Below are positions 1 to 64,000 of a stretch of 64,000 nucleotides of DNA, one piece after another. Source of the stretch: Sphagnum magellanicum (taxonomy: Eukaryota; Streptophyta; Sphagnopsida; Sphagnales; Sphagnaceae); the NCBI GenBank assembly GCA_021904315.1, contig CM038912.1, positions 5,481,061-5,545,060 on the forward strand, read 5' to 3'. The notes beneath the pieces are model-generated. The model was not told the DNA's origin and made no database searches. It saw nothing but the letters and a program-made list of their open reading frames with translations. Within the stretch, counting starts at the first letter, position 1, and the number at the start of each line of letters is the position of its first letter. The translations under genes were made by a program, and so were the position numbers.

Positions 1-359
1 AGCATTCCGCATGAACCTGGCGAGTTTTTTTTTCTTTTTTCTTTTTGCTGCGGGAAAACACACCTGTGAAGGCCTGAATGTCTGTGGATTCACGTCAGAA
101 ATTCCGGCAGTGCAACCGTCACAGCAGCTCCGCACACGCGCTCTCTTCTCTATCTCTCTCTCGCTCTCCCTCTCGCACACTTCAGAGCACCACAAGAAGA
201 GAATCACAAAGCGAAGAGGGAGGAGGAATCGGATCATTATGGTCCCTCCATAGTCTCCTCTTGGATGAGAAACATTCATCTTCTCGTTCATATTGATGAA
301 TAGCATCCAAGAGGAGCTCACTGATTGGCGAAACCTGGCTACAAATAATATGACAAATT
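1..359. repeat. CT-rich microsatellite and half of an imperfect duplication
   Basis: Positions about 141-185 are a CT/CTCG-rich simple repeat. Positions about 211-340 resemble 455-560: both start with a GGAGGAATC-like stretch, continue through TCTCCTCTTGGATGA and end near GATTGGC-AAACCTGGCTA. Within the first copy, CTCCTCTTGGATG (about 253) is mirrored by CATCCAAGAGGAG (about 305), so it can fold back. The open frames here are short, overlapping on both strands and of low complexity. I see no gene. Confidence 0.4.
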
Positions 360-887
360 GGGGCCACAATTAGCGAGTGCCATTTTTGCCACCAAATTCA
401 ATGCCAGTTTTCAGCAACCTTTAACCAATTTATTACTCTTTTCACCCACACAAAGCAAAGGGGCAGGAGGAATCAGATTATGATCCCTGACTAGTCTCCT
501 CTTGGATGAAGGACATTCAGGAGGATGGGTTATTGATTGGCTAAACCTGGCTATTAAAACTGGTGTAAAAGTTTTGAACGTGTTTCTTTCACACCAGAGT
601 GAATTAGCACCCTCCAAGAGCACCATGTAGGATGGATGATTTGGGGACATGAAACACTTTTTCATTCTATTCTTGTCCCAATAGCTATGTATCAACCATC
701 CACAAGTATCTAGCAGTGTACCTACCAGCTGGTTATTGATTTTTTAATATTCATTTATATTGATAACTAGTTGATATTGAATTTTCAAAATCCAATAACC
801 TACCTAGATGACTCGATTATTATCCAAACAGGTTATTAATCTTTAAACACTACCTAATTTTTAGTGGCACTCACTAATTGTGACCCC
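360..887. mobile_element. possible MITE with 23-bp terminal inverted repeats
   Basis: The left end GGGGCCACAATTAGCGAGTG matches the reverse complement of the right end, GGGGTCACAATTAGTGAGTG, at 21 of 23 positions. The trinucleotide ATT flanks both sides (357-359 and 888-890), as a short target duplication would. The interior has no coding capacity and holds further mirrored GGTTATTGAT-like words. One copy of the 211-340/455-560 duplication lies inside and the other outside, which weakens the reading as one clean element. The superfamily is not assignable. Confidence 0.3.
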
Positions 888-890
888 ATT

Positions 891-3830
891 AATGGAAAAT
901 TTTTAAAAAACTGAAAAATTACTTTTAATTTTAATTTTTTCTACACTTTATAACTAATGGTTAACCAAAGGTTCTTGACCAATGGTTTGAAAACTTACCT
1001 AACATCCATTAAAAATTTGATAATGATATTGATAATGTGAGTGATTGCAAAACAATTTTAAAAAAAAACTTACCCAATAATTTTTTAAAGAATATATCCG
1101 AGCAACATTGTTATGTACTTGTTTATATGTGACCAACATCACAAACTTCATGAGCCATAATTTGACAATATATATTTTTTCATAGGTTTATATTATTTAT
1201 ACAAGAATGTCACTCATCTAAAACACATATGAAACATATATAAATAGAATGAATTTTTTTTATTCATGATAAACTTTTGCATTCTATTTTACATGCTTCA
1301 TACATGTTTTAAACACAAGATTTGTGTCTAAACATTATAAACTTATGAAAAAACAAATTTTGCACACCTACAGGTATTGAATTGTGACCCTATAAGTTTA
1401 AAATGAAATGTTTTATTTCCCTAGATGGAAATCACTTACATTCATTAAACCCTATTCCCTATTACCTATGGTACTAACCCATTTAAGCTACAATCATGCA
1501 TGGAAATAGTAGTGCCAATAGTGGCATTGATTACTATGTATGTTCATTCATACATAGGCTAGTGTTGTAGGTAAGTAACATACATGTCATGTTTACATAA
1601 TAGGCTATCACCACTCTTATCACAAAATTGTAACATGCTGGTAACCTATTACTAAATCTTTCAAATTTAAAGAGTTGTTGGGCTATAACATCTTATCCTT
1701 TGGTTACACATTCAAATATAAACATAGGCTATCAAGGAATATAGGAAGAAAATTGATATCATTAAATATTAGAGCATTTTAAGTTAGTAGCTATTTTTTT
1801 ATATATTACTTATCCCCAAAAAATTTACCACCATTCACAATGTCTTTTGCTTGTGTATACCTAGTTACTTTCCATTTTTACCAATTTATTTCACCTTATA
1901 TATTTCCTTACTTCCAAATCTTGTCTTGCATTTTCCATTCCTAAAGCAAGTAAGCATTCTTCTCACCTCCTCACAATTGTAGTGCAAAATTCATTTGCTT
2001 GAGCTTTTTTAGCTAGTGTGATATTCTCTCAAATCTTCATTGAAATGGTTAATCATTAGCTGATTGGTAGCTATGACATTCTCTTGTATTCATATCTTTT
2101 TGTAAAATTGTGACTCTTTAGATCGTTGAAATCGTCTCAAATTGGTAAGTTGAAAGTTGTTACTGTTCCTCAAGATCATCAGTACCACAAAAAGATGTGA
2201 TCATTTTTTATGTGATAATGTTGACACAAGTTCATGGATTGTTGGTACTTCAATGACTTTTGAAAAGAAAATTGTTGTGCAATGGATTGAAGGGACAACA
2301 AACTAAGTAGTTCAAGAGGAGTGTTTTGTGAGTTATTGCACAATGAAGCAAAATCTTGCAACAAATAGTGCAAAACATTGTGATACATGATTTGTAATGT
2401 ATGTGCATTTGATAACTTAGAACATTTTTAACAATTGATTTTGTTTGAACCTTCATGATATTTTACTACATTCAAAATTCAGTTTAATTATTCCATAGGC
2501 CCACCCATAACATGCATACTGAAATATTATAACCTCAACAACTATTAAAAACCATCACCTAGGCCAATCATTATGGTTGGCCAACTAGGAGCAATCATTT
2601 TTCTTTTCACAAACATTTGAAAACCTCACCATCTAGTGCCAAGTTTATAAGAGCAAACCTTTTTCACATTATTGGGGTGAAAATTTATCCAAATTTTGAT
2701 GTGATGGTTGTTATATTACTACCATTAGGGATGTTCTTATGGTTGAGAATAGAGGTGAGAATATTCTTATTTTGAAGAGTTGTAATTAAACTATCACCAA
2801 CCTTACTATTAATGTTAACCTTTTTCTTTATTTCCATATAAGCATGTCATGAACTTATTATTTATTCATGGGGTGAGCACAAGTAGGAATAGAATTTGCT
2901 AATAACAACATTAACATTGGCATTACCTACATGTGTGAACAACAATGTTTTGGCTTGTAAGTTAATTCAAACCTTCTCCATTTGCTCAACATGACTTGTA
3001 TGTTAACTCCTTGTCATTGTTTTTAAATTTTTTTCAATAACATATCTTCATATGTGAATGTACATTTACATAGGTAATTTATTAAATATTATTAGATGGA
3101 AGTAGGAAGGTTTACAAGATAGGTTATAAGGTTTCAAAGGTGAAACCTTGATTAAATTCAAGTGTGGTTCACCAACAACCAAGTCATAATCAATGTTGGG
3201 CAAGTATTATTTAAATATTAATAGATCACAGACCCCCAAAGATTATTAGGATGTTTTAAAATTCATAATTATGATTTTCTAAAAAATTAGAAGCCCGATT
3301 TTGATATATAACCATGATTTTTAATTTTTTTGAAAAATCCAAATAATTAACCATAAGACTACCAATTTGTTGTTACTTATTTCATCAAGACGATCAATTC
3401 TTTAAGGTTGTTGAAATAATTGAGACTTGAACGACTCCTTGGTTCTAATTTTTTTCCAAACGACTAGTAGTGGTGGTTTTCTAATTATGAAATAATTTTA
3501 AACCGAGAACCAATGGTTCATTATAAATTAAAATAGCCACATAAAACTAGTCATAATAAGTCCATTAGATGGTGTAATGACATGTGTTGGATCATGTAAT
3601 CCTTTCTTTCTATATATTGTATATATAGGCCGACCAAGGCTCTAGGGTTAACACAATCTTTTAGAATGGCCCAACTAGGTCAACAAGTAAATACAAAGCA
3701 CAAACAAATACAAGGAAACACAAGCACACACAACAAAACAAACCTAAGCATTCACACTTGGACTAACATAATCCATGTTAAACACAACTAGGAGAAACAT
3801 TTTGTTTGGTGTAAAATTTCACTGAAATGT
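891..3830. other. AT-rich intergenic DNA, no gene seen
   Basis: Only short chance frames are present (none over 70 residues), with many homopolymer A/T runs. I see no recognisable domain, RNA gene or clear repeat structure. Confidence 0.6.
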
Positions 3831-5159
3831 GATGTCATGGCTGTACATGGCCTCATACATGATGGCCAATTACAGGCATGCCCATCATGCCTTTTAAGGT
3901 TAATGTACGTTTTTAGGGCAAGTGTATGTTCTTAAATGATTATACGTTATTAGGTGCTTAGGGTTTTAGCTTGTTGATGGCTATATAAAAGGCCAAGCCC
4001 TTTTCTTTTCTTTTTAGTTTTTCTAGAATTCCTTTGTCAAGAGAGTTTCCTCCATAATTGAATAGGATTTCTAGATGCTCATGGCGACCATTGCATGACC
4101 ACCATCTACATACATTACATGTTCTTCTTTTTTGCAATTCAATTCTAGAAAAACTTTACTCTCTATTACTTCATGTTAAAAGCGGCAAATTTCTTGTGTT
4201 TTTGGAGTTTTTAAGTTGTTGCTACTAGTGTTGCTGTTGTTGGAGGGAGCACAAGTTGCTACTAATGTTACTACTAGTGTTGTTGGAGGGAGCTTGCATT
4301 GTTATATTTTTGCTAACCAACAAAGTAGGTTTCAAACCTCCTCCCCCCTTCTTTTTCTTTTTTTCGTTCTCTTTATCTTTCTCTCTCGCACAAAGACACA
4401 AGAGGAGGCAATTTTCAAGGAGGCAGTCTTGAAGCTATCAAGTAAAACCAAAAATAAAAAATAAAAATTGCTTCCCCATGTTATAGCACAACGTTGGCCA
4501 TCGTCGTAGCACTGCGAGTTGCCGGCCATCGTTGCAGCCCCGTGAGCTACCGGCCATTGTCACAACGCCGCTAGTTATAACGTGCTGTTAGCCATCATCG
4601 CAATGTCGAAAGCTATAATGCAACGTCGTGAGCGTAACCACCCGCCATCGTTGTGGCGATGCTCAACCTACGTCCATTGGACTTTCGTCGAATGTTTGTT
4701 AATCTTCCCTTGGACTTTCATCGAACGTCCGTCTGACATTCGTTCAAGTTCCATCCAACTTCAGTCCTACATCTTGCCATTCTACCGTCCTACGATCCTA
4801 CGTCATGCGTCTTATCGTTTTATTGTCCTGCGTTTTATGTTTTGTTATCTTGTGTCCTGCCGTTTTGTCGGCCTGCCTTTCCATCCACCATCCATTTGAC
4901 TTCCGTTTGACCTTTGTTCGGCTTCCGTTGGACATTCATTTGACCTTCGTCCAACGTCTGTTAGTCACTAGTCATTCCTAACAACGCACCATATTTTTCA
5001 AACCGTACCTTATGTTAGAATTTTGTAACTAGTGCTTTGTATTGTTACAAAATTTCAGGGCATGGGACAACACCATGTCCTTGGATGATGACCGTTTAGC
5101 TAGAGCCTAGGTATTAGTTACAAAGTAACACACAATCCTTTGAGCCGATTTCTTTAAGC
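3831..5159 (+). repeat. candidate upstream LTR/leader region of element A
   Basis: A TATATAAAAGG box lies at about 3,982, in a stretch that begins TGATGTCATGGCTG (about 3,830), as an LTR U3 might. A two-unit direct repeat (about 45 bp, ending GTTGGAGGGAGC) lies at 4,216-4,295. A more GC-rich block of degenerate short repeats follows at 4,490-4,975. The region ends just before element A gag. I could not find a matching second LTR after 16,390, so the assignment is inference from position and the TATA box. Confidence 0.25.
4490..4975. repeat. degenerate short tandem repeats of higher GC
   Basis: The first half repeats words of the type GCCATCGT-GCAGC-CCGTGAGCTACCG at roughly 45-bp spacing. The second half repeats words of the type GACTTTCGTCGAACGTCCGT and CCTACGTC. 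The composition is clearly richer in C and G than both flanks. The open frame across 4,582-4,899 is compositionally biased and matches nothing I recognise, so I do not call it a gene. Confidence 0.45.
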
Positions 5160-5699
5160 TCACGATCTTCACGATGGTACCATCAAGCATCTATAACACC
5201 AGTGTCATCCAGTACAATTTTTACCAGAAATTTAAGTCCAAGTTACACTACATCAATGGTACATCAGAGTCCATTTATAGGGGTTCATAAATGGGGTACA
5301 CCTGTTGCCGCATTTGCTTTCAAACCATCATCATATATTCCGTTGTAAGCCATTACCTTTACACCCATACACTAGTAGAAATCAGCCAAAATGTAACCAC
5401 TCCATTTATGACTACATGCGACTTATAGTTGTTTGCGACTGGATTTGGGGACATTTGCAACTACAAAACCAAATTTCAACTATTTTAGTCATTTTCACAA
5501 CTATGATGCAACTATTAAAATTTTCATCCTATTGGTTGGATCGATTTTACATTCATTTTCATCCATTAATAGGTTGATATGTCCCATTAGTTGAAGTAAT
5601 CACCAAATTAGTTGCATCCTAAAGGTATTCTACAATGACATACGTGTGTATTTTAATGTATGTACTAAAATTATATATATGCATACGTATGTATATTAT

Positions 5700-6365
5700 T
5701 CATATAATGAATCTCAAAATTAATATTTGAACTTTGGATTTTTAATTCAAATCTGAAAATTGATATTTCAATTATGAAAACTATTATTTTAGTTTTTAAA
5801 AACAATATTAGAATTTGAAACTTGATATTTGAATCTGAAAATTGTTATTTCAATTGTTTAAAAGAATATTTGAATTTCAAATTTTTGATTTGAATATGAT
5901 ATTTTTGATTTAAATTCAAAAAGGCTTCTTTGATCTAAAAATTGATATTTCAATTCTAAATTCATGTTTTTGAATCCAAAAATTAGTATTTCAATTCAGA
6001 AGGTTAGTAATTGATTATAAAATTGGACATTTTAATTTTGAATATTTTTATATGAATATGGAAATTTATATTTCAATTTCGAAAATTTTTCATTTAGCTT
6101 TTCAACAATCATTTGATTTGAACCTGAAATTTCAATTCCAAATTATTATTTGGGATTTTCAAAATTAATACTTCTAGTCTGAAAATTATTAATTAAGTCT
6201 AAAAATGGACATTTCAATTTGAATATTGTTATTTGAATCTGAAAATTTACAATTCAATTTTGGAAATTGTTATTTAAATTCAAAAAACTTATTTGATTTA
6301 GAAATTGCTATTTGAATTCTAAATTATTACTTTCGAATCTAGAAATTAGTATTTCAACTCAAAAA
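5700..6365. repeat. degenerate AT-rich tandem array inside CACTA copy 1
   Basis: Variants of TTTGAATCTGAAAATTG followed by ATATTTCAATT recur at roughly 45-60 bp spacing across about 650 bp. The second CACTA copy has unrelated AT-rich sequence of about 400 bp at the corresponding place, so the array is specific to this copy. Confidence 0.5.
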
Positions 6366-7370
6366 CTAAATTAGAATGATAGGAAAAATAATTATATAAT
6401 TACTAAAATAATTACTAAAAGTTTAATATAATACTATATTATCATTATATTCTTTTCAAATGACATAATAATATGTAACAAAAAATAGCTAGCCTAGGCT
6501 AGCTACAAATTACATTATTATTATAAGTAATAAATTATGAAGTATTACTATATTATAATAATTACCAGAAAATATTAATATATAGTTTTAAGTTTTTATA
6601 ATTAATATTTATTCAGTATTCAGTATTCAATTATTATGATCAATTACTATATATAGTTTTTATTTTCAATTTTATTATTATATAATAATTACTGTAGTAG
6701 TTAGAATGGAAATCTAATAAATTAATATACAAATGCAGAAATTATTTTCGAAGGAAAATTTTTCTTGTTAAAAATAAAAAATATTTAGTGTAATAATTTA
6801 TAAATATCTATAATGAATAAAGTAATAATATGAATAATAAAAATGAAAATAATAATGGGAATAATTGTAATAAAATAGTTAGCATAGGCTAGGTTTTAAT
6901 TATATTATTAGATTAAAAAAACTACTACTTAATTTATATAATCATTAATTATTAATTAATGAATATTTCAGTTATTATGTTAATTTATTTGGTTATGAAA
7001 TAATAAATGATTAATTATTAATAATTAGCTAATTATTTGAATATTAACCAATTATTAGTTAATGAAATTGGTTGATAGATCATTATAGTTCATATATAAT
7101 GAAAATTAAATATACTATTGTTTATATAGCTAATAAATTAAGTAATATTTAGTAATAAATAATTAAATAATTAATGCAGTAATCATAATATATTGATGAT
7201 GATTATTATAAATAATTAGTTAGTTGGATAATTTATAAAGTGAATTAGTTAATATCTAATTTAGTTGTTAAATAATTAATTAACTAGCTTATTAATTTAT
7301 TTTTCTATTTTTTATTCATTAAATAATTAGCTAATTAGTTAGCTAATTAGTTGTCACTTACCACTTAATT

Positions 7371-7528
7371 ATATACTTTTCAAGATGAGGATGAAAACCA
7401 AAACATATGGGATAAACTTTTTAGTTGCAAGTCATTTGCGACTAAAAATGTTTAAGTTGCAAATGACTTACAACTAAAAAGTTTATCCCATATGTTTTGG
7501 CTTTCATCCTCATCTTGAAAAGTATATA
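7371..7528. repeat. long near-perfect hairpin inside CACTA copy 1
   Basis: About 77 bp on the left, starting ATATACTTTTCAAGATGAGG, is mirrored by the right arm ending CCTCATCTTGAAAAGTATAT, with almost no loop. The arms include the subterminal word TTGCGACTA / AGTTGCAAA. The second CACTA copy has the same structure at about 63,338-63,494, with more mismatches. Confidence 0.75.
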
Positions 7529-8201
7529 AACAAGGTGTTTTGTCTTTATATTTTCATATTTAAAGATATGGACATATGGGATGAGCCAATGAAAAAGACT
7601 TAACCCAAAATAAAATAAAAATATTCATGTATTTACATTTAACTATATACTTCCCTAACTTACCTACCTACTTTTCTACCTACATACCTTCTTAAGTAGG
7701 TATTTGGCCTAGGTAGGTAAATAGGTCCTATCTAGATAGGTGTTTAGCCTATATGGGTAGGTAGGTATATAGGTAGGTAGGTACCTAGTTCAACCTACAT
7801 ACCTAAATATTGATTTAAATTGATTTGGACAAATTCAATTAATATTCCATGTGTCACAATTTAAACCATCTAAACATAAAAATTAAAAATCTTGGATTAT
7901 TTCAAAAGAATAAAAAAAAAAATTATTAAAAGTTGGGACACATGGCAACACATAAATTGTTCCCATTGTTCACCAAAAAAGTCACATCCTAGTTGTAAAC
8001 GACAATATGTATATGACAAGTCAAAGGATGAAAGCGTATTTTGTTGACTTTTTCCTTCATCCAAAATTCATTGTTGTTTGCGACTAGTGTCCTATGCGAC
8101 TTGTCCAACGTGACTAATAAGATTTTAGTTGCAAATGTCGCTTGCAACTAAAACTTAGTCGCATGGACCAGTTGTAAAATGACCATTTTCTACTAGTGAT
8201 A

Positions 8202-10134
8202 TACACTATGAAGGTTAACAGTTATTCTGGGAGAATTGAAAAGTTTAGCGGAAGGCCATGTATTATTTTTTTGAGGGATTTCAAAACAACTTTTTCAACT
8301 GTGGTCTATGAATTGGAGCTCAAATATGGCGCTAATTACATTGAGGTGTTTGTATTCAAACAACTGGCCCGTTATGTGCACAATGAAACATTGGATGTTT
8401 ACGAATAACATTCTGCAAGGATTTTGGGCATCACCCAGATTCCCAATCCATCTTATGCCATAGCTATCGCCACCACCTCTCAAGCTGCATTACAAGCTAC
8501 AATTGCACATCATGGGATTATGCCCAATAATCCAGACCCGGTACCTACTTCAGTGAACCTTTCTCCTCAATAACTCATTGTTGTTACCACAAACATTCCT
8601 CCCACCATCGATGTGCAAACTTTTGCTGATCTAGTGGGGGAATTTTTTTGAGTTCTTGAGCTGGAATTTCTAGTCAAGAGTTCTGAAAAAATTTTACAGC
8701 TCGCCACCTTTTCTCACCAAAAGGATGAAACCTTCAAGATGTTCTATAAGAGGCTTTTCAAACTCAAAGAGGATACCCAGAGCATCATAGACCTAGAAGT
8801 TGCCCACTGGTATCTTTGTTCGTTGGAAAGTACTCCAACATTCCATGCGTAGGTTTTGTAATGGGTTTTTGCAGAATTTGGAGATTCATACACTTTGTTA
8901 GATGTCTACAACATTTTCGAAAAGCTGGAACTAGCTCATGCACACTATGAGGCTAGTACTATGAGGCCTCCATCACGTTCAAGGCCTCAGCCTACACCAG
9001 CTACGCTAACCAGATCATCACATTCTTTTTTAAGGGTTAAAGCGGTGCATTTGGCTACACCCATTTTACCTTCTTGCAACTACTATGGCACCTGCCCACA
9101 AAGCTAGTGAGTGCAACATTCCTTCCAAGGATCTCTTTTGTGATTATTGTGGGAAATAGGGACATTAAGAAACTGTCTATTTTGCTAAGTTCTTGGAACG
9201 AAAGTAACTCCGATTACCACGACAAAATTTGCCATCATCTTCCATTGTCCCTCAACCAAAAGCCAAAACACCTTAGCCTTCCATTTAAGCTTTGCCCACC
9301 AAAGGTAATTCTAGTAAGAATGCTAAGAAGAAGGAGCACAATGCTGACAAGAAAGAGGTGCTTCAAGCCCATGCGATTTAAGTTCAAACTCTACAAAATG
9401 AATTCGAATCATTGAAGGCCTAGCTTGCTAATCTAAAAGGCAAGTCCTCCCAACCAGCTAGTCATGCCTGTACAAGGTTCAAGGTCACATAAGGGACCTC
9501 CTAGGTCATTCTATGGCCTCCCACACGATGCCATGGTTGGGGATTATGTTTTTTCTAATGCACATAATTGTAGTCTCACACCAAAATTTACTACTTATTT
9601 TTACCCTTCCTATGTCGCGGCACAAGAGGCTAATGTGGCACCCAGAGTTTCTGCCACTAGGTAGGTAATTTAGACTGATGGACTTGCATTTGGTTCAAGT
9701 CCTATTACCAAGGCTAGAAGAGCTCAAACAATCATGCCACAATCTTTTTGTCTTCTTAACACGGAAAAAGAACGCACCTTGTTGGCGAGGGGGGAGGAGA
9801 CTACTACACCACAAGTTGTTTGGGCATCAAATTCTTGTGTCCTAGGAGTACATGTACATCAAGAAAACACACAATTTTCCACTGATCAGCTTATGGAATG
9901 CCAAGTTCAAATGCGTGAAGTGGTGCAAAAGCTTATGAGTACACCATTGTTTAGTTTTCAAAATTTGAAGCTAAGCACTAAGGACATAATTGCAGTACTA
10001 GAAGATACCCTGAACACTACATCAAGTCCTCTACCAATCCTTGATTCACATGCTACAGAGGTCCCATCCAACACTTTGGAGAGACATTCGATTAGCTCAC
10101 GTGTTGTAAATGGCATTCGTAATCAATCACTAGT
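8202..10134 (+). mobile_element. element A gag part
   Basis: Segments resemble a retrotransposon gag. A capsid-like stretch at about 8,700-8,960 has the pattern KDETFKMFYKRLFKLKEDTQ followed by a YLCSLES-like step. A Ser/Pro-rich linker and a CDYCGK-type CCHC finger segment follow at about 9,135-9,190, then a long low-complexity tail. The leader before the CACTA insertion (about 5,160-5,369) appears to belong to the same gag. The role would be particle formation and RNA packaging. This is a fossil with several breaks. Confidence 0.6.
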
Positions 10135-10139
10135 TCTAG

Positions 10140-11160
10140 TGCCGCAACCCTAGCTTTGGGCTCACGACAAAGGCAAAAGGGGTTGTAAGGTTGCGGGCCA
10201 AGAGGAAGTCCAGGAGTTAAAGCAAGAGGAAGTCCGAGAGTTAAGGCAAGAAGAAGCTTGAGAGTTAAGGCAAAAGGAAGCCCGGGAATCAAGGCAAGAA
10301 GAAGCCCGGGAGTCACATCACATACTCCCGGGAGTGTTAGAAAGTGTGAGGGAGTATGAGGGAATGAACCCTCACACTCCCAAGGCAACTCCCACTTTGG
10401 GAGATGGAGTCCCGGTGGATTCCCAAAACTTCAGAGAGTGATTGCAGGAGTCAAAACCCAATGGCTTGTGGCGTTCTTTATATCATTCGAAAGCTCTTGG
10501 AACGTAGATGTCTAAAGTGGGCTCGCATTGCTCATTTGGACATTTGAAACGTAAGTTATGGCCAAAAGAAGGGTCGGGAGTCAAATTGCCAATTTGACTC
10601 CCGACCACAAAAAGTTGGGAATCGACCCGATTTGCTTAGTTGTAGGAGGCTTGCCACACATCGTTGGAAAGCTCTTGACGATAGCTACAACTTTGCTTTA
10701 GATCTCACCTCAATCGGAGGTCTGCTCGTAAAGTTATGGGGCTCCAAAGTCGTAGGAGTCCCAGCTGGCGGGATTTCGGGACTCCCACTCGGGAGTCCCG
10801 GGAGAGAAAAGTCATTTGGATGTAGGCTTCGTGGCCAGTCACAGAGTATACTATAAGGGGGAAGGTGGTGGCTTCCCCCAAGTCCGGGCCGTGGTGAGTC
10901 TTGTGTGTCTGTGTTGCCTGTGGTTCGTCCTAGCACCAAGGGTGCTCCAATTATGCACTAACCGCTTTGTGTGGGTTGTGTGCAGGCCCGTGTAAGTGAG
11001 TGAAGCTTGTCAACTCTTCCTAGTCCCATCCTGGAGCTCCAACACGCCCCTCTACCCCTCAAAGTGTTGTGAGCTAGGGAGCGTGCTCCAACTCCTCCCT
11101 TTTTCGCTGTGTTCGATTTGGACCCACATTTGGGTCCTTTAAAAAGTTGGGAGTGCGTCA
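10140..11160 (+). mobile_element. solo LTR, family S, inside element A
   Basis: The repeat begins TGCCGCAACCCTAGC and ends GTTGGGAGTGCGTCA (TG...CA). It is flanked by a perfect 5-bp duplication TCTAG (10,135-10,139 and 11,161-11,165). At 1,021 bp it has a TATA-like TATACTATAAGG at about 10,847 and, near its 5' end, five imperfect 24-bp repeats of the type AGGAAGCCCGGGAGTTAAGG (about 10,200-10,315). No internal retroelement sequence accompanies it, so it looks like the product of LTR-LTR recombination. Three further copies of the family lie between 24,983 and 33,972. Confidence 0.85.
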
Positions 11161-11329
11161 TCTAGCATGGATAAACTAGTGGGCTTTCCTATATCTGATT
11201 CTACATTCACATATCAGAAGGGAGTTAAGAACACCTCACTTGTGGATTTGTTACTCAACAAAGGTGTTGTGGATTAGCTTCTCTCCACAAAGTCTCTCAC
11301 TCATTTCCGAAGGTGGTGCTTAGTAAAAG

Positions 11330-11930
11330 AATTTCCATCACCATTGGAGTTGCCATTGTTGACAATATTAGGTTAGCAATCCAAATGGGAGGACATACAC
11401 CCAGAGTGGTACTTCTTGATACAGGTGCCCAACTAATGATTCTTGGAGTTTAATTTTCCAAAAAGATGGCATGCTTGATTCCAAACTATGGAAATCTATG
11501 TGGCAGATTCGCACCGCTAGTGGGAGCGTAAACGAGGTATTTGGGGAAAGCTCGGATTTGATTGCATTTAACTTCAATGAAGATACAGATCAAGAGTTTT
11601 GCTTGTAGGTTAGATGTTTAATCACCTATGCCACCCGTTATGATGTGCTCATTGGGCAAGAGGCCTTGCTTCCACCAGGTTTCACAATTGATAACTAGTT
11701 CGAACATGCATACTACCGAGTGGATTGGGAGACTGACGGCCACCACCTGGGATACATACCCTTTGATTTACATGGGAACCATAATCCTATGGCTCACCAT
11801 TGTATGCTCAAGGAATCACACACCATTTCCTATATCCAATAAGCTAACCATGAGTGGATAGAGGGAGATGAGGAGGATATAGTTTACGTTTAAGCTACTA
11901 AAAGCTTCAAGGTGGTTCCTACTAACATTC
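11330..11930 (+). mobile_element. element A aspartic protease part
   Basis: The stretch RVVLLDTGAQLMILGV at about 11,400-11,450 carries the D-T-G-A active-site motif of retropepsins. It lies between hydrophobic strands, with a VLIGQEALLP-like segment further on (about 11,640) in the place of the family's second hydrophobic-glycine motif. The protease would process the element's polyprotein. It lies directly before the methyltransferase part. Confidence 0.6.
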
Positions 11931-11977
11931 AACACGGACTAGGGGTTTTATAGAGGTTCAAAGTAGCCCACAAGCCC

Positions 11978-13050
11978 TTGGTTAAAGCTTTGTCTAGTTT
12001 TAAGTGCATGGAGAGTCATGGCGAACCGATTAAACCATTACTTCATCAGCTAATCACCTGGACACCACCTGAGGAAGGGATTACATTACTAGAGCTCTTT
12101 GGTGGTAGTGGTATAGGTCTCGAAGCTCTAGTCAGGGATGGTGGTTCGGAGGTATTTCTACATAGACATTGATCCTATTGCAAGGCAAGTGGCGGCATTG
12201 AGAATGAGGGAGTTCACAACCAGATTTCCACAACAATTTGCAACCATTGCATGGAAGGTTAGTTTCACATTTTTGCCCTCTGACATACAACTAATTCAGA
12301 TGAAGCATATGGAATTACTTGGCCCCGTCGACCTCATCATTTCAAGTTGGGAGTGTAAAGGATTTTCAGCGACTAGATTTGGAAAAGGTTTGAATGACAC
12401 AAGATCTGGTCTTTTCACGAACATGATATGATTAATCACTTAAACTCAATCCATTTCTCCTACACTTGGTTATGTAATTGAGAACACCCTTTCTCAGCTT
12501 GACCAGAGGGAGAAAGTCTAGGAACACTACACATTACCTTGGAAAGTCGCTCCTACTTGATGTGGCACAATGCGGTTCCTATGTGCACCGGCTATGTGAC
12601 TGGTGAACCAACTTGGCACCATTCGCAGTTTTGTAGCTAGCTCTGAGATACACTATCAAAGACCTTAACATGTAGGTTTTTCACATATTGGATGATCAAA
12701 GTTCTTGCCAACCAATTACAAGGCAAGAGAAACCTCTTTGGTTTCCTACAAACATAATAGGAAAACCAAGAGGTGCTTGGCCCACCTTTGTCTCCTTCTC
12801 AGGAGCACATGCTTTTCAAGGAGATGGACCAGGCCTAATGTATTGTCATGCTTCAACCACTTGGGATAAACCAAGCCTAAAAGAAAGAGAAAGGGCTATG
12901 GGGTTCCAAATTGGCAGTACTAATCACACTAAAGTTATTAGATCAGAGCATAATGCTCTACTAGGGAGAGGCATGGACTTGAACTCCCTTACATGGTTGT
13001 TGGTAACTTGTGTACTCTTTCAAATGTACACAACACTAACATTGATTTAA
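11978..13050 (+). mobile_element. element A C5-cytosine DNA methyltransferase part (Dnmt3-like)
   Basis: Motifs of the C5-cytosine methyltransferase family appear in their linear order. Motif I, LLELFGGSGIGLEAL (about 12,085-12,131), is the SAM-binding loop. Motif II is YIDIDPIA (about 12,157-12,183). The motif IV region, GPVDLIISSWECKGFS (about 12,325-12,372), holds the cysteine expected to attack cytosine C6. Motif VI is YVIENT (about 12,470-12,489). A motif X-like LLGRGMDLNSLTWLL lies at about 12,958-13,005. Linear order argues against the rearranged plant DRM type. Wording around motif I (GLEAL) and GPVDLII resembles Dnmt3 more than MET1 or CMT; that placement is inference. It sits between protease and RT, on the same strand and inside the element, so it is a captured domain of the element rather than a host gene. 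Fossil copy with breaks. Confidence 0.82.
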
Positions 13051-13329
13051 TCAATTTGCAGTTCTGGTGATGCAATCACATGGCACCTCAACCAAGTACA
13101 CTTGCCTATTTTCAACACTCTACATTTCACTCTTAGTGTTGGGGGGGAGGAGGTACCATGTAATTTGACTCAAGTTGTGTTTAATACACCTGGAGGTACA
13201 TTAGCTTTTGGAGAAACAATTACAACCTTCTACAAATCTACAAAGTTGGATAGTGGAAAACCCAATACACCAGGTTCTTCAAACACACTTTCCAACTCCA
13301 TTCCATGTGTTTCCAACTACCTTTTCATT

Positions 13330-14740
13330 ATGGGGAACCAGTTCACCAAGAAGGAAAGAGACCAGGTCATAGACTTGCTAATTAAATATGAAAATGTGTT
13401 CACATTCTCAATGAAAGACTTAGGTAGGTGTAAGACCATGCAGTTCTCTATAGACCTTATAGATGAGACACTTATTTAGTGGAGGAGGCATAGGTTAAGT
13501 AAGCATGAGTGGGAACTAGTAGATGAAAGATGCAAAGAGCTCCATGAGGCTGGTCTCATTCAGCCATCAAGTTTTGATTTCGTAGTTGCTAAAATAATGT
13601 TAGCAAAGAAAGATTTAACTGGATTATGGACTGAGAAAAGGATGTGCGGGGATTATAGGCCTTTGAACCTAGTTACACCTCAAGACAGGTGCCCTATGCC
13701 CATCCTTGAAGAATTGTTTGATAGCATTGGAGATTCAAAGATCTTCACAATTGTGGATCTAAGGCAAGGTTTTAACCAAATTATGCTCACTATGAAGGAT
13801 CACAAGAAAACAACATTCCATGGAAGTAACAAGTTGTGGGAATGGCTTGTGATGCCTTTTGGATTGAAGAATGCACTTGTCTTCTTTCAATGAGTCATGG
13901 ACCAAGTTCTTGAAGGGGTAGATTTCTTAAAGTGCTACATAGATGACATCCCAATGCATAGCAAGGGACTCCTACAACACTTGGCTCATCTTGAGGAGTT
14001 ATTCAAAAGGTTCCATGAAGTCAATATGAAGATCTATCCTAAAAAGTGTGAGTTTGCTGTCACTTCAGTAGTCTACCTTGGACACAAAATTTTGCCAAAT
14101 GGTATTATGGTTCATTGGGCCAAAGTAGTAGCCATTTTGAAGATGCCCAATCCTACTAATATTCACACGTTGAGAAGCTTCATCGAACTATGTAATTACT
14201 ATAGAATTTATGTCCAAGATTTCAATACTATTGCTCATCCTCTCTATGCATTGTTAAAGAAGGATGTTACTTGGACATGGAGTGATGAGGTTCAGGAAGC
14301 TTTCAACACATTCAAAGAAAAGCTTTTAGAGTTCCCCATTTTGAGAAGACCTGATTTCAACAAGGTCTTCATTCTACACATTGACTGGAGTGTTCTTGGT
14401 ATTGGAACTATTCTTAGCCAACTTGATGAGGAAGGCAAGGAATATGTTATTGCCTATGCATTTTGAAGCAACAACAAGGTTGAGAATAACTACTCTTCAT
14501 ACGAGGGGGAGCGCTTTGCTATTGTATGGGTCGTCATACATTTTAGGCCCTATCTTTATGGCACCACTTTCACTTTGTATACCAACCACCAACCTATCAA
14601 GTGGTTGATGACCAACAATAAGCTTACTGGTAAGTTAGCTCGTTAGGCGCTTATACTTCAAGAATATGAGTTCAAGGTTATTCACCAACCTAGTATTACA
14701 CATTTGAATGCGGATACCATGTCACGGAGACCCCTCATTA
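13330..14740 (+). mobile_element. element A reverse transcriptase and RNase H parts
   Basis: RT fingers and palm are visible. MCGDYRPLNLVT is the region before the palm, FTIVDLRQGFNQI (about 13,745) is motif A, VMPFGLKNALVFFQ (about 13,850) is motif B, and CYIDDIPMHSKG (about 13,935) is the YxDD catalytic motif. The connection and an RNase H start with FILHIDWSVLGIGTILSQ (about 14,370) follow, with SSYEGERFAIVW further on. The order RT, RNase H, integrase is that of Ty3/gypsy. Fossil copy with breaks. Confidence 0.85.
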
Positions 14741-15015
14741 CTTTTGAAGATTTTCCAGAAGCTAGGCGAGATTTTGACCAAATTCTAATAGTACACATAT
14801 CTGATGCATTTAATTATCTTGCACTACTGCAATGTAACCTAGTTGAGCATCCCATTGTGGATATATGGGAGGATTTGGACACTCTGAAGTTTTTTCAGCA
14901 TGGGGAATACCTTCCTCAAGTTACATCAAATTAGCAGGATCGCATGCAATAGCGGTCCAAACGCTACTCATGGAAGGACAATCACCTAGTCCGATGCTTA
15001 CCACAAGGCGACAAA

Positions 15016-16100
15016 GTGGTTCCTCCACCACATGAACGGCCTGGTCTTAATCAAAAGGTACACTTGGAGCTTGGACACTTTGGAGTTAAGCGTACTTATA
15101 GCCTTCTTGCTCCTCATTACCATTGGAGAGGTATGTATGCTCAAGTCCAAGACGTCATTGCTAGGTGTGAACAATGTGATAAAATGAGAACTTTGTGAAC
15201 AATGTGATAAAGTGAGAACTTTTTTCTCCTCTCGACAGCTCACGCTTTCTCCACTCCCTATTCAAGGCATGTTCTATCGTTGGTCATGTGATTTAGTTAG
15301 AGAGTTACCACAAACCTCCACAGGTAATGTTTACATCATGATTATGATTAAGCATTTTTCAAAGTGGGTTGAGCTTATTGCACTACCGGACAAGTCATCA
15401 CACGGCACCAGCCAGGCTTTCTTACAATAGGTTCTAAGTAGGTTTGGGGCTTGTGTTGAATGCCTTACTAATCAAGGATAAAAAATTTAGGGGAGAATTC
15501 GAAGACCTACTTGACCATGCTTTCATTGACCATCATTGGACTTCAAGAGATCATCCCCAAGCTGATGGCCTTGAAGAGAGGATGGTTCAAACGTGCAAGA
15601 AGGGATTTCGGAAGATTTGCTTCACTAAGAACAAAGAGGATTGGGACCTAGCCTTCCTTTACATCGCCATGGGTTATAGGATGTCCAAACATGCCTCTTT
15701 ATCTCATTTCTCTCCTTACTTTTTACTTTTTGGGAGACATCCCATTCCACCCTTTTCCATTGCTACTCAAATGGACCAGGTTGTGGACTTGGACTCCCTA
15801 ATCACTTGGGCTAGGGTCATTGCACAAAGGGTTGTTCTATTCAGGAATGTTATGCCCATGGCCATGGAGAACTTGTCCATTGCACAACATCGAAACACCT
15901 TACGGTATGCACACACACGAGGTGGCAGTTACAAACTTAAGGTGAGACAATTTGATGTTGGTGATTTTGTGTATTTCTAGCGGTAACCCAATGATACTCT
16001 AGACACTTCTTCCGGTCGCATTATCTTAAGGATTAAGGCGATCAGGCCTTCAAGTGTGTTGGAGTTACAAGGAGTTAACGGATGCATAATTCAGGATCAT
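15016..16100 (+). mobile_element. element A integrase part
   Basis: The HHCC zinc-binding segment (HLELGHFGVKRTYSLL through CEQCDKM) lies at about 15,058-15,190. The RNase H-fold catalytic core follows, with RWSCDLVRELP near 15,280 and the HPQADGLEERMVQT segment near 15,550. A C-terminal part (VRQFDVGDFVYF, about 15,940) then leads to the PHD finger. It would insert the cDNA copy into host chromatin. Fossil copy with breaks. Confidence 0.8.
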
Positions 16101-16169
16101 TCCAAAAATTGTGTGCCCTGCCACCTACCGAATTTGGATCCTACCATCATCATGTCGACTTGGATTCCT

Positions 16170-16345
16170 CCACTTGATTATCCATGTTAGGTATGTTAGA
16201 GGACAGATGATGCTAATCAAATGCTCCTTTGCGATAATTGTAATGGTGGATACCATCTCTTCTGCCTCAATCCGGAGCTCACTCAAGTTTTCGTCAACAA
16301 TTGATACTGTTCATCATGTTCTTCTAAAGCACCTTGATTCCTACC
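16170..16345 (+). mobile_element. element A C-terminal PHD finger part
   Basis: Reading one frame, the C4HC3 zinc-ligand spacing of a PHD finger is visible. There is a C-x2-C pair near 16,190, then MLLCDNCNGGYHLFCLNPEL (about 16,218-16,277), then a final C-x2-C pair (YCSSC) near 16,310. MLLCD-C--GYH--CL-P-L is the classic PHD core. PHD fingers bind histone H3 tails, often read through K4 state. At the end of an integrase it would be placed to steer integration, as a chromodomain does in chromoviruses; that role is inference. Confidence 0.75.
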
Positions 16346-16390
16346 TAGACCATGCCACGCTTTTCCCGACTTAGGTCTAGGGAGGGGATA

Positions 16391-17145
16391 CATGAAAATT
16401 TCATCTTAGCCTCCTCTTGTGCATTGTATATATGTGCATGCATTTCTTTTTGGTTGATTAGTTTATACCTTTCATTTGCTTTAGTCTTTTTGTTTAGTAA
16501 AATTTACTATGGATTTACACCCTTACGACATCGTACGTCATGACACTACACGTCACGACAGTGAACAAATTGGGGCTATGACCCCTACAAAGGCAAATGT
16601 TTTGAAATTTTAAAAAATCAATTTGCTCAAAATAGTAAGGTTGGGACTATAATGAATCAAAATATTTAATCAGTTCATTATTCATTTAAGTTACCATTAT
16701 CCTCACAATATGAGACTTGGGTAAAAACAAGAATAATGAAGCAATAGTTCATGTTGAAACACACTTAAATAATTGTGAAAAGGTGTAAACGGGCATATAT
16801 GTTAGATTTAGATTAATTGTTCATTTCTTCTTTTTCATCAGTTATAATGCTTCAATTATGTTCTAAAGCATTATTTATAAACTTCAAAAAATGCTTTTCA
16901 ATACTCAATATTGTACCTACCATCAATATTCGATAGATTTTGTCAAAATTATTATATTATTTCAACTCCCATTCTTGTGAATTATTTAACTCCAAACATC
17001 AATGACAAATATGAGACTCATTAAATTCATTTCATATATTTATCCAATGGCTACAATGATAGATTCAAATTTATTCTCATATTAATACACCATGCATTTT
17101 CAGGACTAAATTTACCACTAAATAAACCATGTAAGTTAAGCAATC
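16391..17145. other. element A 3' flank and AT-rich intergenic DNA
   Basis: The first 200 bases are probably untranslated tail of element A, including an ACGTCATGACACTACACGTC-like short repeat at about 16,530. A second candidate LTR start (AAATTGGGGC then TATGACCCC) lies near 16,570. No matching upstream LTR was found. The rest is AT-rich with no gene seen. Confidence 0.4.
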
Positions 17146-17430
17146 ATGGTTACATTTTCAACTATGGTGTGCGATGTTGTGAATGTACCTGTAACCCACT
17201 ATAAAGTCTTCAAGTTTATGCAATCTAATGTAGTCAACAAAGGACTCAAGCTAATGTGGATTGTTGTATACAGTGTTGATTATTTCCCCATCCCCACCAA
17301 TAAACGCGAAATATTGGACAATATAAAGGGAGCCCTTTTAAACCTGTTCCAATCCAAAGTAATCATCTTCTTTACTGGCTCTCTTGGAGGTGGCTGTATC
17401 ATTGGCATCATATTTGGAAGCCCAAGCTGA
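17146..17430 (+). CDS. unrecognised 94-residue open frame
   Basis: The predicted protein has a soluble first half and a strongly hydrophobic segment near the end (VIIFFTGSLGGGCIIGIIFG), which would be a single membrane span. Its composition is less biased than that of most chance frames nearby. I do not recognise a family, see no splice partners or regulatory signals, and cannot exclude a chance frame or a relic of an old gene or element. It lies between element A and the acetyltransferase-like gene. Confidence 0.15.
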   Translation: MVTFSTMVCDVVNVPVTHYKVFKFMQSNVVNKGLKLMWIVVYSVDYFPIPTNKREILDNIKGALLNLFQSKVIIFFTGSLGGGCIIGIIFGSPS

Positions 17431-18286
17431 GTTTCACACTATTTAAAGGCTGTACTTCATGTAACATAGCTCACAAAGACCATCTTCTACTGCTGTGGGT
17501 GGAGATGCTCTTTATTTGGGTGATCACACCATGTGATCACAAATAAAAGAATGTTGTGCTATGTCAAACACACGTACCTTTGAACTGATAATGCATGGCT
17601 TCAATTACAAAACCCCATGCTGTTCAAGGCTCCTACAATTGGGCTCCAACTAAATATCTCAAATAGTCCCAGAAACTAGAGCAGGGTTTGTTTTTTCAAT
17701 TTTGTGATGTAGCTGAAATGGTGATCATCCATAAGATGCTTTAGCTAGATTTGGCTACCTACAAGATATAAAAGTAGAAAAAAACCAGAATCCTTCTATA
17801 TTGTAATCATATTTTTCAGGTCAAAATTTGGCAAAATCTTGCCAAAAAAAAAAATGCTGAACCAGAGCTCAGCCCCTTTTAAGCATCGGAAGCTAGATGT
17901 CTTTGAACACCTTTTCAGTCATAGCAACATATAGATGTAACAGTTGAACAATCACCTTGTTGCTTCAGGAATTTTAGCCTCCAGACCCAAATTGTACACC
18001 AAATGTTTGATGTTGTTTGAGGCCTTGGAAGTAGTGCCATGGTCCATGCTGTACTATCCAGGTGACCTGCTCATCACCCATGGCAGCCATGGTCTTTAAA
18101 ACCCCCTATCTGATCACTTAGTCCCACAACATGATGTGGAAAGAAATATTAATCTGGGTCTCAATTCAGAATCATAATTTGTGAGTTTGCAGTAGAGCTC
18201 ACTCACTCTAGCAGGCAAAACAGCAATCTCCTTGACTTTCAGAAGGTATTCACTATGAGGAAATGCCAAGTATAGTGGAGAAATAC
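17431..18286. other. downstream intron or 3' flank of the acetyltransferase-like gene
   Basis: This follows a good splice donor (CTG/GTATTT) at 18,287, so it should begin as an intron. I searched by eye on the minus strand for the family's last exon and did not find it. The repeat-like stretch at about 17,715-17,810 recurs at 45,798-45,890. Confidence 0.5.
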
Positions 18287-21200
18287 CAGATTATTGTCAG
18301 GAGATCCCCAATAGAAACCTTTCAGAGCAGCTGGAAGGATACCACATGCAACTAGAGTATACATGAGAAGAGCATTCATGCCCATCCACTTGAAAAGCAG
18401 TGTGGGTAATCTCCACCCATGTACATCCACCTGCAGTAGATTCTCAAACTTATCAAATATGCAGCTCTGATGTCCCTGGACATTATTGTGAACTCCTGGG
18501 AGTCATCAGCCTGTTATCACCTCTCACATAACTTTCATTCCTTCTAGGTTCTATTGCAAGTTATGCTTTGGGCCAATTCCATGATGGTGAACATAACACC
18601 TCAACAAATGCAAGTACTGAACCAAGATTTAGCAGTCAAAGCAACACATCCTGCTTCTAAGAATTGAAGAGTTTCACATTCATTTCTGCACTCTATTAAT
18701 TAAACACGTAAAATAGAATGTCGTTTTGACATTTAAAGGTGAAATAATGAGGACAGGGAGCAAACCAAAATATAGAAGCTAGTTAAAACCAGCCCAGCAG
18801 CACCTCCCATGAAGCACACATAGCTGAAGCTGTAAAGTGGCTTGTTTAACTCCATTCCTGAAATTAGAGCACCAAATGGTGGACCTCAATCACTGTGGCA
18901 TGAAATGCAAGACAACATAAGTCTCACAAGCCTAGTGCCTTGGAACCCACTTACCATAAGGCATTCCCAGGTTTACAGAATCCTGTGGGAAAAAGACTTA
19001 TGCAATGCATTGAGAATGAATTTGCACAATTGATAAAATTCTCTGCAGATAGTTCACCTTGCTGACCCTACTCACAGTTAGTGTGCTACTGAAAAGTTGA
19101 TAAGTGTACTAGGATGGTGCATGTGCAAAAAAGAACTCACCAAAGAGGTGTAGTACCAGGCCCACAGTTAACAGTCCAAGAGCAGGCCAGAACCAGTGCT
19201 GAATTCTGGAATAGTGGTCCTACACACACAACATGCTACAAATCACACATTGCCACATACAACTCAAATATTGCTTGCTTGATTAAATTGAGTCTTTCTG
19301 CAACTGTACCCCTTGCAAAAGGAGCTTCTAAGAGGCTCTCATTTCTCCTTCGATGGTTAAAGCCAATGTGACAAGGCTACTTATGTTACCATGTCAACAT
19401 GTACATTATCAAGTTGTATGCCATTTTAGGGATTCTTAATCTTGTCATAGGTCTCTGCTTTTGCACCCCAGTACAGGTGTGGATTGAGGCCAAATGGGAA
19501 GCCAAACCTTGTAATGAACCAGAACATGGCCGAAATGCAAGCCTATGAAACAGCTACCAACTGCAGACAGTGAGCTGCACACACAAACATTGGAAGGGTA
19601 ATGCATGACCTTTGACAGGAGAGATCCTTCAAAATAGAAGAGCAAAGGAGATAGTAAGACAAGGTGGCATAAAAAGTTAACAAGCAAAAGATGCATGCAA
19701 TGTCACATGGGCAATGAAGAGTTAAGAAAGAGGGGATGCCCTTCTACAGTTCAACAACCACCAGAGAAAATTTGTGAAGTGTCAAGGTACCAAGAGCCAA
19801 CCTTAGAAGGCCTTCAGGATCAAAAGGTGCTCTGCACCAGTTTGGAGCACCTGGTGGAAGAGGCCCATAATCTGGTGATTTCATGCTACAATCCTGTACC
19901 CCACAGACAGCCTAAGAATTAGAAGAAGCCTACTATATTTAAGCACATTGTATGCCAACTGCATGATTGGCAGGCCCCACTAACGAAGATCAGGAACATC
20001 TGACAGGAAAAAAAGAAAAATGAGTTTGCAAAGGCATAGAATACACACAGGAGTGCGCTGGTACACAGGTCGTGGATGCAAATGATTGATGCCAAGCAGG
20101 TTGCGATCCAAGTACCCAACCACATTACAGGCTGGTCCAGTATCCCCTCTCAGTCCACATTTGACCTTCACAAGTTCAATTCAAGGTCATAACAGTTGAG
20201 AATTTGGTTGTACTTCTCACAGGCCATCACTTTTCTACAGAGTCCAACAATGGTCTTTTCCTTTCCAAGGATTAATTACAAAACCAGGTGCTAGTGCTCA
20301 TGGAAGTAAGTCCACTACTGTCACAATGTTCTTACTCCTATCTGTGCTATCAACAGTATCCAGCTAGTGCAAATGCTCTCTACATGACTAAAACCGAAAC
20401 ACTTGCTGTGAAACTGTGTGTTCATCCAACTTCTGCTTCAGAATGAAAATGTCTTGCAATTTTGTACTCAGGAAAAGGTAAATTTAGGGACAACGAGTGA
20501 GGACCAAGGTGACCCTGCTGAGCTACCTTGACAAGTGCAGGTTTTTATAAGCAGATATTTTCCAACCACACTCACTGTGAGAGCACTGCTGGCCTGAATG
20601 AGAGTGGAGTTTGAGGAGAGTGATGGAGGCAGAAATTCCCAATCTGGGACATAAATGCCATACAGAAGTGCCAAATATGTTATGAATATGCCTGCTGTCA
20701 CCACCCTGACAAGTCAAGCCCCTCTACCATGAGCACCAGGGCTGATTGTGCCTATGAACAGGAACACAAGATGCCTTATTGAACACATTGTGGCACTTAT
20801 CTCTCTCCATTTGGTTGTGTCTATTGAAGTCATTGTTCAAAGTAGCAAAGTTTCAAGCAATGTCATCAAGCAAGGCCATAACTATACAGCAAAGACAGAT
20901 CATGAAGGGCAGAGGCCCAACCAGTGTACAAAGTAGACTTTGCAGATTCCCAATGTTCCCTCTGGTATATTGTGACAAGGACCTCTTGGTGCCCATATCT
21001 CACAGAGTGCTACCAATAGAAATCCAAATGCTATTCTCTGTCATGGCAACCATCAACCAACCATAGGAACCCCCTTCAATAACAGAAACAAAGACATTTC
21101 AGAACAGTACACCACAAATAGTTCAATCAGCACAGCAGTGTGCATCAGACTTCTACTACAGGCAGTGACAAAAAAGATGATGGACAAAGGACAAAGACCT

Positions 21201-23358
21201 CGAAAATTCACCTGCAAAACCCCACACCAGCGTATATGTTGAACATCAATGCCATATGTTAAATTGTTCAGACCATGGAAGTAACCACCTGTAAAATTCA
21301 GATTTTCAGTTTATGTACTATTTCTTGCAATAAGGTGGATATTCACTGCATCAGACTACAGAATGCCTCTTAACTTCAGTAGGCTGTCTCCAACTTGTTC
21401 TACCGAACAAGACTGACATTCTGAGAATGTTTACAAATCATATACTACCTGCAGTACAGTGACCTCCAGATAGTGGCATTTGCATGTCAGCCCTTGCAAC
21501 TGAAGACTGCATCTCTCATACATATTACAATAAACAAAGAAGGAGCAAAACTTGTGCATAAATGCCACTTAAATTCAAAACCACAACATGTTTTACAATC
21601 CCTGCTTTCTAAGTCCTATCAGAATGAAACAAGGGTGAGGGGGGCACACACACCCACCTTGTAGAATTATTCCTAATATGCAGAGTTTCACTGCCCGTCC
21701 AACAGCCTTCAGTGTTGCCACCTTTTTATCATGTATTCTCTGTATGCCATGTGAGGGTCTGAAATAAGAGCTAACCATAGAGCTACAAGAACAGGTGATA
21801 AAACATAATACCAGAAAGCCATTCGCATCTCAATATTGGCATGATTTTTACTACCATAATGACATGGTAATTATGTCACCGAACTCTGGTTATCTTGTCA
21901 TTGTGTGCTCTCACTGAGCCTACAGTATTCTTGCAATGCAGAATGCCATGATAAAATAGCAGAGAAATTTTCTGTTAGATTTGCAGAAGGTTGGGCACAG
22001 CATGTTTTTACCCGATATGTAAGTGCCAATGCAACTCCAACAATGAACAGAAAGAAAGGCATCACAAAGTCAGCAAGTGTCACACCATTCCATGGTGAAT
22101 GGTTGATAGATGGCCACACACCACCTGCATTATCCACCAATATCATGACCTGCAAATCAACCACATCCAACTCAACAACTTCCCATACACACATATGTTT
22201 CTTCACTGCACAACCTCTTATCATCCAGGCACAGCAAACTCTCTTCAGATATCGAACTATTCAGCTGTCAAACTCATGTTTATTGTGAAATGTGCATGCC
22301 ACAGTTCCTGGAGCCCCAACAAGTCCCACAAAATGTAGATCTCATGTGCAACAATTTATCTAACAAGCATTCCACAGCATGAAAAAAGCAGCCAACAACA
22401 AAAATCCACAGCAAGTTTCACTAGTCTTGCTATCTGTATTGGAATGACATAAATGATTCTTTGATCTGAGGAGACAGGTGCAAAAACTTCTGTAGACTTG
22501 CCGACCAGAGAGAGACATGCTGGCATTCTCCAATCCATGGAGGATCACTCAGTCCTATGAGCATCTTCTTAGCCATTATGAGAAATCTACTGCAGCCTGC
22601 AGACCAGCATTCTTATGCAACAATCCAAGATCTAAGGAAAGATTGATTACAGTTTCCAATGCAGGGAGCCATGATGCTTCACTTATTCAAAACCTTTTTT
22701 TTCTCAATCAGTCCTTCTGAGAGGAAATATCAAGAACAGACATACTGCTGCAACTTTCAGGCTTGACAAATGTTTTTTTTTTCTATTGATGCTTGCTGCA
22801 TGACAAGTCCGAGAGCAAGAGTATGGACGGAAGAAAGGCGGGGCTAAAGAAGAGACGCATCTAATTTGGCCCCCGTCTGTCTGTTATTATCACAATGTCC
22901 CTGAGTCCTTTCACAAATTCCACACGCATTACAGGAACAATTGCGTGAACTGCCGGCCAGCAAGCAAGAACCATCACCTCTATCTACATCCAACAAAACT
23001 CCAAAGAAAATCTCCAAATCTGTCATACGATCCACTCTCGAGGGAAGGGAAAAAACACTCCTCAAACACAGAAATTCTCCTCCCCCCCCACCCGACTTCA
23101 GCCACAAGAAGAATTCTTTGCACAAACACACACACTGACCGCAATGGAAAGCCCCCGGAAGACGTCGAGGGACGCCAAACGCGCCGTCTTTCTCACATTA
23201 TTCCGCGAGGTAGCAACAGCAAGCGCATCAACACCGAGAATCCTCATGCCTTCTTCTTCTGCCTTCTGCTTCAGCTCCCTGCAACCGTGACTCACCAACG
23301 AACGCCTCAAATCCACCACGGTTTCCGTACCATCCGTTGCTCCTCCTCCGTCGACCAT
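18287..23358 (-). CDS. heparan-alpha-glucosaminide N-acetyltransferase-like membrane protein (incomplete at 3' end)
   Basis: Twelve minus-strand exons with GT/AG borders are: 23,140-23,358; 22,012-22,149; 21,658-21,739; 21,212-21,288; 20,983-21,037; 20,576-20,705; 20,049-20,165; 19,802-19,893; 19,508-19,574; 19,141-19,205; 18,766-18,857; 18,287-18,430. Family marks are LASLDVFRGL then VDNAGG (first helix), NHSPWNGVTLADFVMPFF (its His aligns with the active-site His of human HGSNAT), LQGGYFHGLNNLTYG, LLYGIYVPDWEF, CNVVGYLDRNLLGINH, GLHFGHVLVHYK, and a last exon with WMGMNALLMYTL and GFYWGSPDNN. Phases fit throughout except at two joins (20,983/20,705 and 19,508/19,205), where a short exon is probably unseen. 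The final exon is also not seen, leaving about 425 of the usual 450-500 residues. The start ATG at 23,358 is the first in frame. In animals the enzyme moves acetyl groups across the lysosomal membrane onto heparan glucosamine; plants lack heparan sulfate, so the plant substrate is unknown. Confidence 0.88.
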
Positions 23359-23745
23359 GATCAATGCCGCCGCTTGTTACATTCACAAAACTCCGAAAGG
23401 GGAAGGAAAGTCCCGAGAGCTCCAGAGCAACAGAAGAGAGACAAAACGTCTCGAGCAACACGAACAACCAAACAAAACAAAAACACAACAAACCAAAGAA
23501 ACACACAATTTCCTTCTTCTCCTTCGTCTTTTTTTTTTCTAATCCCTTCTCTGTATATACAAGAAGTATAGAATTATTAGTATATATGAAACACACACAA
23601 TAGTGTACACCAGGGTGTGGCACACGTATTAGAAACTGCATTAAACCCCCTACGGGTATCAGGATGGGTATTCAAGTCGATATTTACAGTTATCGAAAAT
23701 TCAAATGCCCGGTTCTGAGATATTAATCACAGTTATTAAAAAAAA
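23359..23745 (-). promoter_or_regulatory. putative promoter and 5' leader of the acetyltransferase-like gene
   Basis: The palindromic TGTATATACA at 23,552-23,561 lies about 195 bp before the start codon on the minus strand and could act as a TATA box. The leader is purine-rich on the coding strand. Exon 1 and its flank are richer in CG dinucleotides than the surroundings. The plus-strand open frame of 208 residues over this area is antisense to exon 1 and low in complexity. Confidence 0.3.
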
Positions 23746-23749
23746 TCAA

Positions 23750-24143
23750 ATATCCGGTGATATTAGAGTTATCGGTAAAGTAAGAAAAACACAGCACCAG
23801 AACCCTGAGTTTGGTCATACACAGGGTGACATTCAAAAAAATTCTGCAAACAAGTACGTTAGCATTCAACAGGAGATGAAACTCAGAAAACCATCAATTT
23901 TGGTGATAAACTGAGTTTCATCCTGTCTTTCCTTTTCCCTGAGCGCCTCCAGTGCTGCTGCATATACCATATTTTCACTGCTCCTAACCGTACAACTACT
24001 ATAATTTGTCCCGAACCTTGTGCATTAAGTTCTGAGTATCAGCATTTCATACTGAGATTTATTAAAATGTCTTTACTTTGCGGGTACCACTGAAAGAGGG
24101 GATAGGGGGTGAAAGGAGGCCCAAAGACAGGGTGAAGACAGGG
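23750..24143 (+). repeat. dispersed repeat R1, copy 1
   Basis: This stretch matches, in reverse orientation, 53,389 to about 53,530 followed by 47,728-47,993. Shared blocks include TTTGGTCATA, TTAGCATTCAA, CTCAGAAAACCATCAATTTT, GCGCCTCCA, TACAACTACTATAAT, AGCATTTCATAC and GGAGGCCCAAAGACA. I judge roughly 70-75% identity by eye. It has no coding frame and no clear ends, so the type of element is unknown. Confidence 0.65.
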
Positions 24144-24977
24144 TTACTTTGCGGGTAACTCTATTATTATATAACTGCGGTTGTCTCTTGTTTTTTAAGT
24201 CAAATAACACCCTACAAAACTACCGGGTCCTTTGCCTGTCCTGTGGTGAAACCCAGCGACTCTTTGAAACCTGGAACTGGAACCAGATTTTTATTTTTTT
24301 AAAGAACCAAACATGGAACCGGGTTCCCATGTTTATTGGGCCCTGCCCCCACAGGGACAGGGACTACCGCATTGGATTCAACTTTTGAAATTTTTTACCT
24401 TATTAAAACCGGTTTCACATTAAATGAACTGGATTCTTTGGTGAAAATGTTTAGACTCTTTAGATTGGAATAGATTTTTTTTTGGTGTTCAGAGTGTGGG
24501 CACAGTAGGTAGATGCACAACATCTTATCTCTTGGCAGGGTCAGTGTGTTTGTGATGCCTTGTTTATGTGTGGAACCAAAACTATGATACATGTTTTTGA
24601 AAAAAATAATAATGACTAGAACCAGGGGTTAACTGGAGGTTAACAAGGGTTAAATTATTATTTGTATATCAAAAACACAAACAAAGTCTCAACAATGGTC
24701 ATAGTATTAGTATATAAATTACACAACATTAATAGATTAAAAAATTGTTATAATATTAGTGTAAAAAATGCACACTCAATATATAAACAATGGTTATAAT
24801 AAACTCATGTAAAATAGACACTTAGCATATAAATAAGGGTTAGAATATTATTTTATAACATACACATTTAATACATAGGCAAGGACTTATAATATTAGTG
24901 TGTAATATGCACACTTAATATGGGAAGAAATAACATTTCCATGAAATTGCTTTGGAAGGTCTTCAAGTAAGGCTTGT
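24144..24977. other. AT-rich intergenic DNA, no gene seen
   Basis: Short chance frames only. A degenerate pattern of TTATAATATTAGTGTA-like words recurs at about 24,700-24,920. No domain or RNA gene is visible. Confidence 0.55.
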
Positions 24978-26397
24978 GCTAATGTCACAACCTTAGCCTT
25001 AGACTTGCGACCAAGGCAAGGGCTTGCAAGGTTATGGACCAAGAGGGAAGCTTGGGAGTCACATTTTATGCTCCTCAGGAGTGTAGGAGAATGTGAGGAA
25101 AGGAACCTTCACATTTTCAAATGAGCACACACTTTGGGAGTTCGATTCTCAATGGACTCTCAATGAATTATCGAATTTTTAGAAAGTGATTACAAAGGTC
25201 AAAACTCATTGGATTGAGGCATCCCTTATATCAAGCTTAGAAGGGTCAAAAATCAAATTGACAATTCGACTCGTGACCACTAGAAATCAGGAATTGCCCA
25301 AATTCCCTTGTGTGTAAGTGACATGCGACACACCATTAGAAAGCTCTCAATGAGGGCTATCATTTTACTTTAAACTTCATATTAATCGAAGGTCTACATA
25401 AAAAATTATGGGCTTCCAAAATCACAAGAGTCTCAACTTTGGGAATTTCGAGACTCCCACTTAAGAGTCCCGAGGAAAATGTCATTTGGATGCTAGTCCT
25501 ATGGCTAGCCATAGAGTATATTATAAGGGGGAAGGTGGTGGCTTCCCCCAAGTTCAGGTGGTGTTGAGTTTTGTGAATTTGAATTTGCCCATGGTTCGTC
25601 CGTGCACCAAAAGTGCTTTAGCTATGCACTAACTAACGCACCCCAATTTCCTTAATGGACTTAAATGTGAGTCTAAACTGAAAACAGCGGAAAAACAAGG
25701 AATCGGGGCACGCTCCCTGGCTCGCAACACTTTGATGGGGTAAAGGGACATGCTAAAGCTCTGGGTTGGGACTAAGAAAATTGACAAGCATTAACTACTC
25801 ACATAGACTTGCACAAAACCAACACAAGGTGGTTAGTGCATAATTGAAGCACTTTTGGTGTTAGGATGAACCACGGGCAAACTTGGACTCACAAGACTCA
25901 CAAGACTCACCACGGCTTGGACTTGGGGGAAACCACCACCTTCCCCCTTATAGTATACTATGTGCCTCTCCACAAGGCCCACATCCAAATGATTTTTTGT
26001 TTCGGGACTCCGAAGTGAGAATCCCGAAATTATCAAAGTTGGGACTCCCACAACTTTGAGGCCCCATAACTTTGTGTGCAAACCTCTGATTGGGATGAGG
26101 TCTAAAACAAAGTTGTAGCCCTTGTTGAAAGCTTTCCAACGGTATGTTACACGCCACTTGTATGCAAGGAAATTAAGGTGATTCCTGACTTTTAGTGTTT
26201 GAAAGTCAAATTGTCAATTTGACTCCCGGCTCTTCTTTTGGCCATAACTTGTGTTTCAGATGTCCAAATGGGTCATGCGAGCCCATTTTAGACATCTACA
26301 TTTCAGTAGCTTTCCAATGGTATGAAGAACTTTTCGATCCATTGCGTTTTGGCTCTTGTAATCTCTCTGTGAACATTCGGGAATCCATCGGAATCCA

Positions 26398-26710
26398 TGT
26401 CATGGCCTAGGATATTTTGGGATACTTTGGGCAATGTCATGTCCTAGAATATTTTTGGATACTTTTGGCAATATCATGGCTTAGGATATTTTGGGATACT
26501 TGGGATACTTTTGACAATGTCATGTCCTAGGATATTTTTGGATACTTTTGGCAATATCATGGCCTAGGATACTTTGGGACTAGTATGGTTCAAGGTTATA
26601 AAAGGAGATAGTATGGGGAACAACCCTTCAGCAGATCAACACCAGTTGATGGATCAATAAAACTTGTCTTGTCTTGAAATTCCCCACTTGTTTGTAGTCG
26701 GTCCATAACA
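26398..26710 (+). repeat. element B 5' LTR with five 37-bp repeats
   Basis: Five tandem units of the type TGTCATGTCCTAGGATATTT are followed by TATAAAAGG at about 26,597 and the terminal CCATAACA. The first base after the LTR starts GTTTGATCTGCTCC, which only loosely resembles an initiator-Met tRNA primer site. Confidence 0.9.
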
Positions 26711-27494
26711 GTTTGATCTGCTCCTTCTTCTTGTTTGTTTGTTTTGTTGTTTCAGTAAGTAGCTAGAGGTATCTTGGGGTGAAACTTAGAAAGATTATAG
26801 AAGACTATAGGACGCTTCTACTCTCAAAGTTTCAAAAGAAAAGGATATGTTTTGTGAGAGTTAAGAGCTTTTGAAAACTCTCTGTCAGATCTAGTTTTTT
26901 GGTCATATCTCCTTTATTTAAGCTTTTTTGGGTCTGTAACTTTGTGATCTTATATATCATATAGGAATATATGTGTGAGAAAAATTTCATGTCATTTGGA
27001 CTTGTATTATGAGAGATCCAAGCATTTGAAGTTTCAGTCTCAATTTCGAAGTCAGTTTCTTTTGAAAGTGATATCTCTTTGTGGTCATCATCAATAGGGC
27101 TGAAATTTTGAGTAGATATAGAAGACATATATTTTATGTGTCTCCCAAAATCTCAAGGATTTTGGAGTTTTTGAGAGTGAGTTGTAAGTCATTTTGTGTT
27201 CAGGTCCTAGTTTGAGGTGGCTTCAAGGAAGTAGCAAGATCTTTCACTTTCCGAAGTTAAATGAGCTGAGATTTTGTGAGAAGGTAGAAGACATAGTTGC
27301 TCATGTTTTACCAAAATTTTAGAATGATCCAAGGTCATATGTGAACAGTGTAGCTTTGCAAAATTGCTATGACAGAAGTTTGTTTTGAAAAGACATCAAA
27401 GCCAAAGTTTTGAAGTGGAGCAAATACAACTTGGGAGATCTTGAAGGAAGGAATTTGAAGATTGGGAAGCGCAAAAGTGTGAGAACTACCACCA

Positions 27495-28465
27495 TGGACA
27501 ACTCAGAATCAAACATTGATCTCACTCAAATCCTTGCCGCCCTTCAGCACCTTCAACAAGAAAATGCCATGCTTAGAAACTCGGTGACCCGCCTATAGAA
27601 TCAGCCACCACCTCCTGCCCCAGTACTTCCTACTCTTGCAATGGTCGCCCCAGAGCCCAAGATCAATATGCCAGAAAAGTTTGATGGAACAGGCTTCAAA
27701 TTTCGAGGTTTTGTTAGCCAAGTACGCCTGATCATGCAACTACACCCTCGTCGTTATTTTGATGACACCACTCGTGTAGGATTCATTGGAACCCTACTCA
27801 CTAGGACAGCTGCAGCATGGTTTGCTCCCATCCTGGAAACATCATCCCATCTCCTACAAGATTTCAACGCCTTTATGGCGGAATTTGAAGCAGTGTTTGG
27901 GGACAGTGACAAGGCTAGGACTTCAGCCAACAAGCTGCGTCGCCTCTAGCAAGGGACACGTTCGGCCATCGTTTACACCTCAGAATTTAGGCAGCTTGCC
28001 TGCGACGTCAATTGGGGAGAAGCTGCTTTGATTAATCAGTTTCGCTGTGGGCTTCGTGATGATGTTCAAAATCTTTTGTTGACACTCGCAGACCCTTCTT
28101 CCTTCAGTGAAGCTATCACCCAAGCAATTCGGTGCGATAATCGTCTGTTCGAACGTCACCAAGAAAATAAAGCCACCTCCAACACCCAGCTTTGGAATAG
28201 TCGGCCTACTACGCTCCCCTCAGTTCCTCAAATAACACCAATTGCCCGACCTGCTTCTTTTGGACTTGCTCCGATGCAGATCGACACAGCTATGTTTAAA
28301 TCTTTGATAGAAGCCGAGAAACTTCGCCGAAGGACAAACAATCTATGTTTTTACTGTGGCAACCCAGGGCATATAGCTCGTCAGTGCCCTCAAAAGCTTG
28401 TCAAACTTCAAATACAAGCTGTGGAAACTCCCCAAGAGTTGGAAAACAAGAACATCCAGTCATAG
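27495..28465 (+). mobile_element. element B gag part with CCHC zinc knuckle
   Basis: A short coiled-coil-like start (LTQILAALQHLQQENAMLR) leads to a Retrotrans_gag-like capsid region (MPEKFDGTGFKFRGFVSQVR ... AAWFAP) at about 27,665-28,130. A CCHC zinc knuckle, CFYCGNPGHIARQC, follows at about 28,345-28,390. It would form the particle and bind RNA. Confidence 0.8.
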
Positions 28466-28554
28466 TAAGAGCCGTGCGACTGGATCTCACCTAACACCAC
28501 CTTTGCAAAGGCTCCTGTTCTGCTGTTGGTCCCAGTCCCAGTTTCACTCAATAT

Positions 28555-29334
28555 GTGGACATCATTCGTATTCCAGAAGACATACCACAAGTGTCAGCTT
28601 TGGTGGACTCCGGCGCCACCTCTTCTTTCATCGACCAAACATTTGTCGTCCAACATAACATCCCTATGATCAAGAAGTCAACCCTTGTTCCGGTAGAGGT
28701 TATTGATGGGAGAACCATTGCTTCTGGTGCAATCACACATGAGATAACCCCTCTAGAACTCTATATCGGCAAGCACACGGAGAAGATTGTTCTCAACATC
28801 ATCTCCACCCCTCACCATCCCATCATCCTTGGTCTGCCTTGGCTAGAAGCACACAACCTTATCATTGATTGGCGGTCTAGAACCCTCACCTTCAGCGCAC
28901 AACGGTGCACCTATCAAGAACCCCCCGCTCAGAAAAACACTTTGTCCAGTCCTGCCAAAACCCCTGTGGTCAAAAACCCAAAGAGGGTCGAAACCAATTC
29001 TAGTTTTCTCAAGTCTGTTATGTCAAGTCCTACAGTCAAGAACCCCCAATTGGTCAGAACTAAACCTTGTCCTATCAAGAACCTTGTCAAAAATCTTGCC
29101 CAGAAAACCAACCCTGTGCAGATCTTCGTTGATAGAGCTGTCCCTTTCTATCGGGCTGCTAAGAATCTTCAAGTCTTCGCCATCCATGTCAACCCAGCCA
29201 ACAACACAAACCCCCCATCAAAACCAACACTTGTCAACCTTCCCGAGAAGTACAAGGACTTTGTTGATTTTTTGAAAAAATTAATACTAATCAGCTCCCC
29301 GCCCATAGTCCATATGACTGCCCGATTGATCTAG
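28555..29334 (+). mobile_element. element B aspartic protease part and linker
   Basis: The retropepsin active-site motif ALVDSGATSSFID lies at about 28,597-28,635. The family's second motif, IILGLPWLEAHNL, lies at about 28,825-28,860. A basic Lys/Pro-rich linker, with repeated VKNP words, then leads toward the reverse transcriptase. Confidence 0.8.
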
Positions 29335-29471
29335 AAGAAGGACACTCACCACCCTTTGGTCTTATCTATGGCCTATCGGAACCGGAACTCTAAGCCCTAC
29401 GTGATTACCTTACTGAAAATCTTGCCAAGGGGTTCATTCAGCATTCCAAGTCTCCAGCCAGTGCCCCAATT

Positions 29472-30557
29472 TTGTTTGTCAAGAAGAAGGATGGCTCCCT
29501 TCGACTCTGTGTGGATTATCGTGGACTCAACAAGAGAACCAAAAAGAATCGATATCCCTTGCCCTTGATTTCAGGTCTCCTGGATCGATTACGTACCGAG
29601 AAGATCTTCACCAAGCTTGACCTCCATGGAGCCTACAACTTACTCAAGATTCGTCCCAGTGATGAATGGAAGACAGCTTTCCGCACACGCTATGACCACT
29701 TCGAATACACTGTCATGCCCTTCGGCCTCACCAATGCACCCGCAGTCTTTCAACATCTGATGAATGATATCTTCCGGGATTACATGGACGAATTTGTTGT
29801 GGTCTATTTGGATGACATTTTAATCTTTTCCAAAGACCAGGAAATCCACGACAAACATGTACGATTGGTGCTTGCAACGCTCCGAGAGCATGGTTTATAC
29901 GCCAAGTTGGAAAAATGTGAATTCAACAAATCTTCAGTGGCGTTCCTCAGCTACGTGATCTCTCCAAATGGCATTTTCATGGACAAGTCAAAGGTTGAGA
30001 CCATCCAGTGTTGGGCTACTCCATCCTCGGTCAAGGATGTTCAACGCTTCCTAGGGTTTGCCAACTTCTATCGTCGGTTTATCAAAGGCTACTCCAAGAT
30101 CGCAACACCGTTAATAACCCTGACTTGCAAAGATAAGCCCTTCTCGTGGAACCCAACGGCCCAGGTTGCTTTTGATACTCTCAAGATGGCATTCACCTCT
30201 GCACCCATCTTGATACATCCTGATCCTGCCAAGCCATTCATTGTGGAAACGGACGCTTCAGATTTTGCCTTGGGAGCTATTCTATCTCAATTTGGAATAG
30301 ATGGGTTGCTGCATCCAGTTGCTTTCTATTCACGGAAGTTAACCAGTGCCGAAATCAACTACCAGGTCTACGATAAGGAACTCATGGCAATCATCATGGC
30401 ATTCGAGCAATGGAGACCGTATCTTGCCGGAGCTCAACATCGAGTCCAAGTTCTGACAGATCACAAGAATCTCCTTTATTTCACAACTACTCGGACCTTA
30501 AATTGTCGCCAGGCACGCTGGTCTATCTTCCTAGCTGATTTCAACTTTGAGATTTAG
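29472..30557 (+). mobile_element. element B reverse transcriptase and RNase H part
   Basis: All RT landmarks are visible in one long frame: FVKKKDGSLRLCVDYRGLNK, FTKLDLHGAYNLLKI (motif A), VMPFGLTNAPAVFQHLMNDI (motif B) and VVVYLDDILIFS (catalytic YLDD, about 29,800-29,835). RFLGFANFYRRFIKGYS (connection) and an RNase H starting FIVETDASDFALGAILSQ (about 30,238) with the YDKELMAI and TDHKNL motifs follow. This is the best-preserved piece of the element. Confidence 0.93.
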
Positions 30558-30879
30558 TATCAACCCGGCACCCAGCAAGGGAAAACTGACGCGCTATCTC
30601 ATCGTTCAGAATATGAACTTCGAGCGGGGGATGAGGCCTACGGTCAGCAGAACCAGACTTTACTCAACCTCGAGCAATTTCGAGTTGCAGCAACAATCAG
30701 CACCCTCCCAGACTCATACCTTGTCAGGGACATCAAGATGGCAACTGAGGAAGACACTTGGGCTACCAACATCAAGAAGGAACTCCAAGAACAACCAAGG
30801 AACCCAAATCGTGATGACCTGGATCAATTTGAGTAGCAAGACGGACTTCTCCTTCGAAATAACCTGATTTATGTACCCG

Positions 30880-31874
30880 AAGGACCTATACACCTAAAAA
30901 TCTTGAGAAAATGTCACGACAACACCCTGGCAGGTCACTTTGGAATAGCACGGACTCACAAACTAGTGTCAAGGACTTATTGGTGGCCCAAAATGAACAA
31001 GCTGCTACGGGAGTATGTCAAGTCTTGTGATACATGTGCTCGATCCAAGGCCCCCAGACATCGCCCGTTTGGACTCCTACAGCCTCTGTCGATTCCTAGC
31101 CGACCTTGGGGATCTATTGCAATGGACTTCATCACGGACCTCCTTACTGTCAGAACCAAGAATTCAATATTGGTTGTGGTCGATTGACTCACCAAAATGG
31201 CCCATTTCACCCTTTGTTCCAAGTTAATCACGGTAGAAGAGACAGCTCAGTTAATTCTAGACGGGATCGTCCGACTGCATGGACTCCCCGAGGAAATTAT
31301 GTCCGATAGAGGTCTTCAGTTTGCATCCAAGTTCTGGCATCGTCTATTCAAGCTTCTTGGAGTTGACATTTGGCTATCTTCAGCTTTCCACCCCGAGACA
31401 GATGGACAAACCGAACGGACAAACCAGACACTCGAGCAATACCTTCGCTACACTGTGAACTACCAACAGGACGACTAGCTAGACCTACTATCTCAAGCAG
31501 AGTTTGCTTATAACAACACAACACATGCATCGACCGAGATCAGTCCATTCTTTGCCAATTACGGTTTTCATCCCATGTTTAGCCTTAAAATTCCTGGAGA
31601 CTCCGTAAACCCCTCGGCTGAAGAAAGGGCCACGAGGCTTGGACAGGTTCAACAAAACCTTATGGCAGAACTCAAGCTAACACAGGAGTGGCAAAAGAAG
31701 CAAGCAGACCGCCGACGCAAGGACCATCCAAACTTCAAGGTTGGAGACAAGGTTTGGCTTCTCAGAAAGAACATTGCTACCACTCGCCCATGTGCCAAGT
31801 TGGATTACAAGCGCTTCGGACCTTTCAAAATCGCCAAATTGGTTGGTCTAGTGGCTTGCCAGTTGGAGCTTCCA
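30880..31874 (+). mobile_element. element B integrase part
   Basis: The HHCC zinc-binding motif (HFGIARTHKLV...CDTCARSK) lies at about 30,938-31,055. The catalytic core follows: WGSIAMDFITDL (about 31,106), then LPEEIMSDRGLQFASKFW (about 31,285) and FHPETDGQTERTNQTLEQ (about 31,387). A C-terminal FKVGDKVWLLRKN segment lies at about 31,735. The part ends at the solo LTR. Confidence 0.9.
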
Positions 31875-32849
31875 TGTCGCAACCCTAACTTTGGGCTCGT
31901 GACCAAGGCAAAGGGAATTGCAAGGGTGCGGGCCAAAGGGAAGCCCGGGAGTTAAGCCAAAAGGAAGCCCGGGAGCTAAGGCAAAAGGAAGCCCGGGAGT
32001 TAATCCAAGAGGAAGCCCGGGAGTGCAAGAAAGTGCTAGGGAGTGTGAGGGAGTGAACACTCACACTCTCAAGGCAACTCCCACTTGGGGAGATGGAGTC
32101 CCGATGGACTCCCGAAATTTCAGAGAGCGATTGCAGGGGTCAAAACTCAATGGATTGTGGCGTTCTTTATATCAATGGAAAGCTCTTGAAGCGTAGATGT
32201 TTAAAATGGGCTCGCATTGCTCATTCAGACATGTGAAACACAAGTTATGGCCAAAAGAAGGGCCAGGAGTCGAATTGCCAATTTAACTCCCGACCACAAA
32301 AAGTCGGGAATCGACCTCTTCCCGATGTCTGATTTGGGAGTGCGACACGGCGTTGGAAAGCTCTCGACGAGAGCTACAACTTTGCTTCAATGTGCGTCGC
32401 GATCAGAGGTCTGCTCGCAAAGTTATGGGGCTCCAAAGTCCCGGGAGTCCCATTTGGCGCGATTTCGGGACTCCCAGTCGCGAGTCCCGGGAAAAATAGC
32501 CATTTGGATGTGGGCTCCGTGGAGAGTCACAAAGTATACTATAAGGGGGAAGGTGGTGGCTTCCCCCAAGTCCGGGCCGTGGTGAGTCTTGTGTGTCCGT
32601 GTTGCCTGTGGCTCGTCCTAGCACCAAGGGTGCTCCAACTTTGCACTAACCACTTTGTGTGGGTTGTGTGCAGGCCCGTGTGAGTGACTAAAGCTTGTCA
32701 ACTCTTCCTAGTCCCATCCCGAAGCTCCAACCCGCCCCTCTACCCCTCAAAGGGTTGTGAGCTAGGGAGCGTGCTCCAACTCCTCTCTTCTCCGCTGCTT
32801 TTCTACTTGGGTTCACATTTGAGTCCTTTGAGGAGTTGGGGGTGCGTCA
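31875..32849 (+). mobile_element. solo LTR, family S, inside element B
   Basis: This runs from TGTCGCAACCCTAAC to GTTGGGGGTGCGTCA, 975 bp. It is flanked by a perfect duplication TTCCA (31,870-31,874 and 32,850-32,854). The TATA-like TATACTATAAGG is at about 32,535. Four 24-bp repeats of the type AGGAAGCCCGGGAGTTAAGC lie at about 31,940-32,025. It is closest to the copy at 10,140 (about 90% by eye). It lies between the integrase and chromodomain parts of element B and is the youngest layer of the nest. Confidence 0.9.
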
Positions 32850-32859
32850 TTCCACCCCA

Positions 32860-33178
32860 GTTCAAAATCCACAATGTTTTCCATGTCTCCCTACTTGAGC
32901 CCTATCATGAAAACCCGATCCCAGAACGTCATCAAGAACCCCCAGCTCTAGTCGAAATTAAAGGCCAAAAAGAGTTTGAAGTTCAAGAGGTCTTGGACTC
33001 CAAGAAGATTCGTGGAAAGCTCCTGTACCTTGTCTTTTAGCGAGGTTATCCTCCTTCTGAAGCTACTTGGGAGCATGTTGGAAACCTAGTTCATGCCCAA
33101 GACTTAGTTAATCGGTTTCACCAATGGTATCCTAATAAACTGGCTCCATCTGGAAGATGTCGCTTGAGGAGAAGATAA
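32860..33178 (+). mobile_element. element B chromodomain part and 3' untranslated end
   Basis: KIHNVFHVSLLEPY (about 32,868) is the usual segment before a chromodomain. A chromodomain-like stretch follows at about 32,975-33,130, with FEVQEVLDSKK and the RGY-P-S-EATWEH-GNL signature. Chromodomains bind methylated histone H3 and bias where the element integrates. The polypurine tract ends at 33,178. Confidence 0.8.
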
Positions 33179-33602
33179 TGTCATGGCCTAAGATATTTTG
33201 GGATACTTTGGGCAATGTCATGTCCTAGGATATTTTGGGATACTTTGGGCAATGTCATGTCCTAGGATATTTTGGGATACTTTGGGCAATGTCATGTCCT
33301 AGGATATTTTGGGATACTTTGGGCAATGTCATGTCCTAGGATATTTTGGGATACTTTTGGCAATATCATGTCCTAGGATATTTTGGGATACTTGGGATAC
33401 TTTTGACAATGTCATGTCCTAGGATATTTTGGGATACTTTTGGCAATATCATGGCCTAGGATATTTTGGGACTAGTATGGTTCAGGGTTATAAAAGGAGA
33501 TAGTATGGGGAACAACCCTTCAGCAGATCAACACCAGTTGATGGATCAATAAAGCTTATCTTGTCTTGAAATTCCCCACTTGTTTGTAATCGATCCATAA
33601 CA
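33179..33602 (+). repeat. element B 3' LTR with eight 37-bp repeats
   Basis: This is the same LTR as 26,398-26,710 but with eight rather than five tandem 37-bp units. The length difference of 111 bp equals exactly three units. Confidence 0.92.
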
Positions 33603-33977
33603 CTCCAACTCCCAACATGGGAGTTCATTTGGGAATGTGAGGGTTTTTTTCCCTCACACTTTCTTGCACTCCCGAGGGCATGAAAATGCGACTCTCGGGC
33701 TTAATCTTGGTTCGCACCCTTGTAAGTATTTTGCCTTGGTCGTGAGCCCAAGGCTAAGGTTGCGAAATTAACCAACTTATTATTTAGTTTGTGCAAGTCT
33801 GTGTGAGTGATTGAAATGCTTGTCAATCTTCCTAATCCCATTTCGGAATTCTAGCATGCCCTTCTACCCCCGAAGTGTTGCGAGTCAAGGAATGTGCCCC
33901 AACTTCCTACTCTTTTGTTGTTTTCATCTTAGATTCATATTTGAGTCTATTAAAGAGGTTGGGAATGCGTCAGTTAA

Positions 33978-35380
33978 GGTATGAAAAAAAAACCTTTTAA
34001 TCAATGAGATGGTTAAAATCCATGGGTTGAATTATTTTTGAAGATTATTGTGTTCAGTGAATTTATTAACATAGCAATCATGCTAATGTTGTAGGTAAAA
34101 ATCTTTCATAATGCAATTAACTATGAGAAAAAATCCTTTAAGGTCAATGAGATTATTAAAACCTATAATTTCAATTCATTTGAAGAGTTCTTTTGAGTCA
34201 ACTTAAGTAATTTAGAGTTTGTAGAGTTAAAAAAAGAGTTAAAATTTGATATTAACATGTTTTTTTTCATATAGGTCATAATTTGTATGCAAAGGACATG
34301 AAAGTGGAGTGACATGTTATGAACAAGTGAATGATGTTCAAACACTAAAGGGTCATAACTTTAGTAAAAATCTAATTGCATTATCAACCTTGCAACCTCC
34401 CCCTCATACAAACCATTAGGGGTTTTTTTTTGGCTTTAGCACATTACTTTGTGCAATTTATTTGCATTAGTGTTTTTTTTATTTTTTTGATAAGTGTGAT
34501 TACATATAATACAAGATTAATTTGGATCTTCACTTTGGTTTCCAACTCTTGTTATTGTAGCAGTAGGAGCTACATAAGTAGCTAGCTCTTTTGTACAAAT
34601 GTACAATTAAAATAAGATAGTTGTTGAAGATTTCCCCTAACACTATATTTGCCCAATGGTTGGTAATGCACTCAGTACAAAAGTACTGCAGCAATTTTTT
34701 TCCCCCAGTCTGACCTTTCCCTGGTTTTTTTTCACCTTGGCATTATCAGCATGCTTTGGGTGGTGTTATACATGCTTTGGGCATGTTAAAGGTGCTAGGG
34801 TTATGTTCTCCAGATTTATCCAGAGTTTGTGGCCTCAAACAATTCATTCATATATATATATATAATTCAAAAAATTATTATTTCAATAATTTTTCAAAAA
34901 AAATGAAAATGCAGAAAAGGATGTGCCTCCATCTCCTTTATCGTCATTCTTACTTTTTTTTTTTCCCATTTTCAAAGTGAAGAAAAAAATTTTAATTTTA
35001 AAGATTTATTTAACTATTACAGTACATTCCATAAATCCAAAAACAATTCGCCTGACACAGAGTTTGTAATGGTTTGAAAAAAAGTGTATTTCTGAAATTT
35101 TCAACATTTCTGAAAGATAATATAAATTATTATCGTGGTAGCTGCAAAGGTACTACGGTAGTACCCGCCTTAATGTACAACTTTATGCTCATCATTCCTA
35201 TACCTATCCTTCTTGTTTTGCTTGGGCTGAATCCATTTGTTTGGTGTTTTTTTGTGAATTGCTTCAATCATTTCATCCAAGGTCTTTTTGTTTCTTTTCC
35301 TTTTTCCTTTCTCGATTGTGGAGAAATAAAAGCTTGAATGATGGAGGAGTTAGGTGTAACAAGCAAAGTAATGAGGGCCA
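33978..35380. other. AT-rich intergenic DNA, no gene seen
   Basis: Poly-T runs and short chance frames only. An alternating TATATATATATA stretch lies at about 34,852. No conserved domain is visible. Confidence 0.55.
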
Positions 35381-35384
35381 CAAT

Positions 35385-35874
35385 GAACCAGCGCCTACCC
35401 AGTGCCATGAAGGATGGATGGGAAGTTGCTGGGAAGTGGTTCCCTAGTTAACCATGACGGTTAGCTCGCTTGCTTTGGCCACAACCTACTAACAACTTCC
35501 TTGAACCATTACCCACTCATGCACCACGAAGGATGGATGATAAGTGGATAATCAACAGAAAATCGGTTCAGTTCTTGTTCCCTGGGTAACCATGGTGGTT
35601 AGCTCAGTTGCTTGTTTTTGTTACCTACTTACTAACAACCTTATTGGGTTGTTAGTAGGTAGGTAGTTAAGACAAACCTTGCCTATGAGTCATCTACTCA
35701 CCTTATTATCACCTCTTTTCATACCTATCTACCAGTATACATGACCTACTTCTTACCAAAGGTGAAATTTCATCCATCCACTGGATGCCCCATTATGACT
35801 TAAGTTGTGGATGAAATTATCAAGGTGAAATTTCATCCACGACTTAGTCATAATGGGCATGCAGTAGTGGATGG
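35385..35874. repeat. imperfect duplication plus two hairpins
   Basis: Two copies of a 95-120 bp stretch (about 35,403-35,495 and 35,521-35,638) share GAAGGATGGATG, TTCCCT-GTTAACCATG-GGTTAGCTC and CTACTAACAAC. The second copy ends in a 19-bp palindrome, TACCTACTTACTAACAACC, mirrored after six bases (35,622-35,665). A separate hairpin of about 100 bp (35,774-35,874) has outer arms CCATCCACTGGATGCCCCAT... and inner arms GTGGATGAAATT / AAATTTCATCCAC. There is no coding content. Confidence 0.55.
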
Positions 35875-38800
35875 TGTGCTGGTGGGTGCTGGTTTACTCT
35901 GGCCACTGGAACCAGCTTTTCCTTGTTTTGGATGGGATGGGTTCCCATCCGTTGCCTTTATTATATACAGGGTTTTTCTTCTTTTTATAATCAAATGCTG
36001 CCCGACTTGCAATTTGAACGGACGAATGGATCGATTGAAATTGGAGTTGAACTGAAATTGAAAAGTTTGATTCTTTTTAGAGCAATGGGCTAGTGATCTT
36101 TTTTTGTGGAAAATTTCTACTATTTGAAGAAATTAAATGGAGAACTTGAAAGACTTTTTTTTTCACTAGATTAAATTATTTTTTCTCAGTTGAAATTTTA
36201 AAAATTGGAAAAAAAAAAAAAAAAAAAAAAAAAAAACTAGTTGTATGACTCATGGCCCAAGTGGGGCCAATGAGTTCTCTAGGCAAGTAAACTAGAGTAG
36301 TTTCCTCATCACAGTTTCAGTTTAATGATTGATCATAATTGGTGGGTAGCTAGCTTCTATGTTTTAGGTTAATGATTGGTCTTCTTTCACTTTGTTGAGT
36401 TATAGGGACTTTGTTGGATCATCACAAAGAGATTTAACAATTTGTGTGTGCATCCAAAGTTTAATGCATTATATTTGGATGGGTTTCTATCATCATAACA
36501 AACATGTTGGGAATGGATGTCAGGCAGTTCTATTTTTTATTTATTTATTTTAAACTGTTGATTCCAGTTTTCACACAAGATTTTAAGAATTGAAATAGTT
36601 TTTAAAAAATAATTCTGATTAAAGAGAATTAGTCAAGGTATCAATTTTTTGAAAAAAAAAATTTAATTGATTTTTTAAGTGTTAATTTTCACGAATTTAA
36701 GACTAGGTTAATTCTCAAAACAGTTTTCACAACTTTTCAAGTTGTGTTTTTGTCTTGTCCTTTACACAATGTGTTATAGATTTTTTTGGTTTCATTTTCT
36801 TTTTTAAATGTGAGAAAAGACTCCAACACATTAAAAATCTCATTTTTGATGTTAGAATGTCGTAAAAACAACTCATGAACAACCCCAAATTTAATAAATT
36901 ATTGTTTGTGGGATTTTGTATTTTCCTTCAATTTCAAACATGTTATTATTGTAGTTCATGCAACGTATCTCTTAGCAACAAGTGGCCTCAAAATTGATTC
37001 AAAACATAAGCATTCACAATTAGAGCATTCACAACTAGGGAAAGGTAATCACAATTATTTGAAAAATGTGTCATGTAAGAGAAGGAAGCATTATTTCACT
37101 AACTACAACAATAGTTTATCTATTATAACAAAGACTAATATCATTTTAGAATTGTAAATCTTTTTAGAACACAATCATTTTTCTAGCAAACTTGCAAACA
37201 AAGTTTAACACTCAATGTTGATATTTTCAAATTATAGTTCAAATAAAAAATAAAAAATGATTGTAAAAATGGTTGCCAAAATCAATTTAAATGAAAAAAC
37301 CTCTAGCTTGTTCAAGTTGGAATGTTTAGTTTTCTTATATGGATATTAAAATACTTGTAGCTTTGTTCCATTCTTGTCTTCTTTTCCAAACTTTTTAAAC
37401 CAAATTATATATTTATACAAATTTGATTTAATACATTTAATAGAAACTATTACTTGAGATTTTTGCCCACTTTCTCATTTGTTATCACATATTGGCAAGT
37501 TTTAGAAAAAACATGACCAAAACAACTATTTTGAAAGCTTTCCTCCAAACCCAAACATTCATAACTCACAACAACTTTATAACTCTTCTCATAACATTTA
37601 TATTTGACATTTTGTCTTTTACATAAGTAAGAATTTTCTTCCTAAACCCATATTCATGCAATATTTACATTAAATTTATGGTTAAAGCTTGACAAATAAC
37701 TTATGTTGCTTCAAACAAATTAATAGTGACATGCTTTGGCTACTAGTCAACCCCTAATGTTTTTGTCAAAAGAAGAAAAAATGTCACGTGCATCTTGAGA
37801 CATCCATAAATCAAGACTTGATATTACAATAATATTGCAATCTATTAATTTTAACAAAACATACTCTTATTTTATTTTCTTCACCAAATCAAGCAACACC
37901 TTTTGAGAGAAAAAATTGAAGGAAAAACCACATGAGGACACAAATGCAAGGCCATACATTTAAACTAAATACTTTCCACAAACTACGTTGGTAAGTGAGT
38001 TTTGACAATCAAAAGGCCTAAGTTTTGCAAAAATTATTTTTGTTACATGTTATCTTTTTTGAAAGGATCTTTTATAACAAATGTTTTTGAAATTTGACCT
38101 CCAAATAGATAAGCATATTTTCACTAGTTGTTTTTAAATAGTTTCTTTCAATGGACTATTAATTTTTCCCTCAAATTTTTTTTACAATAATTGCATGGTC
38201 CACATTCACGTGTTTGTTGAAAATTGTTATACCACTCAATGTTTTATAGTATGAAATTAAGACTTTTCTTGCTTAAGTTTTTGGATTAAATCCATTTGTA
38301 GGATTGTTGCAACAAATTACAATGCATCATTTGAAAATTGTTACAATCAAATTCTTTCTATCATTAGCATAGAAAAAATCTAATAAATTGCATTTCTACC
38401 TTGAAATATCCATTTAATTCTCTAAGTGTGCAATTTTTAAAAGCTTCATTTTCATTTTTTTTCTTCATTTTCAAGACCTTTATTTTTTTATGTTTCCAAA
38501 TTAAAACAATCTTCAAAAAGTTCTTCCATAAAAACATCATTGATAAAAACTTCACATGTTTCATTTTTATTTTATTTTTCATTTTCTCATTTTACTACTC
38601 CATTTTTCACAAAATACTTGTTATTGGGTACATTTAAGGGAATAGGAACCAACTTAGGAAAGGGACTAAATCCTTGACAATGTTTAACATTTTTTTTTGG
38701 TACAATATGTTTAAAATTATGGTGTACAAATCAAGTTTTTATTTTTAAAATTCTTATGAACCAAAAAGATGTTATCTTATACTACATTGAAAATGTTACA

Positions 38801-41800
38801 TAAAAACATTCCCATTAAATTGTCATTTTCAAATCATTTCAAGTCTTTCAAAAAAATTAAGCAACAAAAAACATTGGTTACATTGTTTTAAAAATATTTT
38901 TGAATACTTCATACTCATTAAATTCATTTCATGATCTCACAATACATTAAAAATATTGTTCTTCAAGTTCATCCAAAATTTTCAACCTTAATTTAAGTAA
39001 CCATTTATTATAGAGGGTTTATTAATTAATAGTCCTAGTTAATGATCCTAACTTATTTCATAATAATTTATTAAAACTATTAATAATGAAATGAACTAAT
39101 GTTAGTGAACTTGTGAGGAACCATAGTACAAGGACCTTAAACTTTCAATGTATTAGTGTTTATTAACACTAGTTTAGTTAATAATCCCATTTAATTAATT
39201 TGCTTAAGTAGTGGTTACATTTGAAAGTGGTTCATTTTATTTCATTTTTGCCTTATTCAACAAGAGTGAAGAGATTTTTAAAAATATATATTCTACTAAG
39301 GTCCAACCATGCTATTAAAAGCCACATGTGCCCCTTTAGACCACTACTTTTTTTGAAAAATATTTTCAGAATTTTTTTAATATGTCTTTAAAAATATATT
39401 AATGTTTAAAAAAAAAATCTTATACTATTATGTTAAGGTGTATATTAAAAAGTATTCAAAAATATGTCATAAAAAATATTTTCAAATTGTGCTTTTAATG
39501 TCAAAACTATTTTTAACCTACTTTTAGGCAACTTTTAAACAATGCTTACGATTGTTAATGGTTAATGTTAGTATGATTGCACACATTAATGTGTGGTTTT
39601 AATTTTTTAATTGCAAAATGATTTAACTATTTACAACCTAACAAGCACAACTCAAAACATTTACCAACATTTACAAAATCAAAATAATTCATTTAACCTT
39701 ACTTTCTTCATGTAAAAATGAGCATGCAAAATGAAATGTAACGCAAAACAATGTGTATGAATGATAACAAAACTTACAAAAAACAAACCTATTTATTAAT
39801 GTTAGAATTCTATGATGTTTAATAACAAACAAAATTTGAACAAAGATTGAGCTTAGAACATGAACAATTGCTTCCTCAAAATAAATCCAAGGATGAACAT
39901 GTAACATGAACATCCAAATATAGTAAACACAAAATTATAAAAAACACTTGTAATTTGTACTTGAAACAATGAAGAATGCAACTTGATTAAATAGCTTCAA
40001 GCTCTTCACTTCTAAATTTACACAAAGTAAGTGGTGGGAAACACCATTTACTAACTAACATTAATGCAAGAAAAGTCAAGTAGCAATTCAAAAGGAACCA
40101 AGTAAGCATGGGAGCTAGGTAGAAAAGGTAGGTTTGAGCTTGGAGATGAACTAAACATTGTGGAGTAGAATAACAATGCTAAAAGAGTTGAGTAGCACCA
40201 AGCAACAATGCAAGGGGTGCCAAGTGAGGTGAAGCTTGCAACCGAGGACCAAGAACGTACAAGCCACACAAAAACAAAGCACTACAAAAAAACAAGAATA
40301 AATATTCTTGAATACACCACAAAACACAAATCAAGAACAAATCTTTGAAAAAAGAAGAATGAGGTCCAAGATAGATTTGATAAACAAGTGGAGAAGAAGA
40401 GAAGAGGATTCCTCCATGCAATGATTATGAAGGTGCCACCTAAAACCCATAGGATACCTAACTTTAAAATTATAATTCAAGCTAAGAACTTTGGCCCTAA
40501 ATACCCAACTAAGGTATCTATGTTTTGAGGTTTAAATAAATAACATGGTTTGAAAGGTCATTTTTCACATTAATGAAACCTTGCAAATCAAATATCAACC
40601 CAAGTATCATTATGAATGATATTTGATGGTTTTCTTAAGGAGAGTTGATTTGAACTCTTGACCACTTCTCATTTGATTTCTAATACCCACCCAATATTGG
40701 TTTGGAACTTTGGACATTTGAAAATATTGTGAACTTAAGTTGGAATTGTACTTACATAATTTTAATTTCACACAATGTAGCCTAAAGAATGAGGATGTGT
40801 GACATAACAACATTTATCAATATTTAGGGGTTTCTCAAACATAATTTCCATCACCATTGAGGTGACATAGGTTGGTTTGTTGCAATTTTCTAGTGAGGTG
40901 TTTTGCCAATGAAGAACATTGAGTGTTGATTTTTATAAATCTAAATTGTACAAGTGATGGCATTTTTTTGTTGTTATGTTCAAAAAAGCCCTATTGTTTG
41001 AGCAATAAACCTTCAACCTTTACCTTTGCCCTTGCATTCTAAGGCATAATGTCCTGATAGTAGTGCCCTCCCCATTATGAAAAATCCATCATTCCACTAC
41101 ATTTGTTAGATTTAAAAAAAAGTCCGGAAAAATGTTGTAGACACATGAAAAGGAACAAATCTTTGCTTCAATTCTCAAATTTTTGCTATTCACCCTTTTG
41201 CCAAGGCTAATAATGTCTTTTCAATTTAAAAAGTAATTTCCAAACTTTATTAAAGTGTTATTTTGATGTAAATAATTTCATGGTACCATCCCTACCAAAC
41301 ATTATTTAATATTGTTGAAATTTTTTGTTGTTGAAAATAATATCGATTGTAGATTATATCATGAATATAATTTCAAATTTAAATGATCATAATTATAATA
41401 TTTCTGTCAGTTGGTATTTTCTTCTAATGATTTACCTTCAAGAATTAGTGTGTTGGGCATAAGGTGGTTGCCAAATTGCTTGAAAGTTCAAAAACCTTTA
41501 AACATTCCCAATGCTTACTTGTCATAGTGTTGGTTAAAAATTCCTGAAAAAATAAAAATTTGAAATACAATTCATTACAACAAAATGTGGTTTTTCTATA
41601 ATATATACCCATTATTGATCATTGGCACACGTTTGTTGAAATATTAATTGTTTTGAAAAAACAGGGTTCAATAGCTTTAATGTGAATATTTCAAATTTTC
41701 AGTAGAAAGTAACAAGTACATTAAAAAAATTATTTGTTAATTTATTACTGAAATATCTCAATGTTTGGATTGTTCACATATAAGGAAGATCTTGGATTCA

Positions 41801-43480
41801 ATTCCTTGAAATTTTGATGTTGTACAAAATTCAATTGATGCATGCCCTTTTGAAAATTAATTAGTGTTAAACATGACTCACATTTACAACGGTAGATTAT
41901 GGCTCATGAAACATGTGTCAGCTAAAATTTGTGGTTACATTCATTATAGTGCATATAGTATTTGGTGTTCATTGTTGAACATTTGTTGATTAAATTTTAT
42001 TTATTTATTGTTTTGTTAGGTTGAACATTCCAAACCATGCACGCCTTCCAATGGATTTGGTATAATTGAAGAGGCCTTGATGAGTAAAGGTGCATTTGGA
42101 AAAGGAAAACATTGAAGGACTATTCAACTATGTATTTTTGTTACACAACTATGGGGATCTATGTTTTTTGTCTCACAAACATTTATTCACATATCTACCT
42201 TCCATGCATATCTAATATGCCATTATAGTGATTATTCTACACATTCACAAAACTATGCATAAAACATTGAATATCCCATCACCAAATTATTTTTTGATTC
42301 TTAATCTTCAAGTTTATTTTTTGAAACTTTTAGCCCTATACAATAAACTTCATTGTAGTCAAGTGAAGATGTCTTCAATAGGCCCTAAACATGCACTTAT
42401 ATTAGACAATAGGAAATTTATAAAAAAATTTAAAAAAAAGAAAAAGACCTTAAATAATTCATCATGCACATTAATTTGTGCCATGACTTTTTTTATGAAT
42501 CATACATTGATCAATATTAATTTATGACACCTTACCACCTAACTTAATAAATTACTTATTTTAACACCTTAGGTAATTATATTAAGTTACATGCACTGAG
42601 GTGGTTTAATGATGTTTAAACTTACAAGAATTATAGAAAATTGAGACAATATTGTCATTGAGAGTTCAAGAAAATCAAAACAAAAAGATTTAGTGAGACC
42701 TAGGCAAGTTTTTGGTATTTTTGGAAAGCATTTAATCAATCAAATTTAATGGAGCTGGTTTCATTATTTTTAGAGTGAAGTTGTAGGAAACATTGAATTT
42801 TGTGTGCCTAGTTTTGTTGTTGGAATTTCAAACTCTAATTTTTAGTGAAATTTAGGTTTAAAACAAAATTGTGCCATTGTCCCTTTCAAAATTCATTCAT
42901 GGGTCAACAACATAGGTCACATTAGTATCTATTGAAAGACGATAGCTTGTTTGCTTGGTTTGGACCACGTTGAGGTGTTCCAAACCATGGTGCCGCTTGC
43001 CACACATTTGATATCATTGAAAAACTTACAATGAATAGAGTGTGCCTTGAAAGAAGTTCATAATGTTCAGACCAATGTTGGGCAGTTCTCACATATAAAA
43101 TAACAGTCGGTTTTCACATTTGATTTTCATAACTCACTTATTAAAATCTCCAATAATGAAAATATATATTAATAATTAAATAATTAGTAACTTAATTATT
43201 TCATCATGGAAAAAAAACACCACCATATGAAAAAAATAATAACAACAGGAGAAAAGTAACAGCCCCACCTGAGAAGAACCACAAGAAGAACACAACACCA
43301 ACTAATACAAAGACTCTGAAAAGCTAATCTAGTTCTACCAGAGATGAACCTATTTGATTCTCCATGTGTATATATATTATATATATTTGAATCGATTTTT
43401 ATGACTGTTTCTCGTTCATGTGAGAACTTGAGGGCAATTTTCACTCCAGTTTTCATATGTAAAGGTGCAAATCAATTTTT
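35875..43480. other. long AT-rich stretch, no gene seen
   Basis: The only local features are a run of 28 A at 36,209-36,236 and scattered A/T homopolymers. All open frames are under 100 residues, AT-driven and without recognisable domains. I find no retroelement motifs, RNA genes or clear repeat pairs by eye. Confidence 0.5.
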
Positions 43481-43486
43481 ATTGTG

Positions 43487-43584
43487 AAAATTGAGTTGAG
43501 AACTGGACTGAAAATCAGGTGAATATTCAAACAATAAAAATTGAGTTGAGAACTGGACCGAAAATCAGGTGAACATTCAAAAAC
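43487..43584. repeat. tandem duplication of about 50 bp
   Basis: AAAATTGAGTTGAGAACTGG through CAGGTGAATATTCAAA is repeated directly with two or three differences. The near identity indicates a recent local duplication. Confidence 0.7.
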
Positions 43585-45690
43585 CCCCCAACACTGGTTC
43601 AAACCTACAATACAAGAATGACTTAATATTGAATAATATTGTTCAAAAAATATTTCACCCAAAAAAATATATATATATCAGAAAACAAATTGGGGTGCAC
43701 TCTTTGTACTTTTGAACCAAAAAATTTAGTAGAATTCAAACGTTCAACAAAAATTGAATTTCAAGCTTAAGCTAAAGATGTACCTTTCAATATTACAATA
43801 TGAACATGACACATCACACTATTACACTTAATATTCAGTGTTTTTTTTTTTTGTTTTGGTGAATTTTCAAAACCTGACGACAAAAAAAAAGGGGGGACTG
43901 GTGAATCCAACAAAGGGATTTTTGAGATTTAAAAAAATAAAATCATCAGATGTTGACAAAAAACAACTTAGAAGTCGTCAAATTTAAACAGTGTGTTCCT
44001 GTAGGTTGCCGAAACGAGGTAGGATTCCAAAAAAGATCAACTAGTCCACCAGGACAATTGCCATTTAGTGTTAATTAATGTTGAGGATCCCAACCCATGC
44101 ACCTTCGTGAGGAATTTGTAAAAGAAACATTGCTTATATTATACTTTAACATAACTTTGTGACACATACTTATTACACTAATATCAAATTAATGTTTAAT
44201 TTTAATATGTGCATGGTAGTAAATGTCACATATTGTACATTGTTATTGATGAAACCACAAAATTTATATATCACACATGTGTCGCGAATCATGGCCTAAT
44301 AATGCAAGAAAAACCACTTTGTGTTGTAGTTAGGAGACACCTTTTAGTTTGCAAAAGTTGCATGGGACATAATAGTATTATTAATCCCTGAAAGAAGGGA
44401 GGTGTGCAAGCCAGTGTTTGTTTTTCAAAAATTTGATGTAAACAAGGTGAAGATACATAAGCCAATTTAGCCAAATTTAGCTATTAACAAAAGACAAAGG
44501 GAAAAAAATTAACATCCTTTTCATTTTGGCTACCTACTTGAACATATAGAAATCTGGCAACTTTTTAAGTTAATTTTTTTTTCCCAACTTTTGATGATTT
44601 TTACAAAAGAAAGAATTTGGAACAACTAAATTCCAACATTTACAATAGTATGAAACTTCACATCCACAAAAAAGTCTGGGTCATATCCAACTTCATAATA
44701 GGAGGTCATGAGCATATGATGCTACAATATGCATTCCTTGAACATTGTGATCATAATTTTTGTTGCTTTTCAATGATTGGGTTTTTGCATTATTTTGGTA
44801 CTAGGTGTTATTTCATAGTTCATTTATAGGAAAAGTGGGAGACAAGGGGAGGGGGTGGCAGTTGAGACCGTCGGTGACTTGATTACTTTGTATCACATTC
44901 CATGTATTTTATGCAATGAATTTTTAAAAATCTTATCTATAATTTTTGGATGTACATGACACATCCAAAATGGGGTCCCTACAAGAAGTTTTGAAATGCC
45001 ATAGTCTTATAATTGCCTAAATGAATGGGCATACGTCATGGGATGTGAGGTTGGCAATCTCATTCCAAAGTTTGGATGATTTCTTGCAATCAATTGGGTT
45101 GGATTTCCAAACTTTTATTCATATACACTTTTTCTATTATTTTCCACAAATGTTAAAGTACTTACAAGTCTTGAGAGTGCCCAAAAAAAACGAAAGGAAT
45201 GTAAGAAAAAACATGCAAAGGATTCTAGAAATTAAGTATATTCACATTACGATTTTGCAAAAAAATTAATATGACAAAAACATGATAATTTAATGTTGCA
45301 CTAGTGGGTACTGGTTCACTCTGCAAGAAATATAGCACAAATGCTAAAAATATATTATATATATAATGCCCTAAGCCTAGGGTCAGTTTTCACATTAACA
45401 AAACAACCAACTAATTATTGGTTTTTGAGAAACAAATTTGTTTTTTAGGGCGAGTAGTATTAGGGTGAGTAGCATTCCATAGCCAATTGTAATGAGAATC
45501 TTGACACCCTGATCAGCTATTAGGTCACTCGATAATTCGAATAACCTTGGACCTTCCTTCCATTATTGGCCTACTACTCAGTGCAAGGTAGCAACGTCGG
45601 CTCTCATTGCCCCAATGAGATTGGGTGAATGACCCAAACCTTGAGATATAATATATATCAAGGTTGCACGAAGTGAAAACTGACATTAGA
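43585..45690. other. AT-rich intergenic DNA with a weak inverted pair
   Basis: No gene is seen. GTCAGTTTTCAC (about 45,384) is mirrored by GTGAAAACTGAC (about 45,676), and AACCTTGAGATATAAT / ATATATCAAGGTT forms a small hairpin at about 45,640. These could mark a 300-bp MITE-like insertion, but the ends are too short to be sure. Confidence 0.35.
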
Positions 45691-45694
45691 CAGT

Positions 45695-46935
45695 ACCTTC
45701 ATATGACTGATGTTTTTTCTTTGTCAAATATTTATTTATATTAAAAATGAGTTTAAGCATATTGTTTTGTTCTTCAATTTTTCCATGTCATGCCCAAAGT
45801 GGTGATCAGCCACAAGAGGATTTAGCTAAATTTGGTTACAAGACAACTATAGTAGGAAAATTAGGAATCCTGCTATATTTTGGTGACTTGATAGAACCTA
45901 CTATTTAAATCTAATGATTTGATATGAAAAGAAAGCTAGAAATCTGACAAAACATGTCAATTTTTATAGGCAATTTACAGCTTTCTTCTTAGGAATCTGG
46001 TGAAATTTTTAAATTAAAAAAAATAAAAATCCTTTGACCATTTTGCTGGGCCCTTTCTTTTGTGACAAAAATAATGAAAATTTTCCACCAAAAAAAACAC
46101 TGTTTTAATTTTCCAGAATTTCAATTGGGGAATAAGTATGCAAAGTACACACTTTCTTGTGTATTTGTAATAGTAACACAACTGGTTGGTACAGTAAATA
46201 AAATTTCACAACTTGAGAGTTTGATTCTCAACAACTTAGGCAAATATCAATAGCATTGTCTCTTTTTCAACTAAACCTTCTGTGAATTATCTTGTGCTGA
46301 ACATCAGTAGTAGGTATGGTAATACATACAAACATACTAGAGACCTACCGACCATATACAAATGCAAAAAAAGAGCCAGGCTGAGAAATCAGTGCATACA
46401 AAAGGGGGGTCTTCAGCCTTCAGTTTGACAGACATCACTCATTTCCACCTTGTTAAATGTGTTCTGAAATTCTCGTGCATCAAAGTTCAAACATCACAGC
46501 TGAAAACAGAAAAAGAACCCTCCATCTTTGAAAGCTTTTCAAGGACTAATATGGTACCCCAGAAGTACAAAATGCTCAGAGAAGGGGATATAAAGCTGTG
46601 TCATCGATCAGGTTTACTCTAGGTAGCAGATACGTTTCCTACTACTGATGTTTGACACAAAATAATTCACAAAAGGTTTACCTGAAAAAGGGAAGTTTTT
46701 ATTATTATTTGTTAAAATTGTTGACAATTGAAGCCTCAACTTGTGAAAATATAATTATTGTTCCAACCATAGGGTTACTATTACAAATACACAACAAAAT
46801 GTGTACTTTGCATACTTTTCCCTCAACTGTTGAAATTTTGGAAAATTCAATTTGAAACTGCCTAACGTTGTTTTTTAAATAAATAAATATTCAGCAAAGA
46901 AGTGCCAAACATCAGTCATAGGTATGGTATTGCTG
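45695..46935. mobile_element. foldback-like element with long imperfect inverted repeats
   Basis: Left arm 46,100-46,316 and right arm 46,638-46,858 are reverse complements at roughly 75-80% by eye. Shared blocks include AGTATGCAAAGTACACA, TGTGTATTTGTAATAGTAAC, AACTTGAG and AACATCAGTAGTAGG. The spacer is about 320 bp. A further mirrored outer block (45,695-45,745 against about 46,870-46,930, sharing AACATCAGTCATA and AAATAAATATT) suggests the left arm was opened by about 340 bp of unrelated DNA that includes dispersed repeat R2. There is no coding frame. Foldback elements or a large MITE are the likely types. Confidence 0.55.
45798..45890 (+). repeat. dispersed repeat R2 (pair with 17,715-17,810)
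   Basis: The two stretches share GTGGTGATCA-CCA-AAGA, TTTAGCTA-ATTTGG-TAC, a spaced AGTAG-AAAA and AATCCT-CTATATT in the same order and orientation. There is no coding frame and the ends are unclear. Confidence 0.5.
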
Positions 46936-47727
46936 TCTTTCTCTTAATCTCTCCTGCAAAAAGAGTTAAGGCTACAAAAATGAGAAGCTCTCATACAAAA
47001 AGAGTTAAGGCTACAAAGATGATGAGCTAAAACACGTGAGAGTACACTTTTGACAAAAAAGATAACTTCAGTGGGTTGATTTGGAGGATATTAGCACCAG
47101 CAGAGATGACAGGATGAAGTGCAGCATTCAAAATTGGGTGAAGGAAGGCTATACATGTTGCAGACACAGGTTGTTGCTGCTAGTATGGAGTGACTTGAGG
47201 ATGGGTAGAGCTACCCATCATCAACTCTCATGTCTAATGAGGTTGGTCACCCTGACACTTGGTGCTTGACATCATTCCAGTCTTTGGTGTCAGTTGAGAC
47301 CCACATGTCCTGGGACACTAGTGCTGCAGGACACAAGTCATATGACAGTTTTTTTAGTTAGTGTTGCTAGACTGGCTTGCCCCATCAACGCAAGAAATTA
47401 TCCTTGACGGCTGAGCTCACATCATAACTCCTGAATGTATCAGTTTGGCCGAATTTTGATTTTAAGGAGAGCTGTGACAACTCAATACCAACAAGCATAT
47501 TGTTATTGAGAAAGACAAAAAGAATGTCAAGACTAGTGTTGTGTGTATAAGTGTCAATAGCTATATATACAATGTGTAAATCTTAGGTAAGTGTAAATCA
47601 TTTACACTTACATGTCCAAACTTTTTACACTTACATTGTTGATGTGTATATATTTATTTTTACATTTACATGACCTTGTATAATTGTTTTGAGACATGTA
47701 AGTGTATATACTAAGGTTTCATAAAGT
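46936..47727. other. intergenic DNA with a small tandem duplication
   Basis: CAAAAAGAGTTAAGGCTACAAA is repeated at about 46,958 and 46,999. TTTACACTTAC words recur in both orientations at 47,570-47,640 and again around 53,660-53,800, beyond the copia element. No gene is seen. Confidence 0.4.
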
Positions 47728-47993
47728 CACCTTGTCTTTGGGCCTCCTTTCACCCTCATACCGCTCTTGCAGTGTATCCATAAAGTGAGGAAATTTTATA
47801 AAATATGGGTATGAAATGCTGAAAGTCAACATTTAATACATAAGGTTCTAAAATAATTATAGTAGTTGTATAGGTAGGAACAATGAAAATATATGTAACA
47901 GTAGTGGAGGCGTTTAAGAGAAATGAAATACAAGGTGAAATTCAATTTATCATAAAAATTGATGGTTTTCTGAGTTCCCTCCACCTTTCCCCT
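47728..47993 (-). repeat. dispersed repeat R1, copy 2 (part next to the copia element)
   Basis: This is the reverse-orientation counterpart of about 23,870-24,143. The rest of this copy continues at 53,389 to about 53,530, on the other side of the copia element, so the copia element landed inside the repeat. Confidence 0.65.
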
Positions 47994-48433
47994 TATTGGA
48001 AACAACTTGAAAACAAACAAGAAACACTCAAGCTTCATAAAATGGAACAATTGTATTAACTAACAAAAAGATTACAAAAGTTTTATGCTTCAAATGCTAC
48101 AATCACAAAATTATGGCTTGCAACGATTACAAAGGCTTGAAGGTTTTATGTGCATTCAAAATCATGAAAGGAAAGAATGAAAGACTACTCAAAACCACTC
48201 CAATATATACTATCGCACTTAACCCTAGCCACCACCAAACCCTAACCCTAGCCACCATCAAACCCTAACCTTAGCCGTCATTAAGCCTTAATGTAGCCTC
48301 CATTTCTAAACCTTAATTGCCACGATTCAACCTAACCTAATTACTATAAGGATGTGAATAGTATTCATCCTTTTGGTGAATGTTTAACACGTTCACCAAC
48401 ATTGAGAATTAAAAATGAATAGTATTTCTAACA
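47994..48433 (-). repeat. copia 3' LTR with telomere-like repeats
   Basis: This aligns with 52,864-53,388. Between about 48,220 and 48,310 it carries degenerate AACCCTA-type words in units such as CCACCAAACCCTAACCCTAG. Confidence 0.85.
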
Positions 48434-48612
48434 CTCCCATTCTATGAAGTTTCTAATCCAAACATGATTATCAATTTGTTATGTTGTTCTTTTGGTAATG
48501 CTTTAGTGAACACATCCACCACCATGTCCTTCGTTGAACAATATTCGAACATGATTTTGCCATTTTCAACTTGTTTTCGAACAAAGTGATGTTGAATATC
48601 AATGTGCTTTGT

Positions 48613-48912
48613 TCAAACATGTTGAGTGGGATTCTTCGTCAATGATATTGCACCTTGGTTGTCCCATCGAATCACCATTGGTTTCTTTTCTTTCATGTAC
48701 CCTAATTCCTTCATGAGCTTTGTCATCCATATGGTTTCCTTGGTAGTTTGCGTACTTGCCATGTATTCTATTTCAATCGTTAACAAAGTGATTGTGGGTT
48801 GTCGTTTGCTATTCCAAGAAATGGCTCCATTTCCCATCACGAATACAAACCCTATGGTGGATTTCCTATCCTCAAGGTCATTGGCCCAATTTGTATCACA
48901 ATATCTGACCAA
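48613..48912 (-). mobile_element. copia RNase H part
   Basis: The wording is characteristic of copia RNase H: CDTNWANDLEDRKSTIGFVF, ISWNSKRQPTI, EIEYMA and IRWDNQGAISLTKNP. It is the last coding part before the 3' LTR. Confidence 0.88.
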
Positions 48913-49039
48913 ATCTTGGGGTGGTAATCCTCTGAAGCATAATTTGAATTACAAAGTGCCTTGCAAGTATCAAAAATTGCGTTTGACCGTAATTTAACGT
49001 TCCAAACTTGGATTAGCCATGTGTTGATTCACCATGCTT

Positions 49040-50017
49040 ATTGGGTATGCCAAATATGGCCGAATACAAAACATATCAAAAATCCCACGACTTGTTGATA
49101 AGGAACCTTCACCATCTCATCATTTTTGTTCACATTCTTTTTCAACTTTCTCTTAGGATCAAATGGCACTCCAATGGCTTGGCAATCCTCCATGCGAAAA
49201 CATTTGAAAATCTCCTTGGGATACCCAATTTGGTTGATGTAAAAAAAACGTGCATGAGCTTTTTCCATTTCCATGCCAAGGAAGAAATGCAAGTCTCCAA
49301 AATCTTTCATTTCGAACTTTCGAAAAACTTCTTCCTTCATTTACAAAAGCTTGTCCTTATTATTGCACACCAAGATGAGATCATCGACGTAGACAACAAT
49401 GAAAAGTTTGAAATTTTCGACTTACGCAACATACACGCTAAAGTTCGCATCACTCCTTAGAGATTCAATGTTTTTCAAGAAAACATCCAACTTTTGGTTC
49501 CAAGCCTTTGAAGATTATTTCAAGCCATAGAATTACTTATGAAGCTTACACACAAAATGTTCACCTCCATGTGTGAATCCTTTGGTTGTTCCATGTAGAT
49601 CTCCTTTTTAAGGTCACCATTGAAAAATGAAATTTTGACGTCCATTTGATGAATCTCCATGTTTTCAATGGCTGCTAGTGCAAAGATGCAATGAATTGAC
49701 ACAAATTTTGCAACATGTGCAAAAGTTTTGTTGTAATCAACTCCTAATGTTTGGGTGAAACCTTTTGCCACAAGTTTGGCCTTGTAATGTTCAACTTCAC
49801 CATCAACCCCATGTTTGATTTTCAACACCCATTTACAAGAAATGGGTTTTTTACCCTTGGGGAATGGCACCAAGGACCAAGTGTTGTTGATAACAAGAAA
49901 GTCATATTCTTCTTGCATGGCAATCTCCAATTGTTTTGCATTTTCACCTTTTAACGTTTTTTCCACGATTTGTTTTGAAAAAGCTATGGTGGTCCATTCC
50001 ACCTTTTTAGTGGCCAC
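49040..50017 (-). mobile_element. copia reverse transcriptase part
   Basis: Copia RT blocks are visible: EEYDFLVINNTWSLVPFPKG, CKWVLKIKHG, KLVAKGFTQTLGVDYNKTFA, MDVKISFFNGDLKKEIYMEQ and, nearer the 3' end, EVFRKFEMKDFGDLHFFLGM. Fossil copy with breaks. Confidence 0.88.
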
Positions 50018-50316
50018 CCACCAATCACAAAGCCACTCCTTACGTTGTCTTTGGGGCCTTTCTCCTCATCCATCTTGTTGTGGTTCATTCAAACCCTCAT
50101 ATTGTGGTGGAATAATTGTTTTTTTTGAAAAATAGTTTGATGTAAATTCATCACCTTCCACATCTTCCGCTAGTTTCTCCTTCAAAGATATAGATTAGCA
50201 TCCTTAATATCATCATTCACAACTTCATCCACAACAATGTGTTCTACTTGCTTTGAAGGGGGTTTATTATCATGAACACCTTCCACTTCTTTTGTCCCTT
50301 CAAGGAACACAACATC

Positions 50317-51461
50317 TCAATTCTTGATGACCCTTTTGGTTTTTACACACATCAAGCAATATGCTTTGGTCCTTTCACAATACCTTAAAAACACATAAGG
50401 TATGGATTTGGACTCTAATTTGCTTTTCTTTTCATCAAGAATGTGCACATATGTTTTGCAACTAAAAACTTTCAAATGAAATACACTGGGTTTTCTATCG
50501 ATCCATGCTTCTTGCAGGGTATTTGAATCAAGAACTTTAGTTGGGCATCGATTATTGATGTCAATTACCATGTTCACTACCTCTGCCTAAAATTCCAAAT
50601 GAAGTCCTTGTGCACAAATCATGCTTTTAGTGCACTCCGTGATGGTCTTGTTAGTTCATTTTGCAACTCCATTTTGTTATGGTGTATAAGGTGCACTTGT
50701 TTGTCATTGAATTTACACAAAAAGTCATCAAACTTTTTGGACACAAATTTTCCTCTACTGGATTGCAAGGTTTTGATTTTCATGTTAGTTTGATTCTCCA
50801 CCAAGGCCTTGTATGCCTTGAATTTGTCAAATACCTTTCCTTTTGCTTTCAAAAAGTAAACATGAATTTTTCTTGAAAAGTTGTTGATGAAGGTGACAAA
50901 GTATCATGCTCCAACATGAGATGTGGTCTTCATTGGTTCGCACACATTACTATGCACTAACTCCAAAAGCTTAAAAGCCCTAGTGGTTTCATCTTAAGAA
51001 AAGATGTATTTTGATGTTTGCCTTCAATGCAAGTTTCACACACAGTGCAATGGCACTTCTTTTAAATTTATGCCATTGACCATTTTGTCCAACTTCTTAA
51101 GACTTGCCATATTAAGGTGGTTGCGTATTTGGTGCCAAAACGTAACTCTTTCATTTGAAGATTTTGCCACATTCGCACTCTCTTTCCAAACATTGACATT
51201 GAGAAGATACAAGTTCTTTTCACTCTGTGCTTCCGCCACAATAATTCCATGGACATTATTCACCTTACAACCATCATTGTCAAAGTCCACTTTCAAGTCC
51301 TTTGAAATGAGTTTGCTAATGGAAATGAGACTATTTTTCATTTTGGGAACATGAAGAACTTGAGTGATGGTTGTAAACAACATTCTACCTTTAACTTGCA
51401 TTATGGCCTTGATGTTCCTTTTCCCAATGGCCTCTAAAATGGTGTCATCTCCCATGTACAT
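50317..51461 (-). mobile_element. copia pre-integrase and integrase parts
   Basis: The pre-integrase region at 51,461-51,036 has VLHVPKMKNSLISISKLI and FWHQIRNHLNMASLKKL. Catalytic-core remnants follow, including the KVFDKFKAYKALVENQTNMKIKTLQSSRG-like region at about 50,850-50,740 and the LDSNTLQEAW and PSVFHLKVFSC segments at about 50,540-50,460. Confidence 0.8.
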
Positions 51462-51500
51462 TTTTCATGGAACAATGGATTTGTAAGTGGTGAACCATTT

Positions 51501-52347
51501 TCATTCGAATGTTATGTGTTGTGTTATGTTAGAATCAATGATCCAATCATACGTCGTATGATTATTAGCACTCAAAGCGACAACAAACATTTGTTCTTGA
51601 TTTTCATAGGCTTGGTTTACCTTTTCTTTCTCATCATTCTTCTTCTTCAAACAATTCCTCACAAAGTGTTCGGGTTTTTTATAATAAAAACAAAACTTCT
51701 TGTTTGCCTTATGAGTTTTGTTAAGTAATGTGGCATTTTTTGTACTTTCACTTTTTTTTTTTAGAAGCTTCATGAAGCAATCAAGCAACAATCAATTGAA
51801 GGTCAACATCTTTGGTGGACATGGACTCCAAACTTGTGGCCAAGTTATGAAAAGTTGGGGGAAGGTTCATGAGAAATACCATGTACACATCTTCATCTTT
51901 AATCTTTACCTCAATGGAACATATTTGATTCGCAAGTGCCTTGACCATGTTGATGTACGTAAACAAGTCTTCCATTTCTTGCATTTTGATGGTGAAAAAC
52001 CTTCTTTAAAGAAACAACTTGTTTTTGATAGTCTTGGCTTCATGCACACCACAAAATGTCTCCCAAGTGCTTTTGACAATTTCGCAATATTGAATGTGTG
52101 CAAGTTGTGCATTCGTGAAATGTTCACAAAATAATGCAAATGTCTTAATTGTTTTTTCATTATAATTTATCATTTCATTTTCATCATTGGGAATTGTTGC
52201 ACTCCCATCAACAAATTTCCAAAGCCCATGCTTGGAAAACATCATGCACATTTTGAACTTCCAAAGGTGAAAGTTGCCACCATTAAACTTTTCCATGACC
52301 TTCAAAGATTCCATTTGGAGAAATGACATTTTGTAGAAAACAAACAC
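51501..52347 (-). mobile_element. copia gag part with CCHC-like finger
   Basis: The typical copia gag start KFNGGNFHLWKFKMCMMF lies near 52,290. A UBN2-like helical region (ETFCGVHEAKT, about 52,050; LPPTFHNLATSL, about 51,850) follows, then a basic finger segment CFYYKKPEHFVRNCLKKK near 51,690. Confidence 0.82.
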
Positions 52348-52863
52348 TATATGCCTTTCTATTCAAATGATTTACAGATGGGAAAATTTCAAGTTGAAAA
52401 ACATGTTAATGTTTGGAAACCTCACTTCAAATCTCTCTCACTTAATCGTTATATGTCACAAAACAAAATCTTTACAAGAAAACTTTCAAACACTTGAAAA
52501 AATTTCTTGTACAAACTTGAAATTTCATTTGAAACTTACAACAATGGCAAAGAACTTTCTTTGACACACTTAAAACCTAAAGTTTTCAACAACTTGAAAA
52601 CCTCTTTTCCACACACTTTAAACTTCAACATTGAAATTCTCAACAATTTGAATAACTTTCTTCCACACATTTTCAATTTAAAACTTGAAACTTAAAAACT
52701 TGAAAAACACTCTTCCACACTTTAAAACTTACAACATTTTGCAAATTAAAAACCTTCTTTCAAAAAGATTCTCCTTTTTTCTATGCAATATAAGCTCAAA
52801 AGCCTTCACTATTTTTCGTTTTAACATAATGTCCTATCTCTTGCTTAGTGTGGGCCCATAACC

Positions 52864-53388
52864 TATTGGAAACAACTTGAAAATAAAAAAGAAATGAAAC
52901 ATTCAAGGTTCATGAAATGGAACAATTGTATTAACTAACAAAAAAATTACAAAGGTTCTATGTTTCAAATGTTATAGTCACAAAATGATGGCTTGCAACA
53001 ACTAACAAGGCTTGAAAGTTCTATGTGCATTCAAAATCATGAAGGGAGATAATGAAAGACTACTCAAAACCACTCCAATATATACTATCTCCTAACCTTA
53101 AAATAGCCGCCACTTATCTTTAACCTAACTACTGCCTAACCCTAGTTGCCACCAAACCCTAACCCTAGCTACCATCAAACCCTAACTTTAATTGTCACCA
53201 AATCTTAATGTAACCTCCACTTTTAAACCCTAACTTTAAGCCTTAATGTAACTTCCCTTTCTAAACCTTAACCACCACAATTCAACCTAACCTAACTACC
53301 ATAAGGATGTGAATACTATTCATCCTTTTGATGAATGTTTAACACATTCATCAACATTGGGAATTAAAAATGGTTAATATTTCTAACA
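52864..53388 (-). repeat. copia 5' LTR with telomere-like repeats
   Basis: This is 85 bp longer than the 3' copy, because the AACCCTA-type repeat block (about 53,090-53,275) has more units. In element orientation the first internal bases, GGTTATGGGCCCA, loosely resemble the initiator-Met tRNA primer site used by many plant copia elements. Confidence 0.85.
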
Positions 53389-53530
53389 CCCCCCTTGAAT
53401 GTTAATGTATTTTTTTCAAGTTTTAAAAAACTTTCACCTTATTTATGACCAAATTTAGTGTTCTAATGTTAGATTTCTTTAATTTTATAAATAACTCTAT
53501 TATATTTTTATTATAGACCTTAACGACCAT
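53389..53530 (-). repeat. dispersed repeat R1, copy 2 (part beyond the copia element)
   Basis: Its reverse complement contains TTTGGTCATA-A--AGGTGA, a run of A and TTAACATTCAA, in the same order as about 23,810-23,870. It is cut from its partner at 47,728-47,993 by the copia insertion. Confidence 0.55.
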
Positions 53531-54300
53531 ACATTTTTGCAAATTCATATTGATTAATTGTGGGTGCATGTTTTGATACGTTTTTTTTGCAATGGGCCAT
53601 TTGATTAACCTATCATCAAAAACATTATGAAATCCCCCCTTGCCCCCAAAAAAAATTACATTGTTTTACACTTATGTTGTTTTACACAACTAGATAAAAT
53701 CATATAAATGTATTTGTTTTATTTTTACATTGTTTTACATAACCATGTAGAACCATATAAATGTATTGATTTTTACACTTATAGTTACTCAAAATGTAAA
53801 TAAATCTCATAATGGGATTTAGATTTATGTGAAATGTAAGTCTCAAACCATTTACACGCACAACATTGGTCTAAACATATTGGCACAAACTTCCTAAAAG
53901 GTTAGTGGACAAAAAATGGTTTTAAGCTCCAAGTGCTGTGAGACCTACCATTCTTGTGATTAGGGTACTTGGTTTTCTAGGGTGTTAACAACCATCAATT
54001 TGTGGATTGGTGACCATGGATAACTGGGTGTCACAACTAGGAGTTAGCATTAACACATGAATACATATGTAAATAGTTTAGGAAGTCTTGTACATACATA
54101 GGGGAGAACACAAGGGGGAAATAAGGGGAAAACACAAAGAGGAATATGGTAGAAAAAAATGATCAATTTAGAAGAGAAAATAGAGAAGATGAAAGATTGC
54201 AAAGTGTGGACCACAAATTTAAGATGATTTAAGGTGGACCAAAAAGCACATGGCCAACCCCAAGTTGGAACTTGGACAAATTTAGGAGGGTGTTCATGGC
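53531..54300. other. AT-rich intergenic DNA, no gene seen
   Basis: TTTTACACTTA and CATATAAATGTATT words recur several times at about 53,660-53,800. No coding or RNA gene is visible. Confidence 0.45.
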
Positions 54301-54859
54301 CCAATATATATGCCCGAACATTATTCCACTAAAATGAAAGAGGAATTGATATAGTTATGCCAAAAGTGGATGATCATAACTAAATACAAGCATTGGTTTG
54401 ATGAACATATTTTCTACTTTTTTTCTTTGGCGAAATTAGACCATGTTTGTGTTTTTGTGAATGGGTTAAATGATCATATAAATATATGGTCAAAGCTTAT
54501 ATCTTAAAACCATTTTGGAAGCTTATTGATTGGCCATAAATTTGGAAAACCAAAAAAGGACCCATAAAAAATCTTTTGGGAAAATGGCAAGCAGCCCCAA
54601 GATGGACATTGGGATCTATGGAACTTAGTTTCATAAAGGAAAATGGAAAAAGCTTCGAAAGATTTGGAAGCCTAAACAAGGGGTTGGACCAATCACAAAG
54701 AAACTTAAAGGTTAAGTGAGAAATAATAGGGGGAACATAGACAAAAAGGACTATGTTTTACTTGTCATCAAGATGGTCGTCATTTTTTCCAATGTCCTAA
54801 ATGTTCTCAACAAATAGCAGCCTTTACATTAATCACCCCAAAGAAGAACAAGGAAGGGG

Positions 54860-55147
54860 GTGATAATGGAACAAGAAATAAAGGACCTATCAAGGTATCA
54901 ACTACCATTCTATAGAAAAAAGGTGGGCCAAAATCACATCATCATTCACAAAGAAATAACCATTAGTGGTAAACCCACAATGGTATTAGTGGACTTGGGT
55001 AACACCCATAACCTAATGTCAATAACCTTTGTGGCCATTTTGGGATTACCTTTAGGAACCATGGACCCTTGTAAGATCCTACTAAATGGACAGATTCATA
55101 ACACTAACCTTTACTTGGAAGATGTGCCAATTCAGTTCCAAGTTTAG
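54860..55147 (+). mobile_element. element C protease part
   Basis: The wording (HIIIHKEITISGKPTMVLVD, then NTHNLMS and LGLPLGTMDP) matches the retropepsin domain of plant gypsy elements, where the active site lies in the MVLVD region. It ends shortly before the LINE. Confidence 0.6.
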
Positions 55148-55559
55148 AAACACACATCAATTTTTTTTGCTTTGTTTATAAATTTTCCATTTTTTACTAT
55201 TTTAAAACAATAGTTTTAGGGTGTGAGGGGGATTAAAGGGGTTTTTTGAGTTGTGGTTTTCAAGATTGGGGTTTAGAATTTTGGTTACATACCATATATG
55301 TTTGGTTGGGGATAAACATGGCAAATATGTGGGTTCTACGTCCCCAAAATATCGCCAATCATCCCAACCCTCCTAATAGGCACTTGATGGAAAGCTAGTA
55401 ATTAGCTTTACCCTTATGCTTAATTGTGCCCCAACTTTCATCCATCCACCCATCATTTTCATCCCTCTTAATTTATTTTAATTAGTCCCTTCATCCCTTC
55501 TTGGTCAGTTGGCCTTCTTTCTGCCTCACTCGCCACGCCCACTAAGAATTTTTCCAATA

Positions 55560-58345
55560 CTTGTCATATGGTTGTCTCTTCTACGACCTCACATTCCCTG
55601 TCCTTCTTGCGGTTGTCTATTTAGTGTAAGGGGGGTTTAGCATGGCACTAGCTTTCATGCACTGCTCATAGGTAGTCATCTATCTTAAAGGTAGTGTTGC
55701 CCCCGACTTTACCATGTTTTCTTCCTTCTTCAACATGGACATGGATTGCACCCATATACATAATTAATGCTTTAAATTTGGGTTTATTTTGTCCTCATTC
55801 ATACCATCATATTCCATATGTTCTTCAAGTTGAAATTTAACAAGCTTTACATATCACTTTATCTTGATTAGCATATGATCCTTTTAATATTGCAGCTTGA
55901 CATGTTTTTTTGTTATTCTCTTCTTAGTGTTTATCTTTTTCTCCATAAGGTGCTAAGAAAGGCCACCAAGATATTCACACCCACTTACATCAATATAATA
56001 TGGGTGGTGATTAGGAGACATTATAGGAGGAGCACGTAATTAGAGCACTCACATTAGCTTTTCGCAGATGTTCAGAATTGATTAGGGTTTAACCCTAAAC
56101 CCTACCCCACCTCCATAAACACAATTGTTTCGTGCATGGGCCCTTGCTCATGTAGGGTAATACGTTTGAGTAATACGTGCACTACCTTCGAATAGACCAA
56201 CAACCCCATCAAACAAAACCCCAAAAGTCCTTCACCTTCTCCATCCACTTGTTGAGGTTGATTTCCCCTCTTTTGTTGATGATTTCCATCTTAAAACAAA
56301 GGTTATTTTAAATCAAGATGCATTTATCTTTGCCTTGGTTCATTCACCATGTCTTTTTTCCAATGGGCCTTTGAGTATGGTGTATGAACTTGTTCAAAAA
56401 ATTTTGTCCCAAATGATTCTACAAGTGGGTTCAACTTCCTTTTTTTCAAGGTATTTGGACACATTGCTTGAATTCATGTTCCAACTCCAATATCGTGTTT
56501 TTTTTTGCATCCCAATTCCCAGTGTTGGAAAAGCACCCTAAAGGCATACATCACATCGCAATCAATGAGGTGACCTATAATTTAGTTGCTTGCACATTGG
56601 TTATTCAATTTAGGGATACTCTTGTGGAACATTTTAGTCTTCATCAATTTGATCTAACGATTTGTGGCGGTTGTGAAACAATGGTCCATGGCATTTAAGT
56701 AATGTTAGACTTGCATCCAAATTGGGTGGTGTTATAAGTAGATGTCCATAACGCCTTTAATTCAATGTCGTGATAGCCATTTATTATGAATTACAATTTT
56801 TGCTCAATTCTCTAGATCAACTTTTCCCACTTGTTTGATGATTATATGCACACCCATCCCCAATGTTTTCCTTTCATTGGTAGATGACATGCATATAGTA
56901 GGTTTGACATTAGATGTGGTTCTTGTTTTTTTATGCTTGTAATAGAAGTTCTCAACATTAAGCTTTTAATCCAGCTAACAAAATGTGTGGCTTGGTTTCC
57001 ACAAGGGTTAAATCACTTTATATCATTTCGTTTTGGCTTTTTTACTCCCAATTCCAATTTACATATTTTGGGTACACTACGGATCCAAATCATTTGTTGA
57101 ATCGTTTATGGTTGGGGTTCTACATGAAGATCTTGGGAGGATATTTACTTTCCTTATGCTTGCAAATCCTTAAGCAACTTTTGCGATTCTCATTATGTTA
57201 TGCCTAACGCCTTAGGTACTTGCTTTGTATAGTGTTTCCATCTCTAAGTATTTGGCATCATTATGTTGAATTCGATATTCGTACCATAGCTACATTGGAG
57301 AAGTTACTTGGTGTGGGATCTTTTGGTGGTTTTGTAAATCCCTTAGCTCATTGTCAAGCCACTTATCCTACTTCTTTAGGTGGGTTTGACATCTTTTTTG
57401 TGATTTGGATTACTAACCCCACATGCTTGGGTTGTTGGCCATTGATTACTCTTGCACTTTTCATTTGTTTCCAACAAGATGATCACCATATTTTTTGGTG
57501 GATCACCTACATAAACAAGAATTTGCCTTGCTTCCAATAATCGTTCCTTCAAATATCATGTGAACACTTTTCGCTCATGTGTGGGTCTAGGAGCCGACAT
57601 GTGGTTATTAGCTCGTCCTACCACACCTGCATTTCATTTATCCTTAGCCCACTTCCTTATAACACTATGTACCTATCTTGGTTTACCACATCCTATGGTT
57701 TCCCACCTTTCATAGTGTTATTGTGGTCATACCATTAACGATTTAAATACCCATTTACTTCGATGCCCTTATGGGAGTGAACGTACAATAGCCATGCTAC
57801 ATTTCAAAAGACTATTGTAACTACTACTTTGGAGAGTGGAACACATGTTCAGAAGGAGGTCTCCCACCTTTTCCCTCACCACACTCAACAAGCAGATATC
57901 CTTATCACCAGAAATGATTTTGGAACCTTGCTAGATGCCATCATTATTGACTTGATTTGCTTAGATATGGTGTAATGACCATTGATGATGATAACACATG
58001 CAACAATGATGGTTGTTCAAAAAAATTCACGATCATACGCTGAACGAACATTAGGTGATGACTTCATTCCCTTCACTATTGAGATGTATGGGTGTTTTCA
58101 TTCTTGTTTTGATTCATTTTTGACCGCTTGTTCATAAACCATTATTGTGTGTCATTAGTAGTCTTCTTTAGTCCCACTCAATGTTTGTGTCTTATGATTG
58201 ACAACACGTGTCCATAGCCCTATAGCATGTGCAAGCCATAGTGATTACTCAATAGGCTATTGCACTTGGTCGGGGTTCCTCATTTCTTCCACACATCATA
58301 ATTAATGCGTTTTTGTCACTAGTTGATTTGTGGTAAATGACAACT
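55560..58345 (+). mobile_element. R2-like LINE with restriction-like endonuclease (decayed)
   Basis: A non-LTR reverse transcriptase lies between the protease and RT parts of element C. In order: a C2H2-like finger (CPSCGCLFS..., about 55,610); an RT fingers region (LGMVYE near 56,370, then HHIAINEVTYNLVACTLVIQ and SLHQFDLTICGGCETMVHGI at about 56,545-56,700); RT motif A wording DVHNAFNSM (about 56,740); and a catalytic LVDDMHIVGL (about 56,878). Then come a C-terminal half (ATLEKLLGVGSFGGFVNPLA, about 57,290), a CCHC motif CYCGHTINDLNTHLLRCPYG (about 57,718-57,780) and an ILITRNDFGTLLDAIIIDL segment (about 57,898) in the place of the endonuclease core. CCHC plus endonuclease after RT is the R2/CRE/NeSL layout, not the L1 layout. 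Several frames and stops are mixed, so it is not active. No poly-A tail or clear target duplication was found; ends are approximate. Confidence 0.65.
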
Positions 58346-58793
58346 TTTTCATCTTAGGCCAATGATTGTCATTTCATAACCATGAATCTTTTTTGCATGT
58401 TGTTTTTACTTGATTTTTGTTAATAGTTTGCTTTTGCTTTGTCTTTGAATTGTGTTTACTTATGTCCTCATTTACCTTGTAATTTTGTTGGATGGGTTCC
58501 CATCTTTGATTTATAGGGTTTTTTTTTCTAATTTTGAAATTTGGCCTAAAAATGTTTATGACATAATTATGGAAATACATGGGTGGCATGTAAATGTGGA
58601 TTAATTTGTGGCACCAAACTAGATGTTACATCTTTTGAACTTGCAAGTATGCAAGCCCTACCTAATACCCCCTAATACCCCAAGTTGCTTTTGACAACTT
58701 AAATGTATACATGGAGATGCATAATTATTCTTTGTATATGTGCATGATTAGCCAATCAAGGGTTGTGGGAAAGGAAATGAATAGAGTGGACTA

Positions 58794-59580
58794 GTGGATA
58801 ATTTGTTGAAAGAATATTTTAATGTTTTTCCAATAGATTCATCGGGGATGCCACCAACTAGTGAGGTGGATCATGCCATCAACCTAGACCCTAATGCAAA
58901 ACCAATTGTTAAAACTCCCTATCATCATTCCTTTATGGAAAATAAAGATCTAGAACAACAATTAAGTGACCTTTTGGAAAAAGGGAATGTAAAGCTTAGT
59001 AAGTCCCCTTGGGGTGCAATTGTACATGCATTTTGTTAAAAACAAAGATGGCATTCTTAGATTTTGTGTGGATTGCAACAGTTTAAATAAGGTCATGATG
59101 AAAAATAAATATTCCTTACCAAGGATAGATGATCTCCTAAATCATCTTTATGTTGTTAAGATATTTTCCAAGATAGATTTTAGAAGTTGCTACCACCATG
59201 TATTCATGTGAAAGAACAAAATATACCAAAAATAGTCTTTAAAACTCGCTATGGGCATCATGAACCTTATAAACTTCTTGTTTCAAAAGTAATTAGGTAA
59301 ATTTTTGTTTGTGTTCTTAAATGATATATTAAAATATTTCGAATTCAAAAACATGGAACATTTGAAGGTTGTAGTTGAAATCTTATAAACCTAATAAACT
59401 ATTTACAAAGAAAAGAAAATGCAAATTTGTTGTTATCCAAGTAGACTACCTTGGACATGTAGTCTTAGACAAAGGAATGGCAATAGATCCCATAAAGATC
59501 AAAGTTGTGGCTAAATGGCCAATTCTTAAAGATAAGATGGAAGTGAAAAGTTTCCTAGGTTTGGCTAGTTATTATAGGTG
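58794..59580 (+). mobile_element. element C reverse transcriptase part
   Basis: Gypsy RT blocks are KEYFNVFPIDSSGMPPTSEV, LLEKGNVKLSKSPWGA, DGILRFCVDCNSLNKV, KIFSKIDFRSCYHH (motif A) and AKWPILKDKMEVKSFLGLAS (connection). Fossil copy with breaks. Confidence 0.82.
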
Positions 59581-59877
59581 ATTTTGTGAAGAATTTATTC
59601 TAAATGGCAACGTTCTTAAGTGATTTATTAAGAGGAAAAGTAGCTCCCAAGACATTCTATGGAGTTCAAGATGTGAAGAAAGCTTTGAAGCCTTGAAGAA
59701 GGCATTTACATTTACTCATGTGCTAAAGGTCATTGACCTAAGAGTAAATGGGATAGTTTTATGCACTAATGCTAATGATTTGGCCATAGGTGTTGTATTG
59801 ATGCAAGAAAGGCAAGTCTACCTATGAATATAAAATTAAACTACCCACCCATGAGAAGGAACTACTAGTTGTGATCC

Positions 59878-60390
59878 ATGCTTCGAGAATTTGGAATCAC
59901 TATATATTTTTTTGGAAAAAAATTTAACATTGAAACTAACCATGAAAGTTTGAAATACCTAACCACCCAACCCAATTTAAGTAGAAGACAATGTAGGCGG
60001 GTGGAAAGGTTACAACAATTTGATTTTGGATTGGTTATGCATTATATAAAACACTCATCATCTAAAAATGGATGCACAAATAGAGAGGACTAACTATGCC
60101 TTAAAAGATATTATGTTAAAAATGTATGTTGACCATTGGCGAAAAACTTGGGGAAAATATTTGGTGGAATTTGCATATAATGGAAATTGGCATTCCTCCA
60201 TTAAAACAAGCCCATTCCATGCCTCATACATGCAAGAATATTTAACTCCCCTTTCCATTTCAACACCTATTTCCAAGATGGAAGGTCTAAATGAAATGAT
60301 TATTGATATGCAATATACTTTGAAATTGGTCAAAAAAAGTATTGAAAATGCCCAAGAACAAGCCAAGTTCTATGCTGACAAAAATTGAAG
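59878..60390 (+). mobile_element. element C RNase H and integrase remnants
   Basis: FNIETNHESLKYLTTQPNLS and RVERLQQFDFGLVMHY (about 59,925-60,045) are RNase H end wording. The stretch NYALKDIMLKMYVDHWRKTW through FAYNGNWHSSIKTSPFHASY (about 60,086-60,230) is the end of an integrase core. Much of the integrase between them is not seen. Confidence 0.72.
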
Positions 60391-60640
60391 CCCTAGGGAA
60401 TTTGTAATTAATGAAAAAACGTTTTTGAGAGTCAAGCCCTTGAAAAGTGCCTTGAGGTTGAGGAAATACTAAAAATTGTCCCTTCAATATTGTGGCCCAT
60501 TCGCCATATTCAAAAGAAGAATAAGGTAGAAAATAAAAACTAGTATAAAAAAGAGAATAAAAAAGGTGAGAAGGTTGTAGAATATAGGAAATAACCTTTC
60601 TTATGCTTGTGGTTAGGTAGAGAATTACCATGTTGATATA

Positions 60641-61866
60641 AAATTTTAAGTTATTGGGTCAAAGTATGGTTGGGGTACCCAAAAGGACTATTTCATTTTA
60701 TATTCACTTGCCCCCTTATTTAAACATGTTGAAACTTAATGACACATTCATATTGAAAGTTTGCTTTTATTCATAGATAGATACAGTACAAAAGTACCAT
60801 TCTATGCATAGAATGTCAAATTTGAACAAGTTTAAGGATTCTTACCAAGTCCTTGAAAAAAATCCAAGACTTTGTTTCATGAGAAAAAAGGTTCAAGGAC
60901 TCATAAGGGACGTCCAAACAACTTCTTTTGGCCCAAGATTTTTACCACAAACACTTTACGTGTTAATGTGTATAAAATGTATGAATGTGATAATAACCAA
61001 GTGCCCTATTGCAATGTAAAAAGTTTCAAAAAGTCAAGTTTTTGGGAATTTTGGGCCATTGATAGAACATGACCCATAGTGGATAAATTTTATTATTCTC
61101 ACTTTCATAAATGAGAACAATAGATACTTTAAAGGCCTACATAAAGTCCAAACAAAATTATTTCATTTGACATGAGAAAAAAGGGTGAAATGTAAGATAA
61201 GTCATGGGAAAAGTGAAGAAAAAGGTGAATTTGGTAGTCCTTAGGGTTCAAATGTGGTACCCCAATCATGCTTTGACCCTATTATAATAAATGTGTAAAC
61301 ATGGTGTAAATACCTTTGTTTTAGCTACTTTTACATTTTCATTTAGGAGATTTGGGTAAAGATAAAGATTATAAATAATTCTAGATGGATTTGTTAGAAA
61401 TATATATAAATGGCCACTAAAGTGGACTAGGTTTTTTCTAAAAGCGTCATTGTGTTCAAGGTGAGGGAAACTAATCCAATAAAATGGCTTTTTAGGAATG
61501 TTATTTGTATGTGGTACTATAAGATTAAGGGAGACTAGGTGAGGCACATAACAAGGGGCAATTTCAAGTTCCAAACCATGTTCTTCAAAATAAAAAAACT
61601 CATTTTCATCTTCAAGGTTAATGTATATGATTATCATTGTGTTAAGGGAATAGGTAGATTACATAATTTTTGGGGCTTACAAGGCATTATGAATAGGATT
61701 AAGCCATTGGACAATTAAGGGTTTGAATGTTGAATTTTTGTTGAATTTGGTTTTGTCGTTCATGTTGATGTTGACTGGGGGATTGCCCACTTGTGTAAAA
61801 AGTCATAATCATATATTAGTGAAGCATGTGACTAGTAGATGATGAGGTGATAACAAGATGGGGGAT
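60641..61866. other. intergenic DNA downstream of element C, no gene seen
   Basis: A minus-strand frame of 123 residues (61,637-61,266) has no recognisable domain and looks like chance. No LTR match was found. Confidence 0.45.
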
Positions 61867-64000
61867 CACTAGTAGAAATTGGCCAAAATGTAACCACTTT
61901 ATTTGTGACTCCATGCGACTATTAATTATTTACTACATTTGGACATTTTTGCAACTATTTCTTATGTTGGTCATATTTGTAACTACACTTCAATTAGTTT
62001 GCGACTATTTTGGTGTTCATATTTCCATGTGAACAACATTTAGTTTGGTTTTCATCCAAGAAGAACAATTTATGTCCCATTAGTTGCAAATGTGACCAAT
62101 TTAGTTGCAACCCTATGGGTATACAAAGGTGTATTTTGTGAATTTTAAGGAATATAATTGGATGTATTAATATTTATAAATGTATATTTTGAATGTATAT
62201 GAACAACCATATTACATGTGTATTCAAGTAATATTATTAACATAAATGGCCTCAATATTATGGTTACACTAATTAGTGTATATTTTGAATATATTAAAAT
62301 TTCATGTAAAATATTTATTAAATATATCGTACCCATATTACAAGTATATCCAAGCCATCTTATTACTTTTTAAAATTATTACAAATGACATTTATTAATA
62401 TTAATATTATATATTAATATTAATTGCATGTAATAAAAAAACTAAATTTCAATATTATATTCATTAATTTTTTTAAAATATTAATATTTTATTACATAAT
62501 GATCATAATGATGTCGATGATGATATTAGAATGATAGGAAAAATAATTGTATAATTATTGAATTAATTACTATAAATTTAATATATTATTATATTATTAT
62601 ATTAATTTTTCAAATGACTGATATACTCATTAAAATTTTATTTTTTATTTATTCAAAAAATAAAAATAATTATAATAAATCATAATAGAACTACCAATTG
62701 ACACAATAATATATATTTAAAAATAGTTAACCTTGGCTACCAATTAGCTACAATAATAATTGAATTTATGTTATTTTTACTATTAAATATTTACATTCGT
62801 ATTTACTATGAAATATAAAATCGAAAATAATAATGGGAATAATTATAATAAAATAGTTAGCCTAGGTTAGGTTTTTAATTATATTATTAAATTAAAAAAA
62901 TAATTTTTATAATTATTAATTATCAATAATTAAATATTTCAGTTATTATATTAATTTATTTGGTCATGAAATAATAATTAATTAGTTAATAATAATTGGC
63001 TAATTATTAGTTAATGAAATTGGTTGATAAATCATTATAGTTCATATATAATTAAAATTATATATTATTATTATTTATCTAGTTAATAAATTAAGTAACA
63101 TTTAATAATAACTAATAATTTACTTAATTTAATAATCTTAATATATTGATGATTATTATAAATAGTTAGTTAGTTGGATAATTTATAAAGTGAATTAATT
63201 AGTTTTTACTTCAGTTGTTAATTAATTAATTAACAAGCTTATTAATTTACTTGTCTATGTTTTATTCAATAAATTATTAGTAATTTTATTTGTTAATTAG
63301 TTAATTAGTTAACTAGTTAGTTGTCACTTACTTAATTATATACTTTTCAAGATGAAAATGAAAGCTGAAACATATGGGATAAAAATTTTACTTGCAAATC
63401 ATTTATGACTAAAAATTTTTAGTCACAAATGATTTAAAAGTAAAATGTTTATCCCAAAAGTTTTGGCTTTCATTGTCATTTTGAAAAATATATAAACAAG
63501 ATGTTACGTCTTTGCATTTTCATATGTTAAAAATTGGACATATGAGATGAACCAATAAAAATGATTTAATCCAAAATAAAATATGAATATTCATGTACTT
63601 ACACCTAAGTACCTATTTTTTTAACTTACCTACCTACCTACCTTCCTACTTAAATAGATATTTAACTTAAGTAAGTAAATAGGGCCTATCTAGATAGGTA
63701 AACTAGCCTAGATGGGTAGGTAGGTATATAGGTAGGTAGGTACTTAGTTCAACCTACATACCTAAATATTGATTTAAATTGAATTTGGACAAATTCAATT
63801 AATATGCCACATGGAAAATATCTATTGCACCATGTGTCGCAATATAAACCATCCAAACATAAAAATTAAATGTTTTAGATTATTTTAAAATAATAATAAA
63901 ATAATTTTAATTATCAAGAGTTGGGACACGTGGCAACACATAATTTGTTCCCATTGTTCACCAAAAAAGTTGCATCTTAGTTGTAAGTGACAATATGTAA
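61867..64000. mobile_element. CACTA (CMC) element, copy 2, cut by the window end
   Basis: It begins CACTAGTAGAAATTGGCCAAAATG, preceded by GAT. Over its first 60 bases it matches copy 1 closely, then shares AGAATGATAGGAAAAATAATT (62,527; copy 1 at about 6,372), the hairpin (63,338-63,494) and the AGGT-rich stretch (about 63,625-63,770). From the position of the shared parts, the right end should lie about 160 bp past the window. It lacks the degenerate array of copy 1, so full length would be about 2.3 kb. It has no transposase frame. Confidence 0.8.
63338..63494. repeat. hairpin inside CACTA copy 2
   Basis: The arms TATACTTTTCAAGATGAAAA... and ...TTTTGAAAAATATATA mirror each other across about 75 bp, with more mismatches than in copy 1. 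The arms carry the same subterminal words (AGTCACAAATGATTTA and similar). Confidence 0.65.

Follow-up and report, generated by a model that had tools for sequence, protein, structure and literature searches.

A resident Dnmt3-type methyltransferase in Gypsy-type retroelements of Sphagnum magellanicum

In the literature that we found, retroelements bearing a cytosine methyltransferase (MTase) are reported from Klebsormidium and from dinoflagellates, and to these we can now add young families in a land plant; the accessible part of PMC12344493 likewise gives streptophytes and dinoflagellates as hosts, and the precedents given in the initial annotation of this DNA, in charophytes and dinoflagellates, were correct according to the accessible text of PMC5890265. 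The closest described system is KnitGypsy-Dnmt3 of Klebsormidium nitens, a Gypsy-type element with a Dnmt3 MTase and DIRS-like repeats (PMC5890265, accessible text). The same text reports de novo CG methylation in yeast by SymbioDIRS-Dnmt3 and an inconclusive negative for the Klebsormidium MTase domain, and proposes that retroelement MTases methylate self-DNA. The Symbiodinium elements SymbioDIRS-Dnmt3 and SymbioLINE-Dnmt also carry a cytosine MTase, of the Dnmt3 class in the DIRS type, and employ a tyrosine recombinase or LINE machinery (PMC5890265, accessible text), whereas the Sphagnum element has a DDE-type integrase with a PHD finger.

With KnitGypsy-Dnmt3 the Sphagnum element shares an unpermuted Dnmt3-class MTase within Pol, the Gypsy domains, DIRS-like repeats and purifying selection on the MTase (below 0.2), as given in the accessible text of PMC5890265. 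It differs in its moss host, in comprising two families, in having its ends and target duplication worked out, in the ECQ that replaces PCQ in family A, and in the PHD on its integrase, a term absent from the main text of PMC5890265 in the form accessible. Among the matches listed by the protein searches, none carries the name of Klebsormidium nitens. Neither mosses nor chlorophytes are named as hosts in the accessible parts of PMC5890265 and PMC12344493, and we found no description of such elements in either group in the accessible part of the open-access literature searched. To judge from the literature retrieved, the moss and chlorophyte hosts, the PHD and the evidence for an integrase cut inside the repeat are new. 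Synthesising what follows, we think it probable that the locus holds the dead remains of an MTase-bearing Gypsy-type element that is resident in Sphagnum and kept by selection, and that would spread by a mechanism involving a circle, an integrase, a PHD and possibly self-methylation.

The methyltransferase domain in the window and its class

The window, by which we mean the whole stretch of 64,000 nucleotides analysed, is G000:C6:5481061-5545060 of the Sphagnum magellanicum assembly (439.0 Mb, 31 contigs). The element that it holds runs from 3833 to 16560, ends that the initial annotation had not recognised, and its features are collected in Table 1. The DNA that splits its 5′ part also contains AT-rich direct repeats (5707-6364) and a hairpin (7364-7534) with 84-nt arms, 93% complementary, around a 3-nt loop.

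Table 1. Features of the retroelement copy in the window (positions in the window)
Feature	Position	Strand	Basis or remark
Target-site duplication, left copy (GTGA), 4 bp	3829..3832	+	end comparison
Terminal repeat A1, starts TGTCATG	3833..4145	+	79.8% identity to A repeat of young copy
Stretch without match to young copy, splitting 5′ part of element; AT-rich repeats, hairpin	5373..8200	.	probably insertion
gag, N-terminal part	8208..8957	+	72.8% identity to P0122
Zinc-knuckle region	9091..9231	+	relative match
Second stretch without match to element of young copy	10140..11160	.	24-nt tandem repeats 10199-10318; probably insertion
Aspartic protease region (DTGA)	11322..11857	+	motif and relative match
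Dnmt3-type C5-cytosine MTase, three frames	12059-12142, 12135-12536, 12532-13032	+	PF00145 and relative match
MTase-RT linker	13033..13446	+	84.8% identity to P0121
Reverse transcriptase (RT; YIDD)	13447..14226	+	also RT genome-search place C6:5494651
RNase H	14227..14589	+	relative match
Open frame with integrase H2C2 zinc-binding region	14953..15198	+	PF17921 3.2e-15
Integrase core (3′ part) and C-terminal part	15504..16124	+	same frame as PHD
PHD finger, integrase C-terminus	16185..16325	+	PF00628 36.7 bits, cut-off 24
Purine-rich tract directly upstream of repeat B	16377..16387	+	G run in young copies
Terminal repeat B1, ends CACGACA	16388..16560	+	81.6% identity to young copy; A2, B2 absent
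Target-site duplication, right copy (GTGA), 4 bp	16561..16564	+	end comparison

The window copy is dead and decayed. Its C5-cytosine MTase domain (12059-13032) is complete, though frameshifted and spread over three frames, and is 73-79% identical to a relative. Every motif that the initial annotation had quoted can be found in the translation, with LLELFGGSGIGLEAL in frame 2 near 12087, FYIDIDPIA, GPVDLIISSWECKGFS and GYVIENT all in frame 3 from ~12135 to ~12500, and LLGRGMDLNSLTWLL in frame 1 near 12957; two further motifs had been overlooked, namely VIII (LLDVAQCGSYVHRL, frame 1, near 12555) and IX (KPSLKERERAMGF, near 12870). A protease (DTGA, ~11418) and a reverse transcriptase (YIDD, ~13937) flank the domain on the same strand, again as first described. 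Joined, the pieces of the window MTase score 20.6 bits against PF00145 (E 3.4e-4), below the Pfam cut-off of 22, but six of the eight relatives scanned reach 27.1-36.6 bits (the other two, P0064 and P0080, gave no match). A first protein search returned 192 matches at E<=0.01, of which 120 are listed, with identities of at most 74% over the whole query; two relatives span 100% of it at 73-74% identity (E ~1e-171). Chance occurrence of the motifs is rejected on the strength of these full-length relatives and of at least 114 MTase matches in the same genome.

Both profile scores and fold place the element MTase in the Dnmt3 class, as had been proposed. Ranked against PDB profiles it prefers DNMT3A (2.1e-17) to DRM (7.6e-9) and HhaI (3.6e-7), the fold comparison likewise ranks it with DNMT3, and on the two together DNMT3 comes out nearer to it than do DRM, bacterial C5 MTases and DNMT2. 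Its motifs run unpermuted from I to X, and a permuted, DRM-type enzyme is rejected. It has the catalytic fold and motif order of DNMT3A and DNMT3B. Animal DNMT3 has ADD and PWWP domains (PMC12344493, accessible part), whereas the Sphagnum MTase has no ADD or PWWP Pfam match alongside it and the histone reader sits on the integrase instead. Phage-type MTases are rejected as nearest relatives (22-28% identity, best E ~1e-10, in the 20 records listed of 404); a viral_contigs search with P0001 found no relative, and one with the ‘A2’ query found 80 loci, 23-47% identical. A first structure model (P0002 with ‘A1’ input) was weak, at pLDDT 46.7. By eye, three host loci of Sphagnum look DRM-like (L027, L029 and L030) and one CMT/MET-like (L028).

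Residency in two Sphagnum families and selection in one

The MTase is confirmed as a resident domain of a Gypsy-type element in two Sphagnum families, young copies included. Eleven genomic copies were fetched, eight of family A and three of family B, all chosen from PF00145 matches and those of family A also for the length of their open frames, a choice that tilts the sample towards intact MTases; having been picked as MTase matches, they inform on the place of the domain and not on its frequency. All 11 share one arrangement, in which zinc knuckle, protease, MTase, RT, RNase H, H2C2, integrase core and PHD follow one another; it agrees with the Ty3/Gypsy order of protease, RT, RNase H and integrase (H2C2 plus a DDE integrase), with the MTase lying between protease and RT. 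The MTases of the two families are ~39% identical. The shared place of the MTase is the recurrence that the initial annotation had expected of a resident domain, and its alternative outcome, an absence of profile matches or of other copies with the domain in the same place, is set aside by the PF00145 matches in relatives and by these copies.

Searched with the family-A MTase, the genome yielded at least 114 matches at 74-90% identity (113 scored of 1097 first-look candidates). As an MTase-blind test, we searched the genome with the family-A RT, scored 150 of 4059 first-look candidates and inspected the best 60. At 49 of these the genome searches place an MTase match directly upstream on the same strand; the remaining 11 were fetched, and an MTase was found in seven (326-330 of 330 residues covered), a C-terminal remnant of it in two (43 and 69 residues), and none within 2.2 kb in the last two, where the start of the linker is missing too. 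The MTase is thus present at 56 of the best 60 family-A RT places, among which there is no clean MTase-less copy, and the earlier suggestion that the domain travelled as part of the element is supported.

One might suppose instead that a fragment of a host methyltransferase gene landed by chance in a single old Gypsy copy, and the decay of the window copy, with its two stretches unmatched to the element, would suit such an event. This is refuted by the recurrence of the MTase at one place, in every fetched copy of two families and upstream of nearly all the RT places inspected; the single open frames that fuse the MTase to gag and protease (P0122) and to RT and RNase H (P0121) also speak against it, as does purifying selection, and we give it next to no credence.

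That selection is evident in family A. By the Nei-Gojobori method, over 28 pairs of eight copies, dN/dS is 0.123 for the MTase, 0.346 for the protease, 0.286 for RT, 0.478 for RNase H and 0.202 for the integrase (0.269 for gag, from seven copies), values that the picking of copies by open frame biases towards intact frames; differences within family B are too few for dN/dS, and most of the few found in its MTase change the amino acid. The residue beside the catalytic Cys, at the Pro place of motif IV, is Glu (ECQ) in all eight fetched family-A copies, which also retain GWECQGFS, ENTP and AHRLR without exception, and family B has the canonical PCQ. A catalytically active MTase is quite likely in family B, and for family A we lean, less firmly, towards activity as well.

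Elsewhere, a family-A MTase place at G000:C17:19328250 (+) lies near an RT place at 19330285 (-), a rearranged or nested pair. The window itself also holds a second, better preserved Gypsy-type element at 27950-31955 (+), with a gag zinc knuckle, a VDSGATSSF protease, a YLDD RT and an integrase end, whose listed open reading frames showed no MTase motif on inspection by eye, and, again by eye, a Copia-type RT fragment at 49520-50065 (-).

Element ends, split repeats and a proposed route of insertion

The elements run from TGTCATG to CACGACA between 4-bp target duplications, and their terminal repeats are split. The start is invariant in 12 of 12 copies (the window copy included) and the end varies in two, reading CACAACA in one and CATGACA in the other; all 12 have an exact 4-bp duplication at these ends, and when the boundaries were shifted by up to four bases as a control, one other shift reached three or more copies, with 4/12. 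Six further copies, from the upper part of the family-A MTase match list, gave three exact duplications with normal ends, one with three of four bases, one that has lost A1 (its apparent duplication match is uncounted) and one with no A1 in the stretch, for a total of 15 exact duplications in 18 copies. Of the eight family-A copies five, and of the three family-B copies two, are laid out as A1-coding-B1-A2-B2, and the other four and the window copy as A1-coding-B1 (5/12); among the further six, three are A-B-A-B, one is A-B and two lack a normal A1. Repeat A measures ~290-385 bp and repeat B 107-185 bp, the pairs are 94.6-100% identical, and one family-B copy has an extra stretch within A2.

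Three features of these repeats guide our model. At the border of B1 with A2, each of the seven A-B-A-B copies among the first 12 reads CACGACAGCTGTCATG; the border of A2 with B2, in five family-A copies, reads TTCAAT followed across the junction by ATACATGAG; and a purine-rich tract lies directly 5′ of B1. No primer-binding site was identified after A1. Insertions do not begin and end with identical LTRs, as Ty3/Gypsy elements would, since the 5′ end has A only and the 3′ end finishes in B.

We propose a model for how such ends might arise. Because a purine tract precedes B1 and the A2/B2 border reads as a repeat-repeat junction, B+A would serve as the long terminal repeat during replication, such that ordinary reverse transcription would yield DNA ending in B+A repeats. 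The reverse transcript would then be closed into a circle, in which the DDE integrase would cut the palindrome CACGACAGCTGTCATG at the B/A border of one repeat (a cut modelled on retroviral integrase, leaving CA-3′ ends) and insert a permuted linear form. A two-repeat circle would give A-coding-B-A-B, whereas A-coding-B would come either from a circle with one repeat or from B repeats recombining at a later stage; as A-coding-B may derive from A-B-A-B by recombination, it is no proof of one-repeat circles.

DIRS elements are not known to make a target duplication and are recognised by a tyrosine recombinase; here we find H2C2 with an integrase core and 4-bp duplications in all 12 copies, and Pfam scans of six proteins gave no match to a tyrosine recombinase. 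These findings, along with the purine tract before B1, weigh against a DIRS-type replication of an RNA spanning A1 to B2, with no integrase cutting of a two-repeat circle, although A-coding-B-A-B is precisely the layout of DIRS and of KnitGypsy-Dnmt3 (PMC5890265, accessible text), and we consider such an origin unlikely. With the ends worked out, the perplexing DIRS-like repeats of these Gypsy elements can be explained in a way that is concrete and open to test.

A PHD finger (16185-16325), which the initial annotation had overlooked, shares the reading frame of the integrase C-terminus. Chromodomain Gypsy elements have a chromatin-reader domain at this same position; the Sphagnum element likewise has one, a PHD and not a chromodomain, none of the latter appearing at the integrase C-terminus in our Pfam scans. 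The nearest solved relatives of the finger are those of KMT2C, ATXR5, KDM5-type (Lid), KMT2D, WSTF and BAZ2B, several of which read histone H3 unmethylated at K4. In the proposed model the PHD would direct the integrase to H3 tails, probably those unmethylated at K4, and that the MTase, made in Pol with RT and integrase, would methylate the element’s double-stranded DNA before or at insertion, such that a new copy would resemble host-silenced DNA.

Self-DNA as the putative target of the MTase is a possibility that we put a little short of even. The enzyme could alternatively act on the host genome or on insertion-site chromatin, or temper transposition to the benefit of the host, rather than on cDNA; the PHD on the integrase does suggest contact with chromatin, and both the host-benefit and insertion-site ideas are raised in the discussion of PMC5890265 (accessible part). 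Encoded in Pol beside RT, however, the MTase would be expected to travel with the replicating nucleic acid, and we hold a host target to be unlikely too. With young families in a land plant, the MTase under selection in one of them, and a wide set of relatives in chlorophyte hosts, the reason for a transposon to methylate DNA becomes testable in cultivable organisms, where natural contrasts are on offer between PCQ and ECQ, between live and dead MTases, and between elements with and without the module.

Related elements with a PHD on the integrase

An MTase-blind protein search with the H2C2-integrase-PHD part of P0128 (itself MTase-bearing) gave 374 matches, of which the best 120 are listed, the query among them. 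Most of those listed are unnamed metagenome proteins; the named hosts are Haematococcus, Tetrabaena, Volvox, Chlamydomonas and Pleodorina, with one Chromochloris-type locus code, all of them chlorophytes. An MTase profile finds the domain in 108 of the 120, in some weakly or partially, and in 80 of the 87 listed proteins that span RT through PHD, counts that omit P0125-P0127 (found only via the MTase) and P0130. In these relatives it lies between RNase H and H2C2/integrase, unlike in Sphagnum, where it lies between protease and RT. The MTase behaves as a clean module: in a set that includes P0125-P0127, RNase H and H2C2 stand 562-877 residues apart in 90 MTase-bearing proteins and 204-236 in the seven without it, such that 7 of 97 relatives with both flanking domains cleanly lack it.

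Across 111 MTase-bearing proteins (P0125-P0127 included) the catalytic Cys is kept in 94, the Glu of ENV in 96 and the Arg of motif VIII in 97, with 5-7 gaps per column, and directly before the Cys stands E in 65 proteins and P in 21. Seven volvocine proteins (P0134, P0148, P0149, P0167, P0186, P0201 and P0210) have no Cys at the aligned place, with the ENV pair lost or unaligned, and in the five volvocine proteins checked that have RNase H and H2C2 the length of the module is retained despite the lost catalytic residues. These dead MTases and the seven relatives without the module imply that the MTase is not essential everywhere. They also bear on whether the domain might be structural, having lost catalysis in family A and serving to fold, to dimerise or to bind DNA: the retained module length would fit, as would the E before the Cys in family A and in so many of the related proteins. 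Against this stand the motifs kept in every fetched family-A copy, the catalytic residues conserved across most of the 111 and the PCQ of family B, and we find a purely structural role improbable, preferring that of an enzyme.

Distances between MTases correlate with those between RTs (r 0.236) and between integrases (r 0.372), values that none of 2000 permutations reached in either case, and so track RT and integrase less closely than these track each other (0.566); nearest neighbours are shared in 38 of 78 cases for RT/MTase, 37 for IN/MTase and 37 for RT/IN. From these correlations the MTase seems largely to have travelled with the element, with some exchange possible. In a quick tree of RT and integrase the moss families form one clade (SH-aLRT 94), the root between moss and algal elements being weak because the outgroup supplies no more than RT (41% of columns). 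In the tree of MTases the moss families unite at 99, along with the long-branch P0130, which falls among the ‘moss’ rows, four of five of which are metagenome proteins; P0182, P0199, P0228, P0245 and P0242 adjoin the moss rows in this tree and not in that of RT and integrase. The discordant placement of these five and of P0130 again allows for some exchange of MTases.

Very tentatively, we imagine an old green-lineage clade of retroelements that combines its own de novo DNMT3, a PHD integrase and circle integration via a palindrome within the repeat, whose copies would arrive already bearing methylation and directed to chromatin free of active marks, so silencing or disguising themselves as they enter, and whose MTase would have moved between two places in Pol; we regard this wider picture as rather doubtful.

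Several relatives have additional features. P0130 fuses a C5-MTase to RNase H, has no RT or integrase match and reads GPPGQ at motif IV, with G at the Cys place. P0124-P0127 have further sequence C-terminal to the PHD, part of which in P0126 and P0127 is Rossmann-like, with VVDPWCG(S/T)GG...NDINP...SPWF, and may be a further domain resembling a methylase; a weak match to Tudor occurs in P0125 (PF21743, 22.7 bits, cut-off 27.2). A G-patch domain (PF01585) is present in the integrase-PHD proteins P0178, P0187, P0223 and P0242.
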